From positions 62,001 to 126,000 of the forward strand of contig PGZJ01000005.1 in NCBI GenBank assembly GCA_002840055.1: DNA of 64,000 nt, read 5' to 3'. Positions 1-64,000 of the stretch are shown piece by piece. The DNA is from Gammaproteobacteria bacterium HGW-Gammaproteobacteria-11. Its GTDB lineage: Bacteria; Pseudomonadota; Gammaproteobacteria; Pseudomonadales; Pseudomonadaceae. The number at the start of each line of letters is the position of its first letter. The first letter of the stretch is position 1. The notes under the pieces were generated by a model. The model was not told where the DNA came from, did no database searches, and was given only the letters and a program-made list of their open reading frames with translations. Both the position numbers and the translations under genes were made by a program.

Positions 1-6
1 TTGACG

Positions 7-303
7 CTAGAAGTTTAAGCTTGTCCGATAGGCTCTAGCACCTGCAGGCTTGATCCTCAAGTGCTGCTGCTTATCCCTGACCAGGTAGGTCATTACCGTA
101 GCTACCGACTGACGAGCCTTTTTGTCTGAGCGACGGAACATGCCCGTTCCTCGTAGATCCTCGTCACCCATGTAATCTCGGCTGCTATCGTGCCCTTATC
201 CACGATTCTGAGTGATCTCACGCCATAGCTCACCGATACGCTCTGCAGTACTGAATTGACGAAACACATGTGATCCGTTGTGACAGCTTGCGGCTGATCG
301 AAA
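7..303 (-). pseudogene. Decayed second copy of an inovirus Gp2 (YagK/YfjJ)-type gene, C-terminal part
   Basis: Read on the minus strand in the frame that ends at a TAG at 7-9, this stretch translates to a sequence clearly related to the C-terminal third of the intact gene just upstream (372-1343). Matching segments are HNGSHV (intact copy FFNGNHV), IGELWREI (ISELWEAI), and TYLVRDKQQHLRIKPAGARA (KYLVKDGQHLRLRPVGARC). The frame is broken by a TAA at 196-198 and a TGA at 304-306, and the HIH motif of the intact copy is not preserved. The two copies are therefore tandem paralogues, one intact and one dead. More of the remnant may lie outside the window or be too diverged to see. An alternative open frame over 102-335 runs across the same bases and is probably spurious. 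Confidence 0.7.
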
Positions 304-371
304 TCAACAACAACCGCAACCAGCATAGCCACCAAACCTGCTGTGAGAGTTACCCCGCATCTGAGGCCCCG

Positions 372-1343
372 TTAACCCCGACGAAAACGCCCCAGCGCGC
401 CCTTTCGCAGGCAACGTGCCCCCACAGGCCTCAAACGCAGGTGCTGACCGTCCTTGACTAGATACTTCATCGCTTCGTGGACATTAGGCCTTACCGACTG
501 ATTGTCCCTCTGGAGCCGGCCAATACCGCACTTTTTGCCATACCCCTCCTTGTTATGGTTGCAGCTGTGAGCATAACCTTGACCACGCGTGATCGCCTCC
601 CACAACTCGCTAATCTCAATCGCCTTCAAGACATCCCGGCCCACGTGATTGCCATTGAAGAAGTAGGCCGCATGGATGTGGTAACCCCTCCCGTCATTGC
701 GGTCTCCCTGCTCCACTGCATAAATGTATCCGACAAGGCGCTCAAAGATCGGATGGCGGCTGTGCTTGGAGATCAAGACATCTAGATGGTTAAAGACGTG
801 CTCGACTCGCTGCCTGACCTGAGCTTCAGGGCGGTAGTAGAGGTTCAGTCTGATGACCATAGTGCGGGAATAAATACTCATCACAGCATCCGTGTATGCG
901 GTGATTTCCCTCTCCTGCTTGCGAGCCTCATAGGCTCGATCCCCAGCCCTGCGCTTATACCAACGCTGACGAGTCAACTCACGGATCCGCTCAGTGAGGA
1001 CGTTCATGCTCTCTGGATGACTGAGCCAGTACGAGCCCCTGTCATTCAGGCAGATAGGACCAGCAGGTGATGGTTCAAGACCGATTTCTTCCCAGGCAAC
1101 CCGGAACGCTTGCAAATGCTCGCTGTAGTCGTATGGCACACGATCGTCGAACAGGTTGTACATCTGCTGCACGTGAGTGCAGTAGCGGGAGATTCTGGTG
1201 TTATCGAGACGCTCATAGCCAGATCGGTTATGCCTGATCCTGAATGCAGGTGTATCGCTGCGCTCTATAGCCTTGACGAGTGATTCGATCTTCAGGGCTA
1301 TCTCAGATTGGGAGGGATGAATGTTTAGCTTGCGGTTGTTCAT
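372..1343 (-). CDS. Inovirus Gp2 / YagK-YfjJ C-terminal-type protein
   Basis: A 323-residue protein whose C-terminal half resembles the YagK/YfjJ C-terminal family, also annotated as inovirus Gp2. These are found in prophage-like integrative elements and thought to act in replication initiation. Around residues 222-224 there is an HIH motif in a hydrophobic strand (YHIHAAYFF), the kind of His-X-His metal-binding strand used by rolling-circle (HUH) replication proteins; that role is inference. It is followed by a basic C-terminus with KYLVKDGQHLRLRP. The gene lies downstream of and on the same strand as an AlpA-type regulator, a pairing common in satellite-like islands. A decayed copy follows immediately. 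No integrase is visible in the window. Confidence 0.7.
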   Translation of the reverse strand: MNNRKLNIHPSQSEIALKIESLVKAIERSDTPAFRIRHNRSGYERLDNTRISRYCTHVQQMYNLFDDRVPYDYSEHLQAFRVAWEEIGLEPSPAGPICLNDRGSYWLSHPESMNVLTERIRELTRQRWYKRRAGDRAYEARKQEREITAYTDAVMSIYSRTMVIRLNLYYRPEAQVRQRVEHVFNHLDVLISKHSRHPIFERLVGYIYAVEQGDRNDGRGYHIHAAYFFNGNHVGRDVLKAIEISELWEAITRGQGYAHSCNHNKEGYGKKCGIGRLQRDNQSVRPNVHEAMKYLVKDGQHLRLRPVGARCLRKGALGRFRRG

Positions 1344-1673
1344 GGTTCAGTACCTGGTAGGTTGTCGGTGCATATCAGGTACGTGATGTATTTTTTTTTA
1401 CTTGTCTTCTTTCCCTCTGGTGGTAGTTAGTAGTAATGGATAGTGACTGTGACTATTGGATAGCTAGAGCAGATAGTTAATTGCTATATCAATAGATGCA
1501 GCCCTATCTGCCTCAGGACCTCCCGATCAGGCCGGGCAATGGGGAGCAACATTGCCAAGCCTGTCGAGAGATTTTCCGCACCGAGCACTGGGAGAGTTAG
1601 CTGAGATCAGAGCCCCATCATCAGCAGCAGCATAAGCGCCATGACCAGCCCTAGCAGGTCATGGCGATATCAT
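1344..1673. other. Gene-poor interval of the accessory element
   Basis: No convincing gene. The interval is AT-rich near 1380-1500, with a run of nine T at about 1391-1399, and probably contains the promoter region of the Gp2-type gene read leftward. Its right end holds the hairpin annotated separately at 1637-1666. Confidence 0.5.
1637..1666 (-). terminator. Hairpin downstream of the AlpA-type gene
   Basis: A perfect 10-bp inverted repeat (CGCCATGACC ... GGTCATGGCG) with a 10-nt loop lies 8 nt past the stop codon of the AlpA-type gene on the minus strand. There is no long U-run, so it may be a weak or Rho-assisted terminator or an mRNA 3' stabiliser. Confidence 0.5.
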
Positions 1674-1925
1674 TTATTTGGCGACGCTCAAATGGTTGTT
1701 TAGCCGTGTAGCTGCCTCAGCTAGATCACGCTCCTCGATCCTGGCCAGGATCCAATCAAAGATCTCAGAGTCGAGCCAGCCCACACCACGAGTACTTGGG
1801 AGATCGACTCCACTGGGTGCCAGACTAACTGGCTTGGGAAAGATGCCGTCCCCTATGTATTTGTAAATGGTTGACCTGGCAAGACCGGTTGTATCAACCA
1901 CCTCTTTCAATCGCATGATTCGCAT
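1674..1925 (-). CDS. AlpA-family excisionase/regulator
   Basis: An 83-residue protein of the AlpA / MerR-like small winged-helix family. Residues 1-35 form the DNA-binding head (RLKEVVDTTGLARSTIYKYI), followed by GIFPKPV, and the conserved GWLDSEIFDWI segment lies around residues 49-59. AlpA proteins activate integrase or replication genes of cryptic prophages and islands, or act as excision factors. The ATG at 1925 is preceded by GAGGAG at good spacing (7 nt), which decides the start. The gene sits between the large winged-helix protein and the Gp2-type gene, all on the minus strand, as in a short regulatory-replication module of an integrative element. Confidence 0.8.
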   Translation of the reverse strand: MRIMRLKEVVDTTGLARSTIYKYIGDGIFPKPVSLAPSGVDLPSTRGVGWLDSEIFDWILARIEERDLAEAATRLNNHLSVAK

Positions 1926-1974
1926 GAGCAGGCTCCTCTGTATGGCTCAGAGGATCTGCAAACAAAGTATTTTT

Positions 1975-3420
1975 TTACTGCTTTCTCATCGCCCTTCTTA
2001 CCTTGCGTGGCAAACTGACAAGGCCAAAATCCAAGCGATTCCGCAACGCTAGATCTGTCTCGTTCGCTACCGGCAATAGCCCCCCAACTCCCGGCGTCCT
2101 CTCACAAAACACAGAAAGACGGTCGAGCCCCACAAGAACTGGCTGAAACAGAATCGTGATCGCTCGGTAACCAAGATCGTCCATTGTCGGAAGAATACGA
2201 ATGTCAGCCGTAGCAAAATCGACCCAGTTAACTTGGCTGAATCTTGACCGATACTCATGTGCAACCTCCAACGCCAACTTGTAAATCTGGGCGCAGGTCT
2301 GATCAGCCGCACCACCAGCGCCATCCTTTAGAAAACTCGCCTCCACATCGTCGGGCCCTGCTTCATACTCAGGGTCGTTTTCAATTGCCGGCCCAGATTT
2401 TGGAAACTTGATGAAATCGTTTGCTATCAATGCAATCAGCTCCGAGTCGTCAACAGGTAGGTCAGCAGCCAATGTTTGCCAATGGCACGACAAGAGGCGT
2501 GAGGCATACCGATAAAGCAGATTCTGGAATACAAGAAAAACCCCCCACTGCTGACCGGCAAGGAGGCGAACAAGGCAGCTTGGAGCCTCTACCCCGAGAA
2601 CTCCACCCTTAGCATTCATGCAATCTCTTCGTAGCAGGTCCGCATGGGTAAACCCCTTACCATCATCATCACAGGTTCTGTGGACGGCAATCGCCACTTG
2701 CGGCCGTAAAGCATCAATATTCAGAAAGTAAGTACTTTCGATCCGACCCGAAGCAAAAACTTTGCTCGATAGGCCGGGAATATGACGTCTAATCAGCCCA
2801 AGCATCATTAGGCGAGCAAGTCGGGTCTTCACCTGCTCAGGCTTCATACCCGTGAGCCACGCCAACATCGGGACTCCGATCTGCACCTCACCAAATTGGT
2901 CCGAACGTGAGAGCAGCAACGCGAAAAGCAGGCGATTGCGAATGCTCAATCTGCCCCGCCCACCGGACAGCAGGTGTTTTCCCTTCTTAGGCTTTGCGAC
3001 AGCTTCATCCTCGCCCGGCTCATCAGGCTCTGCCCTACGCAACTCCCGCCCGAGCACAGAAAAAGCCATATCTGCCCCCGAGAATACAGCCTGCAATAGC
3101 TCGGTATGCTGGGGATAGGTATGATCGGCAAGCCAAGCCTCATTACCAGGGCACAGCACGTAGGTAACCTTTCTCCGCCCTACCTGCCCACCCCGAGGGG
3201 CTATAAGTCGCTCCAACACACCAACGGCAACTAGCTCGCTCAACCCACCAGAAACGACCGTCTCATCTAGACCCAAAGTCTTCGCAAACGACTTTACGCT
3301 TATAGCTTGCTCTGGCTTATGCCTGCGCTCCGGCACACCAACAATGACCTCCAGCAGATAACGGGCAGCCGGACCACACGCGGAAGCCACCTTCAGATAC
3401 CGCTCAAAATTCAGTGACAT
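1975..3420 (-). CDS. Winged-helix protein of unknown function (integrative element)
   Basis: A 481-residue protein that I cannot assign to a named family. Two regions look like winged-helix DNA-binding segments. One is near the N-terminus (KSFAKTLGLDETVVSGGLSE, followed by a 'wing' GGQVGRRKVTYVL). The other lies around residues 185-220 (PMLAWLTGMKPEQVKTRLAR then LMMLGLIRR). The remainder has no recognised catalytic motif. The ATG at 3420 is preferred; a GTG at 3435 would add five residues, and neither has a strong ribosome-binding site. It is transcribed away from the coiled-coil gene at 3584, sharing an AT-rich intergenic region with repeat elements. A role in control or replication of the element is inference from context. 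Confidence 0.6.
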   Translation of the reverse strand: MSLNFERYLKVASACGPAARYLLEVIVGVPERRHKPEQAISVKSFAKTLGLDETVVSGGLSELVAVGVLERLIAPRGGQVGRRKVTYVLCPGNEAWLADHTYPQHTELLQAVFSGADMAFSVLGRELRRAEPDEPGEDEAVAKPKKGKHLLSGGRGRLSIRNRLLFALLLSRSDQFGEVQIGVPMLAWLTGMKPEQVKTRLARLMMLGLIRRHIPGLSSKVFASGRIESTYFLNIDALRPQVAIAVHRTCDDDGKGFTHADLLRRDCMNAKGGVLGVEAPSCLVRLLAGQQWGVFLVFQNLLYRYASRLLSCHWQTLAADLPVDDSELIALIANDFIKFPKSGPAIENDPEYEAGPDDVEASFLKDGAGGAADQTCAQIYKLALEVAHEYRSRFSQVNWVDFATADIRILPTMDDLGYRAITILFQPVLVGLDRLSVFCERTPGVGGLLPVANETDLALRNRLDFGLVSLPRKVRRAMRKQ

Positions 3421-3483
3421 ATTGGATACCAGCACCCTAAAGCAGACATTTTACACCCTGTTTTAATTCAAACAAATTCATTT

Positions 3484-3514
3484 AGTGTTATCAGTAACAT
3501 ACACTAGTAACACT
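3484..3514. promoter_or_regulatory. Inverted/direct repeats in divergent promoter region
   Basis: Between two divergent genes, AGTGTTA (3484-3490) and TAACACT (3508-3514) form an inverted repeat separated by 17 nt, and AGTAACA occurs twice in direct orientation (3493-3499 and 3506-3512). The surrounding DNA is AT-rich. This arrangement fits an operator for a regulator of the element, perhaps one of the two flanking genes. Confidence 0.4.
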
Positions 3515-3583
3515 TTATAGAAAGAGCCATACTGGAATTCGCCTATCGTTCAGAATGGCGTTTCGTTGAGACGGAGAGTGACG

Positions 3584-4255
3584 GTGCCCACTGCAGACAA
3601 GATTCGTTGGCTGAAAAAAGAGCACGCCGAGTGGCTGTGGGCATTCCGGTACATGAAGGACAACGCCTACCTGGCAATAGATCGGAACATCAAGTACGTC
3701 CTCAGTGGCAGAGAGCCCAGCCATGAGATAGTCGAGGAGATCATTCATGATCTGCGTAAAACGGAGTACGGTCGGGACTTCATAAGGCGACTACGAAATG
3801 CACTTCGTCAGCACAGGTATCGCTCGGCATCGAACGGCAAGAAGATCAGCACCTTTGCACTGCCAACCCAAACCAAGCAAACCCTGCACGACAATGCACG
3901 GCACCAAGGCAAAAGTGAAAGCAGCTTGGTTGCCGAAGCCCTTGATCAGTCTGATAAATTGATTGAGGAATACCGTCAGCAGGAGCAAAGACTTAAGGAA
4001 AAGCACGAGCTTGAGCTCAAACTAGCGAAGCAACGCATCGAGTTACTCGAAGTCAAACACCACGAAGCTATGAGGCAGATTCAAATGCTCACGACACGGC
4101 TCACTACCTGGGAGCTGGCTCTGGAGGCGGAGCACCCCGAAATCCCTATCGACAAGAATGCGGTGCACAAAACAAGCAAGAAAAAAATCAGGGTTATCAA
4201 GAAAGCCATCAAAACGGCAGAAGAGCGCTGGCGATTTCTTCAGCCAAGGCTATGA
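3584..4255 (+). CDS. Coiled-coil protein of unknown function (integrative element)
   Basis: About 223 residues, not recognised. The N-terminal half is basic and helical; a central segment (TFALPTQTKQTLHDNARHQG, then KSESSLVAEALDQ) resembles a ribbon-helix-helix DNA-binding motif. From about residue 115 a long Lys/Glu/Gln-rich stretch should form a coiled coil, followed by a Lys-rich tail. The GTG at 3584 was chosen because GGAG lies 7 nt upstream; a TTG at 3566 or GTG at 3578 are alternatives. DNA binding or partition is a plausible but unproven role. It is the last gene of the AT-rich segment before the alginate cluster begins on the other strand. Confidence 0.6.
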   Translation: MPTADKIRWLKKEHAEWLWAFRYMKDNAYLAIDRNIKYVLSGREPSHEIVEEIIHDLRKTEYGRDFIRRLRNALRQHRYRSASNGKKISTFALPTQTKQTLHDNARHQGKSESSLVAEALDQSDKLIEEYRQQEQRLKEKHELELKLAKQRIELLEVKHHEAMRQIQMLTTRLTTWELALEAEHPEIPIDKNAVHKTSKKKIRVIKKAIKTAEERWRFLQPRL

Positions 4256-4465
4256 TCGCGAGGCCAATCGGTGGGTAAATCGGTGGCTATCAACAACGAA
4301 TGAGCACAAAAAATATTTTATACTACTGATATATAACAATATTTGTTCTCAGATCAATATTCAGGTGCAGAACATAGAGTAACCGGGCGGTTCATACACC
4401 CATGACACAACTGCTCAGCTGCGCCATGGGCATATCAATTGCGGCATGCTGTCATGCCTTCGGAA

Positions 4466-5575
4466 TCAATCAAAGTCCGGATAGAACGGGCGCACATCGC
4501 CACCCAGCTGGCCGTAATAACCGACATCATTTCCCACCCTGCCATACAACTCCAAGGCCAGTGGATGCCTGGGCTGCATCGACAGGAAAGGGAGCAACCA
4601 GACCATCTTGTGGCGGGACACCCAATCCTGACTGCTGGTCAACTCGCTTACCGAGCCCTCACGTAGCACACCCAAGGCCGCCAGGTTGACCAATTCGCCA
4701 AGACGCGACCACTCATCCCGCGTCAGCCTTCTGCCATTGGCCTCAGCGGTCTGAGCCATAAACACCAGCGGCACCAGGGCATAGTGATGGTAATCGACTG
4801 CCAGGTTGTCGCGTGCCATTTCCAACGGCAGGTAACGATAATCGCCCGCGCCAGGCTCCATCTGCTCGAGGGCAAGCAGGAAGGTGGTTGCCGACCAACG
4901 CAGATAGTCATTACGGTCAAGCAGCATGCCCGTTACACAGACCGCCCACGCCGCCCAGTAATCATGGTTGTTGAACCAGGCAAATCCGAGGGTTTGCCGG
5001 GGGCTGTAGTCATCCATGACCGCCTGACTGAGTTGCTGTAACCAGCTTCGCTGAGTGGGCGTCAGGTTGTAACGCTCATTGGTCAGCGCCTCGAGCTTCA
5101 GCAAAATGCTGCTGATGGCGGCCAGCGACCATTTCCGCGCAGCACGCCCGGTCGCACTGGTGTTGGAGGTCAACAGCGCGCCTTCCCTGGCCCAGCTTTC
5201 CAGCCAGGTGTGCAGACAGGCCAGGGCAAGGTTGACCTCCGCCGGAGTCCTGGCCCGCTCGAAGCGGCTGATGCCTTCACTCAAACCACGGTGGTAGCTG
5301 TTGATTCGGTCACTTATGCGCTGAGTGTCGCGCGACAGGCCGGTCACTGTACTTTTGCTTGCATCGGACTGGTCGTACTTGCTGTCCAGTTGCAAATGAC
5401 CGGTGTAGGGTGCCGGTGGCGCTTGCGGACAGCTCACCGCGCGGTAGTCACCCATCATGGCTGATTGAGTGGTTTCGCGGGCGGGCCAGATCGTATTGGC
5501 AGCTGCGGCAGGCAGGGTGATACCCAGGCATAACAACAGAGCGGCAGCAGTTCTAAGCGGGTGCTTGGTCGGCAT
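4466..5575 (-). CDS. algL: Alginate lyase, second copy (AlgL2)
   Basis: A 369-residue paralogue of the upstream algL, identical in length and closely similar throughout. It has a Sec signal peptide (RTAAALLLCLGITLPAAAA), the substrate-binding start NTIWPARET, and the active-site region FNNHDYWAAW found in polysaccharide lyase family 5. AlgL cleaves 4-O-linked mannuronate by beta-elimination in the periplasm and clears polymer that fails to be exported. The start at 5575 has AGAGGT 7 nt upstream. Directly upstream lies a 30-codon remnant of the 3' end of algX, showing that this gene came from duplication of an algX-algL segment. It ends the alginate cluster; expression may depend on readthrough from algG or on a local promoter. 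Confidence 0.9.
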   Translation of the reverse strand: MPTKHPLRTAAALLLCLGITLPAAAANTIWPARETTQSAMMGDYRAVSCPQAPPAPYTGHLQLDSKYDQSDASKSTVTGLSRDTQRISDRINSYHRGLSEGISRFERARTPAEVNLALACLHTWLESWAREGALLTSNTSATGRAARKWSLAAISSILLKLEALTNERYNLTPTQRSWLQQLSQAVMDDYSPRQTLGFAWFNNHDYWAAWAVCVTGMLLDRNDYLRWSATTFLLALEQMEPGAGDYRYLPLEMARDNLAVDYHHYALVPLVFMAQTAEANGRRLTRDEWSRLGELVNLAALGVLREGSVSELTSSQDWVSRHKMVWLLPFLSMQPRHPLALELYGRVGNDVGYYGQLGGDVRPFYPDFD

Positions 5576-5658
5576 AATCTTACCTCTAGAGGTAGTTGGG
5601 TTAGCAGCGCTTCGCAGGGCGTCTTGCATACCGACAGCATCTTGGTATTGCGAAACTC
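5569..5658 (-). pseudogene. Remnant of the 3' end of algX in front of algL2
   Basis: Minus-strand translation of these 30 codons begins EFRNTKMLSV and ends LEVRLCR, matching the last 30 residues of AlgX (EFRNANLLSV ... LEVRLCR, at 8829-8920). As in the intact copy, the end of the algX frame overlaps the algL ATG, but the algX TGA has changed to CCA, so the stop is lost. Similarity fades upstream of 5660. This is direct sequence evidence of an algX-algL duplication. Confidence 0.85.
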
Positions 5659-6228
5659 GGGATCCTTGTTTAGTTAAAAAATGACTCACTAGTGAAAAAG
5701 AACCGAGCGAATGGGCCTTGCTTTGTTCAATAGCGCACTTTCAGCGTATCCCAACCAATGCTGGCGCCTAGTGTTTCTGGAATTGTTTTGAATACTTGTG
5801 AAGCAAGTCACCTTTTTGGCGTCATTATGCTGACTACCGCCACACCTCAACGAATGCAGGGCTACAGACTGGTTTTCCAGTTAATCACTGATCGAAGGGT
5901 GATAAAAAAACAAACGCCTACGCCAACAACGATGAATCGCTGCAACGGATAAAACTGTGAAGGGGGGGTTGGCTAGTTAATGCCGAAAGCGGGAATTGAT
6001 AGCCGGGCTGTTGATGCAGCCGGTACTGATCGGCGCCCAGTCGTGCACAACCCGGAATGTGTCAAAACGGCTTGACGCTGGCCTGCCCTGAGCCTGGGCT
6101 GCAAGGCGATCACCAAGGGCAATTCATGCGCAGACAATGCAGGCGTAATTGTCTGTTATTACCCGTACCCACCCATGAGAAAATGCAGGGGGTGGGTAGC
6201 GGTTGTCAGTCATTGTCAGCCTGTGTTC
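5659..6228. other. Intergenic region between algG and the algX remnant/algL2
   Basis: About 570 nt without a supported gene. It is AT-richer than the neighbouring genes and holds short spurious frames only. It should contain the 3' end of the algG message and perhaps a promoter for algL2; a run of seven A (5904-5910) and a run of seven G (about 5960-5966) stand out, but I see no clear sigma-70 or AlgU promoter. Confidence 0.4.
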
Positions 6229-7710
6229 TCAACTGCCTACGGGACATACCAACCTTGGACGGTTTTGCGCAGCTCGCAAGGCCATATCCACCGAAATCAG
6301 ACAGCCCTGTTTCAGCGTCGCCTCGAGCAATTCGGCCTGGAACGGCAGCAGATCACCAATCAGCAGATTCTGTTGCAGCGGGTTGGCCAGGTAACGGTTC
6401 TCGCCGAGCACCAGGTTGCTCACACCTTCAACCCGCATCATCGCCTTGCCAACCTGCTCGAGGTGGTTGCCCGTCAATTGCAACGGGCCGCTCAGGCGCT
6501 GCTCGTTGCGGATACTGATGGCATATTCCGGCGTGCCCATGATGTGGTTGTTAACCAGCATGCCCTGGTGCAAACCGCTGGCATCAATGCCGGTCAGCTG
6601 TGTGTTACCAATCAGATTGTCTTCAAATACCAGCCGGCTGCTGGCTGACAGGTCGCGCAGCAGCAGGCCATAGCCGGCATTGCCGCCCATCTGGTTGGCC
6701 CGCACACTGAGATTGCCGTCCAGCAGGTTGACCTCAATGCCGCTCTTGCTGGCCTTGAGGATTCGGTTGTTTTCGATCAGGCCCTGACTGCGGCCTCCAA
6801 CACGAATACCGCTGAGGTTGCGCACCCCCTCGATACGGTTGTGTTTGATTTCAAAACGGCTATCAGCCAGATCCAGAGCGTACTGCTGCATGTTGTCAAA
6901 GGCGCTGGTCTCGATCCGGGCCTGAGCCTGGGTCAATTCCAACCCCACTGACATGTCACTGAAACGGCTGTCGCTGACCAGCACGCTGGCTGGCGCCACA
7001 CTGGCGCCCTGCTGGCTACTGCGCGCGGTGCTCATGCCCCGTGAAAGATGGCCGTTATAGCCCAACTTGCTGAGCTCGGAGTTCTGTATCTGCACCTGAC
7101 TACCGGCCCAGTTGATGACAAAGGGTCGGTACGGGCGATCGGTAGCGTGCGGCCGACCATCACTGTAACCATGCAGCTCAGCCTGGCGCAGGATGAGTTG
7201 GCCGCGGTTGATCACCGCCGTACCGGAATAGCTGTACAGGTACAGCTGAGTGTTTTCGATCAGCAAGGCAGCACCCGGCTCGATCATCAGCGGGAAATGC
7301 AGCAAGAAGCCATCCTCATGCCGCGACAGAACCCGATCATTGTTCAATTCGGCATGCAGTTGCGCCAGGCTGATCGTTCCGCCACTTATAACCACGGCGC
7401 GCGGATGCTGGTTCTGATAACCGGCAATGGCGCGAAACAGACCGTTGTGCACAAAAGGCTCAAAGGGCCAGCTACCCTGCTGCGAGGAAAACATCGGCTG
7501 CAAGGCGGCCTGTGCGCGTCCGGCGGGAGTCGCGCGCGCGGTCAAGCTCAACTGGGTCGCCTGATCCGTCAGTTCACGGTAAGCCTCAAGCGTCTGTTGA
7601 TGGGCATTGGCATCCACCACCAGAAGTGGGCTCGACTGCTCGGCATGGGAGAGGCCGGTAGCCAGCAGGCAGGCGATCAAACTGAACCTGGCGATAGTTG
7701 AAACATCCAT
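6229..7710 (-). CDS. algG: AlgG-like right-handed beta-helix protein, epimerase signature lost
   Basis: A 493-residue exported protein (signal peptide about 1-23, cleavage after SHA). It aligns with mannuronan C5-epimerase AlgG from the N-terminal region through the beta-helix: RPFVINWAGSQVQIQNSELS followed by KLGY, and SDSRFSDMSVG, correspond to RPFLVSWGGTQ.. and DSEFSDMWYG of P. aeruginosa AlgG as I remember it. Where AlgG has the catalytic DPHD signature, this protein has DLAD (residues 280-283), and the downstream KKHGIIV-type His becomes NLSGIRV (299-304). The epimerase reaction, mannuronate to guluronate in the polymer, is therefore doubtful; a structural role in the periplasmic AlgK-AlgX-AlgG scaffold is possible. 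Its position after algL, rather than between algE and algX, is also unusual. Confidence 0.75.
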   Translation of the reverse strand: MDVSTIARFSLIACLLATGLSHAEQSSPLLVVDANAHQQTLEAYRELTDQATQLSLTARATPAGRAQAALQPMFSSQQGSWPFEPFVHNGLFRAIAGYQNQHPRAVVISGGTISLAQLHAELNNDRVLSRHEDGFLLHFPLMIEPGAALLIENTQLYLYSYSGTAVINRGQLILRQAELHGYSDGRPHATDRPYRPFVINWAGSQVQIQNSELSKLGYNGHLSRGMSTARSSQQGASVAPASVLVSDSRFSDMSVGLELTQAQARIETSAFDNMQQYALDLADSRFEIKHNRIEGVRNLSGIRVGGRSQGLIENNRILKASKSGIEVNLLDGNLSVRANQMGGNAGYGLLLRDLSASSRLVFEDNLIGNTQLTGIDASGLHQGMLVNNHIMGTPEYAISIRNEQRLSGPLQLTGNHLEQVGKAMMRVEGVSNLVLGENRYLANPLQQNLLIGDLLPFQAELLEATLKQGCLISVDMALRAAQNRPRLVCPVGS

Positions 7711-7728
7711 GCTGTAATTCCTTCGCTA

Positions 7729-8838
7729 TCAATCGATATCGGGATACAAGGCGCGCAGATCGCCGCCAACCTGACCGTAATGGCCAATATTGCCACCCAC
7801 TTCACCATACAATTCCAAGGCCAGCACATGCTGAGGTTGCCTGTGCAAAAACGGCAGTAACCAGACCATCTTGTGGTCCGAGACCTCACGCTGATTAGCG
7901 GTCAATTCGGCAACCGCATCCTCACGCAATACTCCCAGGGCGGCCAGGTTGACCAGTTGCCCCAACCGCGACCATTCTGTCTCGGTCAAACCGCGACCAT
8001 TCACTTCTGCCGCCTCAGCCAGCAGCACCAGTGGCACCAGTGCGTAATGGGTGTAGTCGATCGCCAGATTGCTGCGGGCCATTTCCAGGGGCAGATAAAG
8101 ATAATTGCCGGCACCCGGTTGCATTTGTTCCAGGGCCAGACGCAGGGTTCGGTCGGCCCAGAGCAGGTCGTCATCACGATCCAGCAACATGCCGGTGGCA
8201 CTGATTGCCCAGGCCGCCCAATAGTCGTGATTGTTGAACCAGTCATAGTCCAGCCGCTGGCGCGGGCTGTAGTCGGTCATGACCACTGCGCTGAGCTGCG
8301 CTAACCAGCTTTGCTGGGCAGCCGAGAGCTGGTATCGCTGATTGCTGAGTGCACGGACCTTGAGCAGACCACTGCTGATGGCTGCCAAGGACCACTTGCG
8401 CACGGCACGGCCGGTGCCACTGACATCGGTGCTCAGCAACGCGCCTTCCGTAGCCCAGGCGTCAAGCCAGGTGTGCAGACAGGCCAACGCCAGATTGGCT
8501 TCAGCCGTGTTCTCCGCCCGCTCAAATCGCCTGACGATTTCAAGCAGACCGCGATGATAGCCGGTGATCTGATCGCGGACCCGCTGCGTTTCACGGGACA
8601 GCCGGGTCAATCGGGTCTTGCTGGCATCCGACTGGTCGTACTTGCTGTCCAGCTGCAAGTGCCCGGTGTAGGCGGCAGGCGGCATTCTTGGGCAAGTCAG
8701 CCCGGTGTAGCTGGTGAGCATGGCCGACTGTGGGGTTTCACGGGCGGGCCAGATGCTGTTGGCGGCGTTGGCAGGCAGTGCCATGCTCAGACCAAGCAAG
8801 ATCACCACAACAGCTGTGCCGGTGCGGTTCATCGACAT
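7729..8838 (-). CDS. algL: Alginate lyase AlgL
   Basis: A 369-residue periplasmic poly(beta-D-mannuronate) lyase (PL5), close to the usual 367. It has an N-terminal signal peptide ending ALPANA-A, the conserved start NSIWPARET, HLQLDSKYDQSD near residue 60, and the catalytic block FNNHDYWAAW around residue 200. It degrades misdirected alginate in the periplasm and sets chain length. The ATG overlaps the end of algX by 10 nt and has AGGTG 6 nt upstream, so the two are translationally linked. A paralogue of the same length lies at 4466-5575. Confidence 0.93.
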   Translation of the reverse strand: MSMNRTGTAVVVILLGLSMALPANAANSIWPARETPQSAMLTSYTGLTCPRMPPAAYTGHLQLDSKYDQSDASKTRLTRLSRETQRVRDQITGYHRGLLEIVRRFERAENTAEANLALACLHTWLDAWATEGALLSTDVSGTGRAVRKWSLAAISSGLLKVRALSNQRYQLSAAQQSWLAQLSAVVMTDYSPRQRLDYDWFNNHDYWAAWAISATGMLLDRDDDLLWADRTLRLALEQMQPGAGNYLYLPLEMARSNLAIDYTHYALVPLVLLAEAAEVNGRGLTETEWSRLGQLVNLAALGVLREDAVAELTANQREVSDHKMVWLLPFLHRQPQHVLALELYGEVGGNIGHYGQVGGDLRALYPDID

Positions 8839-10241
8839 AATCGCACCTCTAGGCTAGTGGGGGCTTGCAAGGCCTCGCTTGGCTCCATGAATACCGACAG
8901 CAGGTTGGCGTTGCGAAACTCAGGCGCCCTGCTCAGCTCCAGGTAGTACTGGCCACCACTGACAATGGCCTCGCGGCGAATCCAGACCTTGTCCCGCATT
9001 CCATTGTCATAGTAAACGATCAAATAGAAGTGCTTGAGATTGCCATTACTCACACGGATATCCAGGTAGCCGTCATGACCGGTTAGATCCAGACGCTCGG
9101 TGCCGGTATTGCTCAGCAACTCGATGCGCTCGTTGATCTGTACACCAGGCTTTTCCAGTCGATTGCTGAGCAGGGTATCTGTATCACTGCACTGACCTTC
9201 AATGGCCGGAAGCAGTTGTCGGTACATGAGTGGATCTGCCAACTGGTAGTTGGCCGGCAGCTCCCAGACAATCAATTTCGGTGGAGCATCTATGGCATAA
9301 CTGTCCGAGTGCAGATACTCGACCATGGCGCCGTATTCGCCAGCACCGGGCATGGCAAAGTTGAGCAGATCGACACTCAGGTACTCCTTCAGAAAGCCAT
9401 CAAAATTGAATTGTTTGCTTTCTTCATCACGTGAGGCCGAGTTACTGGTCCCGACCAGAATCACTTCGGGCTCCGGCTCCTCGTCAAATAGCGCACTGAC
9501 ATCACTGTTCTCAGGCACTGTTAGATAGCCCGGCACATATTGAAAACCGTAGTTGTTGCCGCACAAGCTATACAGGGCCAAGTTCATGGTGCCGTCCTTG
9601 AACTGCGTCATACCCTCTTCAGTTCGATAGGCCTTGGAGGTCAGTCCGGCATGCACCGGGTGCTGCAGCAGATGATCCGCAACAACGCGTGCGGTCGCGC
9701 GCGCACCGGCCGACGTCCAGTGGTGGTCACGGCGGAAGAAATACTCTTCAGCCGGCGGGTTTTCAACCAATTGCATGATGTCGGGCACTATGGCGCCAGC
9801 ATCACGTAGCTGTTGCAGGTAGGCTCGCAAGTTGCCGGCGGCGAGCGGGTAGTCAAAGCCCTGGGTCAGGTCAGGCCGGAGCTTGTCCCGGTGCATCAAG
9901 CCACGGGTCGGTTGCACGACCATGGCCAACTGGGTGCCCTGGGCAGAAAAGGCCTGTACCAGGCGAGCAAACTCCGGCTGCATGCTGGCCGGCATGCCGA
10001 ATTCGTTTGTCAGGTCGACATCCGAACGGAACAACCAGCGATCAGTACCCGGTGTCAGCTGGTTCATCAGCTTCATATTGCCTTCCAGGTAGCTATTCGG
10101 ATCCTGCATGGCCGGGCACAACAGACAATCCAGATCGTTACAGGTGTCTGTCGGTTCGCTGGCCATCGCCGTCTGGACCCACAGTCCAAGACTCATCATC
10201 ACAGCAGCGCTGCGCAGGGTTTTGCTCACCACGGTTATCAT
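8829..10241 (-). CDS. algX: Alginate O-acetyltransferase AlgX
   Basis: A 470-residue periplasmic SGNH-type acetyltransferase with a C-terminal carbohydrate-binding domain, near the usual 474. The N-terminus has a signal peptide (ending AMA-SEP). The active site is visible: DHHW (within FFRRDHHWTSAG) gives the Asp/His pair and VGTSNSAS the nucleophilic Ser. The mature N-terminus is Cys-rich (CNDLDCLLC). AlgX receives acetyl groups from AlgJ and transfers them to mannuronate at O2/O3, and is part of the AlgK-AlgX scaffold. The ATG at 10241 was chosen because AGGA lies 7 nt upstream; it starts 16 nt after the algF stop. A remnant of its 3' end is repeated before algL2. Confidence 0.92.
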   Translation of the reverse strand: MITVVSKTLRSAAVMMSLGLWVQTAMASEPTDTCNDLDCLLCPAMQDPNSYLEGNMKLMNQLTPGTDRWLFRSDVDLTNEFGMPASMQPEFARLVQAFSAQGTQLAMVVQPTRGLMHRDKLRPDLTQGFDYPLAAGNLRAYLQQLRDAGAIVPDIMQLVENPPAEEYFFRRDHHWTSAGARATARVVADHLLQHPVHAGLTSKAYRTEEGMTQFKDGTMNLALYSLCGNNYGFQYVPGYLTVPENSDVSALFDEEPEPEVILVGTSNSASRDEESKQFNFDGFLKEYLSVDLLNFAMPGAGEYGAMVEYLHSDSYAIDAPPKLIVWELPANYQLADPLMYRQLLPAIEGQCSDTDTLLSNRLEKPGVQINERIELLSNTGTERLDLTGHDGYLDIRVSNGNLKHFYLIVYYDNGMRDKVWIRREAIVSGGQYYLELSRAPEFRNANLLSVFMEPSEALQAPTSLEVRLCR

Positions 10242-10257
10242 CCTTGTATCCTGATCA

Positions 10258-10905
10258 TCATTCGGTGGGGTCAATGCTGTTGGCCAACATCACAGCGCGG
10301 AAGCCGCTGGCGTCCGGCATCAATGCATAGCTGTAGGAACGGCCCTTGCGCAGCAGCTGCTCCTCGTAGTTGACCAGCAAGCGCTCCCCTTCGTAGGCGG
10401 CAAAGCCGATCTTGACCTCGTTGACCATACGACTGCCGGTCTGATTCTGACCCAGGGTCTCGACCACAACATGCTGGCCGTCTGCGGTCTTCAGTGCGGC
10501 CTGCATACCTGTGAGGTTATAGAATGCAATCTGGGCGCGACGCGGTTCGTTGACAAAGGCATCGTCAAGCAACTGCAGCTGGCCATCACGGTAAATCACC
10601 GTGCTGGCGGTATTGGCCTTGAGTTCAGTTTCCAGTGACTGCTCACCAATAGTGATGCGGTGAGTGCCTGGAGGCACGAAGCGATAGCCACTGAACTGCC
10701 CAACCGGCACGCGCTGGGTAAGGGTCTTGCTGGTCAGGCCGACCTCGATGCTGATATCGCTCAGGTTAAGGACCCGGATAAAGGCAGAGTCGGCAGGCGC
10801 CACTGCATCATACAGATCCGCATTGGCGTCCTGGGCTGTCGCCAATGCACTGCACAGCATCAGCCAGCAGGCTACTAATGTGGAGATAATCGCGCGCTTG
10901 TTCAT
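10258..10905 (-). CDS. algF: Alginate O-acetylation protein AlgF
   Basis: A 215-residue periplasmic protein (usual length 216) with a signal peptide ending ALATA-Q and two small beta-sandwich-like halves (FIRVLNLSDISIEVG; IAFYNLTGMQAALK). AlgF is needed for alginate acetylation and is thought to relay or organise AlgJ and AlgX in the periplasm. The ATG at 10905 is preferred over the GTG at 10911 because of the GGAAGG upstream. It lies 18 nt after the algJ stop and before algX, so the acetylation genes I-J-F-X are contiguous here. Confidence 0.92.
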   Translation of the reverse strand: MNKRAIISTLVACWLMLCSALATAQDANADLYDAVAPADSAFIRVLNLSDISIEVGLTSKTLTQRVPVGQFSGYRFVPPGTHRITIGEQSLETELKANTASTVIYRDGQLQLLDDAFVNEPRRAQIAFYNLTGMQAALKTADGQHVVVETLGQNQTGSRMVNEVKIGFAAYEGERLLVNYEEQLLRKGRSYSYALMPDASGFRAVMLANSIDPTE

Positions 10906-10923
10906 TGTCACTACCTTCCATGA

Positions 10924-12024
10924 TTAAAGTTGGGTTACAGATTGCTGACTGGAACCGCGCAGGGTTGTGCGGTGTGCCAACAGGGTTCGAACGGGAAATT
11001 CCCAGATAACAGTGGTTAATTCCGGACTGGCATAGGCGTCACTGGCCAGAAAGGCGTCCATGGCCTGAAAGGGCCCACGCGCCTCCAGTGCGATCACCAG
11101 CAGGTCGGTTTGCAGTGCCTGTTTCAGGAAGCCGATAAAGTTCCAGTCATCAATCTGGCTGTAACTGGTACCGACCACCATCAGACTTTGCTCGACCTCG
11201 CCAAACAGGTCAGCCGCGCTTAAGCTGTCCTGACGCGCTACAGTTTCGTAGAGGATCAGCGGTTCAGGCTGGAAAAACACCGGCGCCAGTCGCGGATCAA
11301 AATTCAGAAAGTTGACCAGATCGCCCTTGAGTGCCTTTTCGCCGACGGGCTCACTGACATAGTCAGTTTGGCCAATCAGCTCAGGGTACTGACGAGCCAG
11401 CTCGGTGGCCGCCAGACGAGCACCGGCAGGACTCCAATGGGTGTCATTACGGACAAACAGATCCTCGCCACGGTGTTCGAGGAAGGCCGCCCGTACCGGG
11501 CTGACGGCCACACCCCGGGCCTGCAGGCCGGCGACAAAATCGTCATGCAGTTCGATCAAACGGCTATCCGGTTGCTCTGACGCATGTTCAGGGTGTACAT
11601 CCAGCTTCATTGGCACTGGCAGGATCACCAGGCGTTTACCAGAGGCTTCAAGCTGCATTCTGATCCGCTCGATATCCGCCAGCTGATTGTCGATGTTGCG
11701 CTGCAGATCATTGGGTATCAGATACTCCTGGTTGGTATACAACCAACCCTCCCGACCCAGCACGGCGCCACTCGATCCCTCACGAAACACCAGATACTGC
11801 AGGCTGGCCCACTGCCGCACCGAGAAATCCCGCAGGAAAAACCGCTTGTCGTAAAACTGCTCGAACTGCCGCAGCAACTGACCATCGACAAACAGGCTGA
11901 CCGCCTGGGTCTGGGTACGGGCAAAACCGAATACTGCCGGCAGCGAATACAGCAGCATGCCTGCCAACATCAGGATGAAGACATAACCGTTAACTTTACT
12001 GGCCGTTCTCATTACCGGAAGCAT
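10924..12024 (-). CDS. algJ: Alginate O-acetyltransferase AlgJ
   Basis: A 366-residue membrane-anchored periplasmic SGNH-type acetyltransferase. A single N-terminal hydrophobic segment (about residues 13-33) is followed by a periplasmic domain with REGWLYTNQEY, the Asp/His motif NDTHWSPAG and the Ser motif VVGTSYSQ. AlgJ is a paralogue of AlgX and passes acetyl groups received from AlgI. It is shorter than the P. aeruginosa protein (about 391). It starts 9 nt after algI; M5 is an alternative start. Confidence 0.9.
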   Translation of the reverse strand: MLPVMRTASKVNGYVFILMLAGMLLYSLPAVFGFARTQTQAVSLFVDGQLLRQFEQFYDKRFFLRDFSVRQWASLQYLVFREGSSGAVLGREGWLYTNQEYLIPNDLQRNIDNQLADIERIRMQLEASGKRLVILPVPMKLDVHPEHASEQPDSRLIELHDDFVAGLQARGVAVSPVRAAFLEHRGEDLFVRNDTHWSPAGARLAATELARQYPELIGQTDYVSEPVGEKALKGDLVNFLNFDPRLAPVFFQPEPLILYETVARQDSLSAADLFGEVEQSLMVVGTSYSQIDDWNFIGFLKQALQTDLLVIALEARGPFQAMDAFLASDAYASPELTTVIWEFPVRTLLAHRTTLRGSSQQSVTQL

Positions 12025-12033
12025 GCTGGCACC

Positions 12034-13461
12034 CTAAAACTGAAAATACAGGAACGGTGAAAAGGAGTTGGCCGCCAGGCGGGTCAGGGCAATAACAAAC
12101 CCGACCCAGAGCAGCAGCGCACTGAAGCCCCCGACGTGCTGCATGAAATACGGCTGCCCTTCATTGGCGTAATAGCGCAGATTGATACGGCTGGCGATCA
12201 CCATCCAGGCTAGCCCCACCAGCAGGAAGCTCAGGGTCATCAGCGAGGTGCCGTACATATAACCCTCAAGGCTACCCAGACCATTGAAGCCCAGCAGTCC
12301 GGCATAGATATCCAGGCTGTGGCGCAGATCACCGGTATAGAACAGCGGCATGCTCAGGTTGAGCAGCAAAAAGGTCCGCGCATTTCGCCAGAAGTTGTAG
12401 GGCGTGTTGATCTTGGTAGCCAGACCAAAGCGCCGCTCCAGCACCATGCCCACGCCGAAGAACAGGCCCCAGAAGATGAATGCAAAGCTCGCCCCGTGCC
12501 AGAAGCCGGACAGAATCATGGTGTAGATCAAGGCCACCAGCGGACCGGCAAAGCGTCTGCGCACCAACGGCATGTACACATAGTCACGCAGGAAATCCGC
12601 CAGGGTCATGTGCCAGCGTTGCCAGAATTCGGTAATGCTCTGGGCCAGATAGGGCTGGTTGAAGTTTTCCGGAAAGCGAAAGCCCATCATCATGCCCAGT
12701 CCGATAGCCATATCGCTGTAACCGGAAAAGTCGAAATACAACTGCATGATCGAGATCAGCAGCCCCAGCCAGGCGTCCAGCACCTGCGGCTCGCTCTCGG
12801 TGATGAACATGACATTCAGCGGTGCCAGCGAGTCGGCGATCAGCACCTTTTTGACAAAACCGAGCATGAAACGGCTGGCACCCAGGGAAAACAGCTCCAT
12901 GGAATGCGTGCGCTGCTTGAGTTGCAGATCAATCAGTTTGTAGCGCACGATCGGACCGGCAATCAACTGCGGAAACAGCGCAATAAAAGCGGCAAAATCA
13001 ATGAAATTGCGCGTCGGTTCCGCCTGCTTTCGGTAGATATCGACGATGTAACTGATGGCCTGGAACACATAGAACGAGATCCCCAACGGCAGGATAATGC
13101 GTTCCAGGGTAAAGGTGTTGATACCCAGTGGCTCAAGCGCGGCGGCAATGACATCCACGCCGAAGTTGGCGTATTTGAAATAGCCAAGGGTCGACAGATT
13201 GCCGATTACCCCGACCGTCAACCAACGAAAGGCGCGTTGCTTGTTGCCATTATCCAGATTGGCCTTGATCCGCAGCCCGAACCAGTAGTTCCAGTAGGTG
13301 ATGCCGATAAACAGGAACAGAAAATCCGGCCGCCACCACGAATAGAACAGGTAGCTGCCCAACACAATCACAAATGACCGCCAGCGAGCCCCTACTATGT
13401 AGTACAGCAGCAGAAAGGCTGGCAGGAACAAAAACAGGAATATGTTTGAGCTGAAGACCAT
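12034..13461 (-). CDS. algI: MBOAT acetyltransferase AlgI
   Basis: A 475-residue polytopic inner-membrane protein of the MBOAT family. It starts MVFSSNIFLFLFLP, has about ten hydrophobic segments, the conserved LPLGISFYVFQAISYIVDIY block around residues 125-145, and the catalytic His in SGFWHGASFAF near residue 318. AlgI moves acetyl groups from a cytoplasmic donor across the membrane to AlgJ/AlgX. The usual protein is about 520 residues; this one is shorter at the C-terminus without any sign of a frameshift. It lies 14 nt downstream of algE, whereas in P. aeruginosa algI follows algL. Confidence 0.93.
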   Translation of the reverse strand: MVFSSNIFLFLFLPAFLLLYYIVGARWRSFVIVLGSYLFYSWWRPDFLFLFIGITYWNYWFGLRIKANLDNGNKQRAFRWLTVGVIGNLSTLGYFKYANFGVDVIAAALEPLGINTFTLERIILPLGISFYVFQAISYIVDIYRKQAEPTRNFIDFAAFIALFPQLIAGPIVRYKLIDLQLKQRTHSMELFSLGASRFMLGFVKKVLIADSLAPLNVMFITESEPQVLDAWLGLLISIMQLYFDFSGYSDMAIGLGMMMGFRFPENFNQPYLAQSITEFWQRWHMTLADFLRDYVYMPLVRRRFAGPLVALIYTMILSGFWHGASFAFIFWGLFFGVGMVLERRFGLATKINTPYNFWRNARTFLLLNLSMPLFYTGDLRHSLDIYAGLLGFNGLGSLEGYMYGTSLMTLSFLLVGLAWMVIASRINLRYYANEGQPYFMQHVGGFSALLLWVGFVIALTRLAANSFSPFLYFQF

Positions 13462-13475
13462 GACCGACGTCCTTG

Positions 13476-14858
13476 TCAGTAACGCATGACGATGCCGAGA
13501 GAAACCTGATAATCGTCATCCAGGTCTCCTGTGGCTGAACCTGCCCGGAAGTAACTGGCGCTGAGCAGGGTGTTCATATCAAATTGCCGGCCACGGTAGG
13601 CCAGCGGAAAGCTTTGCCAGTAGTAGTTCAGATCCAGCACCTGACCGACATTGCTACTGCTGGTGTCCTGCGGGGTATTGGTACGCACCGGCAGACCGCT
13701 TTCGCGGTTACGCAACCAGAGCTGACTCAGGCGGACATCCAGGCTGGTCCTGTCGGTTGGCTGCAGGTCGACACCCAGGCCGTAATACACCAGATTGCGG
13801 ATATCCAGGCGTACAAAGGAGCTGACCAGTCGAGTACTGTAGGTGTCCTGGTTAATCAGGCGATCCGACTGGATGCGGTTAAGATAGAAACCGTCGGCAT
13901 CCTCATTCGGCTTATCGGTCAGACCGCTGCGCATGACCAGTCTGGGCTTCCAGGGCAGGTCGTCGTAGCGCTTGCCCAGTTCGGTCAACAGGGCCCAGCC
14001 ACGGATATCGGTGTTCTCGCTGCCCAGCTGGTTGAAGGTCTCACGCTCGCCATGCACGGCGGCCAGCTCAATGTGGTAATCACTCAGCCACGGCGAAACG
14101 ATGCCGTCACCACTGGCAAACACGCCATAGCGAACGCCATCAAAGTCGTTCGGGTCGTCCAGCTCACGGCCGGAATGATCGCGCTCGTACATCATCCGCA
14201 CACCCGCCCAGTGGCTGTTCTGCCAACGCCAGGCATAGTCGCCAAAGAGGTGAAAAATCTTTTCGTCAATAGGGTCCAGCTGATGCACATCGGAGTTGTA
14301 GTAATAAAACTTCTGGCCTGCCGCAACAAAGCCGCGCGAATAGCTGTCGTTGTAATCGAAGCGTACCGCTTCAAAGGTATCGTCCCACCAGATCCCCAAT
14401 CGGTCAGCAAAGCGTTGGCGGCCAACGGTCACGGCAAAGCGTGGATCATCACCCAGCAGATTGCGGCGCACATAGAGCTCGCGCAGCTCGGCGTTTAAGC
14501 CTTCGACCTGCTCCTGATTGTCTTCCTGCAGTGGCGTAGCAGCAGCGCTCGAATCATAAGCCAACCAGCCACGGGCGAAGACCTGCCAGCGCGACCAGCG
14601 TTTTTCCGGTGAGTACCAGATAAAGGTCGGTTCGTAGCGCAGACTGTAGAAACTTTCCCGGTCAGCCCCGAGTAGTGAATCCTCGGGGCCGTAACCGCCC
14701 TGTAAGGTGACCTTGTTGCGTACTTCAGAGGTGATGATCTCCTCGGCGAACGGCAACTCGCCGATCTGTGGGGCAGCCTCGTCCTGTGCCCAGATGCTCG
14801 GGCTGGTGGTCAACAGCAGGCCGATCACTGCCGTTTGGCGTGGTGATAATCCTTTCAT
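13476..14858 (-). CDS. algE: Alginate outer-membrane exporter AlgE
   Basis: A 460-residue outer-membrane beta-barrel with a signal peptide (cleavage near SIWA-Q). The mature part has alternating amphipathic strands, Arg/Trp/Tyr-rich turns (YVRRNLLGD, VGRQRFADRLGIWWDDTFEA) and a C-terminal aromatic residue (VMRY), all features of the AlgE porin that forms an anion-selective alginate channel. The ATG overlaps the algK stop (ATGA). AlgK and AlgE form the outer-membrane export complex. Confidence 0.93.
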   Translation of the reverse strand: MKGLSPRQTAVIGLLLTTSPSIWAQDEAAPQIGELPFAEEIITSEVRNKVTLQGGYGPEDSLLGADRESFYSLRYEPTFIWYSPEKRWSRWQVFARGWLAYDSSAAATPLQEDNQEQVEGLNAELRELYVRRNLLGDDPRFAVTVGRQRFADRLGIWWDDTFEAVRFDYNDSYSRGFVAAGQKFYYYNSDVHQLDPIDEKIFHLFGDYAWRWQNSHWAGVRMMYERDHSGRELDDPNDFDGVRYGVFASGDGIVSPWLSDYHIELAAVHGERETFNQLGSENTDIRGWALLTELGKRYDDLPWKPRLVMRSGLTDKPNEDADGFYLNRIQSDRLINQDTYSTRLVSSFVRLDIRNLVYYGLGVDLQPTDRTSLDVRLSQLWLRNRESGLPVRTNTPQDTSSSNVGQVLDLNYYWQSFPLAYRGRQFDMNTLLSASYFRAGSATGDLDDDYQVSLGIVMRY

Positions 14859-16291
14859 ATGCCGAACTCCCTGATAATGGTGTCGCGAAGGGCCAACGCC
14901 CTGGATTTGTCAGCGTCATCCAACTGAGACTCAAGCTGGCGCATCAGACCGCGCGCCCGCACAATGCCAAAATCGACCGCCACCATGGCATAGGCATAGG
15001 CCCTGGCATGGTCATGGCAAATGGCTCTACCCGATGTAAAGAGTGACGCCTGCCGATAGTAGGCCGCCGCTGAACCACGTTCGGCCATTTGCTGATAGAC
15101 CGCCAAGGCCTTGTCCTGGTCGGGCTCGTCCAGACCACCACGGCTGTAGAGGTCGCCCAGCAACATCGTGCCTTCGGCACTCCCTTCAGCAATCAAGCCC
15201 TGAATCAGCTCATGGGCCTTGCCCGGATTGAGCGTATTCCAGTTGGTCACCATCAAGGCGCTGGCCTGCAATTCACGGGCGCGAACCGGGTCCTGCAAGC
15301 GGATCCGCTCAATCAGCTCCATGGCCTCGGCACCGCTGTAGTTATCCGGCATCGAAGTCATGAAATAGAAGCGCGAGACCAGCGCCGGCAACCAGTTGCG
15401 TGCAGCTGAATGCTCGGCCCAACGCAGTGCCTGGTTACGCAGGCGCTGCGATTCGGCAACAAAACCGACGGGCTTGGGCGCCAGTTCAATGCCCTGCAGC
15501 TCTGCCTGCTCGCGCTGCTGGCGCTCAATCATCTGCTCGTCGATGCGATACAGGTCACTGATACGGTCAAGTACCATGCTGACGCGGTTAGCCGCATCCG
15601 CTGTGATCTCGTCCAGGCGGGACTCAAGCTGGCTGGCAACCTGAGGGAACAGCAAATCCTGCTGATCACCCAGAAAGCTGTAATAGCGCTCTACAGCACG
15701 GGCATCGGTGAGCATGGCTGCACGGTAGCGACTGTCTGCAGTCTGCATGTCACCCTGGCGCTCGGCCAAAACCGCCCAATACAGCTCGGTGGCACAGTCA
15801 ATCAGACAAGCGCGCTGATGCAGTTCAATCAGGCGCTCGGCGTCCGCAGCGTCAAACAGCTCCGGATAGGTAAGGAAAACCTCCAGCGTCGTTGCCAGGG
15901 TTTGCCGATCACGGCTATGCGGGTACAACTGCAGGGCCTGACGGAAATAGGGTCGATACTGGTCACGGCGGAAGGGATAGCGCTCCATGAGTCTGGCCAG
16001 AGAGGCCAGCGCAGGAATTTCTCCCTGCCCATGGGCAAAGGCCGCGCCATACAGAGAGATGGTTTCCCGGTGGGCGGATATTTCGGCTGCAGCCAATACA
16101 TCACCCAGCAGGTGCATGGCGGCTCGATCACCGCGTGCCACCAGACGACGCAAGTCAGCCTCGACATCCGCCTGCGGGTTTTTGAACAGTTCATAACGAA
16201 TCTGCTCAAGCCCGCGCGCCTGGGCTGGCGCGCTCAGCAGCACAGCCACCAGGGCCAGCGGCAATAGCAAGGTGATTAAACGCATGGTCAT
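14855..16291 (-). CDS. algK: Alginate export scaffold AlgK (Sel1/TPR-like repeats)
   Basis: A 478-residue helical-repeat protein with Sel1-like repeats (AMHLLGDVLA; TMLLGDLYSRGGLDEPDQDK; SAAYYRQASLF), matching AlgK, which bridges the inner-membrane polymerase and AlgE. P. aeruginosa AlgK is a lipoprotein. Here the N-terminal signal (residues 1-26, ending APAQA-R) contains no Cys, so it looks like a signal-peptidase-I substrate and the mature protein would be soluble or held by AlgE. It sits 3 nt after alg44 and overlaps algE. M3 (16285) is an alternative start. Confidence 0.9.
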   Translation of the reverse strand: MTMRLITLLLPLALVAVLLSAPAQARGLEQIRYELFKNPQADVEADLRRLVARGDRAAMHLLGDVLAAAEISAHRETISLYGAAFAHGQGEIPALASLARLMERYPFRRDQYRPYFRQALQLYPHSRDRQTLATTLEVFLTYPELFDAADAERLIELHQRACLIDCATELYWAVLAERQGDMQTADSRYRAAMLTDARAVERYYSFLGDQQDLLFPQVASQLESRLDEITADAANRVSMVLDRISDLYRIDEQMIERQQREQAELQGIELAPKPVGFVAESQRLRNQALRWAEHSAARNWLPALVSRFYFMTSMPDNYSGAEAMELIERIRLQDPVRARELQASALMVTNWNTLNPGKAHELIQGLIAEGSAEGTMLLGDLYSRGGLDEPDQDKALAVYQQMAERGSAAAYYRQASLFTSGRAICHDHARAYAYAMVAVDFGIVRARGLMRQLESQLDDADKSRALALRDTIIREFGI

Positions 16292-16294
16292 GAC

Positions 16295-17458
16295 CTAGCG
16301 CAATTCACTGATGACATCGCTACCAGGCACACCGGGCAGGCCAAGCACAAACTCGACCCACACCGGCTTCTGGTAGTCGTCCATGGACAATGACGTGTCC
16401 GGTTCGATATTCAGCAGGATCATCTGGTTCTGTTGATTGACCGAGGCGCTGACCAGGCGGCCACTGATCGCCTGCTCAGCACCGTAGGGCTGCAAGCTGA
16501 CGCGCTGAGTGCGACGCAGGGTGTCGAGCTTTTCAAATGGCACGCTGGCCTGAACAAACATCGGCTGGTCGTTCGGCAGCAGATGCAACAATGGATCACC
16601 CTTGTAGCCAAAGCCGTTCATCCGGCTGCCGGGGTAAAACACCGTGCAATCACAGGGGCTGGAGATCACCGTTTCAATATTGGTGCGGCCCAGCAGCGCC
16701 TCGACATCACCCGGCGCCAGGTCCATCATCGCAGCGATATCAGCCGGCGTGGTGATACTGGTGCTCAGCTGGGTTGAAATGCTCGCCAGCGGCTGGCCGG
16801 TGGTCACCTGGGTCTGCCCTTCAGGCACCAGAAAGCGCACGTTACCGTTCTCCGGCATGCTGACGATAAAGCTGTTGGCACTGACCAGTGCCTGGCTGGC
16901 CGGAATGCGGAACATCAGTTCATAGGCCTTGAACAGCACATAGGCCAGCGCCAGCAGACCGATCAGCATAAATACCAGCGAGCCGGCAGCCGCCTTCAGC
17001 CTTTCACCCGGCGTGCGATGGGTACTGTGCTTCTGCTTGCGCTCCTTGATGTAGTTTTCCCGCTGCATGACATTGAACAGACCATTGATGTCAGCGATTT
17101 CACCGGACATATACGAAGAAATCAGATAACGCAGGATGTCGGCTTTCTGCGGATCCAGATCGACAAACTGGGTGCCTACCTGATCACCGTGCTGGGACAC
17201 CACCTTGACCTTGGCCTTGAAGCTCAGATCAACCCGGTTCATCCCCAGGGTGATGGCCACGTCATACAGACTGCCCATCTTCAGTTGCTCGGGATAACTC
17301 AGCCCGATGCCACCCAGGGAGATATCCTGCACATCACAAAGGATGCTTTCCCCCTGGCTACCAGTCAGTCGGGCCTGCGCCGGAATGCGGGTACGAATAT
17401 GCTGACGCTCGTCGATTGCCTCGTGGACAACCTGATCTTTAAGAATTGATGTGCTCAT
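16295..17458 (-). CDS. alg44: c-di-GMP receptor / alginate co-polymerase Alg44
   Basis: A 387-residue protein (usual 389). The cytoplasmic N-terminal PilZ domain shows the RxxxR motif at residues 18-22 and DISLGG at 45-50, both needed for c-di-GMP binding. One transmembrane segment lies around residues 160-180, followed by a periplasmic membrane-fusion-protein-like region with a biotinyl-lipoyl-type fold (MPENGNVRFLVPEGQTQVTT). Binding of c-di-GMP by Alg44 switches on polymerisation by Alg8. It starts 23 nt after alg8. Confidence 0.95.
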   Translation of the reverse strand: MSTSILKDQVVHEAIDERQHIRTRIPAQARLTGSQGESILCDVQDISLGGIGLSYPEQLKMGSLYDVAITLGMNRVDLSFKAKVKVVSQHGDQVGTQFVDLDPQKADILRYLISSYMSGEIADINGLFNVMQRENYIKERKQKHSTHRTPGERLKAAAGSLVFMLIGLLALAYVLFKAYELMFRIPASQALVSANSFIVSMPENGNVRFLVPEGQTQVTTGQPLASISTQLSTSITTPADIAAMMDLAPGDVEALLGRTNIETVISSPCDCTVFYPGSRMNGFGYKGDPLLHLLPNDQPMFVQASVPFEKLDTLRRTQRVSLQPYGAEQAISGRLVSASVNQQNQMILLNIEPDTSLSMDDYQKPVWVEFVLGLPGVPGSDVISELR

Positions 17459-17481
17459 GTCCTTTGCCCCTAATCCATAAT

Positions 17482-19044
17482 TCAGAGTTGCGAAATATCG
17501 AGCATTGCCGATATGACCCCGAAGAAAATGACGATGGATGACACCAGCATCATTTTCGAGGTCCAGCGGTTCAGCCCCGCATCAAAATCATTGTTCTTCC
17601 CCAGCGTGGTTTTCTGCCGGGTCCAGCTTTGCTGATCCATGTGAAACATCGAATACACCTTCATCACCGACCCGACTATCTGGTTGTAATAAAGAACAAA
17701 TGGATACAGCGGGTGCACCGGATGCCGCGTCAGGAAAAACAGCAGGCACACCAGGGTGCGCGACAACAGAATCCAGAACAGGTAAATCAGCAGGTACTGA
17801 ATGCCCAGGAACAGACCGGCAACGATGGAGCCGGTCAGCCCCACCAGACAGGTCCACATGGAAATGCGCTGGTCATAGAGTACGTAGCTGGCAAACAGCC
17901 CCAGGCGCGACCAGCCCAGTTCGCGGGTGGCGCGGAAGTTCTGTCTGAGCGAGTTGCCATACCAGCGGTACATCAGCTGCCGCGTGGCACGGAAGAAGTT
18001 GCTGTCCGGCGGGTGCTCGACCGTCAGGGTATGGCTGTCGGGAACGTAGAAGGTATCCCAGCCGGCGCGCATCAGACTGAACCAGGATGACTTGTCATCA
18101 CCAGTCAGAAACTGGAAGCGACCCAGACGCCAGTGCTCAAGAAAGTCTGCCTCGACATCCTTGATGAACTCGGGCTCGGTCATGATGCTGGCGCGAAAAA
18201 ACGACAGGCGACCGGTCAGGGTCAGCACGCGCTTGGACAGCGACATGGAACACATGTTGATATGCCGCTGCACAAAGCGCATCGTGTGCCATTCGCGCAT
18301 CATCCGGCTGCCTTCCACCTCGCAGAACTCGTTGGTGGTGACACCCCCAACCGTGGGCAGGTAGGCAAACAACTTGACCGCACGCTCAATGCAACCCGGC
18401 AGCATGATGGTGTCACCATCCACTACGCCAACCACCGCGTCCTCAACCGGCATGCGTCTGGACAAGGCCCGAAAGGCATGGGCCAGGCCGTCACGCTTAC
18501 CGGTGCCACGGGCCCGGACAATGACCAGTTGGATATCATCGCGGTCGCGTATCTCATCGCGCATCAACTGCTTGATAAAGTTTTCATCAGCCTTTTCCAC
18601 AATCGAGGCGATAATGGTGCTCGGCACCGGCAGCTGCTGCAGCTCACGAAATACCGAGCGATAGACCTTGAAGGTGGTCTCCGTTGGAATGCGGAAACTG
18701 GTGACTACCATATACATATGTGACGGCAACGCAGCGTCACCCATTTTCTCCACTGCTCGGCGGATACGCGGGAAACGCCAATGCAGAAAATACATGCCGC
18801 GCAGATAATGGGTAATAGCGTTGGTGTAACGCCAGATCCCCAGGGCGCCAATCAGGAAGATGAACTTGTGGTGCGCCGGATCCAGATAGCTCGGATCGAC
18901 CATATTCGAGGCCAACGCAATCAGGGCGAACAAACAGGCCCAGCCACAGAGACTGCGCCAGCCCGGTGTATAAAAATCCGTTTCCATGAAATCGCGGGGG
19001 CCGAGATCGACTGCCTCGGCACTCCGTACAGGGTCGTTTGTCAC
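17482..19044 (-). CDS. alg8: Alginate polymerase glycosyltransferase Alg8
   Basis: A 520-residue inner-membrane GT2-family glycosyltransferase that polymerises GDP-mannuronate. Two N-terminal membrane segments (residues 30-50 and 57-75) precede the cytoplasmic catalytic domain, which has the DGD motif (VVDGDTIM), an acidic segment VEADFLEHW, TGDD and an R/QxxRW-type motif (QLMYRWYG). C-terminal membrane helices follow. The start is GTG, overlapping the algA stop as GTGA, so algA and alg8 are translationally coupled; this junction does not exist in the canonical order, where alg8 follows algD. Confidence 0.95.
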   Translation of the reverse strand: MTNDPVRSAEAVDLGPRDFMETDFYTPGWRSLCGWACLFALIALASNMVDPSYLDPAHHKFIFLIGALGIWRYTNAITHYLRGMYFLHWRFPRIRRAVEKMGDAALPSHMYMVVTSFRIPTETTFKVYRSVFRELQQLPVPSTIIASIVEKADENFIKQLMRDEIRDRDDIQLVIVRARGTGKRDGLAHAFRALSRRMPVEDAVVGVVDGDTIMLPGCIERAVKLFAYLPTVGGVTTNEFCEVEGSRMMREWHTMRFVQRHINMCSMSLSKRVLTLTGRLSFFRASIMTEPEFIKDVEADFLEHWRLGRFQFLTGDDKSSWFSLMRAGWDTFYVPDSHTLTVEHPPDSNFFRATRQLMYRWYGNSLRQNFRATRELGWSRLGLFASYVLYDQRISMWTCLVGLTGSIVAGLFLGIQYLLIYLFWILLSRTLVCLLFFLTRHPVHPLYPFVLYYNQIVGSVMKVYSMFHMDQQSWTRQKTTLGKNNDFDAGLNRWTSKMMLVSSIVIFFGVISAMLDISQL

Positions 19045-20468
19045 TGGGTCAGCGCCTCTGTCCGTCCATAGACATCATCCAACCGCTCGATATCATCTTC
19101 GCCCAGATAACCGCCGGACTGCACTTCGATGATTTCCAGCGGTATCTTGCCCGGGTTGGCCAGGCGGTGAACCGAGGCAACGGGAATGTAGGTCGACTGG
19201 TTCTCGGTCAACAGGAAGACCTTGTCATCACAGGTCACCTGGGCCGTACCGGATACCACGACCCAGTGCTCGGCACGGTGATGGTGCATCTGCAACGACA
19301 GGCGTGCGCCCGGATTCACGGTAATCCGCTTGACCTGAAAGCGACTGCCCAGATCAACCGAGTCATAACTGCCCCAGGGACGATAAACCTGGGTGTGGTT
19401 GGTGACCTCGGACCGTTCCTGCTTCTCCAGACGGTTCACGGTCTGCTTGATGTCCTGCACATGATCCTTATGGGCAACCATTACCGCGTCCTTGGTTTCA
19501 ACTATCACCACATCCTCAAGGCCGATTACCGACACCAGCTTGTTGGTGCTGTGCACATAGTTGTTGTGGCAGTCCTGCAGGGTGACATCACCGCGTACCA
19601 CGTTACCCTGGGCATCCTTGGGTTGAACTTCCCACAAAGCTGACCAGGAGCCGACATCGGTCCAGCCGGCGATCAGCGGGACAACACAGGCTGAACGGGT
19701 CTTTTCCATCACCGCGTAATCGATGGAGTCGTCCGGGCAGCACTGGAAGGCCTGGCTATCAATATCGATATGATGACCATCGTGCTTGCTGCGGCTCAAT
19801 GCCAACTGACAGGTGTCATAGATATCCGGTGAGTGCTCGCGCAACTCATCGAGAAAGCGGCTGGCGCGGAACACGAACATACCGCTGTTCCAGTAATAGC
19901 CGCCATCGGCAACGTACTCCATGGCGCGCTCATGGTCGGGCTTTTCAACAAAAGCCTCGACGCCGACCGAGCCCTTGACCGGTCCAGTGCCGGGCTGGCC
20001 ACCCTTGATATAGCCGTAACCGGTTTCCGGATGCCGGGCCGGCACGCCGAACAGCACCATCGCCCCGGTTTCGGCGGCCTCACTGGCCAGTTTGAGTGCC
20101 GCTCGAAAACTGTAGACGTCGGCGATCAGATGGTCCGCCGGCAACACCAGCATCAGCTCATCGCGACCATCAGCGACCAGTTGCATGGCAGCCAGCGCTA
20201 CCGCCGGTGCGGTGTTGCGTCCGAAGGGTTCGAGCAGGACGGCATAGGCATCCATGCCCAGTTCGCTCAACTGTTCATTGACAACAAAGCGGTGCTGACG
20301 GTTGCAGACCACCATCGGTGACTCATCAACGCAGCCCTCAAGGCGCTTGAGCGTCTGCTGGAAGAGTGTCAGGTCGCCGGTCAGTGCATGAAACTGCTTG
20401 GGAAACTGCTTGCGCGACAAAGGCCAAAGGCGCGTACCGTTACCACCGGAAAGAACCAGAGGAATCAT
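19041..20468 (-). CDS. algA: Mannose-6-phosphate isomerase / GDP-mannose pyrophosphorylase AlgA
   Basis: A 475-residue bifunctional enzyme (usual 481). The nucleotidyltransferase half starts with the pyrophosphorylase signature LSGGNGTRLWPLSRKQFPKQ, with FVEKPD near residue 170; the C-terminal cupin half carries the isomerase metal-binding segment QMHHHRAEHW. It makes mannose-6-phosphate and GDP-mannose, the substrate of AlgD. A good GGGAG precedes the ATG. In P. aeruginosa and Azotobacter algA ends the operon; here it is second, between algD and alg8, and overlaps alg8. Confidence 0.95.
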   Translation of the reverse strand: MIPLVLSGGNGTRLWPLSRKQFPKQFHALTGDLTLFQQTLKRLEGCVDESPMVVCNRQHRFVVNEQLSELGMDAYAVLLEPFGRNTAPAVALAAMQLVADGRDELMLVLPADHLIADVYSFRAALKLASEAAETGAMVLFGVPARHPETGYGYIKGGQPGTGPVKGSVGVEAFVEKPDHERAMEYVADGGYYWNSGMFVFRASRFLDELREHSPDIYDTCQLALSRSKHDGHHIDIDSQAFQCCPDDSIDYAVMEKTRSACVVPLIAGWTDVGSWSALWEVQPKDAQGNVVRGDVTLQDCHNNYVHSTNKLVSVIGLEDVVIVETKDAVMVAHKDHVQDIKQTVNRLEKQERSEVTNHTQVYRPWGSYDSVDLGSRFQVKRITVNPGARLSLQMHHHRAEHWVVVSGTAQVTCDDKVFLLTENQSTYIPVASVHRLANPGKIPLEIIEVQSGGYLGEDDIERLDDVYGRTEALTQ

Positions 20469-20490
20469 GATTTTTCTCCCTGTCTGTTAC

Positions 20491-20509
20491 GCGTCTGCGT
20501 TGCAGACAC
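20491..20509. promoter_or_regulatory. Small hairpin between algD and algA
   Basis: In the 144-nt gap between algD and algA, GTCTGC-GTT-GCAGAC (core 20493-20507) forms a perfect 6-bp hairpin about 25 nt upstream of the algA start. It has no U-run on either strand and could be an mRNA processing or attenuation element; function is unproven. Confidence 0.3.
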
Positions 20510-20612
20510 GCACAAACTGTCAAACTGAAAGTGATTTAGTGGGCCGCTGCCCCGTTCAAACCGTCCCTCGCCAACCCGGCGCGCCATGCACGCGCAGCCG
20601 GGTTGAAGCGCA

Positions 20613-21923
20613 TCACCAGCAAATACCTTCCAGCAAGTCCTCAGTGGGCTTGTCCATGAAGCCAATCAGATCAAGGATCTGTTTGCCGGGCGGGGGATTT
20701 TTGACAATCTCGGCGAACACCGGATCAGCATTGCCGATCACGATGACATCACTGGCCTCGATTACCTGTAGCAGGTCGGAGTGCAAAAGAGATGAAACAT
20801 GGGGGATCTTGGATTCTATATATTCTTTGTTTGCGCCAAAGACGCGGGCGTATTCAACGTTCTTGTCAAAGATGCGCAGGTCATAGCCCTTGCCAATCAG
20901 CATTTCCGCCAATTCGACCAGCGGGCTTTCGCGCAAATCGTCGGTACCGGCCTTGAAACTCAGACCAAGCATGCCAACCTTGCGCTTGCCATAGCCTTCC
21001 AACAGATCAAAGGCAGACCGCACCTGATGCCGGTTACTGGCCATGACACCCGCCAGCATCGGATGATCAACATCCAGCTGACCAGCGCGATAGGTCAAAG
21101 CACGCACGTCCTTGGGCAGGCAGGAGCCGCCGAAGGCAAAACCCGGGCGCATGTAGTAGGAAGAGATGTTCAGCTTCTTGTCTTCACAGACAATCTGCAT
21201 CACTTCACGGCCATCCACACCGCAGGCCTTGGCAATGTTGCCAATCTCGTTGGCGAAGGTCACCTTGACCGCGTGCCAGACGTTGCAGGTGTACTTGATC
21301 ATCTCCGCGACCTGAATCGGGCGGCGGAAGATCGGCGCATCCAGTTCGCTGTACAGCGCCTCGAGCAGATCACCGGACTGGGTATCCAGTTCGCCAATCA
21401 CCGTCATGGCCGGAAAGTCATAATCTTTGATGGCGGTACTTTCACGCAGAAACTCGGGATTTACAGCGACGCCGAAGTCGGCACCGGCACGCTTGCCGGA
21501 GGCTTTCTCCAGCGCCGGAACAACCACATTCATGACTGTGCCTGGCAACACGGTACTGCGCACCACCACGGTGTGCCGTTCCGTCTTGTTGCGCAACGCC
21601 TCGCCAATCTGTTCGCAGACAGTGACCATGTAGCCCAGATCCAGATCACCGTTACGCAGGCTTGGCGTGCCGACAGCGATAAAGGATATGTCGGTATCCA
21701 GAACAGACTGCTCAACCTCGGTGCTGCCTTTCAAAAGGCCGCGCTGCAGGCCTTGCTGAAGCAGCTCCTCAAGACCGGGCTCAACGATCGGCGACTTGCC
21801 CTGGTTGATCAGGTCGATCTTGACCTGCGATACATCGACGCCAATGACCTGATGCCCGCGGGAGGACAAACACCCTGCGCACACAGCCCCTACATAACCC
21901 AAACCAAAGATGCTGATTCTCAT
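20613..21923 (-). CDS. algD: GDP-mannose 6-dehydrogenase AlgD
   Basis: A 436-residue enzyme, exactly the length of the P. aeruginosa protein. It has the NAD-binding GxGYVG motif at the N-terminus (IFGLGYVGAVCAGCLSSRGH), an internal substrate loop (EFLRESTAIKDYDFPAMTV), and the catalytic Cys in GFAFGGSCLPKDVRAL around residue 268. It oxidises GDP-mannose to GDP-mannuronate, the committed step of alginate synthesis. The start at 21923 (MRISIFG) was chosen over an in-frame ATG 30 nt upstream by comparison with the family and by GGAGAG 4 nt upstream. It is the first gene of the alginate cluster. Confidence 0.97.
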   Translation of the reverse strand: MRISIFGLGYVGAVCAGCLSSRGHQVIGVDVSQVKIDLINQGKSPIVEPGLEELLQQGLQRGLLKGSTEVEQSVLDTDISFIAVGTPSLRNGDLDLGYMVTVCEQIGEALRNKTERHTVVVRSTVLPGTVMNVVVPALEKASGKRAGADFGVAVNPEFLRESTAIKDYDFPAMTVIGELDTQSGDLLEALYSELDAPIFRRPIQVAEMIKYTCNVWHAVKVTFANEIGNIAKACGVDGREVMQIVCEDKKLNISSYYMRPGFAFGGSCLPKDVRALTYRAGQLDVDHPMLAGVMASNRHQVRSAFDLLEGYGKRKVGMLGLSFKAGTDDLRESPLVELAEMLIGKGYDLRIFDKNVEYARVFGANKEYIESKIPHVSSLLHSDLLQVIEASDVIVIGNADPVFAEIVKNPPPGKQILDLIGFMDKPTEDLLEGICW

Positions 21924-22310
21924 TGTCACTCTCCATATGTCTCGAATTGGCAAACGCCAAACCCAACAGCCTTGTTGGTTTTGTTTTTAGTCTGGTTTGG
22001 TTTGATTGATTTTTTTGGTATGAACGGCGTATCGGGCGATACGACAAACTGCTTAGGGGTGCTTTATGGCCAATGTATATCCCAGTACATATGACGGCGC
22101 AAGCGCGTAAAGCTGTTTTTTTGACATTTTCTGAAATATTGTAAAATACGCCAAATATTCGGCGCTGCCATGGTGCCGCGCAGGCTCTTATGTTCGGTAT
22201 CGCACTGAAAAAGGGCGCAGAACTGAAAGGACTTCGGAATATTGACGCCAATAGTTTCTTACCGCGCCTGCTAGCTCCACATAACTGAATCGACCCCCAC
22301 AAGCACGACA
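21924..22310. promoter_or_regulatory. algD regulatory region
   Basis: AT-rich non-coding DNA between divergent algD and gmk. It contains a perfect palindrome CGTATCGGGCGATACG (22028-22043, 7-bp arms, 2-nt centre) and, on the minus strand at about 22019-22028, CCGTTCAT, which partly matches the CCGTTCGTC core of AlgR sites. I found no clear GAACTT...TCTGA promoter of the AlgU type. The long leader (about 100 nt from the palindrome to algD) resembles the long regulatory leaders known for algD. Confidence 0.45.
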
Positions 22311-22338
22311 ATGACTGGACCTGCGAACTTCTCTATAA
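22311..22338 (+). promoter_or_regulatory. Probable sigma-70 promoter of gmk
   Basis: A perfect -10 TATAAT (22333-22338) follows ATGACT (22311-22316, four of six matches to TTGACA) with a 16-nt spacer, ending 42 nt before the gmk ATG. Confidence 0.6.
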
Positions 22339-23004
<666 letters not shown>

Positions 23005-23088
23005 CAGGCAATTAAGTAGACTGTCTGGTCCTGCGTTCCCTATGGAGCGCGTCGAATTACGATATTCAAGCCGTTCCGGAGTACACCC

Positions 23089-23346
23089 ATGGCCCGCGTT
23101 ACCGTTGAAGACTGCCTGGAAAATGTAGAAAACCGCTTTGAGCTGGTCATGCTGGCCACCAAACGTTCACGCCAACTGGCCACCGGTGGCAAGGAGCCCA
23201 AGCTGGCCTGGGAAAACGACAAGCCTACCGTCGTGGCCCTGCGTGAAATCGCCGCCGGCCTGGTCTCCAACGAGATACTGGCACAGGAAGCCATTCAGGA
23301 TCAGCAGGAGCCGCTGTACTCGCTGGAAGCCGATTTCGAGGAGTAA
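23089..23346 (+). CDS. rpoZ: RNA polymerase omega subunit
   Basis: An 85-residue protein starting [20 protein letters not shown], then [10 protein letters not shown], and containing [15 protein letters not shown], the conserved omega sequence that folds around the beta-prime C-terminus and contributes to ppGpp binding. It lies 84 nt after gmk and 83 nt before spoT, the usual gamma-proteobacterial order. Confidence 0.97.
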
Positions 23347-23429
23347 CACTTGCCTCGACCGGTGACAGGCCACGCGCGTGCGCCAGCCACTGGCGCCAGA
23401 TCGCACCCAGCTGCGGTCAGGAGATTGTC

Positions 23430-25571
23430 ATGCCTGGTATAGAAGCCTTTGCCGAGCGCCTCGACAACTACCTTGAGCCTGATCAGGTCAATCTGGTCAG
23501 GCGCGCCTACTACTACGCCGAACAGGCCCACGATGGCCAGACCCGGCGCAGCGGTGAACCCTACGTAACCCACCCCCTGGCTGTTGCCAATATTCTCGCC
23601 GACATGCACATGGACCATCAGAGCCTGATGGCCGCCATGCTCCATGACGTGATCGAAGATACCGGCATCCCCAAGGACGCACTGGTCAGCCAGTTTGGCG
23701 ACACCGTGGCCGAACTGGTCGACGGGGTCAGCAAACTGACCCAGATGACCTTCGAAACCAAAGCCGAAGCCCAGGCCGAAAATTTCCAGAAAATGGCCCT
23801 GGCCATGGCCCGGGATATCCGCGTGATTCTGGTCAAACTGGCCGATCGCCTGCACAACATGCGCACGCTGGGCGCCCTGGCCCCGGAGAAACGCAGGCGA
23901 ATTGCCAAGGAAACCCTGGAAATCTACGCGCCGATTGCCAATCGCCTGGGCATGCACAGCCTGAGTACCGAATTCGAGGATCTTGGCTTCAAGGCCATGC
24001 ATCCCATGCGCTCGAACATGATCGACCGCGCTGTGCGCAGTGCCCGCGGCAATCGCAAGGAACTGCTTAACAAGATTCTTGAGTCCCTGCAGGCCTGCCT
24101 GGCCAACGCCGGTCTCGAAGGCCAGGTCATGGGCCGGGAAAAGCACCTGTACGGCATCTACCAGAAGATGCGTGGCAAGCGCAAAGCCTTCAATGAAATC
24201 ATGGATGTCTATGCCTTCCGCATCATAGTGGACAGCCCCGATACCTGTTATCGGGTATTGGGCGCCGTGCATGGCTTGTACAAGCCGTTTCCCGGTCGCT
24301 TCAAGGACTACATCGCCATCCCCAAGGCCAACGGCTATCAATCCCTGCACACCACCCTGTTCGGCCTGCACGGGGTACCCATCGAGATCCAGATCCGCAC
24401 GGCGGAAATGGAAGACATGGCCAACAATGGCATTGCCGCGCACTGGGTCTACAAATCCAAGGACGAGGTCATCAACGGGCACCATGCCCGCACCCGTCAA
24501 TGGCTGAAAAGTGTGCTTGAACTACAGCAAAACGCCGGCAACTCCCTCGAATTCATTGAAAACGTCAAGATTGATCTGTTCCCTGACGAAGTCTATATCT
24601 TCACCCCCAAGGGCCGCATCATGGAACTGCCCAAGGGCTCGACCCCGGTCGATTTTGCCTACGCGGTGCACACCGATGTCGGCAACAGCTGCATTGCCTG
24701 CCGCGTCAATCGTCGGCTGGCACCGCTGTCGGAACCCCTGCAAAGCGGCCAGACGGTGGAAATCATTACCGCACCTGGCGCAAGACCCAACCCGGCGTGG
24801 CTGAGTTTTGTCATTACCGGCAAGGCCCGCAGCAATATCCGGCACTTCCTCAAGCATCAGCGCCACTCGGAGTCCATTGCGCTTGGTGAGCGCCTGCTGG
24901 ACAAGGTACTGGCGAGTTTCGACACCTGTCTGGCCGATATTCCCGAGCAACGCATGCAAGTGGTGCTCAAGGAATGTGACATGGAGCTGATGGAGGACCT
25001 GCTGGCGGATATTGGCCTGGGCAATCGCATGGCCTACGTGGTCGCAAGGCGCCTGATGGCCAGCGACAACCCGACTGAAGACGAATCGCGCGTATCCATC
25101 ATCGAACAGCCTGGTGGTAGCGACGAGCGGCCGCTGGCCATTCGCGGAACCGAAGGCATGGTGGTCGGCTTCGCGCGTTGCTGCAACCCGATCCCGGGCG
25201 ATCCCATTGTTGGCTACCTGACCTCGGGCAAGGGCATGGTGATCCACCAGGAAAACTGCAGCAAGTTGTCGGAGCACCGCCACAGCAACGAAAAAACCCT
25301 GCATCTGACCTGGGACAAGGATGTCAGTGGCGAATTTACCGTCGAACTCAAGGTCGAGCTGGAGAATGTACGCGGCATCATTGCCCAACTCGCCACCAGT
25401 ATCACCATGGCGGATGCCAGTATCGACAAGATCAGCGTCGATGAACGCGATGGCCGCATCAGCGTGGTTCAGCTGGTCGTGCGCGTACGCGACCGCCTGC
25501 ATCTGTCCAACCTGATCAAACGTATTCGCGCCCTCAGCGGTGTCATGCGTATCACCCGAATGAAAAACTGA
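23430..25571 (+). CDS. spoT: Bifunctional (p)ppGpp synthetase/hydrolase SpoT
   Basis: A 713-residue RelA/SpoT protein. The N-terminal hydrolase domain has the catalytic HD pair at residues 72-73 (LHDVIEDTG) and the substrate segment [14 protein letters not shown]. The synthetase domain follows (about 240-350; [29 protein letters not shown]), then TGS (about 395-455; [12 protein letters not shown]), a linker with CCNPIPGD, and a C-terminal ACT domain. The hydrolase motif is intact, so it should both make and degrade the alarmone. GGAG precedes the ATG. Confidence 0.96.
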
Positions 25572-25588
25572 CCCCCTCTGGAGTTGAC

Positions 25589-25969
25589 ATGAACAAGCAA
25601 GTAATCACAAGCGACCGTGCACCGGCCGCCATCGGCACCTATTCCCAAGCCGTCAAGGTCGGCAATACCGTCTACCTGTCCGGGCAGATTCCCCTGGACC
25701 CGGCCAGCATGCAAGTGGTTGAGGGCATCGAGAAGCAGATCTGCCAGGTCTTTGACAACCTCGGCGCGGTGGCCGAGGCCGCCGGCGGCACCCTGCAGGA
25801 TATCGTCAAACTGAATATCTTCCTCACCGACCTGGGCCACTTTGCCCTGGTCAACGAAGTCATGGCCCGCTATTTCACCCAACCCTACCCGGCCCGCGCC
25901 GCCATCGGCGTCGCCGCACTGCCCAAGGGTGTGCCGGTGGAAATGGATGGGGTGATGGTGGTGGGCTAA
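25589..25969 (+). CDS. ridA: Enamine/imine deaminase RidA
   Basis: A 126-residue protein of the RidA/YjgF/UK114 family that hydrolyses reactive 2-aminoacrylate from PLP enzymes. It has the full family pattern: [20 protein letters not shown] near the N-terminus, [16 protein letters not shown] in the middle, the catalytic Arg in [13 protein letters not shown] (about residue 105) and the terminal EMDGVMVV. It follows spoT by 17 nt, as in Pseudomonas. Confidence 0.96.
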
Positions 25970-25975
25970 AGCTGG

Positions 25976-26008
25976 AAGCGGCAAGCGGCAAGCGGCAAGC
26001 GGCAAGCG
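25976..26008. repeat. Tandem AAGCGGC heptamers
   Basis: Four full copies and one partial copy (AAGCG) of AAGCGGC directly after ridA. At 26086-26110 the same gap carries the related sequence GCTTGCGGCTTGAAGCTTG in opposite orientation, so the two could pair into a long imperfect hairpin between the convergent genes. A related pair occurs at 60404-60545. Confidence 0.8.
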
Positions 26009-26085
26009 AAATCAGTCTGCGCTGCAGTGCCGGTCAATCCAGCACTTTTTCCAGTGATACCCGACCCACCTGCCCTTAGCGTTCT

Positions 26086-26110
26086 GCTTGCGGCTTGAAG
26101 CTTGAAGCTC
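26086..26110. repeat. Inverted partner of the AAGCGGC repeats
   Basis: GCTTGCGGCTTGAAGCTTGAAGC lies against the stop of the minus-strand gene at 26110 and is complementary in pattern to the heptamers at 25976-26008; together they may act as a bidirectional terminator. Confidence 0.6.
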
Positions 26111-26958
26111 TAGAGCGTGCTGCGCAGCAGTGCGCTGTAGCCCTCCCGATACCCCGAATATACCGGCTCCCAACCGCTTTCCCGGGCCAGCGCATTGCTG
26201 CAGCGTTTGCTGCCGGTACGGCCAAGGGGTTTGGCTTGCGGGTCGAGCCGGGTGCCCAGCTGTTCGGCCAGCCAGCTGCAGACCTCATGCAGCGCTGCCG
26301 GTTCGTCGTCCACGCCGAGATAACAGGGCGCCAGCAGTTCATCTTCATCGGCCAGCACCAGCAGATGCTCCAGCAGCGCCGCCGCATCGTCACGGTGAAT
26401 ACGGTTACTGAACTGTTCCGGTTCGGGCGGCACCCAAACCCCGGCTTTGACCTGTTCAATCAGGCGATTGCGCCCGGGGCCGTATATACCCGCCAGACGC
26501 ACGACAGACGCCGGCACACCGCTGCGCAAAGCCACGTCCTCGGCACGAATCAATGCCTTGGCCGTATCGCTGTCGGCCAGCGCCGGGCTGTTTTCCGTTA
26601 CCCATTCGCCGTCCTGTTGCGCATAGACACCGGTACTCGAGACCTGCAACAGGAAGCGCAGCGGTCTGGCATTCTCGCCCAGCCAGCCAACCAAGCGCTG
26701 CAAGCCTTCAACATAGAGCTGTTGATACAGCTGCGCATCGCGCTTGCCGGCTGCGGGGCAGTACACCAGATAATCGACCCGGCTCGGCAGATCCTCAGGC
26801 TTGTGCTCCTGCAGCAGGTCCGCCGTCAGCGGCTGAATACCCTCTGGCAGCCCGGAGGGATCGCGCCGCAGGCCGGTTACCAGCCAGCCGCGCTGCGCCA
26901 ATCGTTGCCCCAGCGCCGTGCCCAGATCACCACAACCGGCAATTAGTACCTGTTTCAT
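26110..26958 (-). CDS. NAD(P)-binding epimerase/dehydratase-like protein (YeeZ type)
   Basis: A 282-residue extended-SDR-like protein. The N-terminal Rossmann motif is AGCGDLGTALGQRL, followed by VTGLRRDP; RFLLQVSSTGVYAQQDGEWV corresponds to the active-site Ser/Thr and Tyr region of NAD-dependent epimerases, and VVRLAGIYGPGRN is conserved in the YeeZ subgroup. The exact substrate is unknown. It converges on ridA and is divergent from oxyR, with only 63 nt between the two starts. Confidence 0.8.
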   Translation of the reverse strand: MKQVLIAGCGDLGTALGQRLAQRGWLVTGLRRDPSGLPEGIQPLTADLLQEHKPEDLPSRVDYLVYCPAAGKRDAQLYQQLYVEGLQRLVGWLGENARPLRFLLQVSSTGVYAQQDGEWVTENSPALADSDTAKALIRAEDVALRSGVPASVVRLAGIYGPGRNRLIEQVKAGVWVPPEPEQFSNRIHRDDAAALLEHLLVLADEDELLAPCYLGVDDEPAALHEVCSWLAEQLGTRLDPQAKPLGRTGSKRCSNALARESGWEPVYSGYREGYSALLRSTL

Positions 26959-27021
26959 TGTTTTCCTCTATTGATCAACCCGTTATGCTTGGGGAAATCT
27001 AACACAAGAGCAGTATACGCC

Positions 27022-27942
27022 ATGACCCTGACCGAACTGCGCTACATCGTGACCCTGGCCCAGGAACAGCATTTCGGCCATGCTGCGGAGCGCTGTCATG
27101 TGTCGCAGCCAACCCTGAGTGTTGGCGTAAAGAAACTCGAAGATGAGTTGGGCGTGATGATTTTCGAGCGCAGCAAGAGCGCCGTGCGGGTAACGCCGAT
27201 TGGCGAACGCATCGTGGCCCAGGCCCAGCGCGTGCTGGAGGAAGCCCTGACCATCCGGGAACTGGCCACCGCCGGCAAGAACCAGCTTTCCGCCCCGCTC
27301 AAGGTCGGCGCCATCTATACCATCGGGCCCTATCTGTTTCCGCATCTGGTACCGCAGCTGCACAACGTTGCACCCGAGATGCCACTCTATATCGAAGAAA
27401 ACTTTACCCACGTGCTGCGCGACAAGCTGCGCAACGGCGACCTGGACGCGATCATTATCGCACTGCCGTTCAATGAGCCGGATGTCTTGACCAAACCGCT
27501 GTATGACGAACCTTTCAGTCTGCTGATTCCGGCCAGCCACGCATGGGCCAAGCGCGACAACATCAGCCTGGATGAACTGGACGACAACAAGCTGCTGCTG
27601 CTCGGTGAAGGCCATTGCTTCCGCGATCAGGTGCTGGAGGCCTGCCCCAGCCTGCGCAAGAGTGACGAGCAGACACGCCAGACCACCATTGAATCCAGCT
27701 CGCTGGAAACCATTCGACATATGGTCGCCTCCGGCATTGGCATGACGGTGCTGCCCATGTCCGCTGCTGATGATCGGTATTACAGCTCCGATCTACTGGT
27801 CACCAAGTCATTCAAGGCACCGGTGCCCTACCGCACCGTGGCCATTGCCTGGCGCGCCAGCTTCCCGCGGCCCAAGGCGATTGAAATGCTCAGCGACTCG
27901 ATCCGTCTGTGCTCGGTCAGCCAGCCGCCGCCACGGAGCTGA
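27022..27942 (+). CDS. oxyR: Hydrogen-peroxide sensor OxyR
   Basis: A 306-residue LysR-type regulator. The N-terminal helix-turn-helix is HFGHAAERCHVSQPTLSVGV; the sensing cysteines of OxyR occur at residues 199 and 208 in GEGHCFRDQVLEACPS, the same numbers as in E. coli. Oxidation forms the disulfide that activates catalase and peroxiredoxin genes. The start at 27022 (MTLTELRYIV) fits the family; an upstream in-frame ATG would add 17 unrelated residues. recG starts 9 nt after its stop, as in Pseudomonas. Confidence 0.95.
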   Translation: MTLTELRYIVTLAQEQHFGHAAERCHVSQPTLSVGVKKLEDELGVMIFERSKSAVRVTPIGERIVAQAQRVLEEALTIRELATAGKNQLSAPLKVGAIYTIGPYLFPHLVPQLHNVAPEMPLYIEENFTHVLRDKLRNGDLDAIIIALPFNEPDVLTKPLYDEPFSLLIPASHAWAKRDNISLDELDDNKLLLLGEGHCFRDQVLEACPSLRKSDEQTRQTTIESSSLETIRHMVASGIGMTVLPMSAADDRYYSSDLLVTKSFKAPVPYRTVAIAWRASFPRPKAIEMLSDSIRLCSVSQPPPRS

Positions 27943-27951
27943 TCAGCCCCC

Positions 27952-30036
27952 ATGTCGAGCAGGCAGGACAGCACACCGCTGACAGTGCTCAAGGGCATAG
28001 GCCCGGCGCTGGCGGAAAAGCTTGGCAAGCTGGGTCTGCGCTCAGTCGAGGATGTGCTGTTTCACTTGCCCCTGCGTTATCAGGACCGCACTCGGGTGAT
28101 GCCGATTGGCGCTCTGCGCCCCGGCATGGATGCGGTCATTGAAGGCAGCCTGCTCGGCGCCGATGTGGTCATGGGCCGACGCCGCAGCCTGCTGTGCAAG
28201 ATTCAGGATGGCACCGGCACGCTAAGCCTGCGCTTCTACTACTTTTCCGCTGCGCTCAAGGCCAACTTGCAGCGCGGCAGCCAGTGGCGCTGTTACGGGG
28301 AAGTGCGACCAGGCGCCTCGGGCCTGGAAATCTACCACCCCGAGCTGCAGAACCTCGACAGCAGCACACCGCTGCCGGTCAACGAGACCCTGACGCCCAT
28401 CTATCCGAGCACCGAAGGACTATCCCAGCAACGTCTGCGCAGCCTCAGCGAGGCCGCACTGGCCTGGCTGGCTCAAGGCAATAGCCTGCCCGAACTCTTG
28501 CCCACCGAGCTGCTCGATGACCTTGAGCAGGCGCCCCTGCAGGAAGCCATTCAGCTGTTGCATCGGCCGCCACCTTCGATAGACCTGCAGGCGCTCGAGG
28601 AGGGCCGGCACTGGGCACAACACCGTCTGGCCTTTGAGGAATTGCTCGCCCATCAATTGGCCATGTTGCGGCTGCGCGCGCAGATCCGCAGCCGCGAAGC
28701 CCCGGCCATGCCGCCGAGTACCGAGTTGTCTGACGCCTTTCTCAAGCACCTGCCCTTTGCGCTGACCGGCGCACAACAGCGCGTCGGGGCCGACATCAGC
28801 CATGATCTGCAGCAACGCCAACCCATGCTCAGGCTGGTACAGGGCGACGTGGGCTCGGGCAAGACGCTGGTCGCTGCGATGGCTGCCTTGCAGGCCCTGG
28901 AAGCCGGTTGGCAGGTAGCGCTGATGGCTCCGACCGAGATACTGGCCGAGCAGCACCATGCCAATTTCAGTCGCTGGCTGGCGCCACTGGGTATTTCCGT
29001 TGCCTGGCTGGCCGGCAAACTGAAGGGCAAGGCCCGGCACAACCAGTTGCAGATGATTGCCACGGGTGAGGCGGCTATGGTGGTCGGCACCCATGCGCTG
29101 TTTCAGGACGAAGTCCGCTTTCACAACCTCGGGCTGGCGATCATTGATGAGCAACACCGCTTTGGCGTGCAACAGCGCCTGTCCCTGCGGGACAAGGGCG
29201 CCGCGGGACGCTTTTCGCCGCACCAGTTGATCATGACCGCCACCCCCATACCCCGCACCCTGGCCATGAGCGCCTACGCCGATCTGGACACCTCGGTGCT
29301 GGATGAGCTGCCACCCGGGCGCACGCCGGTCAACACCGTACTGGTGGCCGACGGGCGACGCGACGAGGTCATTGAACGGGTGCGGGCTGGCTGTGCCGAG
29401 GGCCGCCAGGCTTACTGGGTATGTACCCTGATCGAGGAGTCCGAACAGCTGCAGGCACAGGCCGCCGAGGTTACCTGGCAGGCGCTTTGTGAAAGCCTGC
29501 CGGAGTTGTCGATCGGGCTGATTCACGGGCGTATGAAAGCCAGCGAGAAAGGCGAGATCATGGCCGCCTTCAAGAACGGCGATCTGCATTTGCTGGTCGC
29601 CACCACGGTGATCGAAGTCGGCGTTGATGTGCCCAATGCCAGCCTGATGATCATCGAAAACCCCGAACGTCTGGGTCTGGCCCAGTTGCACCAATTGCGC
29701 GGACGCGTTGGCCGTGGCAGCACCGCCAGCCACTGCGTGCTGCTCTATCACAACCCGCTGTCCCACCTCGGTCGTGAACGCTTGAGTATCATGCGTGAAA
29801 GCAGTGATGGTTTCGTGATCGCGGAAAAGGATCTGCAATTGCGCGGTCCGGGTGAAGTACTGGGCACCCGTCAAACCGGTCTGGTGCAGTTTCGCATTGC
29901 TGATCTGGTGCGTGATGCCGACCTGTTGCCGCGCGTTCAACTGGTCGCCAGACAACTGCAGGTCAGCCATCCGCACAACAGCCAACGCCTGATTGACCGC
30001 TGGCTGGCCGACGGACAGCAGTTCGCCCAGGTCTGA
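27952..30036 (+). CDS. recG: ATP-dependent DNA helicase RecG
   Basis: A 694-residue SF2 helicase that reverses stalled replication forks and processes Holliday junctions. The N-terminal wedge/OB domain (about 60-155) precedes the helicase motifs: Walker A GDVGSGKT near residue 300, DEQH (IIDEQHRFGV) as motif II, TATPIPRTLAM as motif III, and the C-terminal QLRGRVGRG motif VI. Length fits the family (691 in P. aeruginosa). Confidence 0.97.
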   Translation: MSSRQDSTPLTVLKGIGPALAEKLGKLGLRSVEDVLFHLPLRYQDRTRVMPIGALRPGMDAVIEGSLLGADVVMGRRRSLLCKIQDGTGTLSLRFYYFSAALKANLQRGSQWRCYGEVRPGASGLEIYHPELQNLDSSTPLPVNETLTPIYPSTEGLSQQRLRSLSEAALAWLAQGNSLPELLPTELLDDLEQAPLQEAIQLLHRPPPSIDLQALEEGRHWAQHRLAFEELLAHQLAMLRLRAQIRSREAPAMPPSTELSDAFLKHLPFALTGAQQRVGADISHDLQQRQPMLRLVQGDVGSGKTLVAAMAALQALEAGWQVALMAPTEILAEQHHANFSRWLAPLGISVAWLAGKLKGKARHNQLQMIATGEAAMVVGTHALFQDEVRFHNLGLAIIDEQHRFGVQQRLSLRDKGAAGRFSPHQLIMTATPIPRTLAMSAYADLDTSVLDELPPGRTPVNTVLVADGRRDEVIERVRAGCAEGRQAYWVCTLIEESEQLQAQAAEVTWQALCESLPELSIGLIHGRMKASEKGEIMAAFKNGDLHLLVATTVIEVGVDVPNASLMIIENPERLGLAQLHQLRGRVGRGSTASHCVLLYHNPLSHLGRERLSIMRESSDGFVIAEKDLQLRGPGEVLGTRQTGLVQFRIADLVRDADLLPRVQLVARQLQVSHPHNSQRLIDRWLADGQQFAQV

Positions 30037-30140
30037 CGGCACAGCGTCCTGCCCGACCCCGTGCTACTATTCAGGCAGATGCTCACTGGGCTGGCAGCAC
30101 CCTGGCCCAGGCAAACCGGTCAAGCACAAGGAAGCTACCC

Positions 30141-31544
30141 ATGAATACCCTTGCCCTCCATGAGGACGCCAGCGCCACCTTGCCACACCTGATCGAAAAA
30201 CTGCTGCAACAACAAAATATCAGTTATCAACTGCGCCCAACCCGACTGGCCGGCGCCGATACCTGCCAGGTTCAGCCCTGCCTGCTGTGCGACACCCTGG
30301 GCACGGTACTGGTATTGCTGCCCAAGGATCACCTGCTCGATTTGAAAGCCCTGGGCAGCCTGCTCGGCCGTGAACTGGAGCCAGTGCGCGCCAGCCAATT
30401 GCAACGCATCCTCAGCAAGCATCAGCTGAATCACCTGCCAGGGTTGCCGATCCTGTTCAGCTCACCTTGCGTATTTGAGCACAGCCTGCTCGAGCAGCCG
30501 AGCCTGTGGCTTGAAAGTGGGCTGGCTGGCTGGAGTCTGGAGCTTGGGCAAAACGACGTGCGTACCCTGCTGGCCAAAGCCAGCGCTGCACGCTTTGCCG
30601 TGCCCATCGACAGCCTCGGCAGCTTGCCACTTGACCCGGCGCAGGACAGTGATGACCTGACCCGCGCGGTCAGCAATTTCACTGCTCTGCGCATGCGCCA
30701 GCGACTGGAAGAAACCATCGAAATCCCGCCCATGCCGGTTACTGCACAAAAGGTCATGAAGCTGCGGGTCAATCCGGACGCTACGGTCGACGACCTGGCC
30801 GATGTGGTGGAAACCGATCCCAGCCTGGCCGCTCAGGTGGTCAGTTGGGCCTCCTCACCGTTTTACGCGGCACCCGGGCGCATTCGCTCAGTTGAAGATG
30901 CCATCGGCCGGGTACTGGGCTTTGATCTGGTGATCAATCTGGCGGTTGGCCTGGCGCTGGGCAAAACCTTTACCTTGCCCAAGGACTCGCCCGAGGACAC
31001 CACACCCTACCGCGAGCAGGCCATTTATACCGCGGCGGTGATTGAGGGTCTGGCCAAGGCCATGCCCAAAGCGATCCGCCCGGAGCTGGGGCTGAATTAC
31101 CTGGCCGGGCTGCTGCATAACTTTGGCTACCTGGTACTGGCCTATATCTTTCCACCCTACTTCAAGACCATTTGCCGTCATCAGGAGGCCAACCCACACG
31201 TACCCGCACACCTGATCGACCAACACCTGCTGGGAGTAACCCGTGATCAGATCGGCAGTTGGCTGATGCGCTTCTGGGACATGCCCAGCGAGATCGCTAC
31301 CGCCATCCGTTATCAACACGATGCCGAGTACGAGGGCCCCGACAGCACCTATGCCAATCTTGTCTACCTGGCGCTTGCGCTGCTACGCCAGGAAGGTATT
31401 GGCAGTGGGCCGCTCATGCCGATACCCGACAGCCTGCTGCAACGCCTGCAATTGAGCGAAGCGGATGCCGTCAAGGTATTGCACAAGGTTCTGGATGCAC
31501 GGGATGCGCTGAAGTTGCTGGTGCACAACTTTCAGGCCGAGTAA
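30141..31544 (+). CDS. YbaK-like / HDOD two-domain protein
   Basis: A 467-residue cytoplasmic protein. Residues 10-160 resemble the YbaK/ProX aminoacyl-tRNA deacylase fold (LPKDHLLDLKALGSLLGREL). The C-terminal part (about 195-400) is an HDOD domain: IPPMPVTAQKVMKLRVNPDA, then the degenerate HD region GLLHNFGYLVL. HDOD proteins are regulatory and usually lack hydrolase activity. The same architecture is found next to recG in Pseudomonas; the function is unknown. Confidence 0.8.
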   Translation: MNTLALHEDASATLPHLIEKLLQQQNISYQLRPTRLAGADTCQVQPCLLCDTLGTVLVLLPKDHLLDLKALGSLLGRELEPVRASQLQRILSKHQLNHLPGLPILFSSPCVFEHSLLEQPSLWLESGLAGWSLELGQNDVRTLLAKASAARFAVPIDSLGSLPLDPAQDSDDLTRAVSNFTALRMRQRLEETIEIPPMPVTAQKVMKLRVNPDATVDDLADVVETDPSLAAQVVSWASSPFYAAPGRIRSVEDAIGRVLGFDLVINLAVGLALGKTFTLPKDSPEDTTPYREQAIYTAAVIEGLAKAMPKAIRPELGLNYLAGLLHNFGYLVLAYIFPPYFKTICRHQEANPHVPAHLIDQHLLGVTRDQIGSWLMRFWDMPSEIATAIRYQHDAEYEGPDSTYANLVYLALALLRQEGIGSGPLMPIPDSLLQRLQLSEADAVKVLHKVLDARDALKLLVHNFQAE

Positions 31545-31569
31545 TCAGGGAATTACGGATGGGGATACG

Positions 31570-31601
31570 AAGCCCGGACAGCCTCAGGCTGCGCCGGGCT
31601 T
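31570..31601. terminator. Nested hairpin between convergent genes
   Basis: AAGCCCGG (31570-31577) pairs with CCGGGCTT (31594-31601), with an inner AGCC-TCA-GGCT stem. It lies between the stop codons of the HDOD gene and the HU gene and may end both transcripts; no strong U-run is present. Confidence 0.55.
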
Positions 31602-31615
31602 GCGTCAAAACTGAC

Positions 31616-31888
31616 TCAGTTGACTGACTCTTTCAGACTTTTGCCAGGCTTGAAGGATACGGTGTTGCTGGCCTTGATTTTGACCGGTGCACCGGTTTGT
31701 GGGTTCTTGCCGGTACGGGCGCCACGATGGCGCTGGAGGAAGGTCCCAAAACCCACCAGAGTGACGGTGTCCTTGCGGCTCAAGGCCTGGGTAATTTCAT
31801 CGAGAATGGCGTTAAGCACGCGGTTTGCCTGGTCTTTTGTCAGGTCAGCCTTGTCGGCGATAGCCGCTGCGAGATCCGGTTTACGCAT
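31616..31888 (-). CDS. HU-family nucleoid DNA-binding protein
   Basis: A 90-residue HU/IHF-family protein. It contains the family signature from GFGTFLQRHRGARTGKNPQT and continuing GAPVKIKA, and ends with FKPGKSLKESVN. The start at 31888 (MRKPDLAAAIADK) gives the normal HU length; a longer frame would add 12 residues without similarity. AGG precedes the ATG. The position beside recG/HDOD corresponds to the HU-like gene of Pseudomonas. Confidence 0.93.
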   Translation of the reverse strand: MRKPDLAAAIADKADLTKDQANRVLNAILDEITQALSRKDTVTLVGFGTFLQRHRGARTGKNPQTGAPVKIKASNTVSFKPGKSLKESVN

Positions 31889-32086
31889 AAAAACCTCGTT
31901 CTGTTGTTTTTGTTGTTCACTCACTGCTTCCTAGCAGCGACTCCTCAGGCCATCCTTAGCTCTCTGGGCTGGCCTTCACAGCCAAACCAGCATGGCACGA
32001 CTCAGCGCCCCGCGCCAGTGCCAATGCCCACTGGCTGTGGGGTCCGTCACTGTTTTCCCGACAAAAGGCACGAATGGTCAGTCGTA

Positions 32087-33241
32087 TCAGGCCAACCAGG
32101 GCGGCAATTGCCGGTTCAGCTGCAACTTCTCGGCCACACAGCTGCCACTCAAGGCATAGCCGTGCAGCACGCCCTGCGGGTCATGGAACTGGGCACTGAT
32201 ATCCGCACCACTGCCACTGACTTGCCACTCACCCTCGCTACTGGTGACCGGCGGCGACACCACCAACGGGCAGGCCGGGGTCTTGACCATGACCGGCATC
32301 GGGCCATAGTTCAGCGCTGTTGGATTGCCTGCCAGAGTCTGCGCCAGAGCCCGTGCTGCGGCCATCAAAGGCATCACGTACATGAGATTGAGGCCGGCCA
32401 CTTCCGCGCAATCACCCAGGGCGTATATCTGCGGATTTGAGCTACGCAGATGCCTGTCGACCTGGATGCCCCTGCCACAAGTCAGCCCGGCTGCCATAGC
32501 CAGCCGGGTATTGGCAATCAGGCCAATGGCAGACAGGCCGATATCGGCCTGCAGGCGCTGGCCGTCATCCAGCAGCGCTTCGAGGCCCGCGTTGGTCGCC
32601 TGCAATTCGGTCACTGCGCGACCCAGATAAAAGCGCACACCCAGGGATTCCAATCCAGACTGTACCGCCGTGGCCACAGCCGCCGGCAACAGCCCCGGCA
32701 TCACCTGCGCATCCGGCGCCACCACCTGAACCTGAATGCCAGCGGCTGCCAGGTCATTGGCAAACTCGCAACCTATCAGCCCGGCACCGATGATCAACAC
32801 GCGCTGGCGCTCACCCAGCAGGGCGCGAAAACGCGCGTAATCCTGCAGGTTGTTTATCGACAACAGGCAGTCTGCCAGCGCCTCTGCGCCGGGCAAGGCA
32901 CGGGCGTGGGCACCGCAGGCCAGCACCAACTCGCCATAGGCTTGTTGACCACCCTGCCAGTGCAGCGTTTTACTGACCGGATCGATACGCTCGATACGGG
33001 TGTCGGTCATAATCCGCGCATTCAGCTCCGCGGCCATGCTGCCAGCCTCCTGCATGACCAGCTGCTCGGCGCTTTTACCCTTGGCAAACCCGGTCGACAG
33101 CATTGGCTTGGAATAAAAGCGCCCGTCATCGGCGCTGATCAGAACCAGTTCCCGGGTCTTGTCCAGTTTGCGAAATTCCCGTGCCAGGTTGTAACCGGCC
33201 AGACCGGTGCCGACAATGACCAATGCTGCTGAATCGGACAT
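32087..33241 (-). CDS. Rubredoxin-NAD(+) reductase
   Basis: A 384-residue FAD-dependent oxidoreductase. The N-terminal GxGxxG FAD motif (VIVGTGLAGYNLAREF), the NAD-binding motif (LIIGAGLIGCEFANDL, about residues 145-160) and the second FAD motif IYALGDCAEVAGL are present. It passes electrons from NADH to rubredoxin. The rubredoxin gene lies 18 nt upstream on the same strand, so the pair is an operon. It corresponds to AlkT/RubB-type reductases, here the chromosomal housekeeping form. Confidence 0.93.
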   Translation of the reverse strand: MSDSAALVIVGTGLAGYNLAREFRKLDKTRELVLISADDGRFYSKPMLSTGFAKGKSAEQLVMQEAGSMAAELNARIMTDTRIERIDPVSKTLHWQGGQQAYGELVLACGAHARALPGAEALADCLLSINNLQDYARFRALLGERQRVLIIGAGLIGCEFANDLAAAGIQVQVVAPDAQVMPGLLPAAVATAVQSGLESLGVRFYLGRAVTELQATNAGLEALLDDGQRLQADIGLSAIGLIANTRLAMAAGLTCGRGIQVDRHLRSSNPQIYALGDCAEVAGLNLMYVMPLMAAARALAQTLAGNPTALNYGPMPVMVKTPACPLVVSPPVTSSEGEWQVSGSGADISAQFHDPQGVLHGYALSGSCVAEKLQLNRQLPPWLA

Positions 33242-33259
33242 GCTGAATCCCTCGTCGGC

Positions 33260-33427
33260 TCAACCGATCTCGATCATTTCAAAGTCTTCCTTGCCCACAC
33301 CGCAGTCAGGGCATTGCCAATCGCCGGGAACATCTTCCCAGCGCGTGCCGGCGGCAATACCGTCATCCGGCCAGCCCATCGCTTCGTCATAGATATATCC
33401 ACATACCACGCACTGCCACTTCTTCAT
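33260..33427 (-). CDS. Rubredoxin
   Basis: A 55-residue iron-sulfur protein. Both metal-binding pairs are present: CVVCGYIYD (residues 6-14) and [11 protein letters not shown] (residues 39-49), with the conserved [20 protein letters not shown] between them. It carries electrons from the adjacent reductase, classically to alkane hydroxylase or to oxygen-stress enzymes. In P. aeruginosa two rubredoxin genes lie here; only one is present. Start ATG at 33427. Confidence 0.96.
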
Positions 33428-33571
33428 GTCGACACCCTGGAGCGGTTAAAAGACTGCCAAGGACACTACCCGAAATGGCCTGCAAGGCCAAGGCCGTCGC
33501 AGCCAAGCGACATGCTTTGCAAACATGCTAATCTTGCACCTCTTCATTTAACCGAATCAGATCAGCACGTG

Positions 33572-34087
33572 ATGCAGCCCAACTGGCACCCTGCCGAGCT
33601 ACACCCTGAACAACCCGACAGCGTCCTGCTTGACTGGCTGACCGACGAGGGCTCACTGACACTACGTCTGACTGCTGCCGGCAATGACGACTTCCGTGTC
33701 GAGGTGCTGAGCCAGTGCAGCCAGCCAGCCCGGGCCGACGAAGCCGAGGCGCTCGGTTTGAACGCCGGTGAGCCGGTATGGGTGCGCGAAGTATTGCTGC
33801 ATACCGCTGGCGCCCCCCGGGTCTTTGCCCGCAGCGTGGCGCCACTGTCTTCGCTGGCACATGACGGCATAGACCTGCAGAATGTTGGCACGCGCAGCTT
33901 GGGCCTGCAGTTGTTCAGTCACCCGCGGGTATCCCGTGGCAAACTGGAGATCAGCCGCTACCCCGTTGCCTGGTTGCCGGTTGCCTGGCGTACGCCTGAC
34001 TGCTGGGCCAGACGCTCATTGTTCAGCGACGGCCCCCTGCAATTGCTGGTCTGTGAGGTTTTTCTGGCCGGCTGGCCAACCCGCTGA
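33572..34087 (+). CDS. ubiC: Chorismate lyase
   Basis: A 171-residue cytosolic enzyme that converts chorismate to 4-hydroxybenzoate, the first step of ubiquinone ring synthesis. It carries [15 protein letters not shown] at the N-terminus, VWVREVLL with the conserved Arg in the middle, and [19 protein letters not shown] at the C-terminus. The ATG at 33572 fits the family; the open frame continues 86 codons upstream without similarity. It is followed directly by ubiA. Confidence 0.93.
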
Positions 34088-34109
34088 ATCTGACAATAGG
34101 GAGCACCTT

Positions 34110-35000
34110 GTGTCCGGCCTGATTACTCGCACGCTCGCTCGACTCCATCCGCGCGCCCTGGACTTCATTCAGCTGATGCGCCTTGATCGCCCGATCGGCA
34201 CCTGGCTGCTGCTCTGGCCGACGCTCTGGGCCTTGTGGCTGGCTGCCGCAGGACTACCGGATCTGCGCGTTCTAGTGATCTTTGTCATCGGCGTGTTCCT
34301 GATGCGCGCGGCCGGCTGCGTGATCAATGACTATGCCGACCGAGATATAGACGGTCATGTCAGCCGAACCAAACAGCGCCCTTTGGCCACCGGGCGGATA
34401 AGCAGCCGCGAGGCACTGATAACCTTTGGCATTCTGGTCGGCATCAGTGGTCTGCTGGTGCTGCTGACCAACCGCCTGACCATCCAGCTGGCCTTTGTCG
34501 GCCTGGCGCTGGCAGCCATCTACCCATTCTGCAAGCGCTTCACCTTTTATCCGCAGCTGGTGCTCGGCGCCGCTTTTTCCTGGGCTATTCCGATGGCCTT
34601 TGCGGCCCAGAGCAACAGTTTGCCCATGACCCTGTGGCTACTCTATCTGGCCAACCTGCTGTGGACTGTGGCCTACGATACCCAGTACGCCATGTGTGAC
34701 CGCGACGATGACCTGATGATCGGAGTCAAATCCACCGCCATTCTGTTTGGCGATGCGGATCGCCTGATCATCGGCCTGTTACAGGGCCTGGCGCTGTTTT
34801 GCCTGCTCCTGGTGGGCAGCCGCTTTGAACTGGGTCTGTATTATTATCTGGGCTTGCTCGGCATGTTACTGGGTTTTGCCTGGCAACAATGGTTGATCCG
34901 CGAGCGCGAAGCCCAGGCCTGCCTGCGGGCCTTTCTGTCGAATCACTGGGCCGGCCTGCTGGTGTTTGCCGGACTGGCATTGGACTTCTGGCTCCATTGA
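34110..35000 (+). CDS. ubiA: 4-hydroxybenzoate octaprenyltransferase
   Basis: A 296-residue polytopic membrane prenyltransferase. Both Asp-rich Mg-binding motifs are present: [20 protein letters not shown] and [20 protein letters not shown]. It joins the polyprenyl tail to 4-hydroxybenzoate, the product of ubiC 22 nt upstream. The start is GTG at 34110 with GGGAG upstream and gives exactly the usual length; the upstream open frame is out of context. Confidence 0.95.
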
Positions 35001-35021
35001 ATTCATCGTTCGGCAAAGCCA

Positions 35022-35039
35022 CCGTCACACAACTGCAAT
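35022..35039 (+). promoter_or_regulatory. PHO box in front of phoB
   Basis: CCGTCAC-ACAA-CTGCAAT: two 7-bp half-sites 11 bp apart, close to the PhoB consensus CTGTCAT-N4-CTGTCAT, 54 nt upstream of the phoB start. It implies autoregulation of phoBR. Confidence 0.65.
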
Positions 35040-35092
35040 AAAAGTGTTATCTAATCGGCGCAAGAGAATGTTCTGCAACGGACGGTAACCCA

Positions 35093-35782
35093 ATGACTGG
35101 CAAGACCATACTGATTGTCGACGACGAAGCACCGATTCGCGAGATGATTGCCGTCGCACTGGAAATGGCTGGATACGACTGCATCGAAGCGGAAAATACC
35201 CAACAGGCACATGCCTGCATCATCGACCGCCAACCTGACCTGATTCTGCTCGACTGGATGCTGCCTGGCACCACCGGTATTGAGCTGGCGCGCCGCCTCA
35301 AGCGCAATGATCTGACCGCTGAAATTCCGATCATCATGCTCACCGCCAAGGGTGAGGAAGATAACAAGATTCAGGGTCTGGAAGTCGGCGCTGATGACTA
35401 CATCACCAAACCCTTCTCACCCCGTGAGCTGGTGGCACGTCTGAAAGCCGTGCTGCGTCGCGCCGGTCCGGTCGATAACGAGGCACCCATCACCATCGAT
35501 GGCCTGCATCTGGATCCGGCCAGTCACCGTGTGACAATCGATGATCGGCCCGCCGACATGGGACCAACAGAATATCGATTGCTGCAGTTCTTCATGACCC
35601 ACCAGGAGCGCGCCTATACCCGTGGCCAGTTGCTGGATCAGGTCTGGGGCGGTAACGTCTACGTCGAAGAGCGCACTGTGGATGTGCACATCCGCCGTCT
35701 GCGCAAGGCTCTGGGCAATCAGTACGAACACCTGGTTCAGACCGTGCGTGGTACTGGCTACCGCTTTTCGACCAAGACCTGA
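35093..35782 (+). CDS. phoB: Phosphate response regulator PhoB
   Basis: A 229-residue OmpR-family regulator. The receiver domain has the acidic pair DDE at 10-12, the phosphoacceptor Asp54 (LLDWMLPG), and the conserved Thr and Lys ([20 protein letters not shown]). The C-terminal winged helix ends in VRGTGYRFS. PhoB, phosphorylated by PhoR, activates the Pho regulon; PHO boxes precede phoB, pstC and pstS in this window. Confidence 0.97.
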
Positions 35783-35823
35783 TCCGTTACAGGCATGACG
35801 TCAGCACAGCTTTGTCGTAGTGT

Positions 35824-37146
35824 ATGACACAGGTAATCGGGAGAAACGGATTGAGAACCAATTGGCTGGGCGGCGTGCTCAAGCGTCTGTTCTGGACTCT
35901 GCTGCTGTGTCTGATCATCGGACTGCTAAGCGGTTATCTGGCCTGGACGCTGGTCGTCGGCCTGAGCCTTTACCTGGTCTGGAATCTGCGCCAGATGCTG
36001 CGTTTTCACAACTGGATAACCCTTCGCCCGGATGAACCGCCGCCGGAAACCAAAGGTGTCTGGGGTGATATCTTTGACAGCATTTACCGCCTGCAACGCC
36101 GCGACAACCGCATGCGTACGCGATTGCAGATGGTCATCGACCGGATCCAGGCCTCGACCGCTGCCCTCAGCGACGCCGTGGTGATGATCGACAAGGATGG
36201 ACGCCTGGAGTGGTGGAACCACGCCGCCGAACGGCTGATTGGTCTGCGTGCCCCGGATGACAGTGGCCAGCATGTAACCAATCTGATTCGCGACCCGCGA
36301 TTCGTCAGTTTCTTTGAGCAGGACAACTACAGCGAACCCCTGGACATCCCCTCGCCGGTGGACGAAAACACCTGGCTGCAATATGGCATTACCCACTATG
36401 GCCATGGCGATCGCCTGCTGGTGGCCCGCGATACAACCCGTCTGCACAACCTCGAACAGATGCGCAAAGACTTCGTTGCCAACGTATCCCATGAGCTACG
36501 TACGCCGTTGACCGTGGTTGTCGGTTATCTGGAAACCCTGCAGGACAGCGATGAACCCCTGAGTCCACGCTGGAAGCGAGCCCTGCAACAGATGCAGCAA
36601 CAGGCCAAGCGCATGCAAAGCCTGCTCAACGATCTGTTGATGCTGGCGCGGCTGGAAACCACGGATGAGGTCAGTGAAGTCCAGCGGGTCGATGTTCCAC
36701 GCCTGTTGCTGGGGATTCGGCAGGACGCCATTGCCCTGTCAGCTGAACGCAATCATCGCATCAGTCTGGAAGCCGATGAGGGGTTGTGCCTGTTGGGGAT
36801 AGACCCTGAGCTGCGTAGCGCCTTCTCCAATCTGGTGTTCAATGCGGTGAAGTACACACCTGAGCGTGGCGATATCCAGATTCGCTGGTGGCGGGACGAG
36901 CGCGGGGCTCACCTGAGCGTCAGTGACAATGGCACCGGGATTGCGCCCCAGCACATCAATCGCTTGACCGAGCGCTTCTATCGGGTCGACTCAAGCCGCA
37001 GCACCAACACCGGTGGCACCGGGCTTGGACTGGCCATCGTCAAGCACGTACTGTTACGCCATCAGGGCAAGCTGGATATCAGCAGCAGTCTGGGCAAGGG
37101 CAGCTGTTTTACCTGTCATTTTCCAACCGAACGAGTAGCCGTCTGA
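35824..37146 (+). CDS. phoR: Phosphate sensor kinase PhoR
   Basis: A 440-residue histidine kinase. Two N-terminal membrane segments (about 21-57) lack a periplasmic sensor domain, as in other PhoR proteins, which sense through PstSCAB-PhoU. A PAS domain (about 105-200) precedes the HisKA box with His223 (NVSHELRTPLT) and the ATPase domain (NLVFNAVKYTP, DNGTGIAPQH, GGTGLGLAIVKH). It ends 2 nt from the stop of the convergent response regulator gene. Confidence 0.96.
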   Translation: MTQVIGRNGLRTNWLGGVLKRLFWTLLLCLIIGLLSGYLAWTLVVGLSLYLVWNLRQMLRFHNWITLRPDEPPPETKGVWGDIFDSIYRLQRRDNRMRTRLQMVIDRIQASTAALSDAVVMIDKDGRLEWWNHAAERLIGLRAPDDSGQHVTNLIRDPRFVSFFEQDNYSEPLDIPSPVDENTWLQYGITHYGHGDRLLVARDTTRLHNLEQMRKDFVANVSHELRTPLTVVVGYLETLQDSDEPLSPRWKRALQQMQQQAKRMQSLLNDLLMLARLETTDEVSEVQRVDVPRLLLGIRQDAIALSAERNHRISLEADEGLCLLGIDPELRSAFSNLVFNAVKYTPERGDIQIRWWRDERGAHLSVSDNGTGIAPQHINRLTERFYRVDSSRSTNTGGTGLGLAIVKHVLLRHQGKLDISSSLGKGSCFTCHFPTERVAV

Positions 37147-37148
37147 GG

Positions 37149-38057
37149 TCAGGCACCGGGGGAATAGTGTCGCTGGGCACTACCCGAGGCAATCAGACGT
37201 GACAGGTAATCCAGTTTCTGCGGATCCTGATCGACAAACTTGAGCGTCACCTTCAGCCACTCGCAATCGACGTTGACCTCAAGTGCCGCCACCGCATGTA
37301 CGTACGCGTTGATACGCGCGACTGACTTGTCACCTTCCTGCTCCAGATCCAGCACCCCACTCTCGAATACCTGGGGCAGGCGCTCACCACGCCGGACCAC
37401 TACCAACGCATCGCGCAAGCTCAAGGTCTTGATCACGCAGGGGAACTGTTCCCCCGCCAGACGCAGTTGTGCCTGACCCTTGACTGGCTGACTGGCTGCT
37501 GGTGGTTCAGTCGCCGCAGGTTTGGCGAAGGCCTGCGCGGCGCTGGGAGCAGCGGCTTTGGTAACGGGCGCGGCTGGTGCCGCCGGGGCTGGACGCCCGC
37601 CCATCAGGTTGGCAATCGAATCCTGGGCCGTCGGCCCGCTGGCCTGGGGCTGACGACCCATCAACTGCTCAAGCTTGCCGGTGCGCTGCAAGGCCTTCTT
37701 GACCTTGGCACTGAGCTGATCATTAGAGAAGGGCTTGGGGATATAATCGCTTACACCCGACTGTATGGCCTCGATGACATTCTCCTTGTCACCCCGGCTG
37801 GTCACCATGATAAAGGGCGTCTTGGCCGATTCCGGCTGGGCACGGAACCACTGCAGTAATTCCAGCCCGCTCATTTCCGGCATTTCCCAGTCACACAGAA
37901 TCAGGTCAAAACGCTGCCGACTGAGCAACTGCTGTGCTTTGCGACCATTCACCGCCTCTTCGATCTGCAGACCGGGAAACAGGCTGCGCAGCGCCTTTTT
38001 CACCAGATCACGGATAAAGGGTGCATCGTCCACTACCAGAATAGTCACCTTGGCCAT
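37149..38057 (-). CDS. Response regulator with PilZ-like C-terminal domain
   Basis: A 302-residue protein. The receiver domain has ILVVDDAPF at the N-terminus and Asp56 in LCDWEMPEMSGLELL. A Pro/Ala-rich linker (about 145-195) leads to a C-terminal domain that looks PilZ-like, including DPQKLDYLSRLIASG, which resembles DPQKADILRYLISSYMSG at the end of the Alg44 PilZ domain. The c-di-GMP-binding RxxxR and D/NxSxxG motifs are not obvious. It converges on phoR, as does a similar regulator in P. aeruginosa. The start at 38057 has AAAGAG upstream. Confidence 0.85.
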   Translation of the reverse strand: MAKVTILVVDDAPFIRDLVKKALRSLFPGLQIEEAVNGRKAQQLLSRQRFDLILCDWEMPEMSGLELLQWFRAQPESAKTPFIMVTSRGDKENVIEAIQSGVSDYIPKPFSNDQLSAKVKKALQRTGKLEQLMGRQPQASGPTAQDSIANLMGGRPAPAAPAAPVTKAAAPSAAQAFAKPAATEPPAASQPVKGQAQLRLAGEQFPCVIKTLSLRDALVVVRRGERLPQVFESGVLDLEQEGDKSVARINAYVHAVAALEVNVDCEWLKVTLKFVDQDPQKLDYLSRLIASGSAQRHYSPGA

Positions 38058-38191
38058 ATCACATCTCTTTAGCTGCCCATGCTGCAAGCTTAGCGCAGAC
38101 TGCCTGCAAACCACAGCCAACATGCAGACTGACAGGTCATAAAAAGCATGGAATCAATCTGCCAGCACACAAAATATTCATTTTGCCATCA

Positions 38192-38219
38192 TTGACAGTC
38201 TTTTGCCCTGAGCTATCGT
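38192..38219 (+). promoter_or_regulatory. Probable sigma-70 promoter of the 11-gene operon
   Basis: TTGACA (38192-38197), a 16-nt spacer and TATCGT (38214-38219) lie 88 nt upstream of the first gene of the operon. The surrounding DNA is AT-rich. Confidence 0.5.
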
Positions 38220-38306
38220 TACGCGAACCACCGTATTGCAAGCTAATTTATCGTCAGGATGCCGCCAGGCATCGCAGTCGTCGGTACCCAACATGGAGTG
38301 TGGGTC

Positions 38307-39134
38307 ATGGCGAAAGGCAAAGCATTAAACAAGGCTGATCAGGCCTTCCTCGAACACGTCAGGCGAACGCTGCTCAGACGCGGCTCACAGGGTGAGCAGG
38401 TGCGTTATCTGAACACCAGATTGCATGCTCTGGGTTTTCTGACCAAGGCCGCAGGCGATCTGTTTGATCTTGATACGCAACGCGCTGTGCGCAGTTTTCA
38501 AGCCTCTCAACTGGATGAACGCGGCCTGCCACTTGCGGCAGATGGACTGGTCGGGCCCTTGACCGCCTGGCGTCTGGTCCATATCGAGGTGCCTACGCCG
38601 CAGCCCGCCGAACAACCTATCCCCACACGCGTTCCCTCATTGCCTGCCGGCGGCTCCAAGCGTGGCCGTCAGGCCCTGCAGGTGGCCTTTGCCGAACGCG
38701 ATGCCGGCGCCCGGGAGATCGGCAGCAATAACAATGGCGAGTTCGTGAAGAAGTATCTGCACCCCAACGGCAAGCCGCCCCTGCCCTGGTGCGCCGGCTT
38801 TGTCAGCTGGTGCTACAGCCAGCACCCACAGGGCTGTCCGTACAACTACAGCCTGGGCGCGCGTGACATCCTGAACCAGTTTACCCGACGGGGATGGCGT
38901 ATCGATCCCAGCAAGGGGCAACTGCCCGGCCCCGGCGATATTGTGGTCTGGACTCGTGATGCCCCGGGCAACCCGCATGCCGGGCACATCGGCATGGTCG
39001 TTGAACTTAGTGAAGGCGGCATTCTGTATGTCATAGAGGGCAACAAAGGGCCCTTTCCAGCGCCGGTTCGGGTCTTTGACTATGTCTATTCACGGATGAA
39101 CAACCTGCTCGGTTTCGGACGCGTACCGGATTGA
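38307..39134 (+). CDS. Peptidoglycan-binding / CHAP-type amidase (operon gene 1)
   Basis: A 275-residue protein. Residues 25-92 form a peptidoglycan-binding domain of the PG_binding_1 type (GEQVRYLNTRLHALGF, TQRAVRSFQ, DGLVGPLTAWRL). Residues 120-270 resemble a CHAP/NlpC-like amidase with catalytic Cys162 (LPWCAGFVSWC), His227 (PHAGHIGMVVE) and YVIEGN. The predicted role is cutting peptidoglycan cross-links or stem peptides. No signal peptide is visible, so export must be by another route or by release. The ATG at 38307 has GGAG 8 nt upstream; an upstream ATG would add 16 residues. First gene of a tightly packed operon ending at 47988. Confidence 0.8.
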   Translation: MAKGKALNKADQAFLEHVRRTLLRRGSQGEQVRYLNTRLHALGFLTKAAGDLFDLDTQRAVRSFQASQLDERGLPLAADGLVGPLTAWRLVHIEVPTPQPAEQPIPTRVPSLPAGGSKRGRQALQVAFAERDAGAREIGSNNNGEFVKKYLHPNGKPPLPWCAGFVSWCYSQHPQGCPYNYSLGARDILNQFTRRGWRIDPSKGQLPGPGDIVVWTRDAPGNPHAGHIGMVVELSEGGILYVIEGNKGPFPAPVRVFDYVYSRMNNLLGFGRVPD

Positions 39135-39150
39135 GCAGCGGGAGAGCATT

Positions 39151-40266
39151 GTGCAGGAAGCCACCCAGACCAACCCAAGTGCCGATCAACGTCTGATCGT
39201 CGAATCTATCGGTTCCGCCAGCCCCGGACTCGCCGGCGTACTCGCCAGCCAGTTGGGCATGCCGCCTGCGCAGGTGGCCAATGCCCTGTACAAGGCCCCT
39301 GCGGTACTGATAGACAAGCTGCCCATGCCGCACGCACAAGGGCTGGCCGAGATACTCAGTAAGGCTGGCCTGGATATTCGCATCGAACCCAGCCAGGGAC
39401 CGGCACCGCGGACATCCAGCAGTCTGGATATTGCCCTGTACGTGCACGACCCAGCCTGCCTTGCCTCTTGCTGCGAGCGCCTCGCACGCTTTCTCGGTTG
39501 CCCGGCCGCCGCGGTTCAGAACATGTTGCTGGCACCCCCGGGGGTCATTCTTGGCGATGTAAGCCAAGCCACGGCCGAGGCCTTGCGGCGCCTGCTCGAT
39601 GATCTACCTGTGGAGCTGGTTTGTTCGGCACGGCAACAGGCCCGTTACAGCCTGTTTATCGATCGTCAGCAGGGCACCAGCCTGAACAGCCTGCTGGGCG
39701 ATCTGCAACGCATGGGTATCGATGCTGACGCCGCAGGCACGCTGTCAGGCGCCGAACTTGACCATCAGCAAGGCCAGTATCTATGGCGCCGGCATCAGTC
39801 CGCCGGTGGTCTTCGCCTGCTCGACAAGGCCTTCATGCGCTACGACCTGGTCCTCGAGCAAACAACCCCGGACAGCTGCCTTGAGCAGTTGCCAAGCCTG
39901 GCTGGGCTCCCGGCTGACCTGATCCCCTGCGTCATAGACAACCTGCCCGTGGTCGTCGAAGAAGGCATCAGCGCCCAGCAGTTGCAAGCACGCTTGAGTG
40001 CCTGGCGTGATGCCGGTATGCCGGTTCGTGCACAACTGGTCAGCCTGCGTTGCTGTCAGTTGATCATCGATGCCTGCCCACAACCCGCCCTGTGTCAGCA
40101 ATGGCTTCAGGCAGCCGGATTGCTGGATGCCAGCGAGCCGCGCCTGAATCTGCCCTGGCAATCCGCGCTCCTGTTCGGCGAACTGCTGCCGCGCTGGCTG
40201 CAATCCGGGCTCGACAGCCTAGATGCTGAGTACCGTTTCGAGGACAGCCCCCATGGCCGCGACTGA
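39151..40266 (+). CDS. Protein with three internal repeats, unknown function (operon gene 2)
   Basis: A 371-residue soluble protein starting with GTG. Three similar segments are visible: LGMPPAQVANALYKAPAVL (residues 35-53), LGCPAAAVQNMLLAPPGVI (115-133) and AGLPADLIPCVIDNLPVVV (251-269). Each is followed by a helix and a beta strand such as GLAEILSKAGLDIRIE. The pattern, helix-turn-helix followed by a strand after 'aL..aG..v', recalls the C-terminal domain of ribosomal L7/L12, which is inference. No signal peptide or membrane segment. Cysteines cluster at 106-117 and near 301-318. It overlaps the next gene by 14 nt. Confidence 0.6.
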   Translation: MQEATQTNPSADQRLIVESIGSASPGLAGVLASQLGMPPAQVANALYKAPAVLIDKLPMPHAQGLAEILSKAGLDIRIEPSQGPAPRTSSSLDIALYVHDPACLASCCERLARFLGCPAAAVQNMLLAPPGVILGDVSQATAEALRRLLDDLPVELVCSARQQARYSLFIDRQQGTSLNSLLGDLQRMGIDADAAGTLSGAELDHQQGQYLWRRHQSAGGLRLLDKAFMRYDLVLEQTTPDSCLEQLPSLAGLPADLIPCVIDNLPVVVEEGISAQQLQARLSAWRDAGMPVRAQLVSLRCCQLIIDACPQPALCQQWLQAAGLLDASEPRLNLPWQSALLFGELLPRWLQSGLDSLDAEYRFEDSPHGRD

Positions 40267-40831
40267 AAACAGTATCCGTCTGCATCTGGGCATTGCCGAG
40301 CAGGGCAAATTGCTGGCGCTCAAAGGTCAGCATGAGCCGGCCCTGGCGCATTATCGCGAAGCGCTGCGCATGGCTGTCAGCAGCGCTGCCCCTGAAGTGT
40401 TTTTCCGGCATTACACCCAGTGCGTCATGGAAAGTCTTGAACGCAGCGGCTCACTCGATGCCGTATTGCGCTACTGCGACGAAGCCGAAAGTCACTACCA
40501 GCGTATTGATTCACCCTTACCTGTGGTGGCCCGTGATCGCGCAGAAAATCATCAGCGCCGTGCCAGCATTCTATTGCGCATGGGCCGCCAGGCAGAGGCT
40601 ATCTCAGCCTTCGAGCAGGCCCTGAGTACAGCAGGCCAACACCCACTTCCCCTGACCAGCGAACTGCTTGGCTGGATCAAGCGCGGCCTGAGCGTCGGCG
40701 CCAGGCAACTGGACGAAGCTCAACGCCGACACCGTTATTACATCGTTCGCAAGGAGCTGGTTGATCCGACCCGCGCCATTGCCCTGCCCCCCGAACGGCT
40801 GAAAGCCGCCGGGATGGCCTCGCCACTCTGA
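40253..40831 (+). CDS. Small TPR-like helical protein (operon gene 3)
   Basis: A 192-residue helical protein. The repeat pattern GKLLALKGQHEPALAHYREAL (about residues 19-39) and RASILLRMGRQAEAISAFEQ (about 103-122) is typical of TPR helices. This suggests a chaperone or assembly factor for the operon's other products; that is inference. The ATG at 40253 lies inside the end of the preceding gene and has GAGGA upstream, indicating translational coupling. Confidence 0.65.
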   Translation: MAATENSIRLHLGIAEQGKLLALKGQHEPALAHYREALRMAVSSAAPEVFFRHYTQCVMESLERSGSLDAVLRYCDEAESHYQRIDSPLPVVARDRAENHQRRASILLRMGRQAEAISAFEQALSTAGQHPLPLTSELLGWIKRGLSVGARQLDEAQRRHRYYIVRKELVDPTRAIALPPERLKAAGMASPL

Positions 40832-40843
40832 CAGGAGCTGAAA

Positions 40844-42568
40844 ATGAGTCAATACAATGGGTTAAAACCGGGCGAGGTACTGGCCGATGCCAGTGTTGCC
40901 GAGTTCATTTCCAGTCTCGGCCTGGGTATCGCCAGGGCACAGCAGGCACTGGACGCCAACTCGATTGAACAGTTGGACAGCTTTATTACGCCGATTCCAG
41001 GCCTGGGTGGCAAAACGCTGATTGAAATGGGCTTCAGTCCGGCCTTCTACCACTATCAGCATGCCGACATCACCTGCTCCATGAATCTGCGCCTGAAAGT
41101 CGAAGAGAATACCGGCTGGGATTTGGGCGTGAACGCGGCCTATAACGGCACCTTGGGCAACACGGAATCATCAGAGAACAGCTCATCCAGCAGCGAAAGT
41201 GGTTCTAGTAGCGAGACCCGGACGCGCGAAGCGAGCCTGCAGATCACCTCACAATCCGCCGGAGAGGTGGTAGTCAACAATGCACGTATTGGCGTCACCG
41301 GTGCTGATCTGGAAGCACGCCTGAACAACCTGGTCGAGGCGCTCGCCGGCAACGCCGACATTGATGCGGTAGCCTTTGACCGCACCGAGACACCGATCAA
41401 TCCGACCACCGATGCCAATCCGGCACTGGTTGAATGCACACCCAATGCCGTGGCGTTCAAGGCCTTTGGTTATGCCAGCGGTTTTATCCGGATCGCCGCC
41501 AACTCGGCAACCAGCTTTGTCGTCAACCCCGACACCACGGTCGAGGTATCGCAATCCAACAGTGTTCGAAATTACGCCCGCAAGGTGCGCACGCACTTCG
41601 AAGACGCCGGTTTCGGTGCTCGGCACTACCCGCCGGGCTACCCGCTCGAGGATATTCTGTTTGATATCGACCGTGCCAATATTCGCGCTGACCAGTTACC
41701 CAAACTGCAGGAAATTGCCCTGTTGCTGGCCCGCAGTACCTTGCACTTCAAGATTGTCGGGCATGCTGATCCACCGGCATCGACCAGCTACAACCAGGAT
41801 CTCTCGGAAAGACGCGCCAATGAAGTCAAACGCCAGATGATTCGCATGGGCGTTCAGGCCAGTCAGATTACCACCGCCACCGGCGAAGGTGAGACCAACG
41901 CCAACCCGGAAAATCGTGAGGGCCTTCCCTATGACCAGGCCCACCGACGGGTGGAGATTTTGCTGGATATCGAGCTGATTCGGGTAGACGCCAACAACGG
42001 CCAAACCATCACCGGTGTCAGTCCGGATCGGCGTGATGGCTCCGAGCCCAGCACCAATGGCTGGGTGCATACCTTTGGCGAGCAGACACTGGAGGGTGTC
42101 AATGGCAAGAGCGTTACCGCTGAAGGCCGCAGCTGGGGCTTATCCGGCACGGCGGTGGATGGCCATGCCGCCAACAGCCCACAGGCCTTTGCCAAGAACC
42201 TGGCGAACAGCATCAATGCCGACAGCGGCAGCCAGATAGCGGCCTCGGCAGGGGGCGCCATCTGTAACCTGGCACGTAAAACCGATCCAATCAGCCTGCG
42301 CCTTATAACCCGCTCCAGCCGAGATGTCCGGGTCAGCAGCAGCGAAAGCATTACCGTCACGCAACAGTTCGAACGCACCACCGCAGAGCGTGAGACCACC
42401 CAACGCACGGGCAACCACACAGTGGCCGTGGGGGCGACATTCAGCATGCATGAAAGCAAGAAGTTCGAACTGGAGGTAACCGGCAACTCGTCAATTTCAG
42501 CACGCCTGGTCTCGATTCCGGCTCCGCCGGAGTTTCTCGAGACCATCCGCACTTTCCTGGAGGACTAA
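40844..42568 (+). CDS. Module protein with inserted OmpA domain (operon gene 4)
   Basis: A 574-residue protein. Residues 15-90 match the first two blocks of the operon's shared module (FISSLGLGIARAQQALD; LIEMGFSPAFYHY) and residues 535-570 match the third (KKFELEVTGNSSISARLVSI, then PAPPEFLETIR). Between them lie a Ser-rich segment (109-125), a beta-rich region, an OmpA-C peptidoglycan-binding domain (268-375: ILFDIDRANI, GHADPPASTSYNQDLSERRA), and another beta-rich region. The OmpA domain thus appears inserted within the module. No signal peptide is present, which is unusual for an OmpA-domain protein. Confidence 0.75.
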   Translation: MSQYNGLKPGEVLADASVAEFISSLGLGIARAQQALDANSIEQLDSFITPIPGLGGKTLIEMGFSPAFYHYQHADITCSMNLRLKVEENTGWDLGVNAAYNGTLGNTESSENSSSSSESGSSSETRTREASLQITSQSAGEVVVNNARIGVTGADLEARLNNLVEALAGNADIDAVAFDRTETPINPTTDANPALVECTPNAVAFKAFGYASGFIRIAANSATSFVVNPDTTVEVSQSNSVRNYARKVRTHFEDAGFGARHYPPGYPLEDILFDIDRANIRADQLPKLQEIALLLARSTLHFKIVGHADPPASTSYNQDLSERRANEVKRQMIRMGVQASQITTATGEGETNANPENREGLPYDQAHRRVEILLDIELIRVDANNGQTITGVSPDRRDGSEPSTNGWVHTFGEQTLEGVNGKSVTAEGRSWGLSGTAVDGHAANSPQAFAKNLANSINADSGSQIAASAGGAICNLARKTDPISLRLITRSSRDVRVSSSESITVTQQFERTTAERETTQRTGNHTVAVGATFSMHESKKFELEVTGNSSISARLVSIPAPPEFLETIRTFLED

Positions 42569-42571
42569 GCC

Positions 42572-43051
42572 GTGTCTGAAACCGTCAGTGTTACCCGCTC
42601 TCTGGTCAGCGCCCCGCTGCCACAGATCATTGAGCGGCTGGGTTTGGCGATTGCCCAGGCCCAGTCAGCGCTGGACACCAACTCGGTCGAGGTCGCCAAA
42701 CAGATGGCCGAGACCCCGGTGGAGCTCAACGGCCAGACCTACAATCTGCTGACCCTGGGCTTTGCTCCAAGCTTCTATGCCTTCACCGAAGCCACAGTGG
42801 AGGCCAAGCTGTCTTTCAGCATGTCGGAAACCACCGAAACCTCGGTTTCGGCAGGCGTAACGGCACGGGTCAACTATGGCGTAGTGATGGTTGCGGCCAG
42901 CGTTGACGTGTCCTACGCACGAAAATTTTCGGTGTCCGCTGAGGGCACCAGTTCAATCGCCGCCCGGCTGGTCTCGCTGCCCGCTCCGGAGGCTTTCAGT
43001 GAAGTACTACGTCGGCTGCATGACAAGGGCCTGCAAAATCAGGATGACTAA
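42572..43051 (+). CDS. Minimal shared-module protein (operon gene 5)
   Basis: A 159-residue protein that is the shortest full version of the shared module. Block 1: APLPQIIERLGLAIAQAQSA followed by LD (residues 11-32). Block 2: LLTLGFAPSFYAFTEATVEA (about 50-69). The middle is beta-rich and Ser/Thr-rich. Block 3: KFSVSAEGTSSIAARLVSLP with PAPEAFSEVLR (about 112-145). Start GTG with GGAGG upstream, 3 nt after the previous stop. It has no signal peptide and no known family that I can name; it has a broad resemblance in plan to DUF2589-type proteins, unverified. Confidence 0.75.
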   Translation: MSETVSVTRSLVSAPLPQIIERLGLAIAQAQSALDTNSVEVAKQMAETPVELNGQTYNLLTLGFAPSFYAFTEATVEAKLSFSMSETTETSVSAGVTARVNYGVVMVAASVDVSYARKFSVSAEGTSSIAARLVSLPAPEAFSEVLRRLHDKGLQNQDD

Positions 43052-43069
43052 GGTCAAAGGAGCACCACA

Positions 43070-43780
43070 ATGAGTATTGGTCAGGAACTACTTAACGTCC
43101 CCATGGGGGACATGATCCGGCAAATGGCCTTTGCCATCGCCGAAGCCCAGGTCAAGCTGGACGAAGCGTCGATTGAAGTGGCGGAAATGATGGGCGGTCT
43201 GCGTACCATCTATGATGACGCCGGCAACATTACCTTTGATGACAGCCGGATTTTCTTTGGCCATGAGTACATGACCGAAAGTGCAGCCAACTCGCTTGCC
43301 GCCATTGATGAAGGTTACACCAAGGTGGTCAAGGAAGCGGTCAAGCACAAGGATGTCGACGGCATGGTGCGGGTGCCTACCCGTCTGTCAATGCTGGAAC
43401 TGGGGTTTGCTCCGGTGTTCTACAACTTTGTCGACACCATTATCGAAGTCAAGATCGCCATCAAGATCACTCGCACCCGCGAATTCACCCACAGCACCAG
43501 CAAAAACAACAAGAACACCAGCAACCGAAACAAATCCAGCGGTCTGTTCGGCAAGGTATTCGGTGGCAAGAACAGCAACTCCTCGACCGTCGCCACCAGT
43601 CAGGTCGATGCGACCTACTCGTCCAAGTATTCCTATTCCGCGGAAGGCTCCAGCCTGTTGCGCACCAAACTGTCTCCGGTACCACCACCGCCGATTCTGG
43701 AAGAGCGTATCCGCGCCATGATGGAAGAGGCCGCGGCCCGTCGCCAGCCAGCTGAACCGGTAGTTGAAGACGACAATTGA
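43070..43780 (+). CDS. Shared-module protein with insert (operon gene 6)
   Basis: A 236-residue paralogue. Block 1: VPMGDMIRQMAFAIAEAQVK (10-29); an insert of about 75 residues; block 2: MLELGFAPVFYNFVDTIIEV (108-127); an Asn/Lys/Ser-rich loop (147-170); block 3: YSSKYSYSAEGSSLLRTKLS followed by PVPPPPILEERIR (183-216). The C-terminus is acidic. A strong AAGGAG precedes the ATG. Closest in the operon to the next gene, with which it shares AEGSS..RTKL and ILEERIR. Confidence 0.75.
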   Translation: MSIGQELLNVPMGDMIRQMAFAIAEAQVKLDEASIEVAEMMGGLRTIYDDAGNITFDDSRIFFGHEYMTESAANSLAAIDEGYTKVVKEAVKHKDVDGMVRVPTRLSMLELGFAPVFYNFVDTIIEVKIAIKITRTREFTHSTSKNNKNTSNRNKSSGLFGKVFGGKNSNSSTVATSQVDATYSSKYSYSAEGSSLLRTKLSPVPPPPILEERIRAMMEEAAARRQPAEPVVEDDN

Positions 43781-43810
43781 GTGCCCACAGCCTGAACAGG
43801 AGAATAGACC

Positions 43811-44338
43811 ATGTCTGTAGGCACTGAACTACTGAATGCACCATTCCCGATGATGGTGCGCAATCTCGGGGTCGGTATAGCCGAGGCACAGCTGGAACTG
43901 GATCTGGTGTCACTGCGCATTGCGCGGATGATGGCAGGCTATGCCAGTGGCACCGATGAAGACGAAGACGGTGGCAGCGACCAGCCGTACAAGGTCGAGT
44001 TCAGCAATGGCAAGTCATACAGCCTGCTGGAGCTCGGTTTCATGCCGACCTTCTATCAGTTTGTCGATACCGTCATCGAGTTGAAAATGTCGATCAGCAT
44101 GAGCAGCGAACGCAGTTCGACCTACAAGCGCAGCCAGGTCAAAGCCAGTGCCAAGGGGGTGGGCTTGCCTTTCTTTGCTTCAGGTTCGGTCACTGCCAGT
44201 TCAGTCAGCGCCAGCTTCGCCAGCAAGTATCAGTATTCGGCGGAGGGTAGCTCGGTCATGCGGACCAAACTGGTAACGGTACCGGCACCGGCCATTCTCG
44301 AGGAGCGCATCCGCAAGATGATCGAAGGTGAGGAATGA
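43811..44338 (+). CDS. Shared-module protein (operon gene 7)
   Basis: A 175-residue paralogue of the preceding gene. Block 1: APFPMMVRNLGVGIAEAQLE (10-29); an acidic insert (GTDEDEDGGSD); block 2: LLELGFMPTFYQFVDTVIEL (74-93); block 3: ASKYQYSAEGSSVMRTKLVT, then VPAPAILEERIRKMI (136-170). CAGGAG precedes the ATG. Its stop overlaps the next start as ATGA. The near-identical block order suggests genes 6 and 7 arose by a recent duplication. Confidence 0.75.
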   Translation: MSVGTELLNAPFPMMVRNLGVGIAEAQLELDLVSLRIARMMAGYASGTDEDEDGGSDQPYKVEFSNGKSYSLLELGFMPTFYQFVDTVIELKMSISMSSERSSTYKRSQVKASAKGVGLPFFASGSVTASSVSASFASKYQYSAEGSSVMRTKLVTVPAPAILEERIRKMIEGEE

Positions 44339-45153
44339 GCCGCAAGACCTGGCGTGATCTGGCCCGGCAGCAGGCAGGCAGTGACAGTGCCTCTGCTGCG
44401 GTACCGACGGACCTTGGCAAAGTCGCCGAGCAGGTGCCGGCACTTCAGTCATTGCTGGAAAAGCGCCGGGAATTGGAATCGCGTATGCAGTCACTGGGCG
44501 CCAGCGCACCAGCTGCAGCGCCGAGCACTGATCCACGCTTCCCGGTCGCCAGCATGGCCGAACGACGCGCTGAGCTGGAGCGCTGGACCCGCCAGCATGA
44601 GCAGCGCACCACCAACCCGCTGGCGGCGCTTGATCAACGTCCTCGACAGGCCGCGCGTGACGGCTGGCAGCAGCTCCGCGACAGTCAGCTGGGCCAGGCG
44701 GTTGAACGCGCTCGTGGCGTTCTCGCGCAGAAGCAGGATCTGATGCAGCGCCTTGATCAGCGCGTCAGTGATGCCCGCAACAAGGCACAGGAGCGCTTGC
44801 GCAATAACCGCGAGCAGGCCATTCAGGCCCCTCTTGCCAGGCCACTCGACAACCCGATTACTGAACGTCTTGATGCCCCCATGCAGCCAACCCGAACTGA
44901 ACGCGCCACGACACGGGACAGCTTTGACCAGCGCTATGAGCAACGCATGAAGAAAATGCTGGGCATTGCCTCGGGTTCGACTGACGAGCTGGCCGAGCGC
45001 CGCGAAAAGCAACGTGAACAACAGCGAGAACAATTACGAGAGCAGCGTCTGGAGGCTCGCCGGGCCGAGCGGCAAGCCGAGCGCCAGGACATGATGAAGC
45101 GTGAGCGAGCCCAGGAACGCCGCGCCCAACGACCCCAATTGAGTACTGACTGA
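44335..45153 (+). CDS. Arg/Gln/Glu-rich coiled-coil protein (operon gene 8)
   Basis: A 272-residue, highly charged, probably all-helical protein. Arg, Gln and Glu dominate, especially after residue 210 (REKQREQQREQLREQRLEAR), predicting a long coiled coil. The middle (PLAALDQRPRQAARDGWQQL) is also helical. No module blocks, signal peptide or known domain are visible. It may be a scaffold, tape-measure-like or linker component; this is speculation from composition and position. It overlaps the preceding gene by 4 nt and ends 2 nt before the next. Confidence 0.65.
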   Translation: MSRKTWRDLARQQAGSDSASAAVPTDLGKVAEQVPALQSLLEKRRELESRMQSLGASAPAAAPSTDPRFPVASMAERRAELERWTRQHEQRTTNPLAALDQRPRQAARDGWQQLRDSQLGQAVERARGVLAQKQDLMQRLDQRVSDARNKAQERLRNNREQAIQAPLARPLDNPITERLDAPMQPTRTERATTRDSFDQRYEQRMKKMLGIASGSTDELAERREKQREQQREQLREQRLEARRAERQAERQDMMKRERAQERRAQRPQLSTD

Positions 45154-45155
45154 CC

Positions 45156-45881
45156 ATGAGCAAATCCAGCCAATTCGTTTCCAGCTCCATCGAGCAGGTT
45201 CTGCTCGGGCTCGCGCGCGGTCTGCGCGACGCCCAGGCCGTCCTCGATGAGATGCCGCCAACCGACAGCTATGGACGTCCACGCAGCAGCTACCACCTGC
45301 CCTATCTGGATTTCACCATCAAGGCGACCATGGAAACAACCCAGCAGGGCAATGAATCCGAGCCGAGCAGAAACCTGGGCGTCAACAGTGCCAGAATCAA
45401 GAAACTGCCCTTGATGCATCTGAAATTACCCAGCTTGAAGGCCAATGCCGAGCCATCGAACAACTCGACAGAGCTGACCAGCACCTTCAGTGGACGGCTG
45501 GTCTCGATTCCACCGAGCAACAACCTGCCAACCAATCGGCTGTTGACCCGGGCCATGACCGATGCGCAAAAGCCCGAGGTGCGACATATCCAGGTCAACT
45601 TGAGTAATACCGTTGGCGATCGGATCAGTGGCGCCGGCATCGAGTTCAATCTGGATATCGAAACCAGCCTCAAACTCAGCCAGTTGGCGGGCGTTGCCGC
45701 CAGTTTCAACGAAGACAAGCTCAAGGCAGCCGTGCGTTTCAGTCAGCGCGTGGTGATGACCGACGATGCCGGTGATGCCGCTATCGAGATCCAGCTGGAC
45801 AAAACCTTGCCGGCCAACGCCAATGTCGTGGTGCTGATCAGCAGTGGCCCGACCATGACCCAACTCATCCTCAGCCCGTAG
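45156..45881 (+). CDS. Partial-module protein with beta-sandwich tail (operon gene 9)
   Basis: A 241-residue protein. Residues 8-30 match module block 1 (SSSIEQVLLGLARGLRDAQA); block 2 is reduced to YHLPYLDFTIKATMETT; STFSGRLVSIPPSNN (about 108-122) is a short block 3. The C-terminal 100 residues (VRHIQVNLSNTVGDRISGAG onward, ending VVVLISSGPTMTQLILS) are beta-rich, like an Ig-type domain. It has no signal peptide. It is a diverged member of the operon's module family. Confidence 0.65.
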   Translation: MSKSSQFVSSSIEQVLLGLARGLRDAQAVLDEMPPTDSYGRPRSSYHLPYLDFTIKATMETTQQGNESEPSRNLGVNSARIKKLPLMHLKLPSLKANAEPSNNSTELTSTFSGRLVSIPPSNNLPTNRLLTRAMTDAQKPEVRHIQVNLSNTVGDRISGAGIEFNLDIETSLKLSQLAGVAASFNEDKLKAAVRFSQRVVMTDDAGDAAIEIQLDKTLPANANVVVLISSGPTMTQLILSP

Positions 45882-45891
45882 GAACACCTTC

Positions 45892-47274
45892 ATGCAATGG
45901 AGTATTACCGGCGTCGTGCTGGAAGCCGACGGCAAGCCTGCCACTGGACGCGTTCAGGTACAGATCTTTGACATCGGGCGCAAATCCTGGCGGGTTCTAG
46001 TACAAGGCGCGCTGAATGCCAAGGGCCACTTTGCACTTAAGACCAATCTGGTACCCGGTGGTCAGGCTCTACCGGCCATGCGCCTGTGCGAACCCGGCAA
46101 AGCCGGTGAGCCCACGCGGGTACTGGCCGAAGGCGGGCTGGTGCAACTTGCCTCAGCCACCGCCATAAGTCTGTCATTTGGCCAGGTTCAGCGTCTGGCC
46201 GACAATGCCGTCGCACGGAGCGATCGCACGGCCCCCTTCAGTCAGGCCGATGATTATTTGCTTGCCGGGGTGCCACGGCCGCCAACCCCCACTATCACGG
46301 CAGCCTCGGCGCGCATGGTCATGGCCGGCACGCCGATCACCGCCATGATTCAGCCCCAGGTCATGGAACAGCCAAGCACGGTACAACTGCGAATGAATGC
46401 GGACTTGAGCAAGCGCATTCAGGAGCAGGACATCGAGCTCAACCAGAAACAGGCGCAGATGGTCCGTCTGGAGCAAACCAGCTTGAAGGCCAACGAAGAG
46501 TTGCGGCTGGCCAACAACAAGATTGCGGCACTGGAAAATCAGCTCAAGGTGCAACCCGCTCTCGGCGCCAACAAGCCGGTCAATGAGCAGTTCACCCTGG
46601 CCACTGAGACCATGAAGCTGAACCTCAACGAACAGATTATCCGTCAGGCAGCCGATTACGATATTCGCGCGCTGAAGCTGCAGCAGACCATCAATGCCAA
46701 GAATATTGAGCTTGCCAGCTATACCGAACGCCTGCAGGAACTGTCCAAGGTTTCCAGCGCCGCCATGGAAGAAGCCGCCAAGGCCAAGGCCGAAGCCGAC
46801 CAACTGAAACAGCAGATGAATACGCGGGTTTCTGCCGGCGAGCTGTACGCCACCATAGGCAAGCAGATCCAGGAAGCGCAATCGGCGCTGGTCAGTGAAC
46901 AGGTTCCTTACCGGCTGGGCAAGGTCTCGCTGAACCTCAAGACCCTGGTGTCCGGTAACCAGCTGACCATGCCAACCCTGGCTGACCTGCAAAACAAGGA
47001 TGCCTCGGGCATGTTCACGGATGTAAAGCTCGAGTTTCTACCCGAAGCAGACGAGCTGGTAGAAGAGGAACTGATCAGCGTGCCCGATTTCAGCGACCTG
47101 ACCGAAACCCTCGCGCGTCGATTGGCACGCGATATGGGTCTGAATCTGGATGCCGCCTATCAGAGCATTACCGATCCCAAACAACCCATCGGCCAGGCCA
47201 TTCGCCAGCTCCCAGCCAAAGGCACGCAGGTCGCGCCAGGTGAGAGCGTCATGGTGGTCTTTTACCAAGCCTAA
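45892..47274 (+). CDS. Multi-domain protein with coiled coil and PASTA-like end (operon gene 10)
   Basis: A 460-residue protein. Residues 1-60 look like a transthyretin/carboxypeptidase-regulatory type beta-sandwich (WSITGVVLEADGKPATGRVQ; NAKGHFALKTNL). Residues 170-310 form a coiled coil (QEQDIELNQKQAQMVRLEQT). Around 318-350, AGELYATIGKQIQEAQSALV and YRLGKVSLNLK resemble module blocks 1 and 2 in reduced form. The last 65 residues are PASTA-like: ISVPDFSDLTETLARRLARD, then QLPAKGTQVAPGESVMVVFY. PASTA domains bind peptidoglycan or beta-lactam-like ligands. No signal peptide is seen. Confidence 0.65.
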   Translation: MQWSITGVVLEADGKPATGRVQVQIFDIGRKSWRVLVQGALNAKGHFALKTNLVPGGQALPAMRLCEPGKAGEPTRVLAEGGLVQLASATAISLSFGQVQRLADNAVARSDRTAPFSQADDYLLAGVPRPPTPTITAASARMVMAGTPITAMIQPQVMEQPSTVQLRMNADLSKRIQEQDIELNQKQAQMVRLEQTSLKANEELRLANNKIAALENQLKVQPALGANKPVNEQFTLATETMKLNLNEQIIRQAADYDIRALKLQQTINAKNIELASYTERLQELSKVSSAAMEEAAKAKAEADQLKQQMNTRVSAGELYATIGKQIQEAQSALVSEQVPYRLGKVSLNLKTLVSGNQLTMPTLADLQNKDASGMFTDVKLEFLPEADELVEEELISVPDFSDLTETLARRLARDMGLNLDAAYQSITDPKQPIGQAIRQLPAKGTQVAPGESVMVVFYQA

Positions 47275-47292
47275 GCACACAGGATAACTGCA

Positions 47293-47988
47293 ATGACAAC
47301 CATCAAGAATCTGGTCAGCGACGTGATGGCAGCCCCCATTGGCGAGATCATTGCCGCCGTTGGTCAGGGTGTTGCTCAGGCTCAGGAGGCGCTGGATCAG
47401 GGTTCACTGGCCAAGGTGCTGGCTATTTACAGTGAGGGCGGCGATGCTGAGCTGCGTCTGCTGCAGGAGATTGGCTACCAACCAACCTTCTATGCCTTGC
47501 CGGAAACAACCGGTGAGATCCAGGTTGCCCTCAGTATAAGTGGCGATACCCGTAGCCAGGCGGCCCAGAAACCTGCCCCGGCAATCCAGCCTGTCACCCC
47601 GGCAAAGCTGAACATCAGCGCGTTGAACACCAGCCGAATACTGCACTCGCAACTGCCTGCAGCACGCCTTTATGCCGCACCGGTAAACGCAGACCTGACC
47701 AACCGATATGGTTTCCAATCCACTGCGGCCGCCAAGATCACCTTCAAAATCGTGCCGGTGCCAGGCCCATCCCGGGCCAGCGAGATTCGTGTTGTACCCG
47801 ATCTGATTGGCAAAACCTGGGAAGAGGCACTGCAACTGGCTGAACTGCTTGAGCAGGAGCTGACCGCCCTAGATAAACAGGGCAACCCCTTGGAGGAGCC
47901 TGGTTTGAAGAAAAAGATCAGCGAACAAACACCGGCCGCCGGCAGCATTGTCATGGTCGGTGCCGCTATCGAGGTAAAGGTACCCTGA
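47293..47988 (+). CDS. Shared-module protein with C-terminal PASTA domain (operon gene 11)
   Basis: A 231-residue protein. Block 1: MAAPIGEIIAAVGQGVAQAQ followed by EALD (12-35); block 2: LLQEIGYQPTFYALPETTGE; a Pro/Ala-rich linker; a reduced block 3 (YGFQSTAAAKITFKIVPVPG). Residues 165-231 form a PASTA-like domain (VVPDLIGKTWEEALQLAELL; ISEQTPAAGSIVMVGAAIEV). This is the last gene of the operon, with AGGA upstream of its ATG. The PASTA end, the OmpA domain of gene 4 and the CHAP enzyme of gene 1 all point at the cell wall. Confidence 0.75.
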   Translation: MTTIKNLVSDVMAAPIGEIIAAVGQGVAQAQEALDQGSLAKVLAIYSEGGDAELRLLQEIGYQPTFYALPETTGEIQVALSISGDTRSQAAQKPAPAIQPVTPAKLNISALNTSRILHSQLPAARLYAAPVNADLTNRYGFQSTAAAKITFKIVPVPGPSRASEIRVVPDLIGKTWEEALQLAELLEQELTALDKQGNPLEEPGLKKKISEQTPAAGSIVMVGAAIEVKVP

Positions 47989-48024
47989 TCACAGAACTGA
48001 CTGGTTGACAGCAACACCAGTAAT

Positions 48025-48055
48025 TCGCGCATCCCGGCCTCGCCCGGATGCGCGA
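48025..48055. terminator. Hairpin between the operon and the convergent alcohol dehydrogenase gene
   Basis: TCGCGCATCC (48025-48034) pairs perfectly with GGATGCGCGA (48046-48055) around an 11-nt loop. It lies 36 nt past the last operon stop and just beyond the dehydrogenase stop at 48064, so it may serve both strands; U-runs are lacking. Confidence 0.55.
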
Positions 48056-48063
48056 GCACTGTG

Positions 48064-49221
48064 TTACAGCGTGCCGTTCAAGGCCTTGAGGAACAACTGC
48101 TGGTATTGCTCGGCATCCAGTGCAACAGCATTGGTACGCGCCGTGACATCCTTGGCGGACATCTGACCAATCAACTCCGCCTGGGCATCATCAATATTGA
48201 TTTCCGCCAGGGTATGGGGCAAACCCAGCTCTGCACGCAAGTCCAGCACCCAGTCCAGCACACCATCGAAGCCCGGCTTGGCCAGATCCAGGTAGCGCGC
48301 CATGCGTTCCATTTCCGGCTCAATGGCAGCGCGGTTAACCTGCAGCACATAGGGCATCATGATCGCATTGAGCAGGCCGTGGTGCGCGTCATACAGCGCG
48401 CCCAAGCTGTGGGATACCGCATGGATCGCGCCCAGGCCACGCTGGAACGCTGCCGCACCCATGGTCGAGGCTACCTGCATTTGCAGCCGGGCATGAATAT
48501 CGCTGCCTTCACGGGTGGCCTGCGGCAAAAACTCCTTGACCAGGCGCATGCCCTCAAGCGCGATGCCCTCGGCCATGGGATGATACAGCGGCGTGCAATA
48601 GCCTTCGAGGTTATGCGCCAGGGCGTCCATACCCGTGGCTGCAGTGAGCTTGGAAGGCAGACCCACTGTCAGCTCCGGATCAAGGATGACTATGGCTGGA
48701 ACCAGTTTGGCGTGGAAAATGAGACGTTTGATGTGATTCTCATCATCGGTAATCACCGACGCCTGACCGACTTCCGAGCCAGTGCCCGCAGTCGTCGGGA
48801 CAGCAACCACCGGCAGCATCTTGGCGGCATCAACTTTGGAGGGGTTCTGAGCCTCCCACAGGCTGATGCTCTGATGGGCAATCAGCGCAATGGCCTTGGC
48901 AGCGTCAATGGCAGAGCCGCCGCCAAAGGCAATCACGCCATCATGGTTACCCGACCTCAGCGCTTCAACACCGGCGGCAACGTTGGCACCTGTTGGATTG
49001 CCCTTGACCGCACTGAAGATACCCGCGTTCAGACCGGCCTCTCGCAGACTCTGCAAGCTGGCATCCACCATTGGCAATGCCGCCAAGCCTGGATCAGTCA
49101 CCAATAACGGCGCTTTCATGCCCAGTTGGGAGCAGGCCTTGGCCAGTTCACGGATGCGCCCGGCACCGACGCGAATTGATGTCGGGTAATGCCAGTTGAT
49201 GCTGTAGGATGAAATCTCCAT
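48064..49221 (-). CDS. Iron-containing alcohol dehydrogenase
   Basis: A 385-residue group III (Fe-ADH) oxidoreductase. The NAD-binding GGGS motif is in VIAFGGGSAIDAAKAIALI; metal ligands appear in TGMDALAHNLEGY, HAVSHSLGALYDAHHG and HGLLNAIMMP, which contain the Asp and His residues used by the family. The substrate is not predictable. Related proteins of similar length occur in the ethanol-oxidation regulon of P. aeruginosa (ErcA type), but no other genes of that system are near. The ATG at 49221 has GGAGA upstream; the longer frame reaching 49356 is not supported. Confidence 0.9.
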   Translation of the reverse strand: MEISSYSINWHYPTSIRVGAGRIRELAKACSQLGMKAPLLVTDPGLAALPMVDASLQSLREAGLNAGIFSAVKGNPTGANVAAGVEALRSGNHDGVIAFGGGSAIDAAKAIALIAHQSISLWEAQNPSKVDAAKMLPVVAVPTTAGTGSEVGQASVITDDENHIKRLIFHAKLVPAIVILDPELTVGLPSKLTAATGMDALAHNLEGYCTPLYHPMAEGIALEGMRLVKEFLPQATREGSDIHARLQMQVASTMGAAAFQRGLGAIHAVSHSLGALYDAHHGLLNAIMMPYVLQVNRAAIEPEMERMARYLDLAKPGFDGVLDWVLDLRAELGLPHTLAEINIDDAQAELIGQMSAKDVTARTNAVALDAEQYQQLFLKALNGTL

Positions 49222-49472
49222 GGTGTCTCCAGTGCAGGCTGTAATGGGAAAGGGTGCAAGCAATGCCCACTTCCGGGCAGAAGGGGATACAAAATGCTTT
49301 TGTGTCCCGAAACATACCCAAACATGACCTCCGAGTCCATGCCCCATCTGCGACAATAGGTCACTTGAATGTTGCTCGGCTACACTGCATGTTATGGGGT
49401 AATTGCGCCAGACTCCGTTTACAACGCATAAGCAGGTCCACCTGCCTTCTCGATCAGCCTTGAGGATTGACC

Positions 49473-49787
49473 ATGAAAAAAAGCATTTTTGCCCTGATGG
49501 CCGCCGGTCTTCTGTTCAACGCCGCACCTGCCCTTGCCAATGACGGTGAAGCCCTGTTCAAAAGCAAACCCTGCGTAGCCTGCCATGCCGTTGACAACAA
49601 ACTGGTTGGCCCAGCGCTGCGTGACGTAGCGGCCAAGTATGCAGGTCAGGACGGTGCCGTTGAGCTGGTTGCCGGTCATATCAAGAATGGTGTCTCAGGT
49701 ATTTGGGGGCCCATTCCCATGCCGGCCAACCAGGTTACCGACGAGGAAGCCACCCTGCTCGCCGAATGGGTTCTGAGTCTGCAGTAA
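49473..49787 (+). CDS. nirM: Cytochrome c551-type monohaem cytochrome
   Basis: A 104-residue periplasmic cytochrome c. The signal peptide (1-22, ending ALA-N) precedes the haem site CVACH (residues 34-38), and the axial Met83 lies in [16 protein letters not shown]. The length and motifs match Pseudomonas cytochrome c551 (NirM), an electron donor to nitrite reductase and oxidases. No nir genes are in the window, so a respiratory role other than denitrification is possible. TGAGGA lies 7 nt upstream of the ATG at 49473. Confidence 0.9.
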
Positions 49788-49801
49788 GTCAACCCAGGTA
49801 C

Positions 49802-49833
49802 AAAAAACCCGCGACAGGTCGCGGGTTTTTTTA
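49802..49833 (+). terminator. Rho-independent terminator of the cytochrome gene
   Basis: AAAAAACCCGCGAC-AG-GTCGCGGGTTTTTTT: a GC-rich stem with flanking A and T runs, so it can work on both strands. It separates the cytochrome gene from the convergent phoU end. Confidence 0.93.
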
Positions 49834-49845
49834 TCGTGGCAGATT

Positions 49846-50565
49846 TCAGTCCTTGACGACTTCTTCCATATTGCTCAAGCCGATATGCCGTACATCCTGG
49901 CCTTTGACCAGGTAGATCACCTGCTCTGCCACATTGCGCGCATGGTCACCGACACGCTCCAGAGAACGCAATACCCACAGAATGCTCAGTACCCGCGTGA
50001 TCGAGCGCGGATCTTCCATCATGTAGGTAACCAGCTCACGGGTAGCGCTCTTGTACTCCTGATCCACCACCTTGTCTTCGCGGGCTACTGCCAACGCCTG
50101 AACCGTGTCAAAGCGGGCAAAGGCATCCAGTGCATCCTGGACCATCTTGCGTACATGGTGACCAATGTGGCGACATTCAACGTAACCACGCGGTGATTGT
50201 CCCTCTTCGACCAACTGCAAGGCACGCTTGGCGATCTTTGACGCCTCATCACCAATACGCTCCAGGTCAACAATGATCTTGGTGATGCTGATTACCAGGC
50301 GCAGATCACTGGCCGCTGGCTGGCGGCGGGCCAGAATGCGCATGCACTCTTCGTCGATCTTGCGCTCCATGTCATTGATCTTGCGGTCGTTCTGGCGTAC
50401 TTCCTCAGCCAGCTTGCCATCCGCTTCGATCAATGCAGTGACGGCATCGCTGACCTGTTTTTCCACCAGCCCACCCATCTCCAGCAACTGGGTACGAATT
50501 TCCTCAAGCTCGGCATTGAACTGCTGGGAAATGTGCTGGCTAAAGACTTCTTTATCCTGTGTCAT
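49846..50565 (-). CDS. phoU: Phosphate signalling protein PhoU
   Basis: A 239-residue all-helical protein of two PhoU repeats. The metal-binding type motifs EEVRQNDRKINDMERKIDEE and DLERIGDEASKIAKRAL in the first half and VLRSLERVGDHARNVAEQVI in the second are present. It inhibits PhoR kinase activity through the Pst transporter when phosphate is plentiful. It lies 17 nt downstream of pstB and is the last gene of the pst operon. Confidence 0.97.
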   Translation of the reverse strand: MTQDKEVFSQHISQQFNAELEEIRTQLLEMGGLVEKQVSDAVTALIEADGKLAEEVRQNDRKINDMERKIDEECMRILARRQPAASDLRLVISITKIIVDLERIGDEASKIAKRALQLVEEGQSPRGYVECRHIGHHVRKMVQDALDAFARFDTVQALAVAREDKVVDQEYKSATRELVTYMMEDPRSITRVLSILWVLRSLERVGDHARNVAEQVIYLVKGQDVRHIGLSNMEEVVKD

Positions 50566-50582
50566 GAACCTGTCTCCCAGAG

Positions 50583-51452
50583 TTAGCCGTAACGGCCGGT
50601 AATGTAATCTTCGGTCTGCTTTTTCGCCGGATTGGTGAAAAGCGTATTGGTATCGCCAAACTCGACCATATCACCCATATACATGAATGCAGTGTAGTCG
50701 GAGACGCGCGCCGCCTGCTGCATATTGTGGGTAACGATAATAATGGTGTAATCACGCTTGAGCTCATTGATCAGCTCTTCGATCTTCAAGGTCGAGATCG
50801 GATCGAGGGCGGACGCCGGCTCATCGAGTAGAATCACCTCAGGCTCGATGGCAATGGCCCGGGCAATAACCAGACGCTGCTGCTGACCACCCGACATGCC
50901 GAAGGCATTGTCATTCAGACGATCCTTGACCTCATCCCAGAGTGCTGCGGCACGCAGCGAACGCTCGACCACCTCATCCAGATCACGCTTGGAGCTGACA
51001 CCCTGCAGGCGCAGACCGTATGCCACGTTTTCGTAGATCGACTTGGGGAAGGGGTTGGGCTTCTGGAACACCATACCCACATTGCGCCGCAGCTCGGCAA
51101 CATCAACATCGCGGTCATAGATGTTCTTGTTGTCCATGATGATTTCACCGCTGATCCGGCAGATATCGACCAGGTCATTCATGCGGTTGAAACAGCGCAG
51201 CAGGGTCGACTTGCCACAACCGGACGGGCCGATAAAGGCCGTTACCTTCTTCTCCGGAATGGTCAGATCAATGCCATTCAGTGCACGATCATTGGCGTAA
51301 AACAACTCGAGATTCTTGACCTTGATCTTGGCCTTTTCCTGCTCGATGTTCAAAACGGTACTCTGGTTATGCAGAGCACTGCTGGCAGAAACCCCGGCTT
51401 TAGGGGCACTGACGTTTACTTGTGTGGTCATGTTCTCGGACTCGTTAGTCAT
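50583..51452 (-). CDS. pstB: Phosphate ABC transporter ATP-binding protein PstB
   Basis: A 289-residue ABC ATPase. It has Walker A (GPSGCGKST), the Q-loop ([19 protein letters not shown]), the signature MSGGQQQRL, Walker B ([14 protein letters not shown]) and the switch His ([11 protein letters not shown]). The N-terminal 40 residues before [11 protein letters not shown] are longer than in E. coli but typical for Pseudomonas. M8 (51431) is an alternative start. It powers PstA/PstC. Confidence 0.97.
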
Positions 51453-51477
51453 CTCGGGCTACCTGTTGTGAGTGCGA

Positions 51478-53142
51478 TCAGTCAGAAGCGCTGCGATAGC
51501 GCTCGCGCAGGTGGTTACGAATGGAAATGGCGGCCAGGTTGAGTATCACAATCAACATGACCAGAATCAAAGCCGTGGCATAGACCAGCGGGCGCGCCGC
51601 TTCGACGTTGGGGCTTTGGAAGCCAACATCATAAATATGGAAGCCAAGGTGCATGATTTTACGCTCCAGATGGATAAAGGGCGCAATACCATCAATGGGC
51701 AGCGTGGGGGCCAGTTTGACCACGCCGACCAGCATCAAGGGTGCCACTTCCCCTGCAGCACGAGCAATCGCCAGAATCATGCCGGTCATCATGGCTGGCG
51801 TGGCCAGCGGAACGATCACCTTCCACAGGGTTTCCGACTTGGTCGCGCCCAAAGCCAGGCTACCCTGACGGATAGTACTGGGAATCCGCGCCAGGCCCTC
51901 TTCAGTGGAGACAATCACGATCGGCAGGGTCAACAGCGCCAGCGTCAGAGACGCCCAGAACAGGCCCGGAGTACCAAAAGTGGGGGCTGGCAACGAGGCT
52001 TCATAGAACATCCGGTCAATATTGCCGCCAAGGAAGTAAACAAAGAAACCCAGACCAAACACACCGTAAACAATGGACGGCACACCGGCGAGGTTGTACA
52101 CCGAAATGCGGATGATGCGGGTCATGGTGCCCTGCTTGGCATACTCTCGCAGATAGATGGCTGCAAAAATACCGAACGGGGTAACAATGATGGTCATCAC
52201 AAAGACCATGGTAATGGTGCCGAAAATCGCCGGGAAAATACCGCCCTCGGTATTGGCTTCACGCGGGTCTTCCGTCAGGAACTCGCCAAGCATGGTCATG
52301 TAATGGCCCAGCTTGCTGGGCAATGACATGGCATTGGGTGCAGTGACCCGAACAACGGTGGCCAACGACAGATCGACTTCATCACCACTGGCCATGCGCA
52401 TGGTCAGTACGTCACGATTGGTGCTGACGTAGAGTTTATCGAGTTCCTCACGCAACTCGGCATACTCGGCATTCAACTCCAGACTGCGCTGATTGATTCG
52501 GGCCTCTTCAGCTTCACGCACGCTGGCTGTGGGGTTGCTCAAATCAAGCCGGCGCTGGTCCAGGCGCAGCGCTTCAATATCGGTATTGATACGCCCGATA
52601 CGCCGGCGCTCAATGGCTTTGATATCGTCGTGCAGAACGATGCTGCGCTCTACCGAAGCCTGCAACGCCTCCCAGAAGCCTGACTCCTCGGCTGTCATTG
52701 CCTGCCCGTCGACGGTCAGCTTGACCGGATAACCGTAAAAATTACCCCATTCACGCCGTTCGATGCTGTAGGCATTTTCCGGGTAGGTGAAGTCGGCCAT
52801 ACCCACTTCGGTTTCCCAGATGAAGTCACGCCCGGTCTGATCACGGTTGCCCTGCTTGAACAGCCAGCGGGTCATCAGCTCAAGATCATCCGGCACAAAA
52901 TAGCCGGCATCCTTGGCCACTGCAGCCGGAATGATCTGTGAACGTACCTTCTCACCCAGCACAACCCGGCGTGAGCCATCCTGCTCGGTAATTTCTACCT
53001 CGGCGATGGCTGCCGGCCAGAAATGGCCGAAACCACGCACTGCGATCAAGCCCAGCAAGCCAATCACCATCAACATGCAGATGGCTACTGCGCCGCCGTT
53101 CAGCCAGACCCAGGGAGCACCACTCTTGAACCACGATTTCAT
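51478..53142 (-). CDS. pstA: Phosphate ABC transporter permease PstA
   Basis: A 554-residue permease, longer than E. coli PstA (296). A first membrane segment (about 12-35) is followed by a large periplasmic and coiled-coil-like insert (up to about 270, IKAIERRRIGRINTDIEALR), and then the PstA permease core with six helices and the EAA-like loop QGSLALGATKSETLWKVIVP. Large N-terminal extensions of PstA and PstC are known in Pseudomonas. It is 21 nt downstream of pstC. Confidence 0.95.
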   Translation of the reverse strand: MKSWFKSGAPWVWLNGGAVAICMLMVIGLLGLIAVRGFGHFWPAAIAEVEITEQDGSRRVVLGEKVRSQIIPAAVAKDAGYFVPDDLELMTRWLFKQGNRDQTGRDFIWETEVGMADFTYPENAYSIERREWGNFYGYPVKLTVDGQAMTAEESGFWEALQASVERSIVLHDDIKAIERRRIGRINTDIEALRLDQRRLDLSNPTASVREAEEARINQRSLELNAEYAELREELDKLYVSTNRDVLTMRMASGDEVDLSLATVVRVTAPNAMSLPSKLGHYMTMLGEFLTEDPREANTEGGIFPAIFGTITMVFVMTIIVTPFGIFAAIYLREYAKQGTMTRIIRISVYNLAGVPSIVYGVFGLGFFVYFLGGNIDRMFYEASLPAPTFGTPGLFWASLTLALLTLPIVIVSTEEGLARIPSTIRQGSLALGATKSETLWKVIVPLATPAMMTGMILAIARAAGEVAPLMLVGVVKLAPTLPIDGIAPFIHLERKIMHLGFHIYDVGFQSPNVEAARPLVYATALILVMLIVILNLAAISIRNHLRERYRSASD

Positions 53143-53163
53143 TTTCTATCCCCTATCCGCTGA

Positions 53164-55455
53164 TCACAGGTTGCTGTAACGGGTACGCAAGCGCTGACGT
53201 ACAATTTCGGCAATGGTGTTGACGACAAAGGTCAATGCCAGCAATACCAGGGCCGCCAGGAACAAGACGCGGAAGTGCGACGATCCCACCGCAGTCTCCG
53301 GCAGCTCTACTGCGATATTCGCCGACAAGGTGCGCATGCCTTCGAAAATATTGAAGTTGATGACCGGGGTATTACCGGTCGCCATCAGCACGATCATGGT
53401 CTCACCTACCGCACGACCAAAACCCATCATGACGGCGGAAAATATCCCCGGGCTGGCCGTGGGCAGAACCACCCCGACCACGGTTTGCCAGCGTGTTGCA
53501 CCCAGTGCCAGGGAACCCTGGGTCAGGTGACGGGGTACAGTGAACACGGCATCCTCGGCAATCGAGAAAATGGTTGGAATTACCGCAAAACCCATGGCAA
53601 TGCCGACGATCAAGGCGTTGCGCTGCTCGTAATTGATACCCACATCGGTCATCCACTGACGCGCGCTACCGTTGAACAGCCAGACTTCAACCGAAGGGCT
53701 GACTGCCACACTGAGCCAGACAAAGCCGATAATCAGCGGTACCAGCAACACCGCTTCCCAGCCCTCCGGCACACGCTTGCGCAGACCCTCGGGAATCAAC
53801 CGACACCAGACGAAGGCAAAGCACAGCATCAATACCGGCAACAAAAACAGAATGCTGAAAATGGCTGGCAAGTGGTCTTCGGTAAAGGGCGCCAGCCAGA
53901 GACCGGCAAGAAAACCGAGAATAACGGTGGGCAAGGCTTCCATGATTTCAATGCTGGGCTTGACCAGACCGCGCAGCTTGGGCGTCATGAAATAGGCGGT
54001 GTAAATGGCCCCGGCAATGGCCAGCGGCATGGCAAACAGCATGGCGTAGAAGGCCGCCTTCAGGGTGCCCACAGACAGTGGGATTAGACTGAACTTGGAC
54101 TCGAACTCATCCGATGCAGACGACGATTGCCAAATGTACTCTGGATCAGCCCGACCTTCATACCAGACCTTGTTCCACATGGCCGCAAAGGACAGTTGTG
54201 GGTGCTCGTTCCAGAGCTCTGCTACGTGCACTTGCCCGGTTGTATCCAACGCCGCAATCCGGCCATTGAAGGGTGACAGCGCCACTTTGGCAATGGGTTG
54301 CTCGGTAAAGGTGTCAAGATACAGCGTGCGCGATGAAGTACCGTAATGTACGCCGATCTGTCCGGCCGCGTCGGCAACGACAAAGCCCTTGCGGTTGTAT
54401 TCCGGCGCAATCGCGGTAATCGCTGCGCCATGACCATCAAAGTCGCGGATACGCGTCAGGTTATAGTTGTTGTCTTCATCACGAACCAGAAACCACTGAC
54501 TCAGCTCGCCCGACTCGGTACCCACAACCAGAGACACGGTACCGACCAGAAACTCCATGGCCGTTATCGGATTACCCACATCCTCGCTGGCCACCAGGCG
54601 CGCATTTTGCGGTTGGCTGACGTCGTAGTAGTGAATCTTGCCGGCACTGTCCGCTACAAACAGACTACGCAGGGTCTTGTCCAGCAGCAGCTTGACTGGC
54701 TCGCCGGGTATCGACGGCAGTTCATAGGTGTTGCTGGTGACGGTTACCGCGCCGGTCATGAGGTTTTCGCGGCTGATGAAGCTGCTCAACAATAGCCGTT
54801 TATCCGCCGTGACACCGGCAATCATGGTACCCGTACGACCACGCACGACGCTCTCGATGGCCAGAAGCTCGATGGCCTGGCCCTGCTCATCAAGTACCAG
54901 GGCGTCTTCGCCCATGGGAAACTCGAGCTTTGGCGTGATGTAACGCTGACCATCAGGAAAGCTCAGATCATAGGCATGGCGCACGACCTTGACCTGGCCA
55001 TTGTTCAGACCATGGGCTGTGTAGCCGTTGACGAACTCGGCATTGGCGTAACTGGTTATCGCACTACCTTCTGGCAGGTTCAGCGGAATCTGAGCGCGTA
55101 TTTCGCCATCATCCAGTTCAAAGAAGGTCGCCTGTCCATCCAGACTGTATTGCACACCGAGCTCTTCATAACGCTCGATAAAGATGTTTTCGGTGGGCGC
55201 ATCGCTAACCGGTATGTCATAGCTCGACAACGGCGTGACGGATGCTCCCTTGAGGATCGGGGCTACTTCATAGAACAAGTAGACAAAAATCATCGCCAGC
55301 GCGGCTACCACGCCAAAGCCGGCAATGGTGATACCCCAGCGTGAGGCACCATCCTTGAACATCCGGCGCTTGCGCAGGGACTGCCTGGCCGTCGCACTGG
55401 GCAACAGCGAGCGCGTGGGCGTACGTTTGGTCATCGTCGAAGTTATATCAGTCAT
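53164..55455 (-). CDS. pstC: Phosphate ABC transporter permease PstC
   Basis: A 763-residue permease, far larger than E. coli PstC (319). The first membrane helix (about 42-65) is followed by a periplasmic region of roughly 390 residues with WD-like beta segments (LLLDKTLRSLFVADSAGKIH; GFVVADAAGQIGVHYG). The C-terminal part has the PstC permease core with the EAA-like loop QGSLALGATRWQTVVGVVLP. The function of the insert is unknown. A PHO box precedes the gene. Confidence 0.95.
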   Translation of the reverse strand: MTDITSTMTKRTPTRSLLPSATARQSLRKRRMFKDGASRWGITIAGFGVVAALAMIFVYLFYEVAPILKGASVTPLSSYDIPVSDAPTENIFIERYEELGVQYSLDGQATFFELDDGEIRAQIPLNLPEGSAITSYANAEFVNGYTAHGLNNGQVKVVRHAYDLSFPDGQRYITPKLEFPMGEDALVLDEQGQAIELLAIESVVRGRTGTMIAGVTADKRLLLSSFISRENLMTGAVTVTSNTYELPSIPGEPVKLLLDKTLRSLFVADSAGKIHYYDVSQPQNARLVASEDVGNPITAMEFLVGTVSLVVGTESGELSQWFLVRDEDNNYNLTRIRDFDGHGAAITAIAPEYNRKGFVVADAAGQIGVHYGTSSRTLYLDTFTEQPIAKVALSPFNGRIAALDTTGQVHVAELWNEHPQLSFAAMWNKVWYEGRADPEYIWQSSSASDEFESKFSLIPLSVGTLKAAFYAMLFAMPLAIAGAIYTAYFMTPKLRGLVKPSIEIMEALPTVILGFLAGLWLAPFTEDHLPAIFSILFLLPVLMLCFAFVWCRLIPEGLRKRVPEGWEAVLLVPLIIGFVWLSVAVSPSVEVWLFNGSARQWMTDVGINYEQRNALIVGIAMGFAVIPTIFSIAEDAVFTVPRHLTQGSLALGATRWQTVVGVVLPTASPGIFSAVMMGFGRAVGETMIVLMATGNTPVINFNIFEGMRTLSANIAVELPETAVGSSHFRVLFLAALVLLALTFVVNTIAEIVRQRLRTRYSNL

Positions 55456-55511
55456 TTACGGCCACTCTTTCCGATCATGCCATCACGGCCAGTCAAGGCT
55501 AAATGGACAAT

Positions 55512-55529
55512 GTGACATTCATGTTACAG
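55512..55529 (-). promoter_or_regulatory. PHO box in front of pstC
   Basis: On the minus strand: CTGTAAC-ATGA-ATGTCAC, two half-sites 11 bp apart, 57 nt upstream of the pstC ATG. It suggests pstCAB-phoU has its own PhoB-dependent promoter, separate from pstS. Confidence 0.65.
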
Positions 55530-55605
55530 AACGATGTCACTCCGGATTTCTCCTTCGTGCTCCTGCAAAGCCGCAGCCGAGTTGCTACAGCACGAGCAAC
55601 GGAGC

Positions 55606-55636
55606 AAAAAAAAGAGGCCATCAAGGCCTCTTTTTA
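55606..55636 (-). terminator. Rho-independent terminator of pstS
   Basis: TAAAAAGAGGCC-TTGAT-GGCCTCTTTTTTTT on the minus strand, about 32 nt past the pstS stop: a strong stem with a U-run. It separates pstS from the pstCAB-phoU transcript. Confidence 0.9.
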
Positions 55637-55667
55637 TCTGCCATCCATGGCAATCGGAGCCTGCGTA

Positions 55668-56642
55668 TCAGTTGATACCCAGGTCGCTCTTGACCTTCTC
55701 GCCCAGCGAGTTCGGAACCGGTACATAACCATCACGGTCCACGGTCTGCTGACCGGTCTGCGAGTACAGCATCTTGACGAACTCGCGAGTCATGGGGTCA
55801 AGCTCCTGACTGGGGTTCTTGTTGATGTAAACGTAGAGGTAACGAGCCAGTGGGTAGGTACCGTTCTCGGCATTGGCCGCAGTCGCATCAACGTACTCGC
55901 CACCTTCCTCGGCAGCCAGCGGCACGATACGCACACCCGAGGTGCGGTAGCCGATACCGGAGTAGCCGATACCATTGATCGACTCAGTGATACCCTGTAC
56001 AACCGAGGACGAACCAGGCTGCTCGTTGACGCTGGACTTGAAGTCACCGCCACACAGGGCGTTGTCCTTGAAGTAACCGTAGGTACCAGATACGGCGTTA
56101 CGGCCGTAGATGGCGAAATCGCGGTTATCCCAGGCACCAGTCATGCCCAGTTGACCCCAGCGAGTGATGTCTGCGCTGGCGCCACAGCGGCGGGTAGCGG
56201 AGAAAATGGCATCAACCTGTGGCAATGACAGACCTTCGATAGGGTTGTCCTTGTTCACGTATACAGCCAGCATGTCGATGGCCACTGGCAGAGCGTAGGG
56301 GGCATAGCCATGACGCTCTTCGAAGGTCTTGATTTCCGAGTCACGCATGGCGCGGCTCATCGGTGCCAGGTTGGCAGTGCCTTCAGTAATGGCCGGCGGC
56401 GCAGTAGAGGAACCAGCACCCTGGATCTGTACATTGACGTTCGGGTAGAACTTGTTGAACTCTTCAGCCCACAGCGTCATCAGGTTGTTCAGGGTATCCG
56501 AACCGATGCTTGACAGGTTGCCGGATACACCGCCAACGCGCTCATACTCTGGCAGAGCCGGATCAACTTCCGCCATGGCGGTCATGCTGGTTACGCCGAC
56601 AGCGGCGAAGGCAACTGCTGCAAACAACTTGTTCAATTTCAT
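55668..56642 (-). CDS. pstS: Phosphate-binding protein PstS
   Basis: A 324-residue periplasmic phosphate-binding protein with signal peptide (1-24, ending AMA-EVDP). Phosphate-contact segments are visible: [31 protein letters not shown] followed by MSR, and [13 protein letters not shown]. This type (PstS with SIGSD) is common in Pseudomonas. The start at 56642 (MKLNKLF) has AGGAG upstream; a longer frame to 56705 is not supported. It is terminated separately from pstC and preceded by tandem PHO boxes. Confidence 0.96.
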
Positions 56643-56698
56643 GGTTATCTCCTGGAAAGGATGGTTTGGCATCACGAGGCTGATTATCTGCAAGCCAT

Positions 56699-56738
56699 GT
56701 GACAACTCTATGCCGTCTTTATGACAATTGTGTGACCA
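56699..56738 (-). promoter_or_regulatory. Tandem PHO boxes in front of pstS
   Basis: On the minus strand TGGTCAC-ACAA-TTGTCAT (56721-56738) forms one PHO box. A further TTGTCAC (56699-56705) lies in phase 22 bp downstream, with a weak half-site between them (56710-56716). Up to four 11-bp units in register fit cooperative PhoB binding. Confidence 0.7.
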
Positions 56739-56887
56739 GCCAACGCTGCAAAAAACCGCCCAAAACCCACAGAATCATTGAGCCAAGGCCGTCAATCCCT
56801 TACCATGACGCGGTTTTGTGAATGTCAACGATCATTCACTGCATGAGTGAATACGACAAATACAACAAACTATTATTCGAGTAATCC

Positions 56888-57280
56888 ATGCAAGAAATTG
56901 ACAAGGATCCTGTTCCGCAGGGCGAACTGGCCCTTAAGGTCACTGCGCTGCCGCGCGACTGCAACAGTTTTGGTGACATCTATGGCGGCTGGCTGGTGTC
57001 CCAGATGGATGTGGCTGGTACCGCCTGTGCTGCACGTATAGCCCGTGGTCGCGTCGCTACCGTGGCCATCGACCGCATGGGTTTCATGGTGCCCGTGCCA
57101 GTCGGCGCGCAGTTGGCCTTTCACGCCAAGGTACTGGAAATCGGCCGCAGCTCGGTAAAAATGCTGGTCGAGGTCTGGAGTGAAGATCTGGCCCATGACG
57201 AGCAGCGCAAGGTTACCGAGGCGATATTCGTCTTCGTCGCCATTGATGATCGTGGTCGCACGCGCATCATTCCCTCCTGA
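56888..57280 (+). CDS. YciA-type acyl-CoA thioesterase
   Basis: A 130-residue hotdog-fold thioesterase. It contains GDIYGGWLVSQMDVAGTACA (residues 28-47) and RVATVAIDRMGFMVPVPVGA, the conserved YciA/BACH pattern in which the Asp in the central helix is catalytic. It hydrolyses acyl-CoA esters; the preferred chain length is not predictable. Divergent from pstS. Confidence 0.88.
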   Translation: MQEIDKDPVPQGELALKVTALPRDCNSFGDIYGGWLVSQMDVAGTACAARIARGRVATVAIDRMGFMVPVPVGAQLAFHAKVLEIGRSSVKMLVEVWSEDLAHDEQRKVTEAIFVFVAIDDRGRTRIIPS

Positions 57281-57334
57281 ATCAGACGAGCCTGCCATGA
57301 ATCAGACTCGGGCAGTCACTGCACCAGTTCGCCC

Positions 57335-57919
57335 ATGCTGACTGCGCTGGCCACTATCATGGCACGCGTCCTGCCTCTGGCCCGTCTGATCGACAGCCTG
57401 AACGCGGGGCTGGGCCGCCTGCTGACCTGGCTGACCCCGCTCATGGTCATGCTCACGGTGGCTGTCGTCGTGCTGCGCTATGGCTTTGGTCTGGGCGCCA
57501 CGGCCCTGCAGGAGTTGATACTCTACTTTCATGCATTGGTGTTCATGGGCGCCGCCGCCTGGGCACTGCAACGCGACGCCCATGTCCGCGTCGATATCCG
57601 CTTCCGGCGCCAGTCGGCCCAGGGCCAGGCCATGGTCGATCTGCTCGGCAGCCTGCTGTTTCTGCTGCCCATGTGCCTGTTCCTGGCCTGGAGCTGCTGG
57701 GATTACGTCATGGTGTCCTGGGCTCGCAGTGAACGCTCGGCGGATGCCGGTGGCCTGTCCTGGGTCTATCTGCAGAAAAGCATCATCCTGCTGCTGGTCG
57801 CCAGCCTGCTGTTGCAGGCCCTGTCGCAGATCATAAAGACCCTCTGCGTACTCACTGGCGTCATCCCCTCACATTTGCCTGATGTGCCGCTGACCGACCA
57901 GCCGAGTGAACACCTGTGA
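57335..57919 (+). CDS. TRAP transporter small permease (DctQ family)
   Basis: A 194-residue protein with four hydrophobic helices (about 35-55, 63-80, 105-125, 145-165) and the DctQ pattern LQELILYFHALVFMGAAAWA followed by LQRDAHVRVDI. It couples to the large permease, whose GTG start overlaps its stop. M9 (57359) is an alternative start. Confidence 0.88.
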   Translation: MLTALATIMARVLPLARLIDSLNAGLGRLLTWLTPLMVMLTVAVVVLRYGFGLGATALQELILYFHALVFMGAAAWALQRDAHVRVDIRFRRQSAQGQAMVDLLGSLLFLLPMCLFLAWSCWDYVMVSWARSERSADAGGLSWVYLQKSIILLLVASLLLQALSQIIKTLCVLTGVIPSHLPDVPLTDQPSEHL

Positions 57920-59292
57920 GCCTGCCCGATCTGATGGCCATTGGTCTGTTTGTCTGCCTGTGCCTGGCGCTGATGATCGGCTATCCGGTGGCCTTTACCC
58001 TGGGCGGCCTGTCACTGCTGTTTGCCGCCGCAGGGGTGATGCTCGGGATCTTTGATCCGAGCTTTTTTGGCGCCCTGCCCAGCCGGCTGTACGGCACCAT
58101 GAACAACCAGACGCTGCTGGCCGTGCCGCTCTTTGTGTTCATGGGCGTGATGCTGGAGAAATCCCGCGTCGCCGACGACCTGCTGGAGTCCATGTCACGG
58201 CTGTTTGGCGGGCTGCGCGGCGGCCTGGCGTTTTCCGTGTGCCTGGTCGGCGCCCTGCTGGCAGCCAGTACCGGCATCGTCGGCGCTACGGTAGTGACCC
58301 TGGGTCTGCTGGCGCTGCCGACCATGCTCAAGCGCGGCTATGATCCGGCAATCGCTACCGGCACCCTGGCCGCCACCGGCACCCTGGGCCAGATCATCCC
58401 GCCGTCGATCATTCTGGTGCTGCTGGGTGATGTCCTGTCGAATGCCTACCAGCAGGCGCAGCTGAGCATGGGCATCTTCTCGCCCAAGACGGTCACCGTC
58501 AGTGACCTGTTTGTCGGCGCGCTGATACCGGGCCTGCTGCTGGTCGGCCTGTATCTGTTGTATCTGGCTGCCGTGGCCTTCTGGCAACCCCAGAAGCTGC
58601 CGGCACTGAGCCGCGAACAACGCGGCGAGCTGCAGTTCGGGAGCCTGCTGATCAGCCTGCTGCCACCCTTGCTGTTGATCCTGCTGGTCCTCGGCTCGAT
58701 CCTCGGTGGCGTTGCCACCGCGACCGAAGCCGCCGCCGTCGGCGCGCTCGGCGCTACCCTGCTGGCCATGGCCAAGGGCCAACTGACTATCGCGCGCCTG
58801 CGCGAGGTGGCCAGCAGCACCACCGATATCAGCACCATGGTGTTCATGATCCTGATTGGCGCCTCGATCTTCTCTCTGGTGTTCCGCGGCTTTGGCGGTG
58901 AGGAACTGATCCACAGTCTGTTCAACGCTCTGCCCGGTGGCGTAATAACCGCCACCCTGCTGGTCATGCTGGTGATCTTTCTGCTCGGCTTTATTCTCGA
59001 CTTTATCGAGATCACCTTCGTGGTGGTGCCGATTGTCGGCCCGGTGCTGCTGATGATGGGGCTGGACCCGGTATGGCTGGGGGTCATGATCGCCCTCAAC
59101 CTGCAAACCTCGTTCCTCACCCCACCCTTCGGATTCGCGCTGTTCTACCTGCGTGGCGTGACCCCACCCAGCGTCCCCACCAGCGCCATCTACAGAGGCG
59201 TACTGCCCTTTATCGCCATCCAACTGCTGATGCTGCTGATCGTCGCCCTCTGGCCTGGACTGGTCAGCTGGTTACCCGGTCTTCTGCGCTAG
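57916..59292 (+). CDS. TRAP transporter large permease (DctM family)
   Basis: A 458-residue polytopic membrane protein with about twelve helices. Typical DctM segments are FVFMGVMLEKSRVADDLLES, ATGTLGQIIPPSIILVLLGD and LNLQTSFLTPPFGFALFYLR. It exchanges substrate with sodium. The start is GTG with 4-nt overlap with the small permease. The binding-protein gene converges on it, only 6 nt away. Confidence 0.92.
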   Translation: MSLPDLMAIGLFVCLCLALMIGYPVAFTLGGLSLLFAAAGVMLGIFDPSFFGALPSRLYGTMNNQTLLAVPLFVFMGVMLEKSRVADDLLESMSRLFGGLRGGLAFSVCLVGALLAASTGIVGATVVTLGLLALPTMLKRGYDPAIATGTLAATGTLGQIIPPSIILVLLGDVLSNAYQQAQLSMGIFSPKTVTVSDLFVGALIPGLLLVGLYLLYLAAVAFWQPQKLPALSREQRGELQFGSLLISLLPPLLLILLVLGSILGGVATATEAAAVGALGATLLAMAKGQLTIARLREVASSTTDISTMVFMILIGASIFSLVFRGFGGEELIHSLFNALPGGVITATLLVMLVIFLLGFILDFIEITFVVVPIVGPVLLMMGLDPVWLGVMIALNLQTSFLTPPFGFALFYLRGVTPPSVPTSAIYRGVLPFIAIQLLMLLIVALWPGLVSWLPGLLR

Positions 59293-59298
59293 AGCCTC

Positions 59299-60399
59299 TC
59301 ACCCGCGCAAGCCATACAGGCTCTGCTCGCTGATGGCGTGGTAGGCCCAGACTTTCTCCCGGAAGGCCTCCATGGAATCCAATACCTGACGATTCAGGCT
59401 GTCGGCATTGGCGGTTTCTTCCAGCACCTGCAGGGACAGCTCGCGCAGGCGCGCGAGGACATCATCCGGCAGACGCCGCAATTGCACACCGTGCTCCTCT
59501 ACCAGTGTACGCAGGGCATCAGCGTTACGCCGGGTGTATTCATCCAGCATCATCTGGTTGGTCGAGCGCGCGGCCTGACGCACGATCAGTTGCAGGTCGG
59601 CGGGTAACTGATCGAAGGCCTGTTGATTGATGGTCAGTTCGAGTACCGCGCTGGGTTCCTGCCAACCGGGATAATAGTAGTAGCGTGCGGCCTGGTGCAG
59701 ACCGAATGCCAGATCGTTGTATGGACTGACCCAATCGGTGGCATCAATCACGCCGTTCTGCAACGCACTGAAGATCTCGCTACCGGGCAGATTGACGGTG
59801 GTGGCGCCAGCCCGGGCCAGCACTTCTCCGCCAAAACCGGGCATGCGAATCTTCAGGCCGCGCAGGTCATCCAGGCTGTTGATTTCCCTGTTGAACCAGC
59901 CCGCCATCTGCACACCGGTATTGCCACAGGGCAAGGGTAGAACACCCATGCCGGCATAGGCCTGCTGCCACAGTTCCAGACCACCGCCCTCATACAACCA
60001 GGCATTGGTTTCCTGGGCATTCATGCCAAAGGGCACCGCAGTAAAGAACGGCGCTGCGGCACTTTTGCCTTTCCAGTAATAGGCGGCGCTGTGACCAAGC
60101 TCGGCAGTGCCGCTGGATACCGCATCAAACACCTCCAGCGCCGGCACCAGCTCGCCGGCAGCAAACACCTGAACGCTCAGGCGGCCATTGGACAGCGCAG
60201 TAACGGTCTGGGCAAAGTGCTCGGCAGTAGTACCCAGGCCGGGCAGATTCTTCGGCCAGGAGGTAACCATTTTCCAGCGAAAGCGCTGCTCCGGCTGGCC
60301 TGACTGATCAGCGGCAATGGCCGCGTCATCCTTGCAACCACTGAGCGCCACCGCGCCCAGACCCAGCCCGGCGGCGGTAAGCAATTCACGTCGTTTCAT
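59299..60399 (-). CDS. TRAP transporter substrate-binding protein (DctP / TakP-like)
   Basis: A 366-residue extracytoplasmic binding protein. The N-terminus MKRRELLTAAGLGLGAVALS has twin arginines and is followed by a lipobox-like LSGC, suggesting a Tat-exported lipoprotein. The mature part begins FRWKMVTSWPKNLPGLGTTA and has GNTGVQMAGWFNREINSLDD and FGGEVLARAGAT, as in the alpha-keto-acid-binding TakP subgroup. The ligand is probably an organic acid, unproven. Unlike most TRAP operons the gene is on the strand opposite the permeases. The start at 60399 replaces an in-frame upstream start at 60420. Confidence 0.9.
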   Translation of the reverse strand: MKRRELLTAAGLGLGAVALSGCKDDAAIAADQSGQPEQRFRWKMVTSWPKNLPGLGTTAEHFAQTVTALSNGRLSVQVFAAGELVPALEVFDAVSSGTAELGHSAAYYWKGKSAAAPFFTAVPFGMNAQETNAWLYEGGGLELWQQAYAGMGVLPLPCGNTGVQMAGWFNREINSLDDLRGLKIRMPGFGGEVLARAGATTVNLPGSEIFSALQNGVIDATDWVSPYNDLAFGLHQAARYYYYPGWQEPSAVLELTINQQAFDQLPADLQLIVRQAARSTNQMMLDEYTRRNADALRTLVEEHGVQLRRLPDDVLARLRELSLQVLEETANADSLNRQVLDSMEAFREKVWAYHAISEQSLYGLRG

Positions 60400-60403
60400 A
60401 ACA

Positions 60404-60545
60404 CAAGCTCCAAGCGGCAAGCTGTCCGCACATAACTGAATTTATGTTGTTTTAACCCGCTACATCGGCATGCAGCAAAACACTCGCCAAACCCCAATCA
60501 CCTGAACAACTCGGACAGCTTCCAGCTTACCGCTTGCAGCTGCTT
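60404..60545. repeat. Inverted AAGCGG-type repeats
   Basis: AAGCTCCAAGCGGCAAGCT followed by GTCCG (60404-60427) and, in inverted orientation, CGGACAGCTTCCAGCTTACC followed by GCTTGCAGCT (60512-60541) share AAGCTGTCCG and CAAGCGG. They could fold into a long imperfect hairpin between the uvrD end and the binding-protein start. They belong to the same family as the repeats at 25976-26110. Confidence 0.65.
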
Positions 60546-60551
60546 CAACCG

Positions 60552-62726
60552 CTAAAGCGGTTGAAGCTTGGCATAGGACACCATCAGCCATTTGCTGCCT
60601 TCTTCGTCGAAATTGACCTGAATGCGCGCCTGTGCGCCGTGACCTTCGTAGTTCAGCACCACCCCCTCGCCAAACAGACTGTGCATGACCCGCTGGCCTA
60701 GGGCAAAGCCGGTACTGTCGCTGGCTTCCTGCTGGAACATGGCGCTTTTGCCTGGACCGAAGGGCCGGCTGACCTGGCTGCCCAGGCGCACTTCACGGAT
60801 CAGCTCGCTGGGTATTTCACGGACAAAGCGCGATACCTTGTTGAAGGTTTCGCTGCCATACAGACGCCGGGTCTCGGCCCAGGTAATCACCAACTGCTGC
60901 ATGGCCCGGGTAATGCCGACGTAGGCCAGACGCCTCTCTTCCTCGAGACGACCCGGCTCCTCAAGGCTCATCTTGTGCGGGAACAGGCCCTCTTCGACCC
61001 CGGCCAGGAACACCAGCGGAAACTCCAGCCCCTTGGCGCTGTGCAGAGTCATCAGCTGTACGCTGTCCTCAAAGCGGTCGGCCTGGGTTTCGCCGGCCTC
61101 CAGCGAGGCATGGGCGAGGAAGGCCAGCAGCGTGTCGCCCTCAGCCTCCTCATCGGCCTGATCCTGCTCGAAGGCACGCGCCGCCGACACCAGTTCTTCC
61201 AGGTTTTCCACTCGCGCCTGGGCCTTCTCACCCTTTTCATTTTCATGAAAACGCAGCAACCCACTGTCTTCGATAGCCTGCTGGGCCATGCTGTACAGCG
61301 GCAGGCCCTGGGTGCGCTCAGCCAGCGTCTCGATCAACTGCATGAAAGCCTGCACGGCGTTGGCTGCGCGGCCGGGCAGGCCTTTGTTCTCGATCAGCTC
61401 GAGACCGGCCTGCCACATCGACAGATCGTGTCGGCGGGCATGCTCGCGCATGGCCTCGACGGTTTTATCACCTATCCCGCGGGTCGGCAGGTTGATAACC
61501 CGCTCAAGGGCACCGTCGTCACCGCGATTGGCCAGCAGGCGCATATAGGACATGGCGTTCTTGATCTCGGCGCGCTCGAAAAAACGCTGACCGCCATAGA
61601 TACGGTAGGGCACACCGGCCCGCAGCAAAGCTTCTTCGAGCACCCGTGACTGGGCATTGGAGCGATACAGGATGGCAATCTCGCTGCGATTCATGCCCTC
61701 TCTGACGGCCTGATCGATGCGCTCGACAATAAAACGCGCCTCGTCCTGCTCGTTGAAGCCGGCATACAGGGCAATGGGTTCACCTTCAGCGCCGTCGGTC
61801 CAGAGCTCCTTGCCCAGCCGCCCGGCATTCTGGGTAATCAGCGCGTTGGCGGCCTTGAGAATACTGGCCGTCGAGCGGTAGTTCTGTTCCAGGCGTATCA
61901 GTTCGGCCTGCGGGTAATCGCGCTGGAACTGATGAATATTCTCGATTTTCGCCCCGCGCCAGCCATAGATCGACTGATCGTCATCACCGACCACCATCAG
62001 GCTCGGTGTCTTGCCGGCAATCAGGCGCAGCCAGGCGTACTGTACGGCGTTGGTATCCTGAAACTCGTCCACCAGCAGGTGACGAAAGCGCGCCTGATAT
62101 TGCTCGCGCAAGCTGACATTGTCGCGCCACAGCTCCAGTGAGCGCAGCAGCAGCTCGGCAAAATCCACCACCCCGGCGCGCGCGCAGGCCTGTTCATAGG
62201 CCTGGTAAATGCGCTGCATGGTCGCCAGAAACAGATCACCGGCCGGCTGAATATGCTGCGGCCGCAGGCCCTCATCCTTCTGACCGTTGATCCACCATTG
62301 TGCCTGCCGCGGCGCCCACTGGTTCTCGTCCAGTCCAAGTTCGCGCACCACGCGCTTGACCAGTCGCAACTGATCGTCACTGTCGAGTATCTGAAACTGC
62401 TCGACCAACCCGGCCTCGCGCCAATGGGCGCGCAACAGGCGGTGGGCCAGGCCATGAAAGGTGCCGACCCACATGCCCTGGGGCGAGATGCCCAGCAGTT
62501 TTTCGATGCGCTCACGCATCTCGTAGGCGGCCTTGTTGGTAAAGGTCACCGACAGAATGCTCCAGGGTGAGGCCTTTTCGACCTCCACCAACCAGGCGAT
62601 GCGGTGCACCAGTACGCGGGTTTTGCCCGAGCCGGCACCGGCCAGTACCAATTGCTGACCAACCGCGGCGGTAACGGCCTGGCGCTGGGCGTCGTTCAGG
62701 GAGTTGAGCAGATGCGAAATATCCAT
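60552..62726 (-). CDS. uvrD: DNA helicase II UvrD
   Basis: A 724-residue SF1A helicase for nucleotide excision and mismatch repair (P. aeruginosa form about 728). It shows Walker A AGAGSGKT at residues 29-36, motif Ib WVGTFHGLAHRLL, the DEXQD-type box VDEFQDTNAVQYAWLRL, motif III GDDDQSIYGWRGA, and motifs VTFTNKAA, LEQNYRST, TLHSAKGLEFPLVFLAG and YVGITRA. The C-terminal Tudor-like end (RVMHSLFGEGVVLNYEGHG) binds RNA polymerase. The start at 62726 (MDISHLL) fits the family; the frame extends 44 codons upstream without similarity. Confidence 0.96.
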   Translation of the reverse strand: MDISHLLNSLNDAQRQAVTAAVGQQLVLAGAGSGKTRVLVHRIAWLVEVEKASPWSILSVTFTNKAAYEMRERIEKLLGISPQGMWVGTFHGLAHRLLRAHWREAGLVEQFQILDSDDQLRLVKRVVRELGLDENQWAPRQAQWWINGQKDEGLRPQHIQPAGDLFLATMQRIYQAYEQACARAGVVDFAELLLRSLELWRDNVSLREQYQARFRHLLVDEFQDTNAVQYAWLRLIAGKTPSLMVVGDDDQSIYGWRGAKIENIHQFQRDYPQAELIRLEQNYRSTASILKAANALITQNAGRLGKELWTDGAEGEPIALYAGFNEQDEARFIVERIDQAVREGMNRSEIAILYRSNAQSRVLEEALLRAGVPYRIYGGQRFFERAEIKNAMSYMRLLANRGDDGALERVINLPTRGIGDKTVEAMREHARRHDLSMWQAGLELIENKGLPGRAANAVQAFMQLIETLAERTQGLPLYSMAQQAIEDSGLLRFHENEKGEKAQARVENLEELVSAARAFEQDQADEEAEGDTLLAFLAHASLEAGETQADRFEDSVQLMTLHSAKGLEFPLVFLAGVEEGLFPHKMSLEEPGRLEEERRLAYVGITRAMQQLVITWAETRRLYGSETFNKVSRFVREIPSELIREVRLGSQVSRPFGPGKSAMFQQEASDSTGFALGQRVMHSLFGEGVVLNYEGHGAQARIQVNFDEEGSKWLMVSYAKLQPL

Positions 62727-62942
62727 GCCGGGCATTCTAACAGCCCGCAGAGCGTTGCCGAAATAAATGCCGCAATGCACCAGTCCAGACACCTTTAGCC
62801 AGCATTTCAGAATGAAAAAGTGCTGTGACTTGGAAATCCACTGGTGTAAGGTTATCAATCACAAGCAGCCACCTGCCCGGCGCAGGCTGGCAACACTCGA
62901 TAAAAAGAAACGCCCAGCGTTCTGACAGGAACTGCGTCACCC

Positions 62943-64000
62943 ATGACGTTCTCTCGCGCCTACCAGCCCAGCCTGAACACGCAGGAGTCTCGCCTTCGCG
63001 AGCTTGATCGGCTGTATGAGTACTCGCGGTTGCCGCAGTGGCTGATTCTGTTGACAGCGCTGGTGATCACCAGCCTAGTCTGGGATAGCGCGCCCCGGGG
63101 TCAATTACTCAGCTGGTTGGGCCTGATTGCCGGACTGGCTGTCATGCGCATGCTGCTGGTGCGTCGATTCAAACTGGCATCACCCTCTCACCGTTTGCGT
63201 CTTCGCTGGTTAGTGATGTTCTATCTGGGCAACCTGGTGTCGGGCTCAAGTCTGGCCTGGGCACATCTGGCCCTCATACCACTGGACAACTTCAGCAGTC
63301 AGGGCCCGATTTACGGCCTGCTGGCCGGCGTCAGCCTGTGTCTGAGCATCATTTACGCCAGCCGCTTCATGGCCTTTGCTACCTTTACCTTGCCCGCCTG
63401 GATACCCGCCATAGTTTTTCTGCTGTGGCAGGATGACCCGAGCAGCCCGTACTGGGGCCTGATGGGCATTACGCTGCTGTGTTGCCTGATGCTGGGCGCT
63501 GCCTTTATCAACCGCTCAGTCAGTCAAGCCATGGCCGCCACCAGTCGCAGTGAAGCACTGGTTCAGCGCCTGGATGAAGCCCGTCAGCAGGCCGAAGCGC
63601 TCAACCAGCAACTGACCCGCGAGATTCAACAGCGCCGCCAGGCCGAGCAAAGCCTGCGTGACAGCCACGGTATTCTCGAGGAACGGGTAATCCAGCGCAC
63701 CGCCGAATTGCAGGAAGCCAGCGCCGCCCTGCAAGCCAGTGAAGCGCAGTTGCAACTGGCCATGGATGCCAGCCAACTCGGGCTATGGGACTGGAACCTG
63801 AAGACTGACAGGGTTTTTCACTCACATCTGAAGGAAATTTTCGGCCTGGCTTCGGAATCGGTCAATACCGTGCTATCCGATCTCAAGCCGCGCGTACACC
63901 CGGAGGACGTCAGCCTGGTCCGCGAAACGCTGATCCGGCATATGCAGGACCTGACCCCATCCTACCGTATCGAGTACCGGGTACGGCATGCCGACGGGCA
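62943..64000 (+). CDS. Membrane PAS-domain signalling protein (partial, cut by window end)
   Basis: Open from an ATG at 62943 to the window end (352 complete codons). The first 35 residues are cytoplasmic; about six hydrophobic helices follow (about residues 35-190). A coiled coil comes next (EALVQRLDEARQQAEALNQQ; RQAEQSLRDSHGILEERVIQ), and then a PAS domain starts (LQLAMDASQLGLWDWNLKTD). Such proteins next to uvrD in Pseudomonas usually continue into GGDEF and EAL domains for c-di-GMP turnover, but this part lies outside the window. Confidence 0.85.
   Translation, partial: MTFSRAYQPSLNTQESRLRELDRLYEYSRLPQWLILLTALVITSLVWDSAPRGQLLSWLGLIAGLAVMRMLLVRRFKLASPSHRLRLRWLVMFYLGNLVSGSSLAWAHLALIPLDNFSSQGPIYGLLAGVSLCLSIIYASRFMAFATFTLPAWIPAIVFLLWQDDPSSPYWGLMGITLLCCLMLGAAFINRSVSQAMAATSRSEALVQRLDEARQQAEALNQQLTREIQQRRQAEQSLRDSHGILEERVIQRTAELQEASAALQASEAQLQLAMDASQLGLWDWNLKTDRVFHSHLKEIFGLASESVNTVLSDLKPRVHPEDVSLVRETLIRHMQDLTPSYRIEYRVRHADG

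Follow-up and report, generated by a model that had tools for sequence, protein, structure and literature searches.

Which function is served by a tightly packed cluster of genes that codes for several peptidoglycan-related domains and has no visible export signals? The question is raised by eleven genes, g1 to g11 (Table 1), which occupy positions 38259-47988 on the + strand of the window, the whole stretch of 64,000 nucleotides that was analysed. A preliminary description, made from the sequence alone, had read them as one operon coding for a particle or envelope structure that is assembled in the cytoplasm and leaves it by an unusual route or by lysis.

Table 1. Genes and flanking signals of the cluster, with the basis of each assignment
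Feature	Position	Strand	Description	Basis
Promoter-like site	38192..38219	+	TTGACA-16-TATCGT	Consensus match only
g1	38259..39134	+	Predicted PG_binding_1 + CHAP peptidoglycan hydrolase	PF01471 1.9e-6, PF05257 3.6e-11
g2	39151..40266	+	L7/L12 C-terminal-domain-like repeats, core	g2 profile (A9) vs PDB 1ctf, E 1e-6
g3	40223..40831	+	TPR protein, core	Pfam TPR_2 2.1e-8
g4	40844..42568	+	Module protein with an insert between two long hairpin strands	Folded insert of ~380 residues holding a Pal/OmpA peptidoglycan-binding domain
g5	42572..43051	+	Minimal module protein, helix / long beta hairpin / helix	AF2 mean pLDDT 70.5
g6	43070..43780	+	Module paralogue	hhalign vs g7 100%, E 6.5e-71
g7	43811..44338	+	Module paralogue	hhalign vs g5 100%, E 2.7e-53
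g8	44335..45153	+	Charged, coiled-coil-like protein (judged by eye)	Patches of conserved columns
g9	45156..45881	+	Module-like N-terminus + Big_1-like Ig region	hhalign to g5, g11
g10	45892..47274	+	N-terminal beta domain (transthyretin/CarboxypepD_reg-like), coiled coil, Trypco2-like segment, PASTA	Pfam, profiles
g11	47293..47988	+	Module + C-terminal PASTA	PF03793 4.9e-7
Perfect 10-bp inverted repeat 3' of g11	48025-48034 / 48046-48055		Without T-run	Sequence inspected directly

Layout and conservation of the block

The coordinates of the ORF list bear out a cluster on one strand with distances of 30 nt or less or overlaps: g1 and g2 are 16 nt apart, and the remaining nine distances from g2 to g11 are, in order, -44, 12, 3, 18, 30, -4, 2, 10 and 18 nt. 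The flanking signals fared less well. The proposed promoter in front of g1 does have a consensus match, but promoter-like sites are no commoner in the region than in shuffled sequences (1 found, 3.2 expected). The proposed hairpin behind g11 is present as an inverted repeat, but it lacks a T-run and is missing from the list given by the terminator scan of the region.

All ten genes from g2 to g11 are found in one order in 51 of the best 80 loci of a GTDB scan, 40 of them exact and 11 with the module paralogues treated as interchangeable, while 12 other loci run into the locus end and 17 deviate. L015, which was counted among the locus-end loci through a stray distant g10 label, has all ten genes in order. 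These loci are the best 80 of 165, with weaker relatives outside the sample, so the order statistics lean to close relatives, and gene starts in the relatives' loci were chosen by script. The 51 complete blocks span Pseudomonadota, Bacteroidota and SAR324, and near-complete blocks are found in Myxococcota, Acidobacteriota and Balneolota; the genes thus recur as a block beyond one phylum. Eight of the 37 genomes of the window's genus carry the block, at one site, and this site is empty in all 6 non-carrier genomes inspected. The window's own genome is the sole carrier in a set of 398 genomes, and one plasmid record, from Sphaerotilus, has a reduced cluster. Carriers from the environment include Halopseudomonas pachastrellae. 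As judged by sequence comparison, g2-g11 is a conserved block, and since ten genes keep their order across phylum boundaries, it must pay its way. A conserved twelfth gene finds no support: among the 26 downstream ORFs compared, strong matches occur between near relatives. The first 46 flank clusters listed hold Halomonas synteny, kinase/regulator-type genes and a few other common genes.

The eleven genes had been taken as one unit, and the tight cluster stands, but by the same comparison g1 is accessory and lies outside the core. Only 2 of the 8 block carriers of the genus have g1, which also has an alternative ATG start at 38307. Endolysin-like hydrolases of the CHAP, M15, Amidase_2 and M74 families adjoin the block in the window and in 10 of the 80 loci, and the searches made found none beside the block in the other 70. 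L069 (2.1e-8) and L020 (6.4e-4, below the Pfam cut-off) also have a CHAP-like protein next to the block, and of four loci first labelled as g1-bearing, L041 and L043 have M15_4 by Pfam. The hydrolases that replace g1 at other loci are likewise without an evident signal.

The helix-plus-hairpin module

BLAST within the window relates g4-g7 to g11, in agreement with the paralogous family described earlier, and the module that these proteins share consists of a helix plus a long beta hairpin. Profile comparison gives 99.8% (hhalign) between g11 and g7, and g9 probably belongs to the family too, with 95.4% to g11, 92.1% to g5, 53.9% to g4, 33.7% to g7 and 16.1% to g6. g10 lies outside the family (5.3% or less to g5-g7 by profile). 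The module alignment, A5, combines two rows from the window with 96 chosen from the 157 listed. In the AF2 model of g5 the hairpin tip has pLDDT below 50, and in the g4 model the module parts stay mostly below 70.

None of the libraries searched has a family for the module proteins: no credible Pfam family was found for the module in 98 g5/g7 proteins, a PDB sequence search with the module gave two chance-level matches (E 0.27 and 0.51), and one with g9 gave no match. Foldseek and VIA-align found no significant match for the g5 model (Foldseek best E 0.14). The non-significant rows include ring and pore hairpins, the class of the FliF S-ring, aerolysin and binary-toxin pores, which give a weak context for the g5 model. 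Weak amphipathicity of the hairpin strands (mean z 0.95 and 0.44) speaks against a membrane beta-barrel, so none is claimed.

A likeness exists to DUF2589 (Pfam PF11655), which is to our knowledge a family of unknown function. The profile match is nearly full-length and co-linear for g5 (92.7%, E 4.4e-7, 148 columns) and g7 (87.8%, 168 columns) and reaches 73.3% for g6, but it is poor for g4 and g11 (12.9-13.7%) and for g9 (6.9%). The DUF2589 profile has 15 rows, one being a cut copy of another, and smaller sets give 60% and 47% to g5 and 88% and 94% to g7. In 6 of 8 genomes, DUF2589 genes also lie next to each other in pairs. The PF11655 model itself, searched at E up to 1, hits no protein of the eleven-gene cluster, and it has no match in the window's genome (75.9% complete); it is absent among the 25 of 41 Pfam families listed for the 98 g5/g7 proteins, and matches one of 51 g9 proteins (E 0.061).

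Binding domains and the remaining core proteins

The domains first named for the cluster, namely PG_binding_1 and CHAP in g1, TPR in g3, OmpA in g4 and PASTA in g10 and g11, are all recognised by Pfam. The insert of g4, residues 128-507, holds the Pal/OmpA fold with the diaminopimelate-binding Asp309 and Arg324, matched by motif and spacing; these residues are kept in 46/49 and 49/49 proteins. Unlike Pal/OmpA domains on a lipoprotein or porin, this one sits in a module protein without a recognised signal. Alignment A6 (48 of 59 rows plus the window row) contains OmpA-bearing g4 only, because its rows were picked by length; the insert is not universal, as the gene at the g4 position has ~170-240 residues in L051, L066-L068, L070, L071 and L073. 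With a limit of E 0.1, 17 of the 51 g9 proteins match Big_1 (best 1.4e-6); the window copy is not among them. Among g10 proteins, PASTA is found in 49/49 and CarboxypepD_reg in 3/49, the N-terminal domain matches a transthyretin-like chain (E 0.026), and two loci, L065 and L064, have LamG, a lectin domain. Alignments A7, A8 and A9 hold 48 of 68, 50 of 71 and 53 of 72 rows, each plus the window row.

The protein described earlier as having a triple repeat is g2, with repeats that resemble the C-terminal domain of ribosomal L7/L12. Its profile also matches ORFs of rplL size in the genus (E 1.6e-5 to 7.5e-4), which are presumably rplL. g2 is recognised in 72 of the 80 scan loci, and g8 is the core gene recognised in the fewest. 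L7/L12-like and TPR proteins, coiled coils and no recognised export signals would suit a cytoplasmic scaffold or organelle, and the PASTA, OmpA and Ig folds, which could bind other ligands, would then be generic protein-binding domains. This reading is unlikely, since the diaminopimelate-binding residues are conserved, LamG is a lectin domain, and peptidoglycan hydrolases adjoin the block in the window and elsewhere.

An internal segment of g10 aligns over the whole of Trypco2 (PF19631; hhalign 69.5%, E 4.2e-5), a domain of predicted conflict systems named in PMC7159879. Trypco2 also matches 4 of 51 g9 proteins (best E 0.014), but reaches at most 11.7% to every other family of the block, and the searches of the window block turned up neither a trypsin-like peptidase nor any other gene of a conflict system. 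This suggestive link, the sporadic distribution in the 398-genome set and in the genus, and the several families of adjoining hydrolases would fit a programmed-lysis or abortive-infection device that has the module proteins as its inner pore or sensor and, as its effector, the wall hydrolase, which would lyse the producer itself when under attack. Such a device, a form of programmed lysis that would itself be new, is quite unlikely: PADLOC matched no defence system to g1-g10 (best ZorB, 1.1e-4 to the OmpA domain, plus weak coiled-coil matches), Pfam and NCBIfam recognised no domain of a sensor, nuclease or protease among the genes of the window block, and most loci sampled are without such a hydrolase.

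Export, known systems and a possible assembly

A crude hydropathy scan with author-set thresholds, in which the control PhoR scores 2.31, picked out none of the eleven window proteins as having a stretch like a signal or a membrane span, which agrees with the earlier remark that no Sec or Tat signal is visible, although some relatives pass the thresholds. The membrane threshold is exceeded by 43 of 789 relatives (g2 17/74, g9 9/77, g4 6/70, g5 4/97, g10 3/82, g3 2/76, g6 1/84, g11 1/74) and the N-terminal threshold by 35 (g4 15, g2 8, g10 5, g5 2, g6 2, and one each for g8, g9 and g11). OmpA, PASTA and Ig-like domains usually act at the envelope, and this, together with the wall hydrolases next to some loci and the kept diaminopimelate residues, would agree with a device of the producer's own envelope, whose subunits would enter the periplasm along a route not recognised here, to anchor or remodel the cell's own wall. 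With no signal-like stretch recognised in the window proteins, and no recurring secretion gene in the listed flank clusters or among the families listed for 50 flanking ORFs (alignment A10, drawn from 175 ORFs of which 150 were listed), this device is improbable.

Searches with Pfam (g1-g11), PHROGs and PADLOC (g1-g10) and NCBIfam (all but g3) assign the set to none of the known systems, whether phage tail, type VI or defence, in agreement with the preliminary description, and full-text searches of one open-access library found no description of it. A degenerate phage, tailocin, eCIS or type VI remnant could account for the matches of g1 to endolysin PHROGs (best 3e-9) and to the 'baseplate hub subunit and tail lysozyme' family (1.9e-7), of g10 to a tape-measure family (0.038), of g6 to a head-tail adaptor (0.099) and of the g4 OmpA domain to the type VI TssL OmpA model (5.4e-11, below the model cut-off). 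The strong matches are explained by shared CHAP and OmpA domains and the g10 and g6 matches are near chance. A phage origin was rejected, as g7 was not found in 50,697 phage records and none of 12 pattern matches of the module in viral contigs was confirmed. With the block also intact in so many loci, a remnant is very improbable indeed. Phage tail-like particles (tailocin, eCIS, type VI) resemble the block only in how they would work, being multi-subunit, without recognised Sec signals and with parts that bind or cut the wall; in the core, with the flanks sampled, Pfam, PHROGs and NCBIfam turned up none of the sheath, tube, baseplate or AAA+ families. Phage endolysin or lysis cassettes share the endolysin-like g1, but the hydrolase of the block is accessory, and the hydropathy scan found no holin-like membrane protein among the eleven window proteins, so the eleven genes would give a lysis route no evident exit.

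Paralogous subunits, kept peptidoglycan-binding residues and adjoining hydrolases are supporting evidence, at the level of sequence, for a multi-subunit, wall-directed assembly. That part of the original particle or envelope reading is supported, whereas its likeness to phage tails is an analogy only, with no tail, sheath or baseplate protein found among the core genes. We consider it possible, at somewhat less than an even chance, that g2-g11 make a multi-subunit assembly that is produced in the cytoplasm and acts on peptidoglycan after lysis or delivery; we infer its oligomer, localisation, route and target. This self-contained assembly would have a core of five to six paralogous helix-plus-long-hairpin subunits (g4-g7, g11 and probably g9), with g2, g3 and g8 as putative assembly or scaffold proteins. 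The wall or glycan binders would be displayed on it: OmpA at the tip of the g4 hairpin, PASTA on g10 and g11, and the Ig-like region on g9. Its destination would be peptidoglycan outside the cytoplasm, of its own or of other cells. Given that export signals were recognised on none of the subunits here, the most likely route out would be lysis of the cell or delivery in the form of a particle. A more specific version, which we regard as doubtful, is an undescribed class of bacterial nanomachine that has no relation to phage tails. In it, DUF2589-like hairpin subunits would form a hetero-oligomer and jointly display several wall- or glycan-binding domains, with a swappable wall hydrolase in some lineages; it would be released without Sec or Tat and would attack or dock on the peptidoglycan of other cells. 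A released wall-binding assembly, if true, would mean that particles aimed at peptidoglycan can arise by a route other than phage, and the DUF2589-like fold would gain its first testable function. In some genomes the neighbouring endolysin-like hydrolase, here the CHAP protein g1, would supply lysis or wall cutting, and in a few lineages LamG on g10 would add glycan binding.

The conserved g2-g11 block

Eleven genes of the window (g1-g11) lie on one strand between flanking genes of the opposite strand (see table), with phoR upstream and genes named by eye as cytochrome-like and phoU-like downstream. The preliminary description had proposed an operon with cell-wall-binding domains and no signal peptides, and its domain calls agree with Pfam, which finds CHAP and PG_binding_1 in g1, TPR in g3, OmpA in g4 and PASTA in g10 and g11; the OmpA domain keeps its diaminopimelate-binding residues, and g2 and g5-g9 of the window match no credible Pfam family. 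By a crude hydropathy scan, which detects the control PhoR, none of the eleven window proteins has a membrane stretch or a signal-like one. Of 789 proteins of relatives, 43 are above its membrane threshold and 35 above its N-terminal threshold.

An alignment of the module (the helix and long β hairpin described below) was scanned against GTDB species genomes (84,980 by the tool description), giving at least 165 encoding stretches, and gene order in the best 80 loci was read from family HMMs on six-frame ORFs. Among these best 80 of at least 165 loci, g2-g11 are kept as a block in other genomes. The exact order g2-g3-g4-g5-g6-g7-g8-g9-g10-g11 is found in 40, and in 11 more if paralogous modules may swap labels; the block reaches the locus end in 12 and deviates in 17. 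In five of these 17 the sole difference is an unrecognised g8 (L051, L052, L066, L068, L071); an additional g10 label sets apart three from myxobacteria (L075, L077, L085), and others have labels split or doubled; the block is partial or rearranged in L039, L064, L074 and L084. Spacing in the 40 exact loci, with starts picked by script, has a median of 9 nt; it does not exceed 60 nt at 336 of 360 junctions, and at 116 of them the genes overlap. Among the best 80 loci, complete blocks occur in Pseudomonadota, Bacteroidota and SAR324, Myxococcota, Acidobacteriota and Balneolota have nearly complete ones, and the loci of Chloroflexota, Thermodesulfobacteriota and Latescibacterota are cut or partial.

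In PHROGs and PADLOC (g1-g10), NCBIfam (all but g3) and Pfam, nothing assigns the gene set to a tail, sheath, baseplate, secretion or defence system, nor to a prophage tail or type VI cluster, a placement that the preliminary description had named as grounds for rejecting its reading. Nor does g7 match any of 50,697 phage records, or the module any viral contig. Hits of a tail-lysozyme PHROG to g1 and of a TssL OmpA model to g4, and weak tape-measure and head-tail matches to g10 and g6, reflect shared domains or are near chance. Full-text searches of one open-access library show no description of the block among the matches listed. Judged by the family libraries searched, the block is remote from all known kinds. 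The listed families of 50 flanking ORFs have mostly ordinary housekeeping functions, each seen once, and genes of one kinase/regulator-like cluster in the flanks of 12 loci may recur by chance, such genes being common.

Features of the window and of related loci (L numbers)
Locus	Position	Strand	Feature
Window	37149-38123	-	Response-regulator gene, upstream flank
Window	38259-47988	+	g1-g11, gaps of 30 nt or less
Window	48064-49356	-	Iron alcohol dehydrogenase gene, downstream flank
Window, L069, L020			CHAP beside block (L020 copy on opposite strand, under Pfam's cut-off)
L041, L043			M15_4 beside block
L009, L010, L012, L014, L071			Amidase_2 beside block
L051			M74 beside block
L010	13894-15000		Amidase_2 and CobU in one ORF directly after block, an odd fusion
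L012	13928-14962		Same fusion
L014	13900-14952		Same fusion
L073 (SAR324 MAG)	14295-18292		Two large genes directly after block, PG_binding_1-like segments (E about 4e-4)
L065 (Anaerolineales MAG)	2807-7444		g10 of 1546 residues, six Laminin_G_3 stretches and PASTA
L098	7843-12314		DUF2589 pair beside an amidase-looking gene and a gene resembling DUF2235 by eye
L140 (Sphaerotilus plasmid NZ_CP035710.1)	13643-16422		Hypothetical genes in a reduced cluster that encodes two module proteins, a stand-alone g10-like segment protein and a coiled-coil-like protein; rest of block absent
L159	from about 822		Protein with lipoprotein-like start, two Trypco2-like segments by eye
L006, L029, L038, L040, L042, L050, L058, L059, L061, L080, L081, L082			Kinase/regulator-like flank genes

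The hairpin module and its relatives

The proteins g4, g5, g6, g7 and g11 are related by BLAST, and profile comparison gives 100% for g5-g7, 99.5% for g4-g5 and 99.8% for g11-g7. The g9 profile reaches 92% to g5 and 95% to g11, with lower values to g4, g6 and g7. g10 matches g11 at 96.7% through the PASTA common to both and does not share the module (5.3% or less); one internal g10 segment resembles Trypco2 (69.5%), and a stand-alone protein beside two module proteins on the Sphaerotilus plasmid matches the g10 HMM at 5.4e-9.

The AlphaFold2 model of g5, which has a mean pLDDT of 70.5 and an unsure tip, opens with a helix at 16-47 and closes with another at 140-157; between them run two long strands, 67-93 and 112-137. 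The strands are weakly amphipathic. The g4 model repeats the g5 frame, here of low confidence, but its long strands (68-89 and 538-558) are separated by an insert of about 128-507 that is well folded, which places the OmpA domain at the would-be hairpin tip. Structural searches with g5 return nothing significant; hairpins of the flagellar MS-ring, lysenin, aerolysin and binary-toxin pores are among the weak rows.

The module has no PDB sequence match and no credible Pfam match (98 g5/g7 proteins; 25 of 41 low-scoring families inspected). DUF2589 (15 rows from phylum genomes) aligns by profile over nearly its full length with g5 (92.7%) and g7 (87.8%), whereas the same rows give 13-14% to g4 and g11 and 7% to g9; smaller DUF2589 sets give 60% and 47% to g5 and 88% and 94% to g7. 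By these profiles, homology of the module to DUF2589 is probable rather than proven. DUF2589 genes form neighbouring pairs in six of the eight genomes with a match (L092-L096, L141-L150), and a seventh genome, G364, has two matches apparently within one ORF. The DUF2589 fold may often work as hetero-oligomers.

Peptidoglycan hydrolases and a possible mode of action

The window and 10 of the best 80 loci encode a peptidoglycan hydrolase next to the block, at distances of -28 to 414 bp. Since M15 and M74 belong to one clan, these enzymes represent at least three unrelated folds. None has an evident signal peptide (7 of 10 scanned, the rest read by eye). HMMs built from them add no other catalytic match across the loci, whose flanks total 758 kb, 86 kb of it within 600 bp of a block; as they rest on few sequences, more distant hydrolases could be missed. 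The PG_binding_1 model also matches the next gene of L051, two genes of L073, one of them 4 bp from the block, and, weakly, L042. The adjacent hydrolase is optional, as 70 of the best 80 loci show none. Because separate lineages have enzymes of different families at the ends of the block, its site of action is suggested to be peptidoglycan or its vicinity.

On the best reading, hairpin subunits would be made in the cytoplasm and assemble as a hetero-oligomer, which would display the wall-binding domains and encounter peptidoglycan following lysis or delivery. Observed are the block's conservation, the paralogy of its subunits, the retained binding residues and the neighbouring hydrolases; that the subunits oligomerise, that they are released and what they target is inferred. 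This reading is tentative, somewhat short of an even chance, because the evidence separates it from its rivals without firmness. The rivals are an abortive-lysis device, an envelope device whose export route would be an unknown one, and a scaffold inside the cytoplasm.

Possible transfer and the genus site

The block is rare, and among 398 phylum genomes sampled only the window's own has a match. In the g2 tree all 20 Bacteroidota rows form one branch, four changes are needed for Pseudomonadota and three for Myxococcota, and Paracoccaceae, which are Alphaproteobacteria, fall together with the gammaproteobacterial Marinobacterium and Saccharospirillum. The tree suggests transfer of the block, some placements being unsure because of long branches.

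Within the genus, 8 of 37 genomes are carriers (g2 match E <1e-100), L006-L008 of the species scan coming from them. In all eight the block adjoins the same response regulator and has a dehydrogenase, cytochrome or phoU gene at its other side, the site being spread over two contigs in one genome (G519). The site is empty, with its neighbours directly adjoining, in all six non-carriers fetched of the 29 in the genus. The accessory hydrolase gene g1 is present in two of the eight carriers, the window genome and G519.
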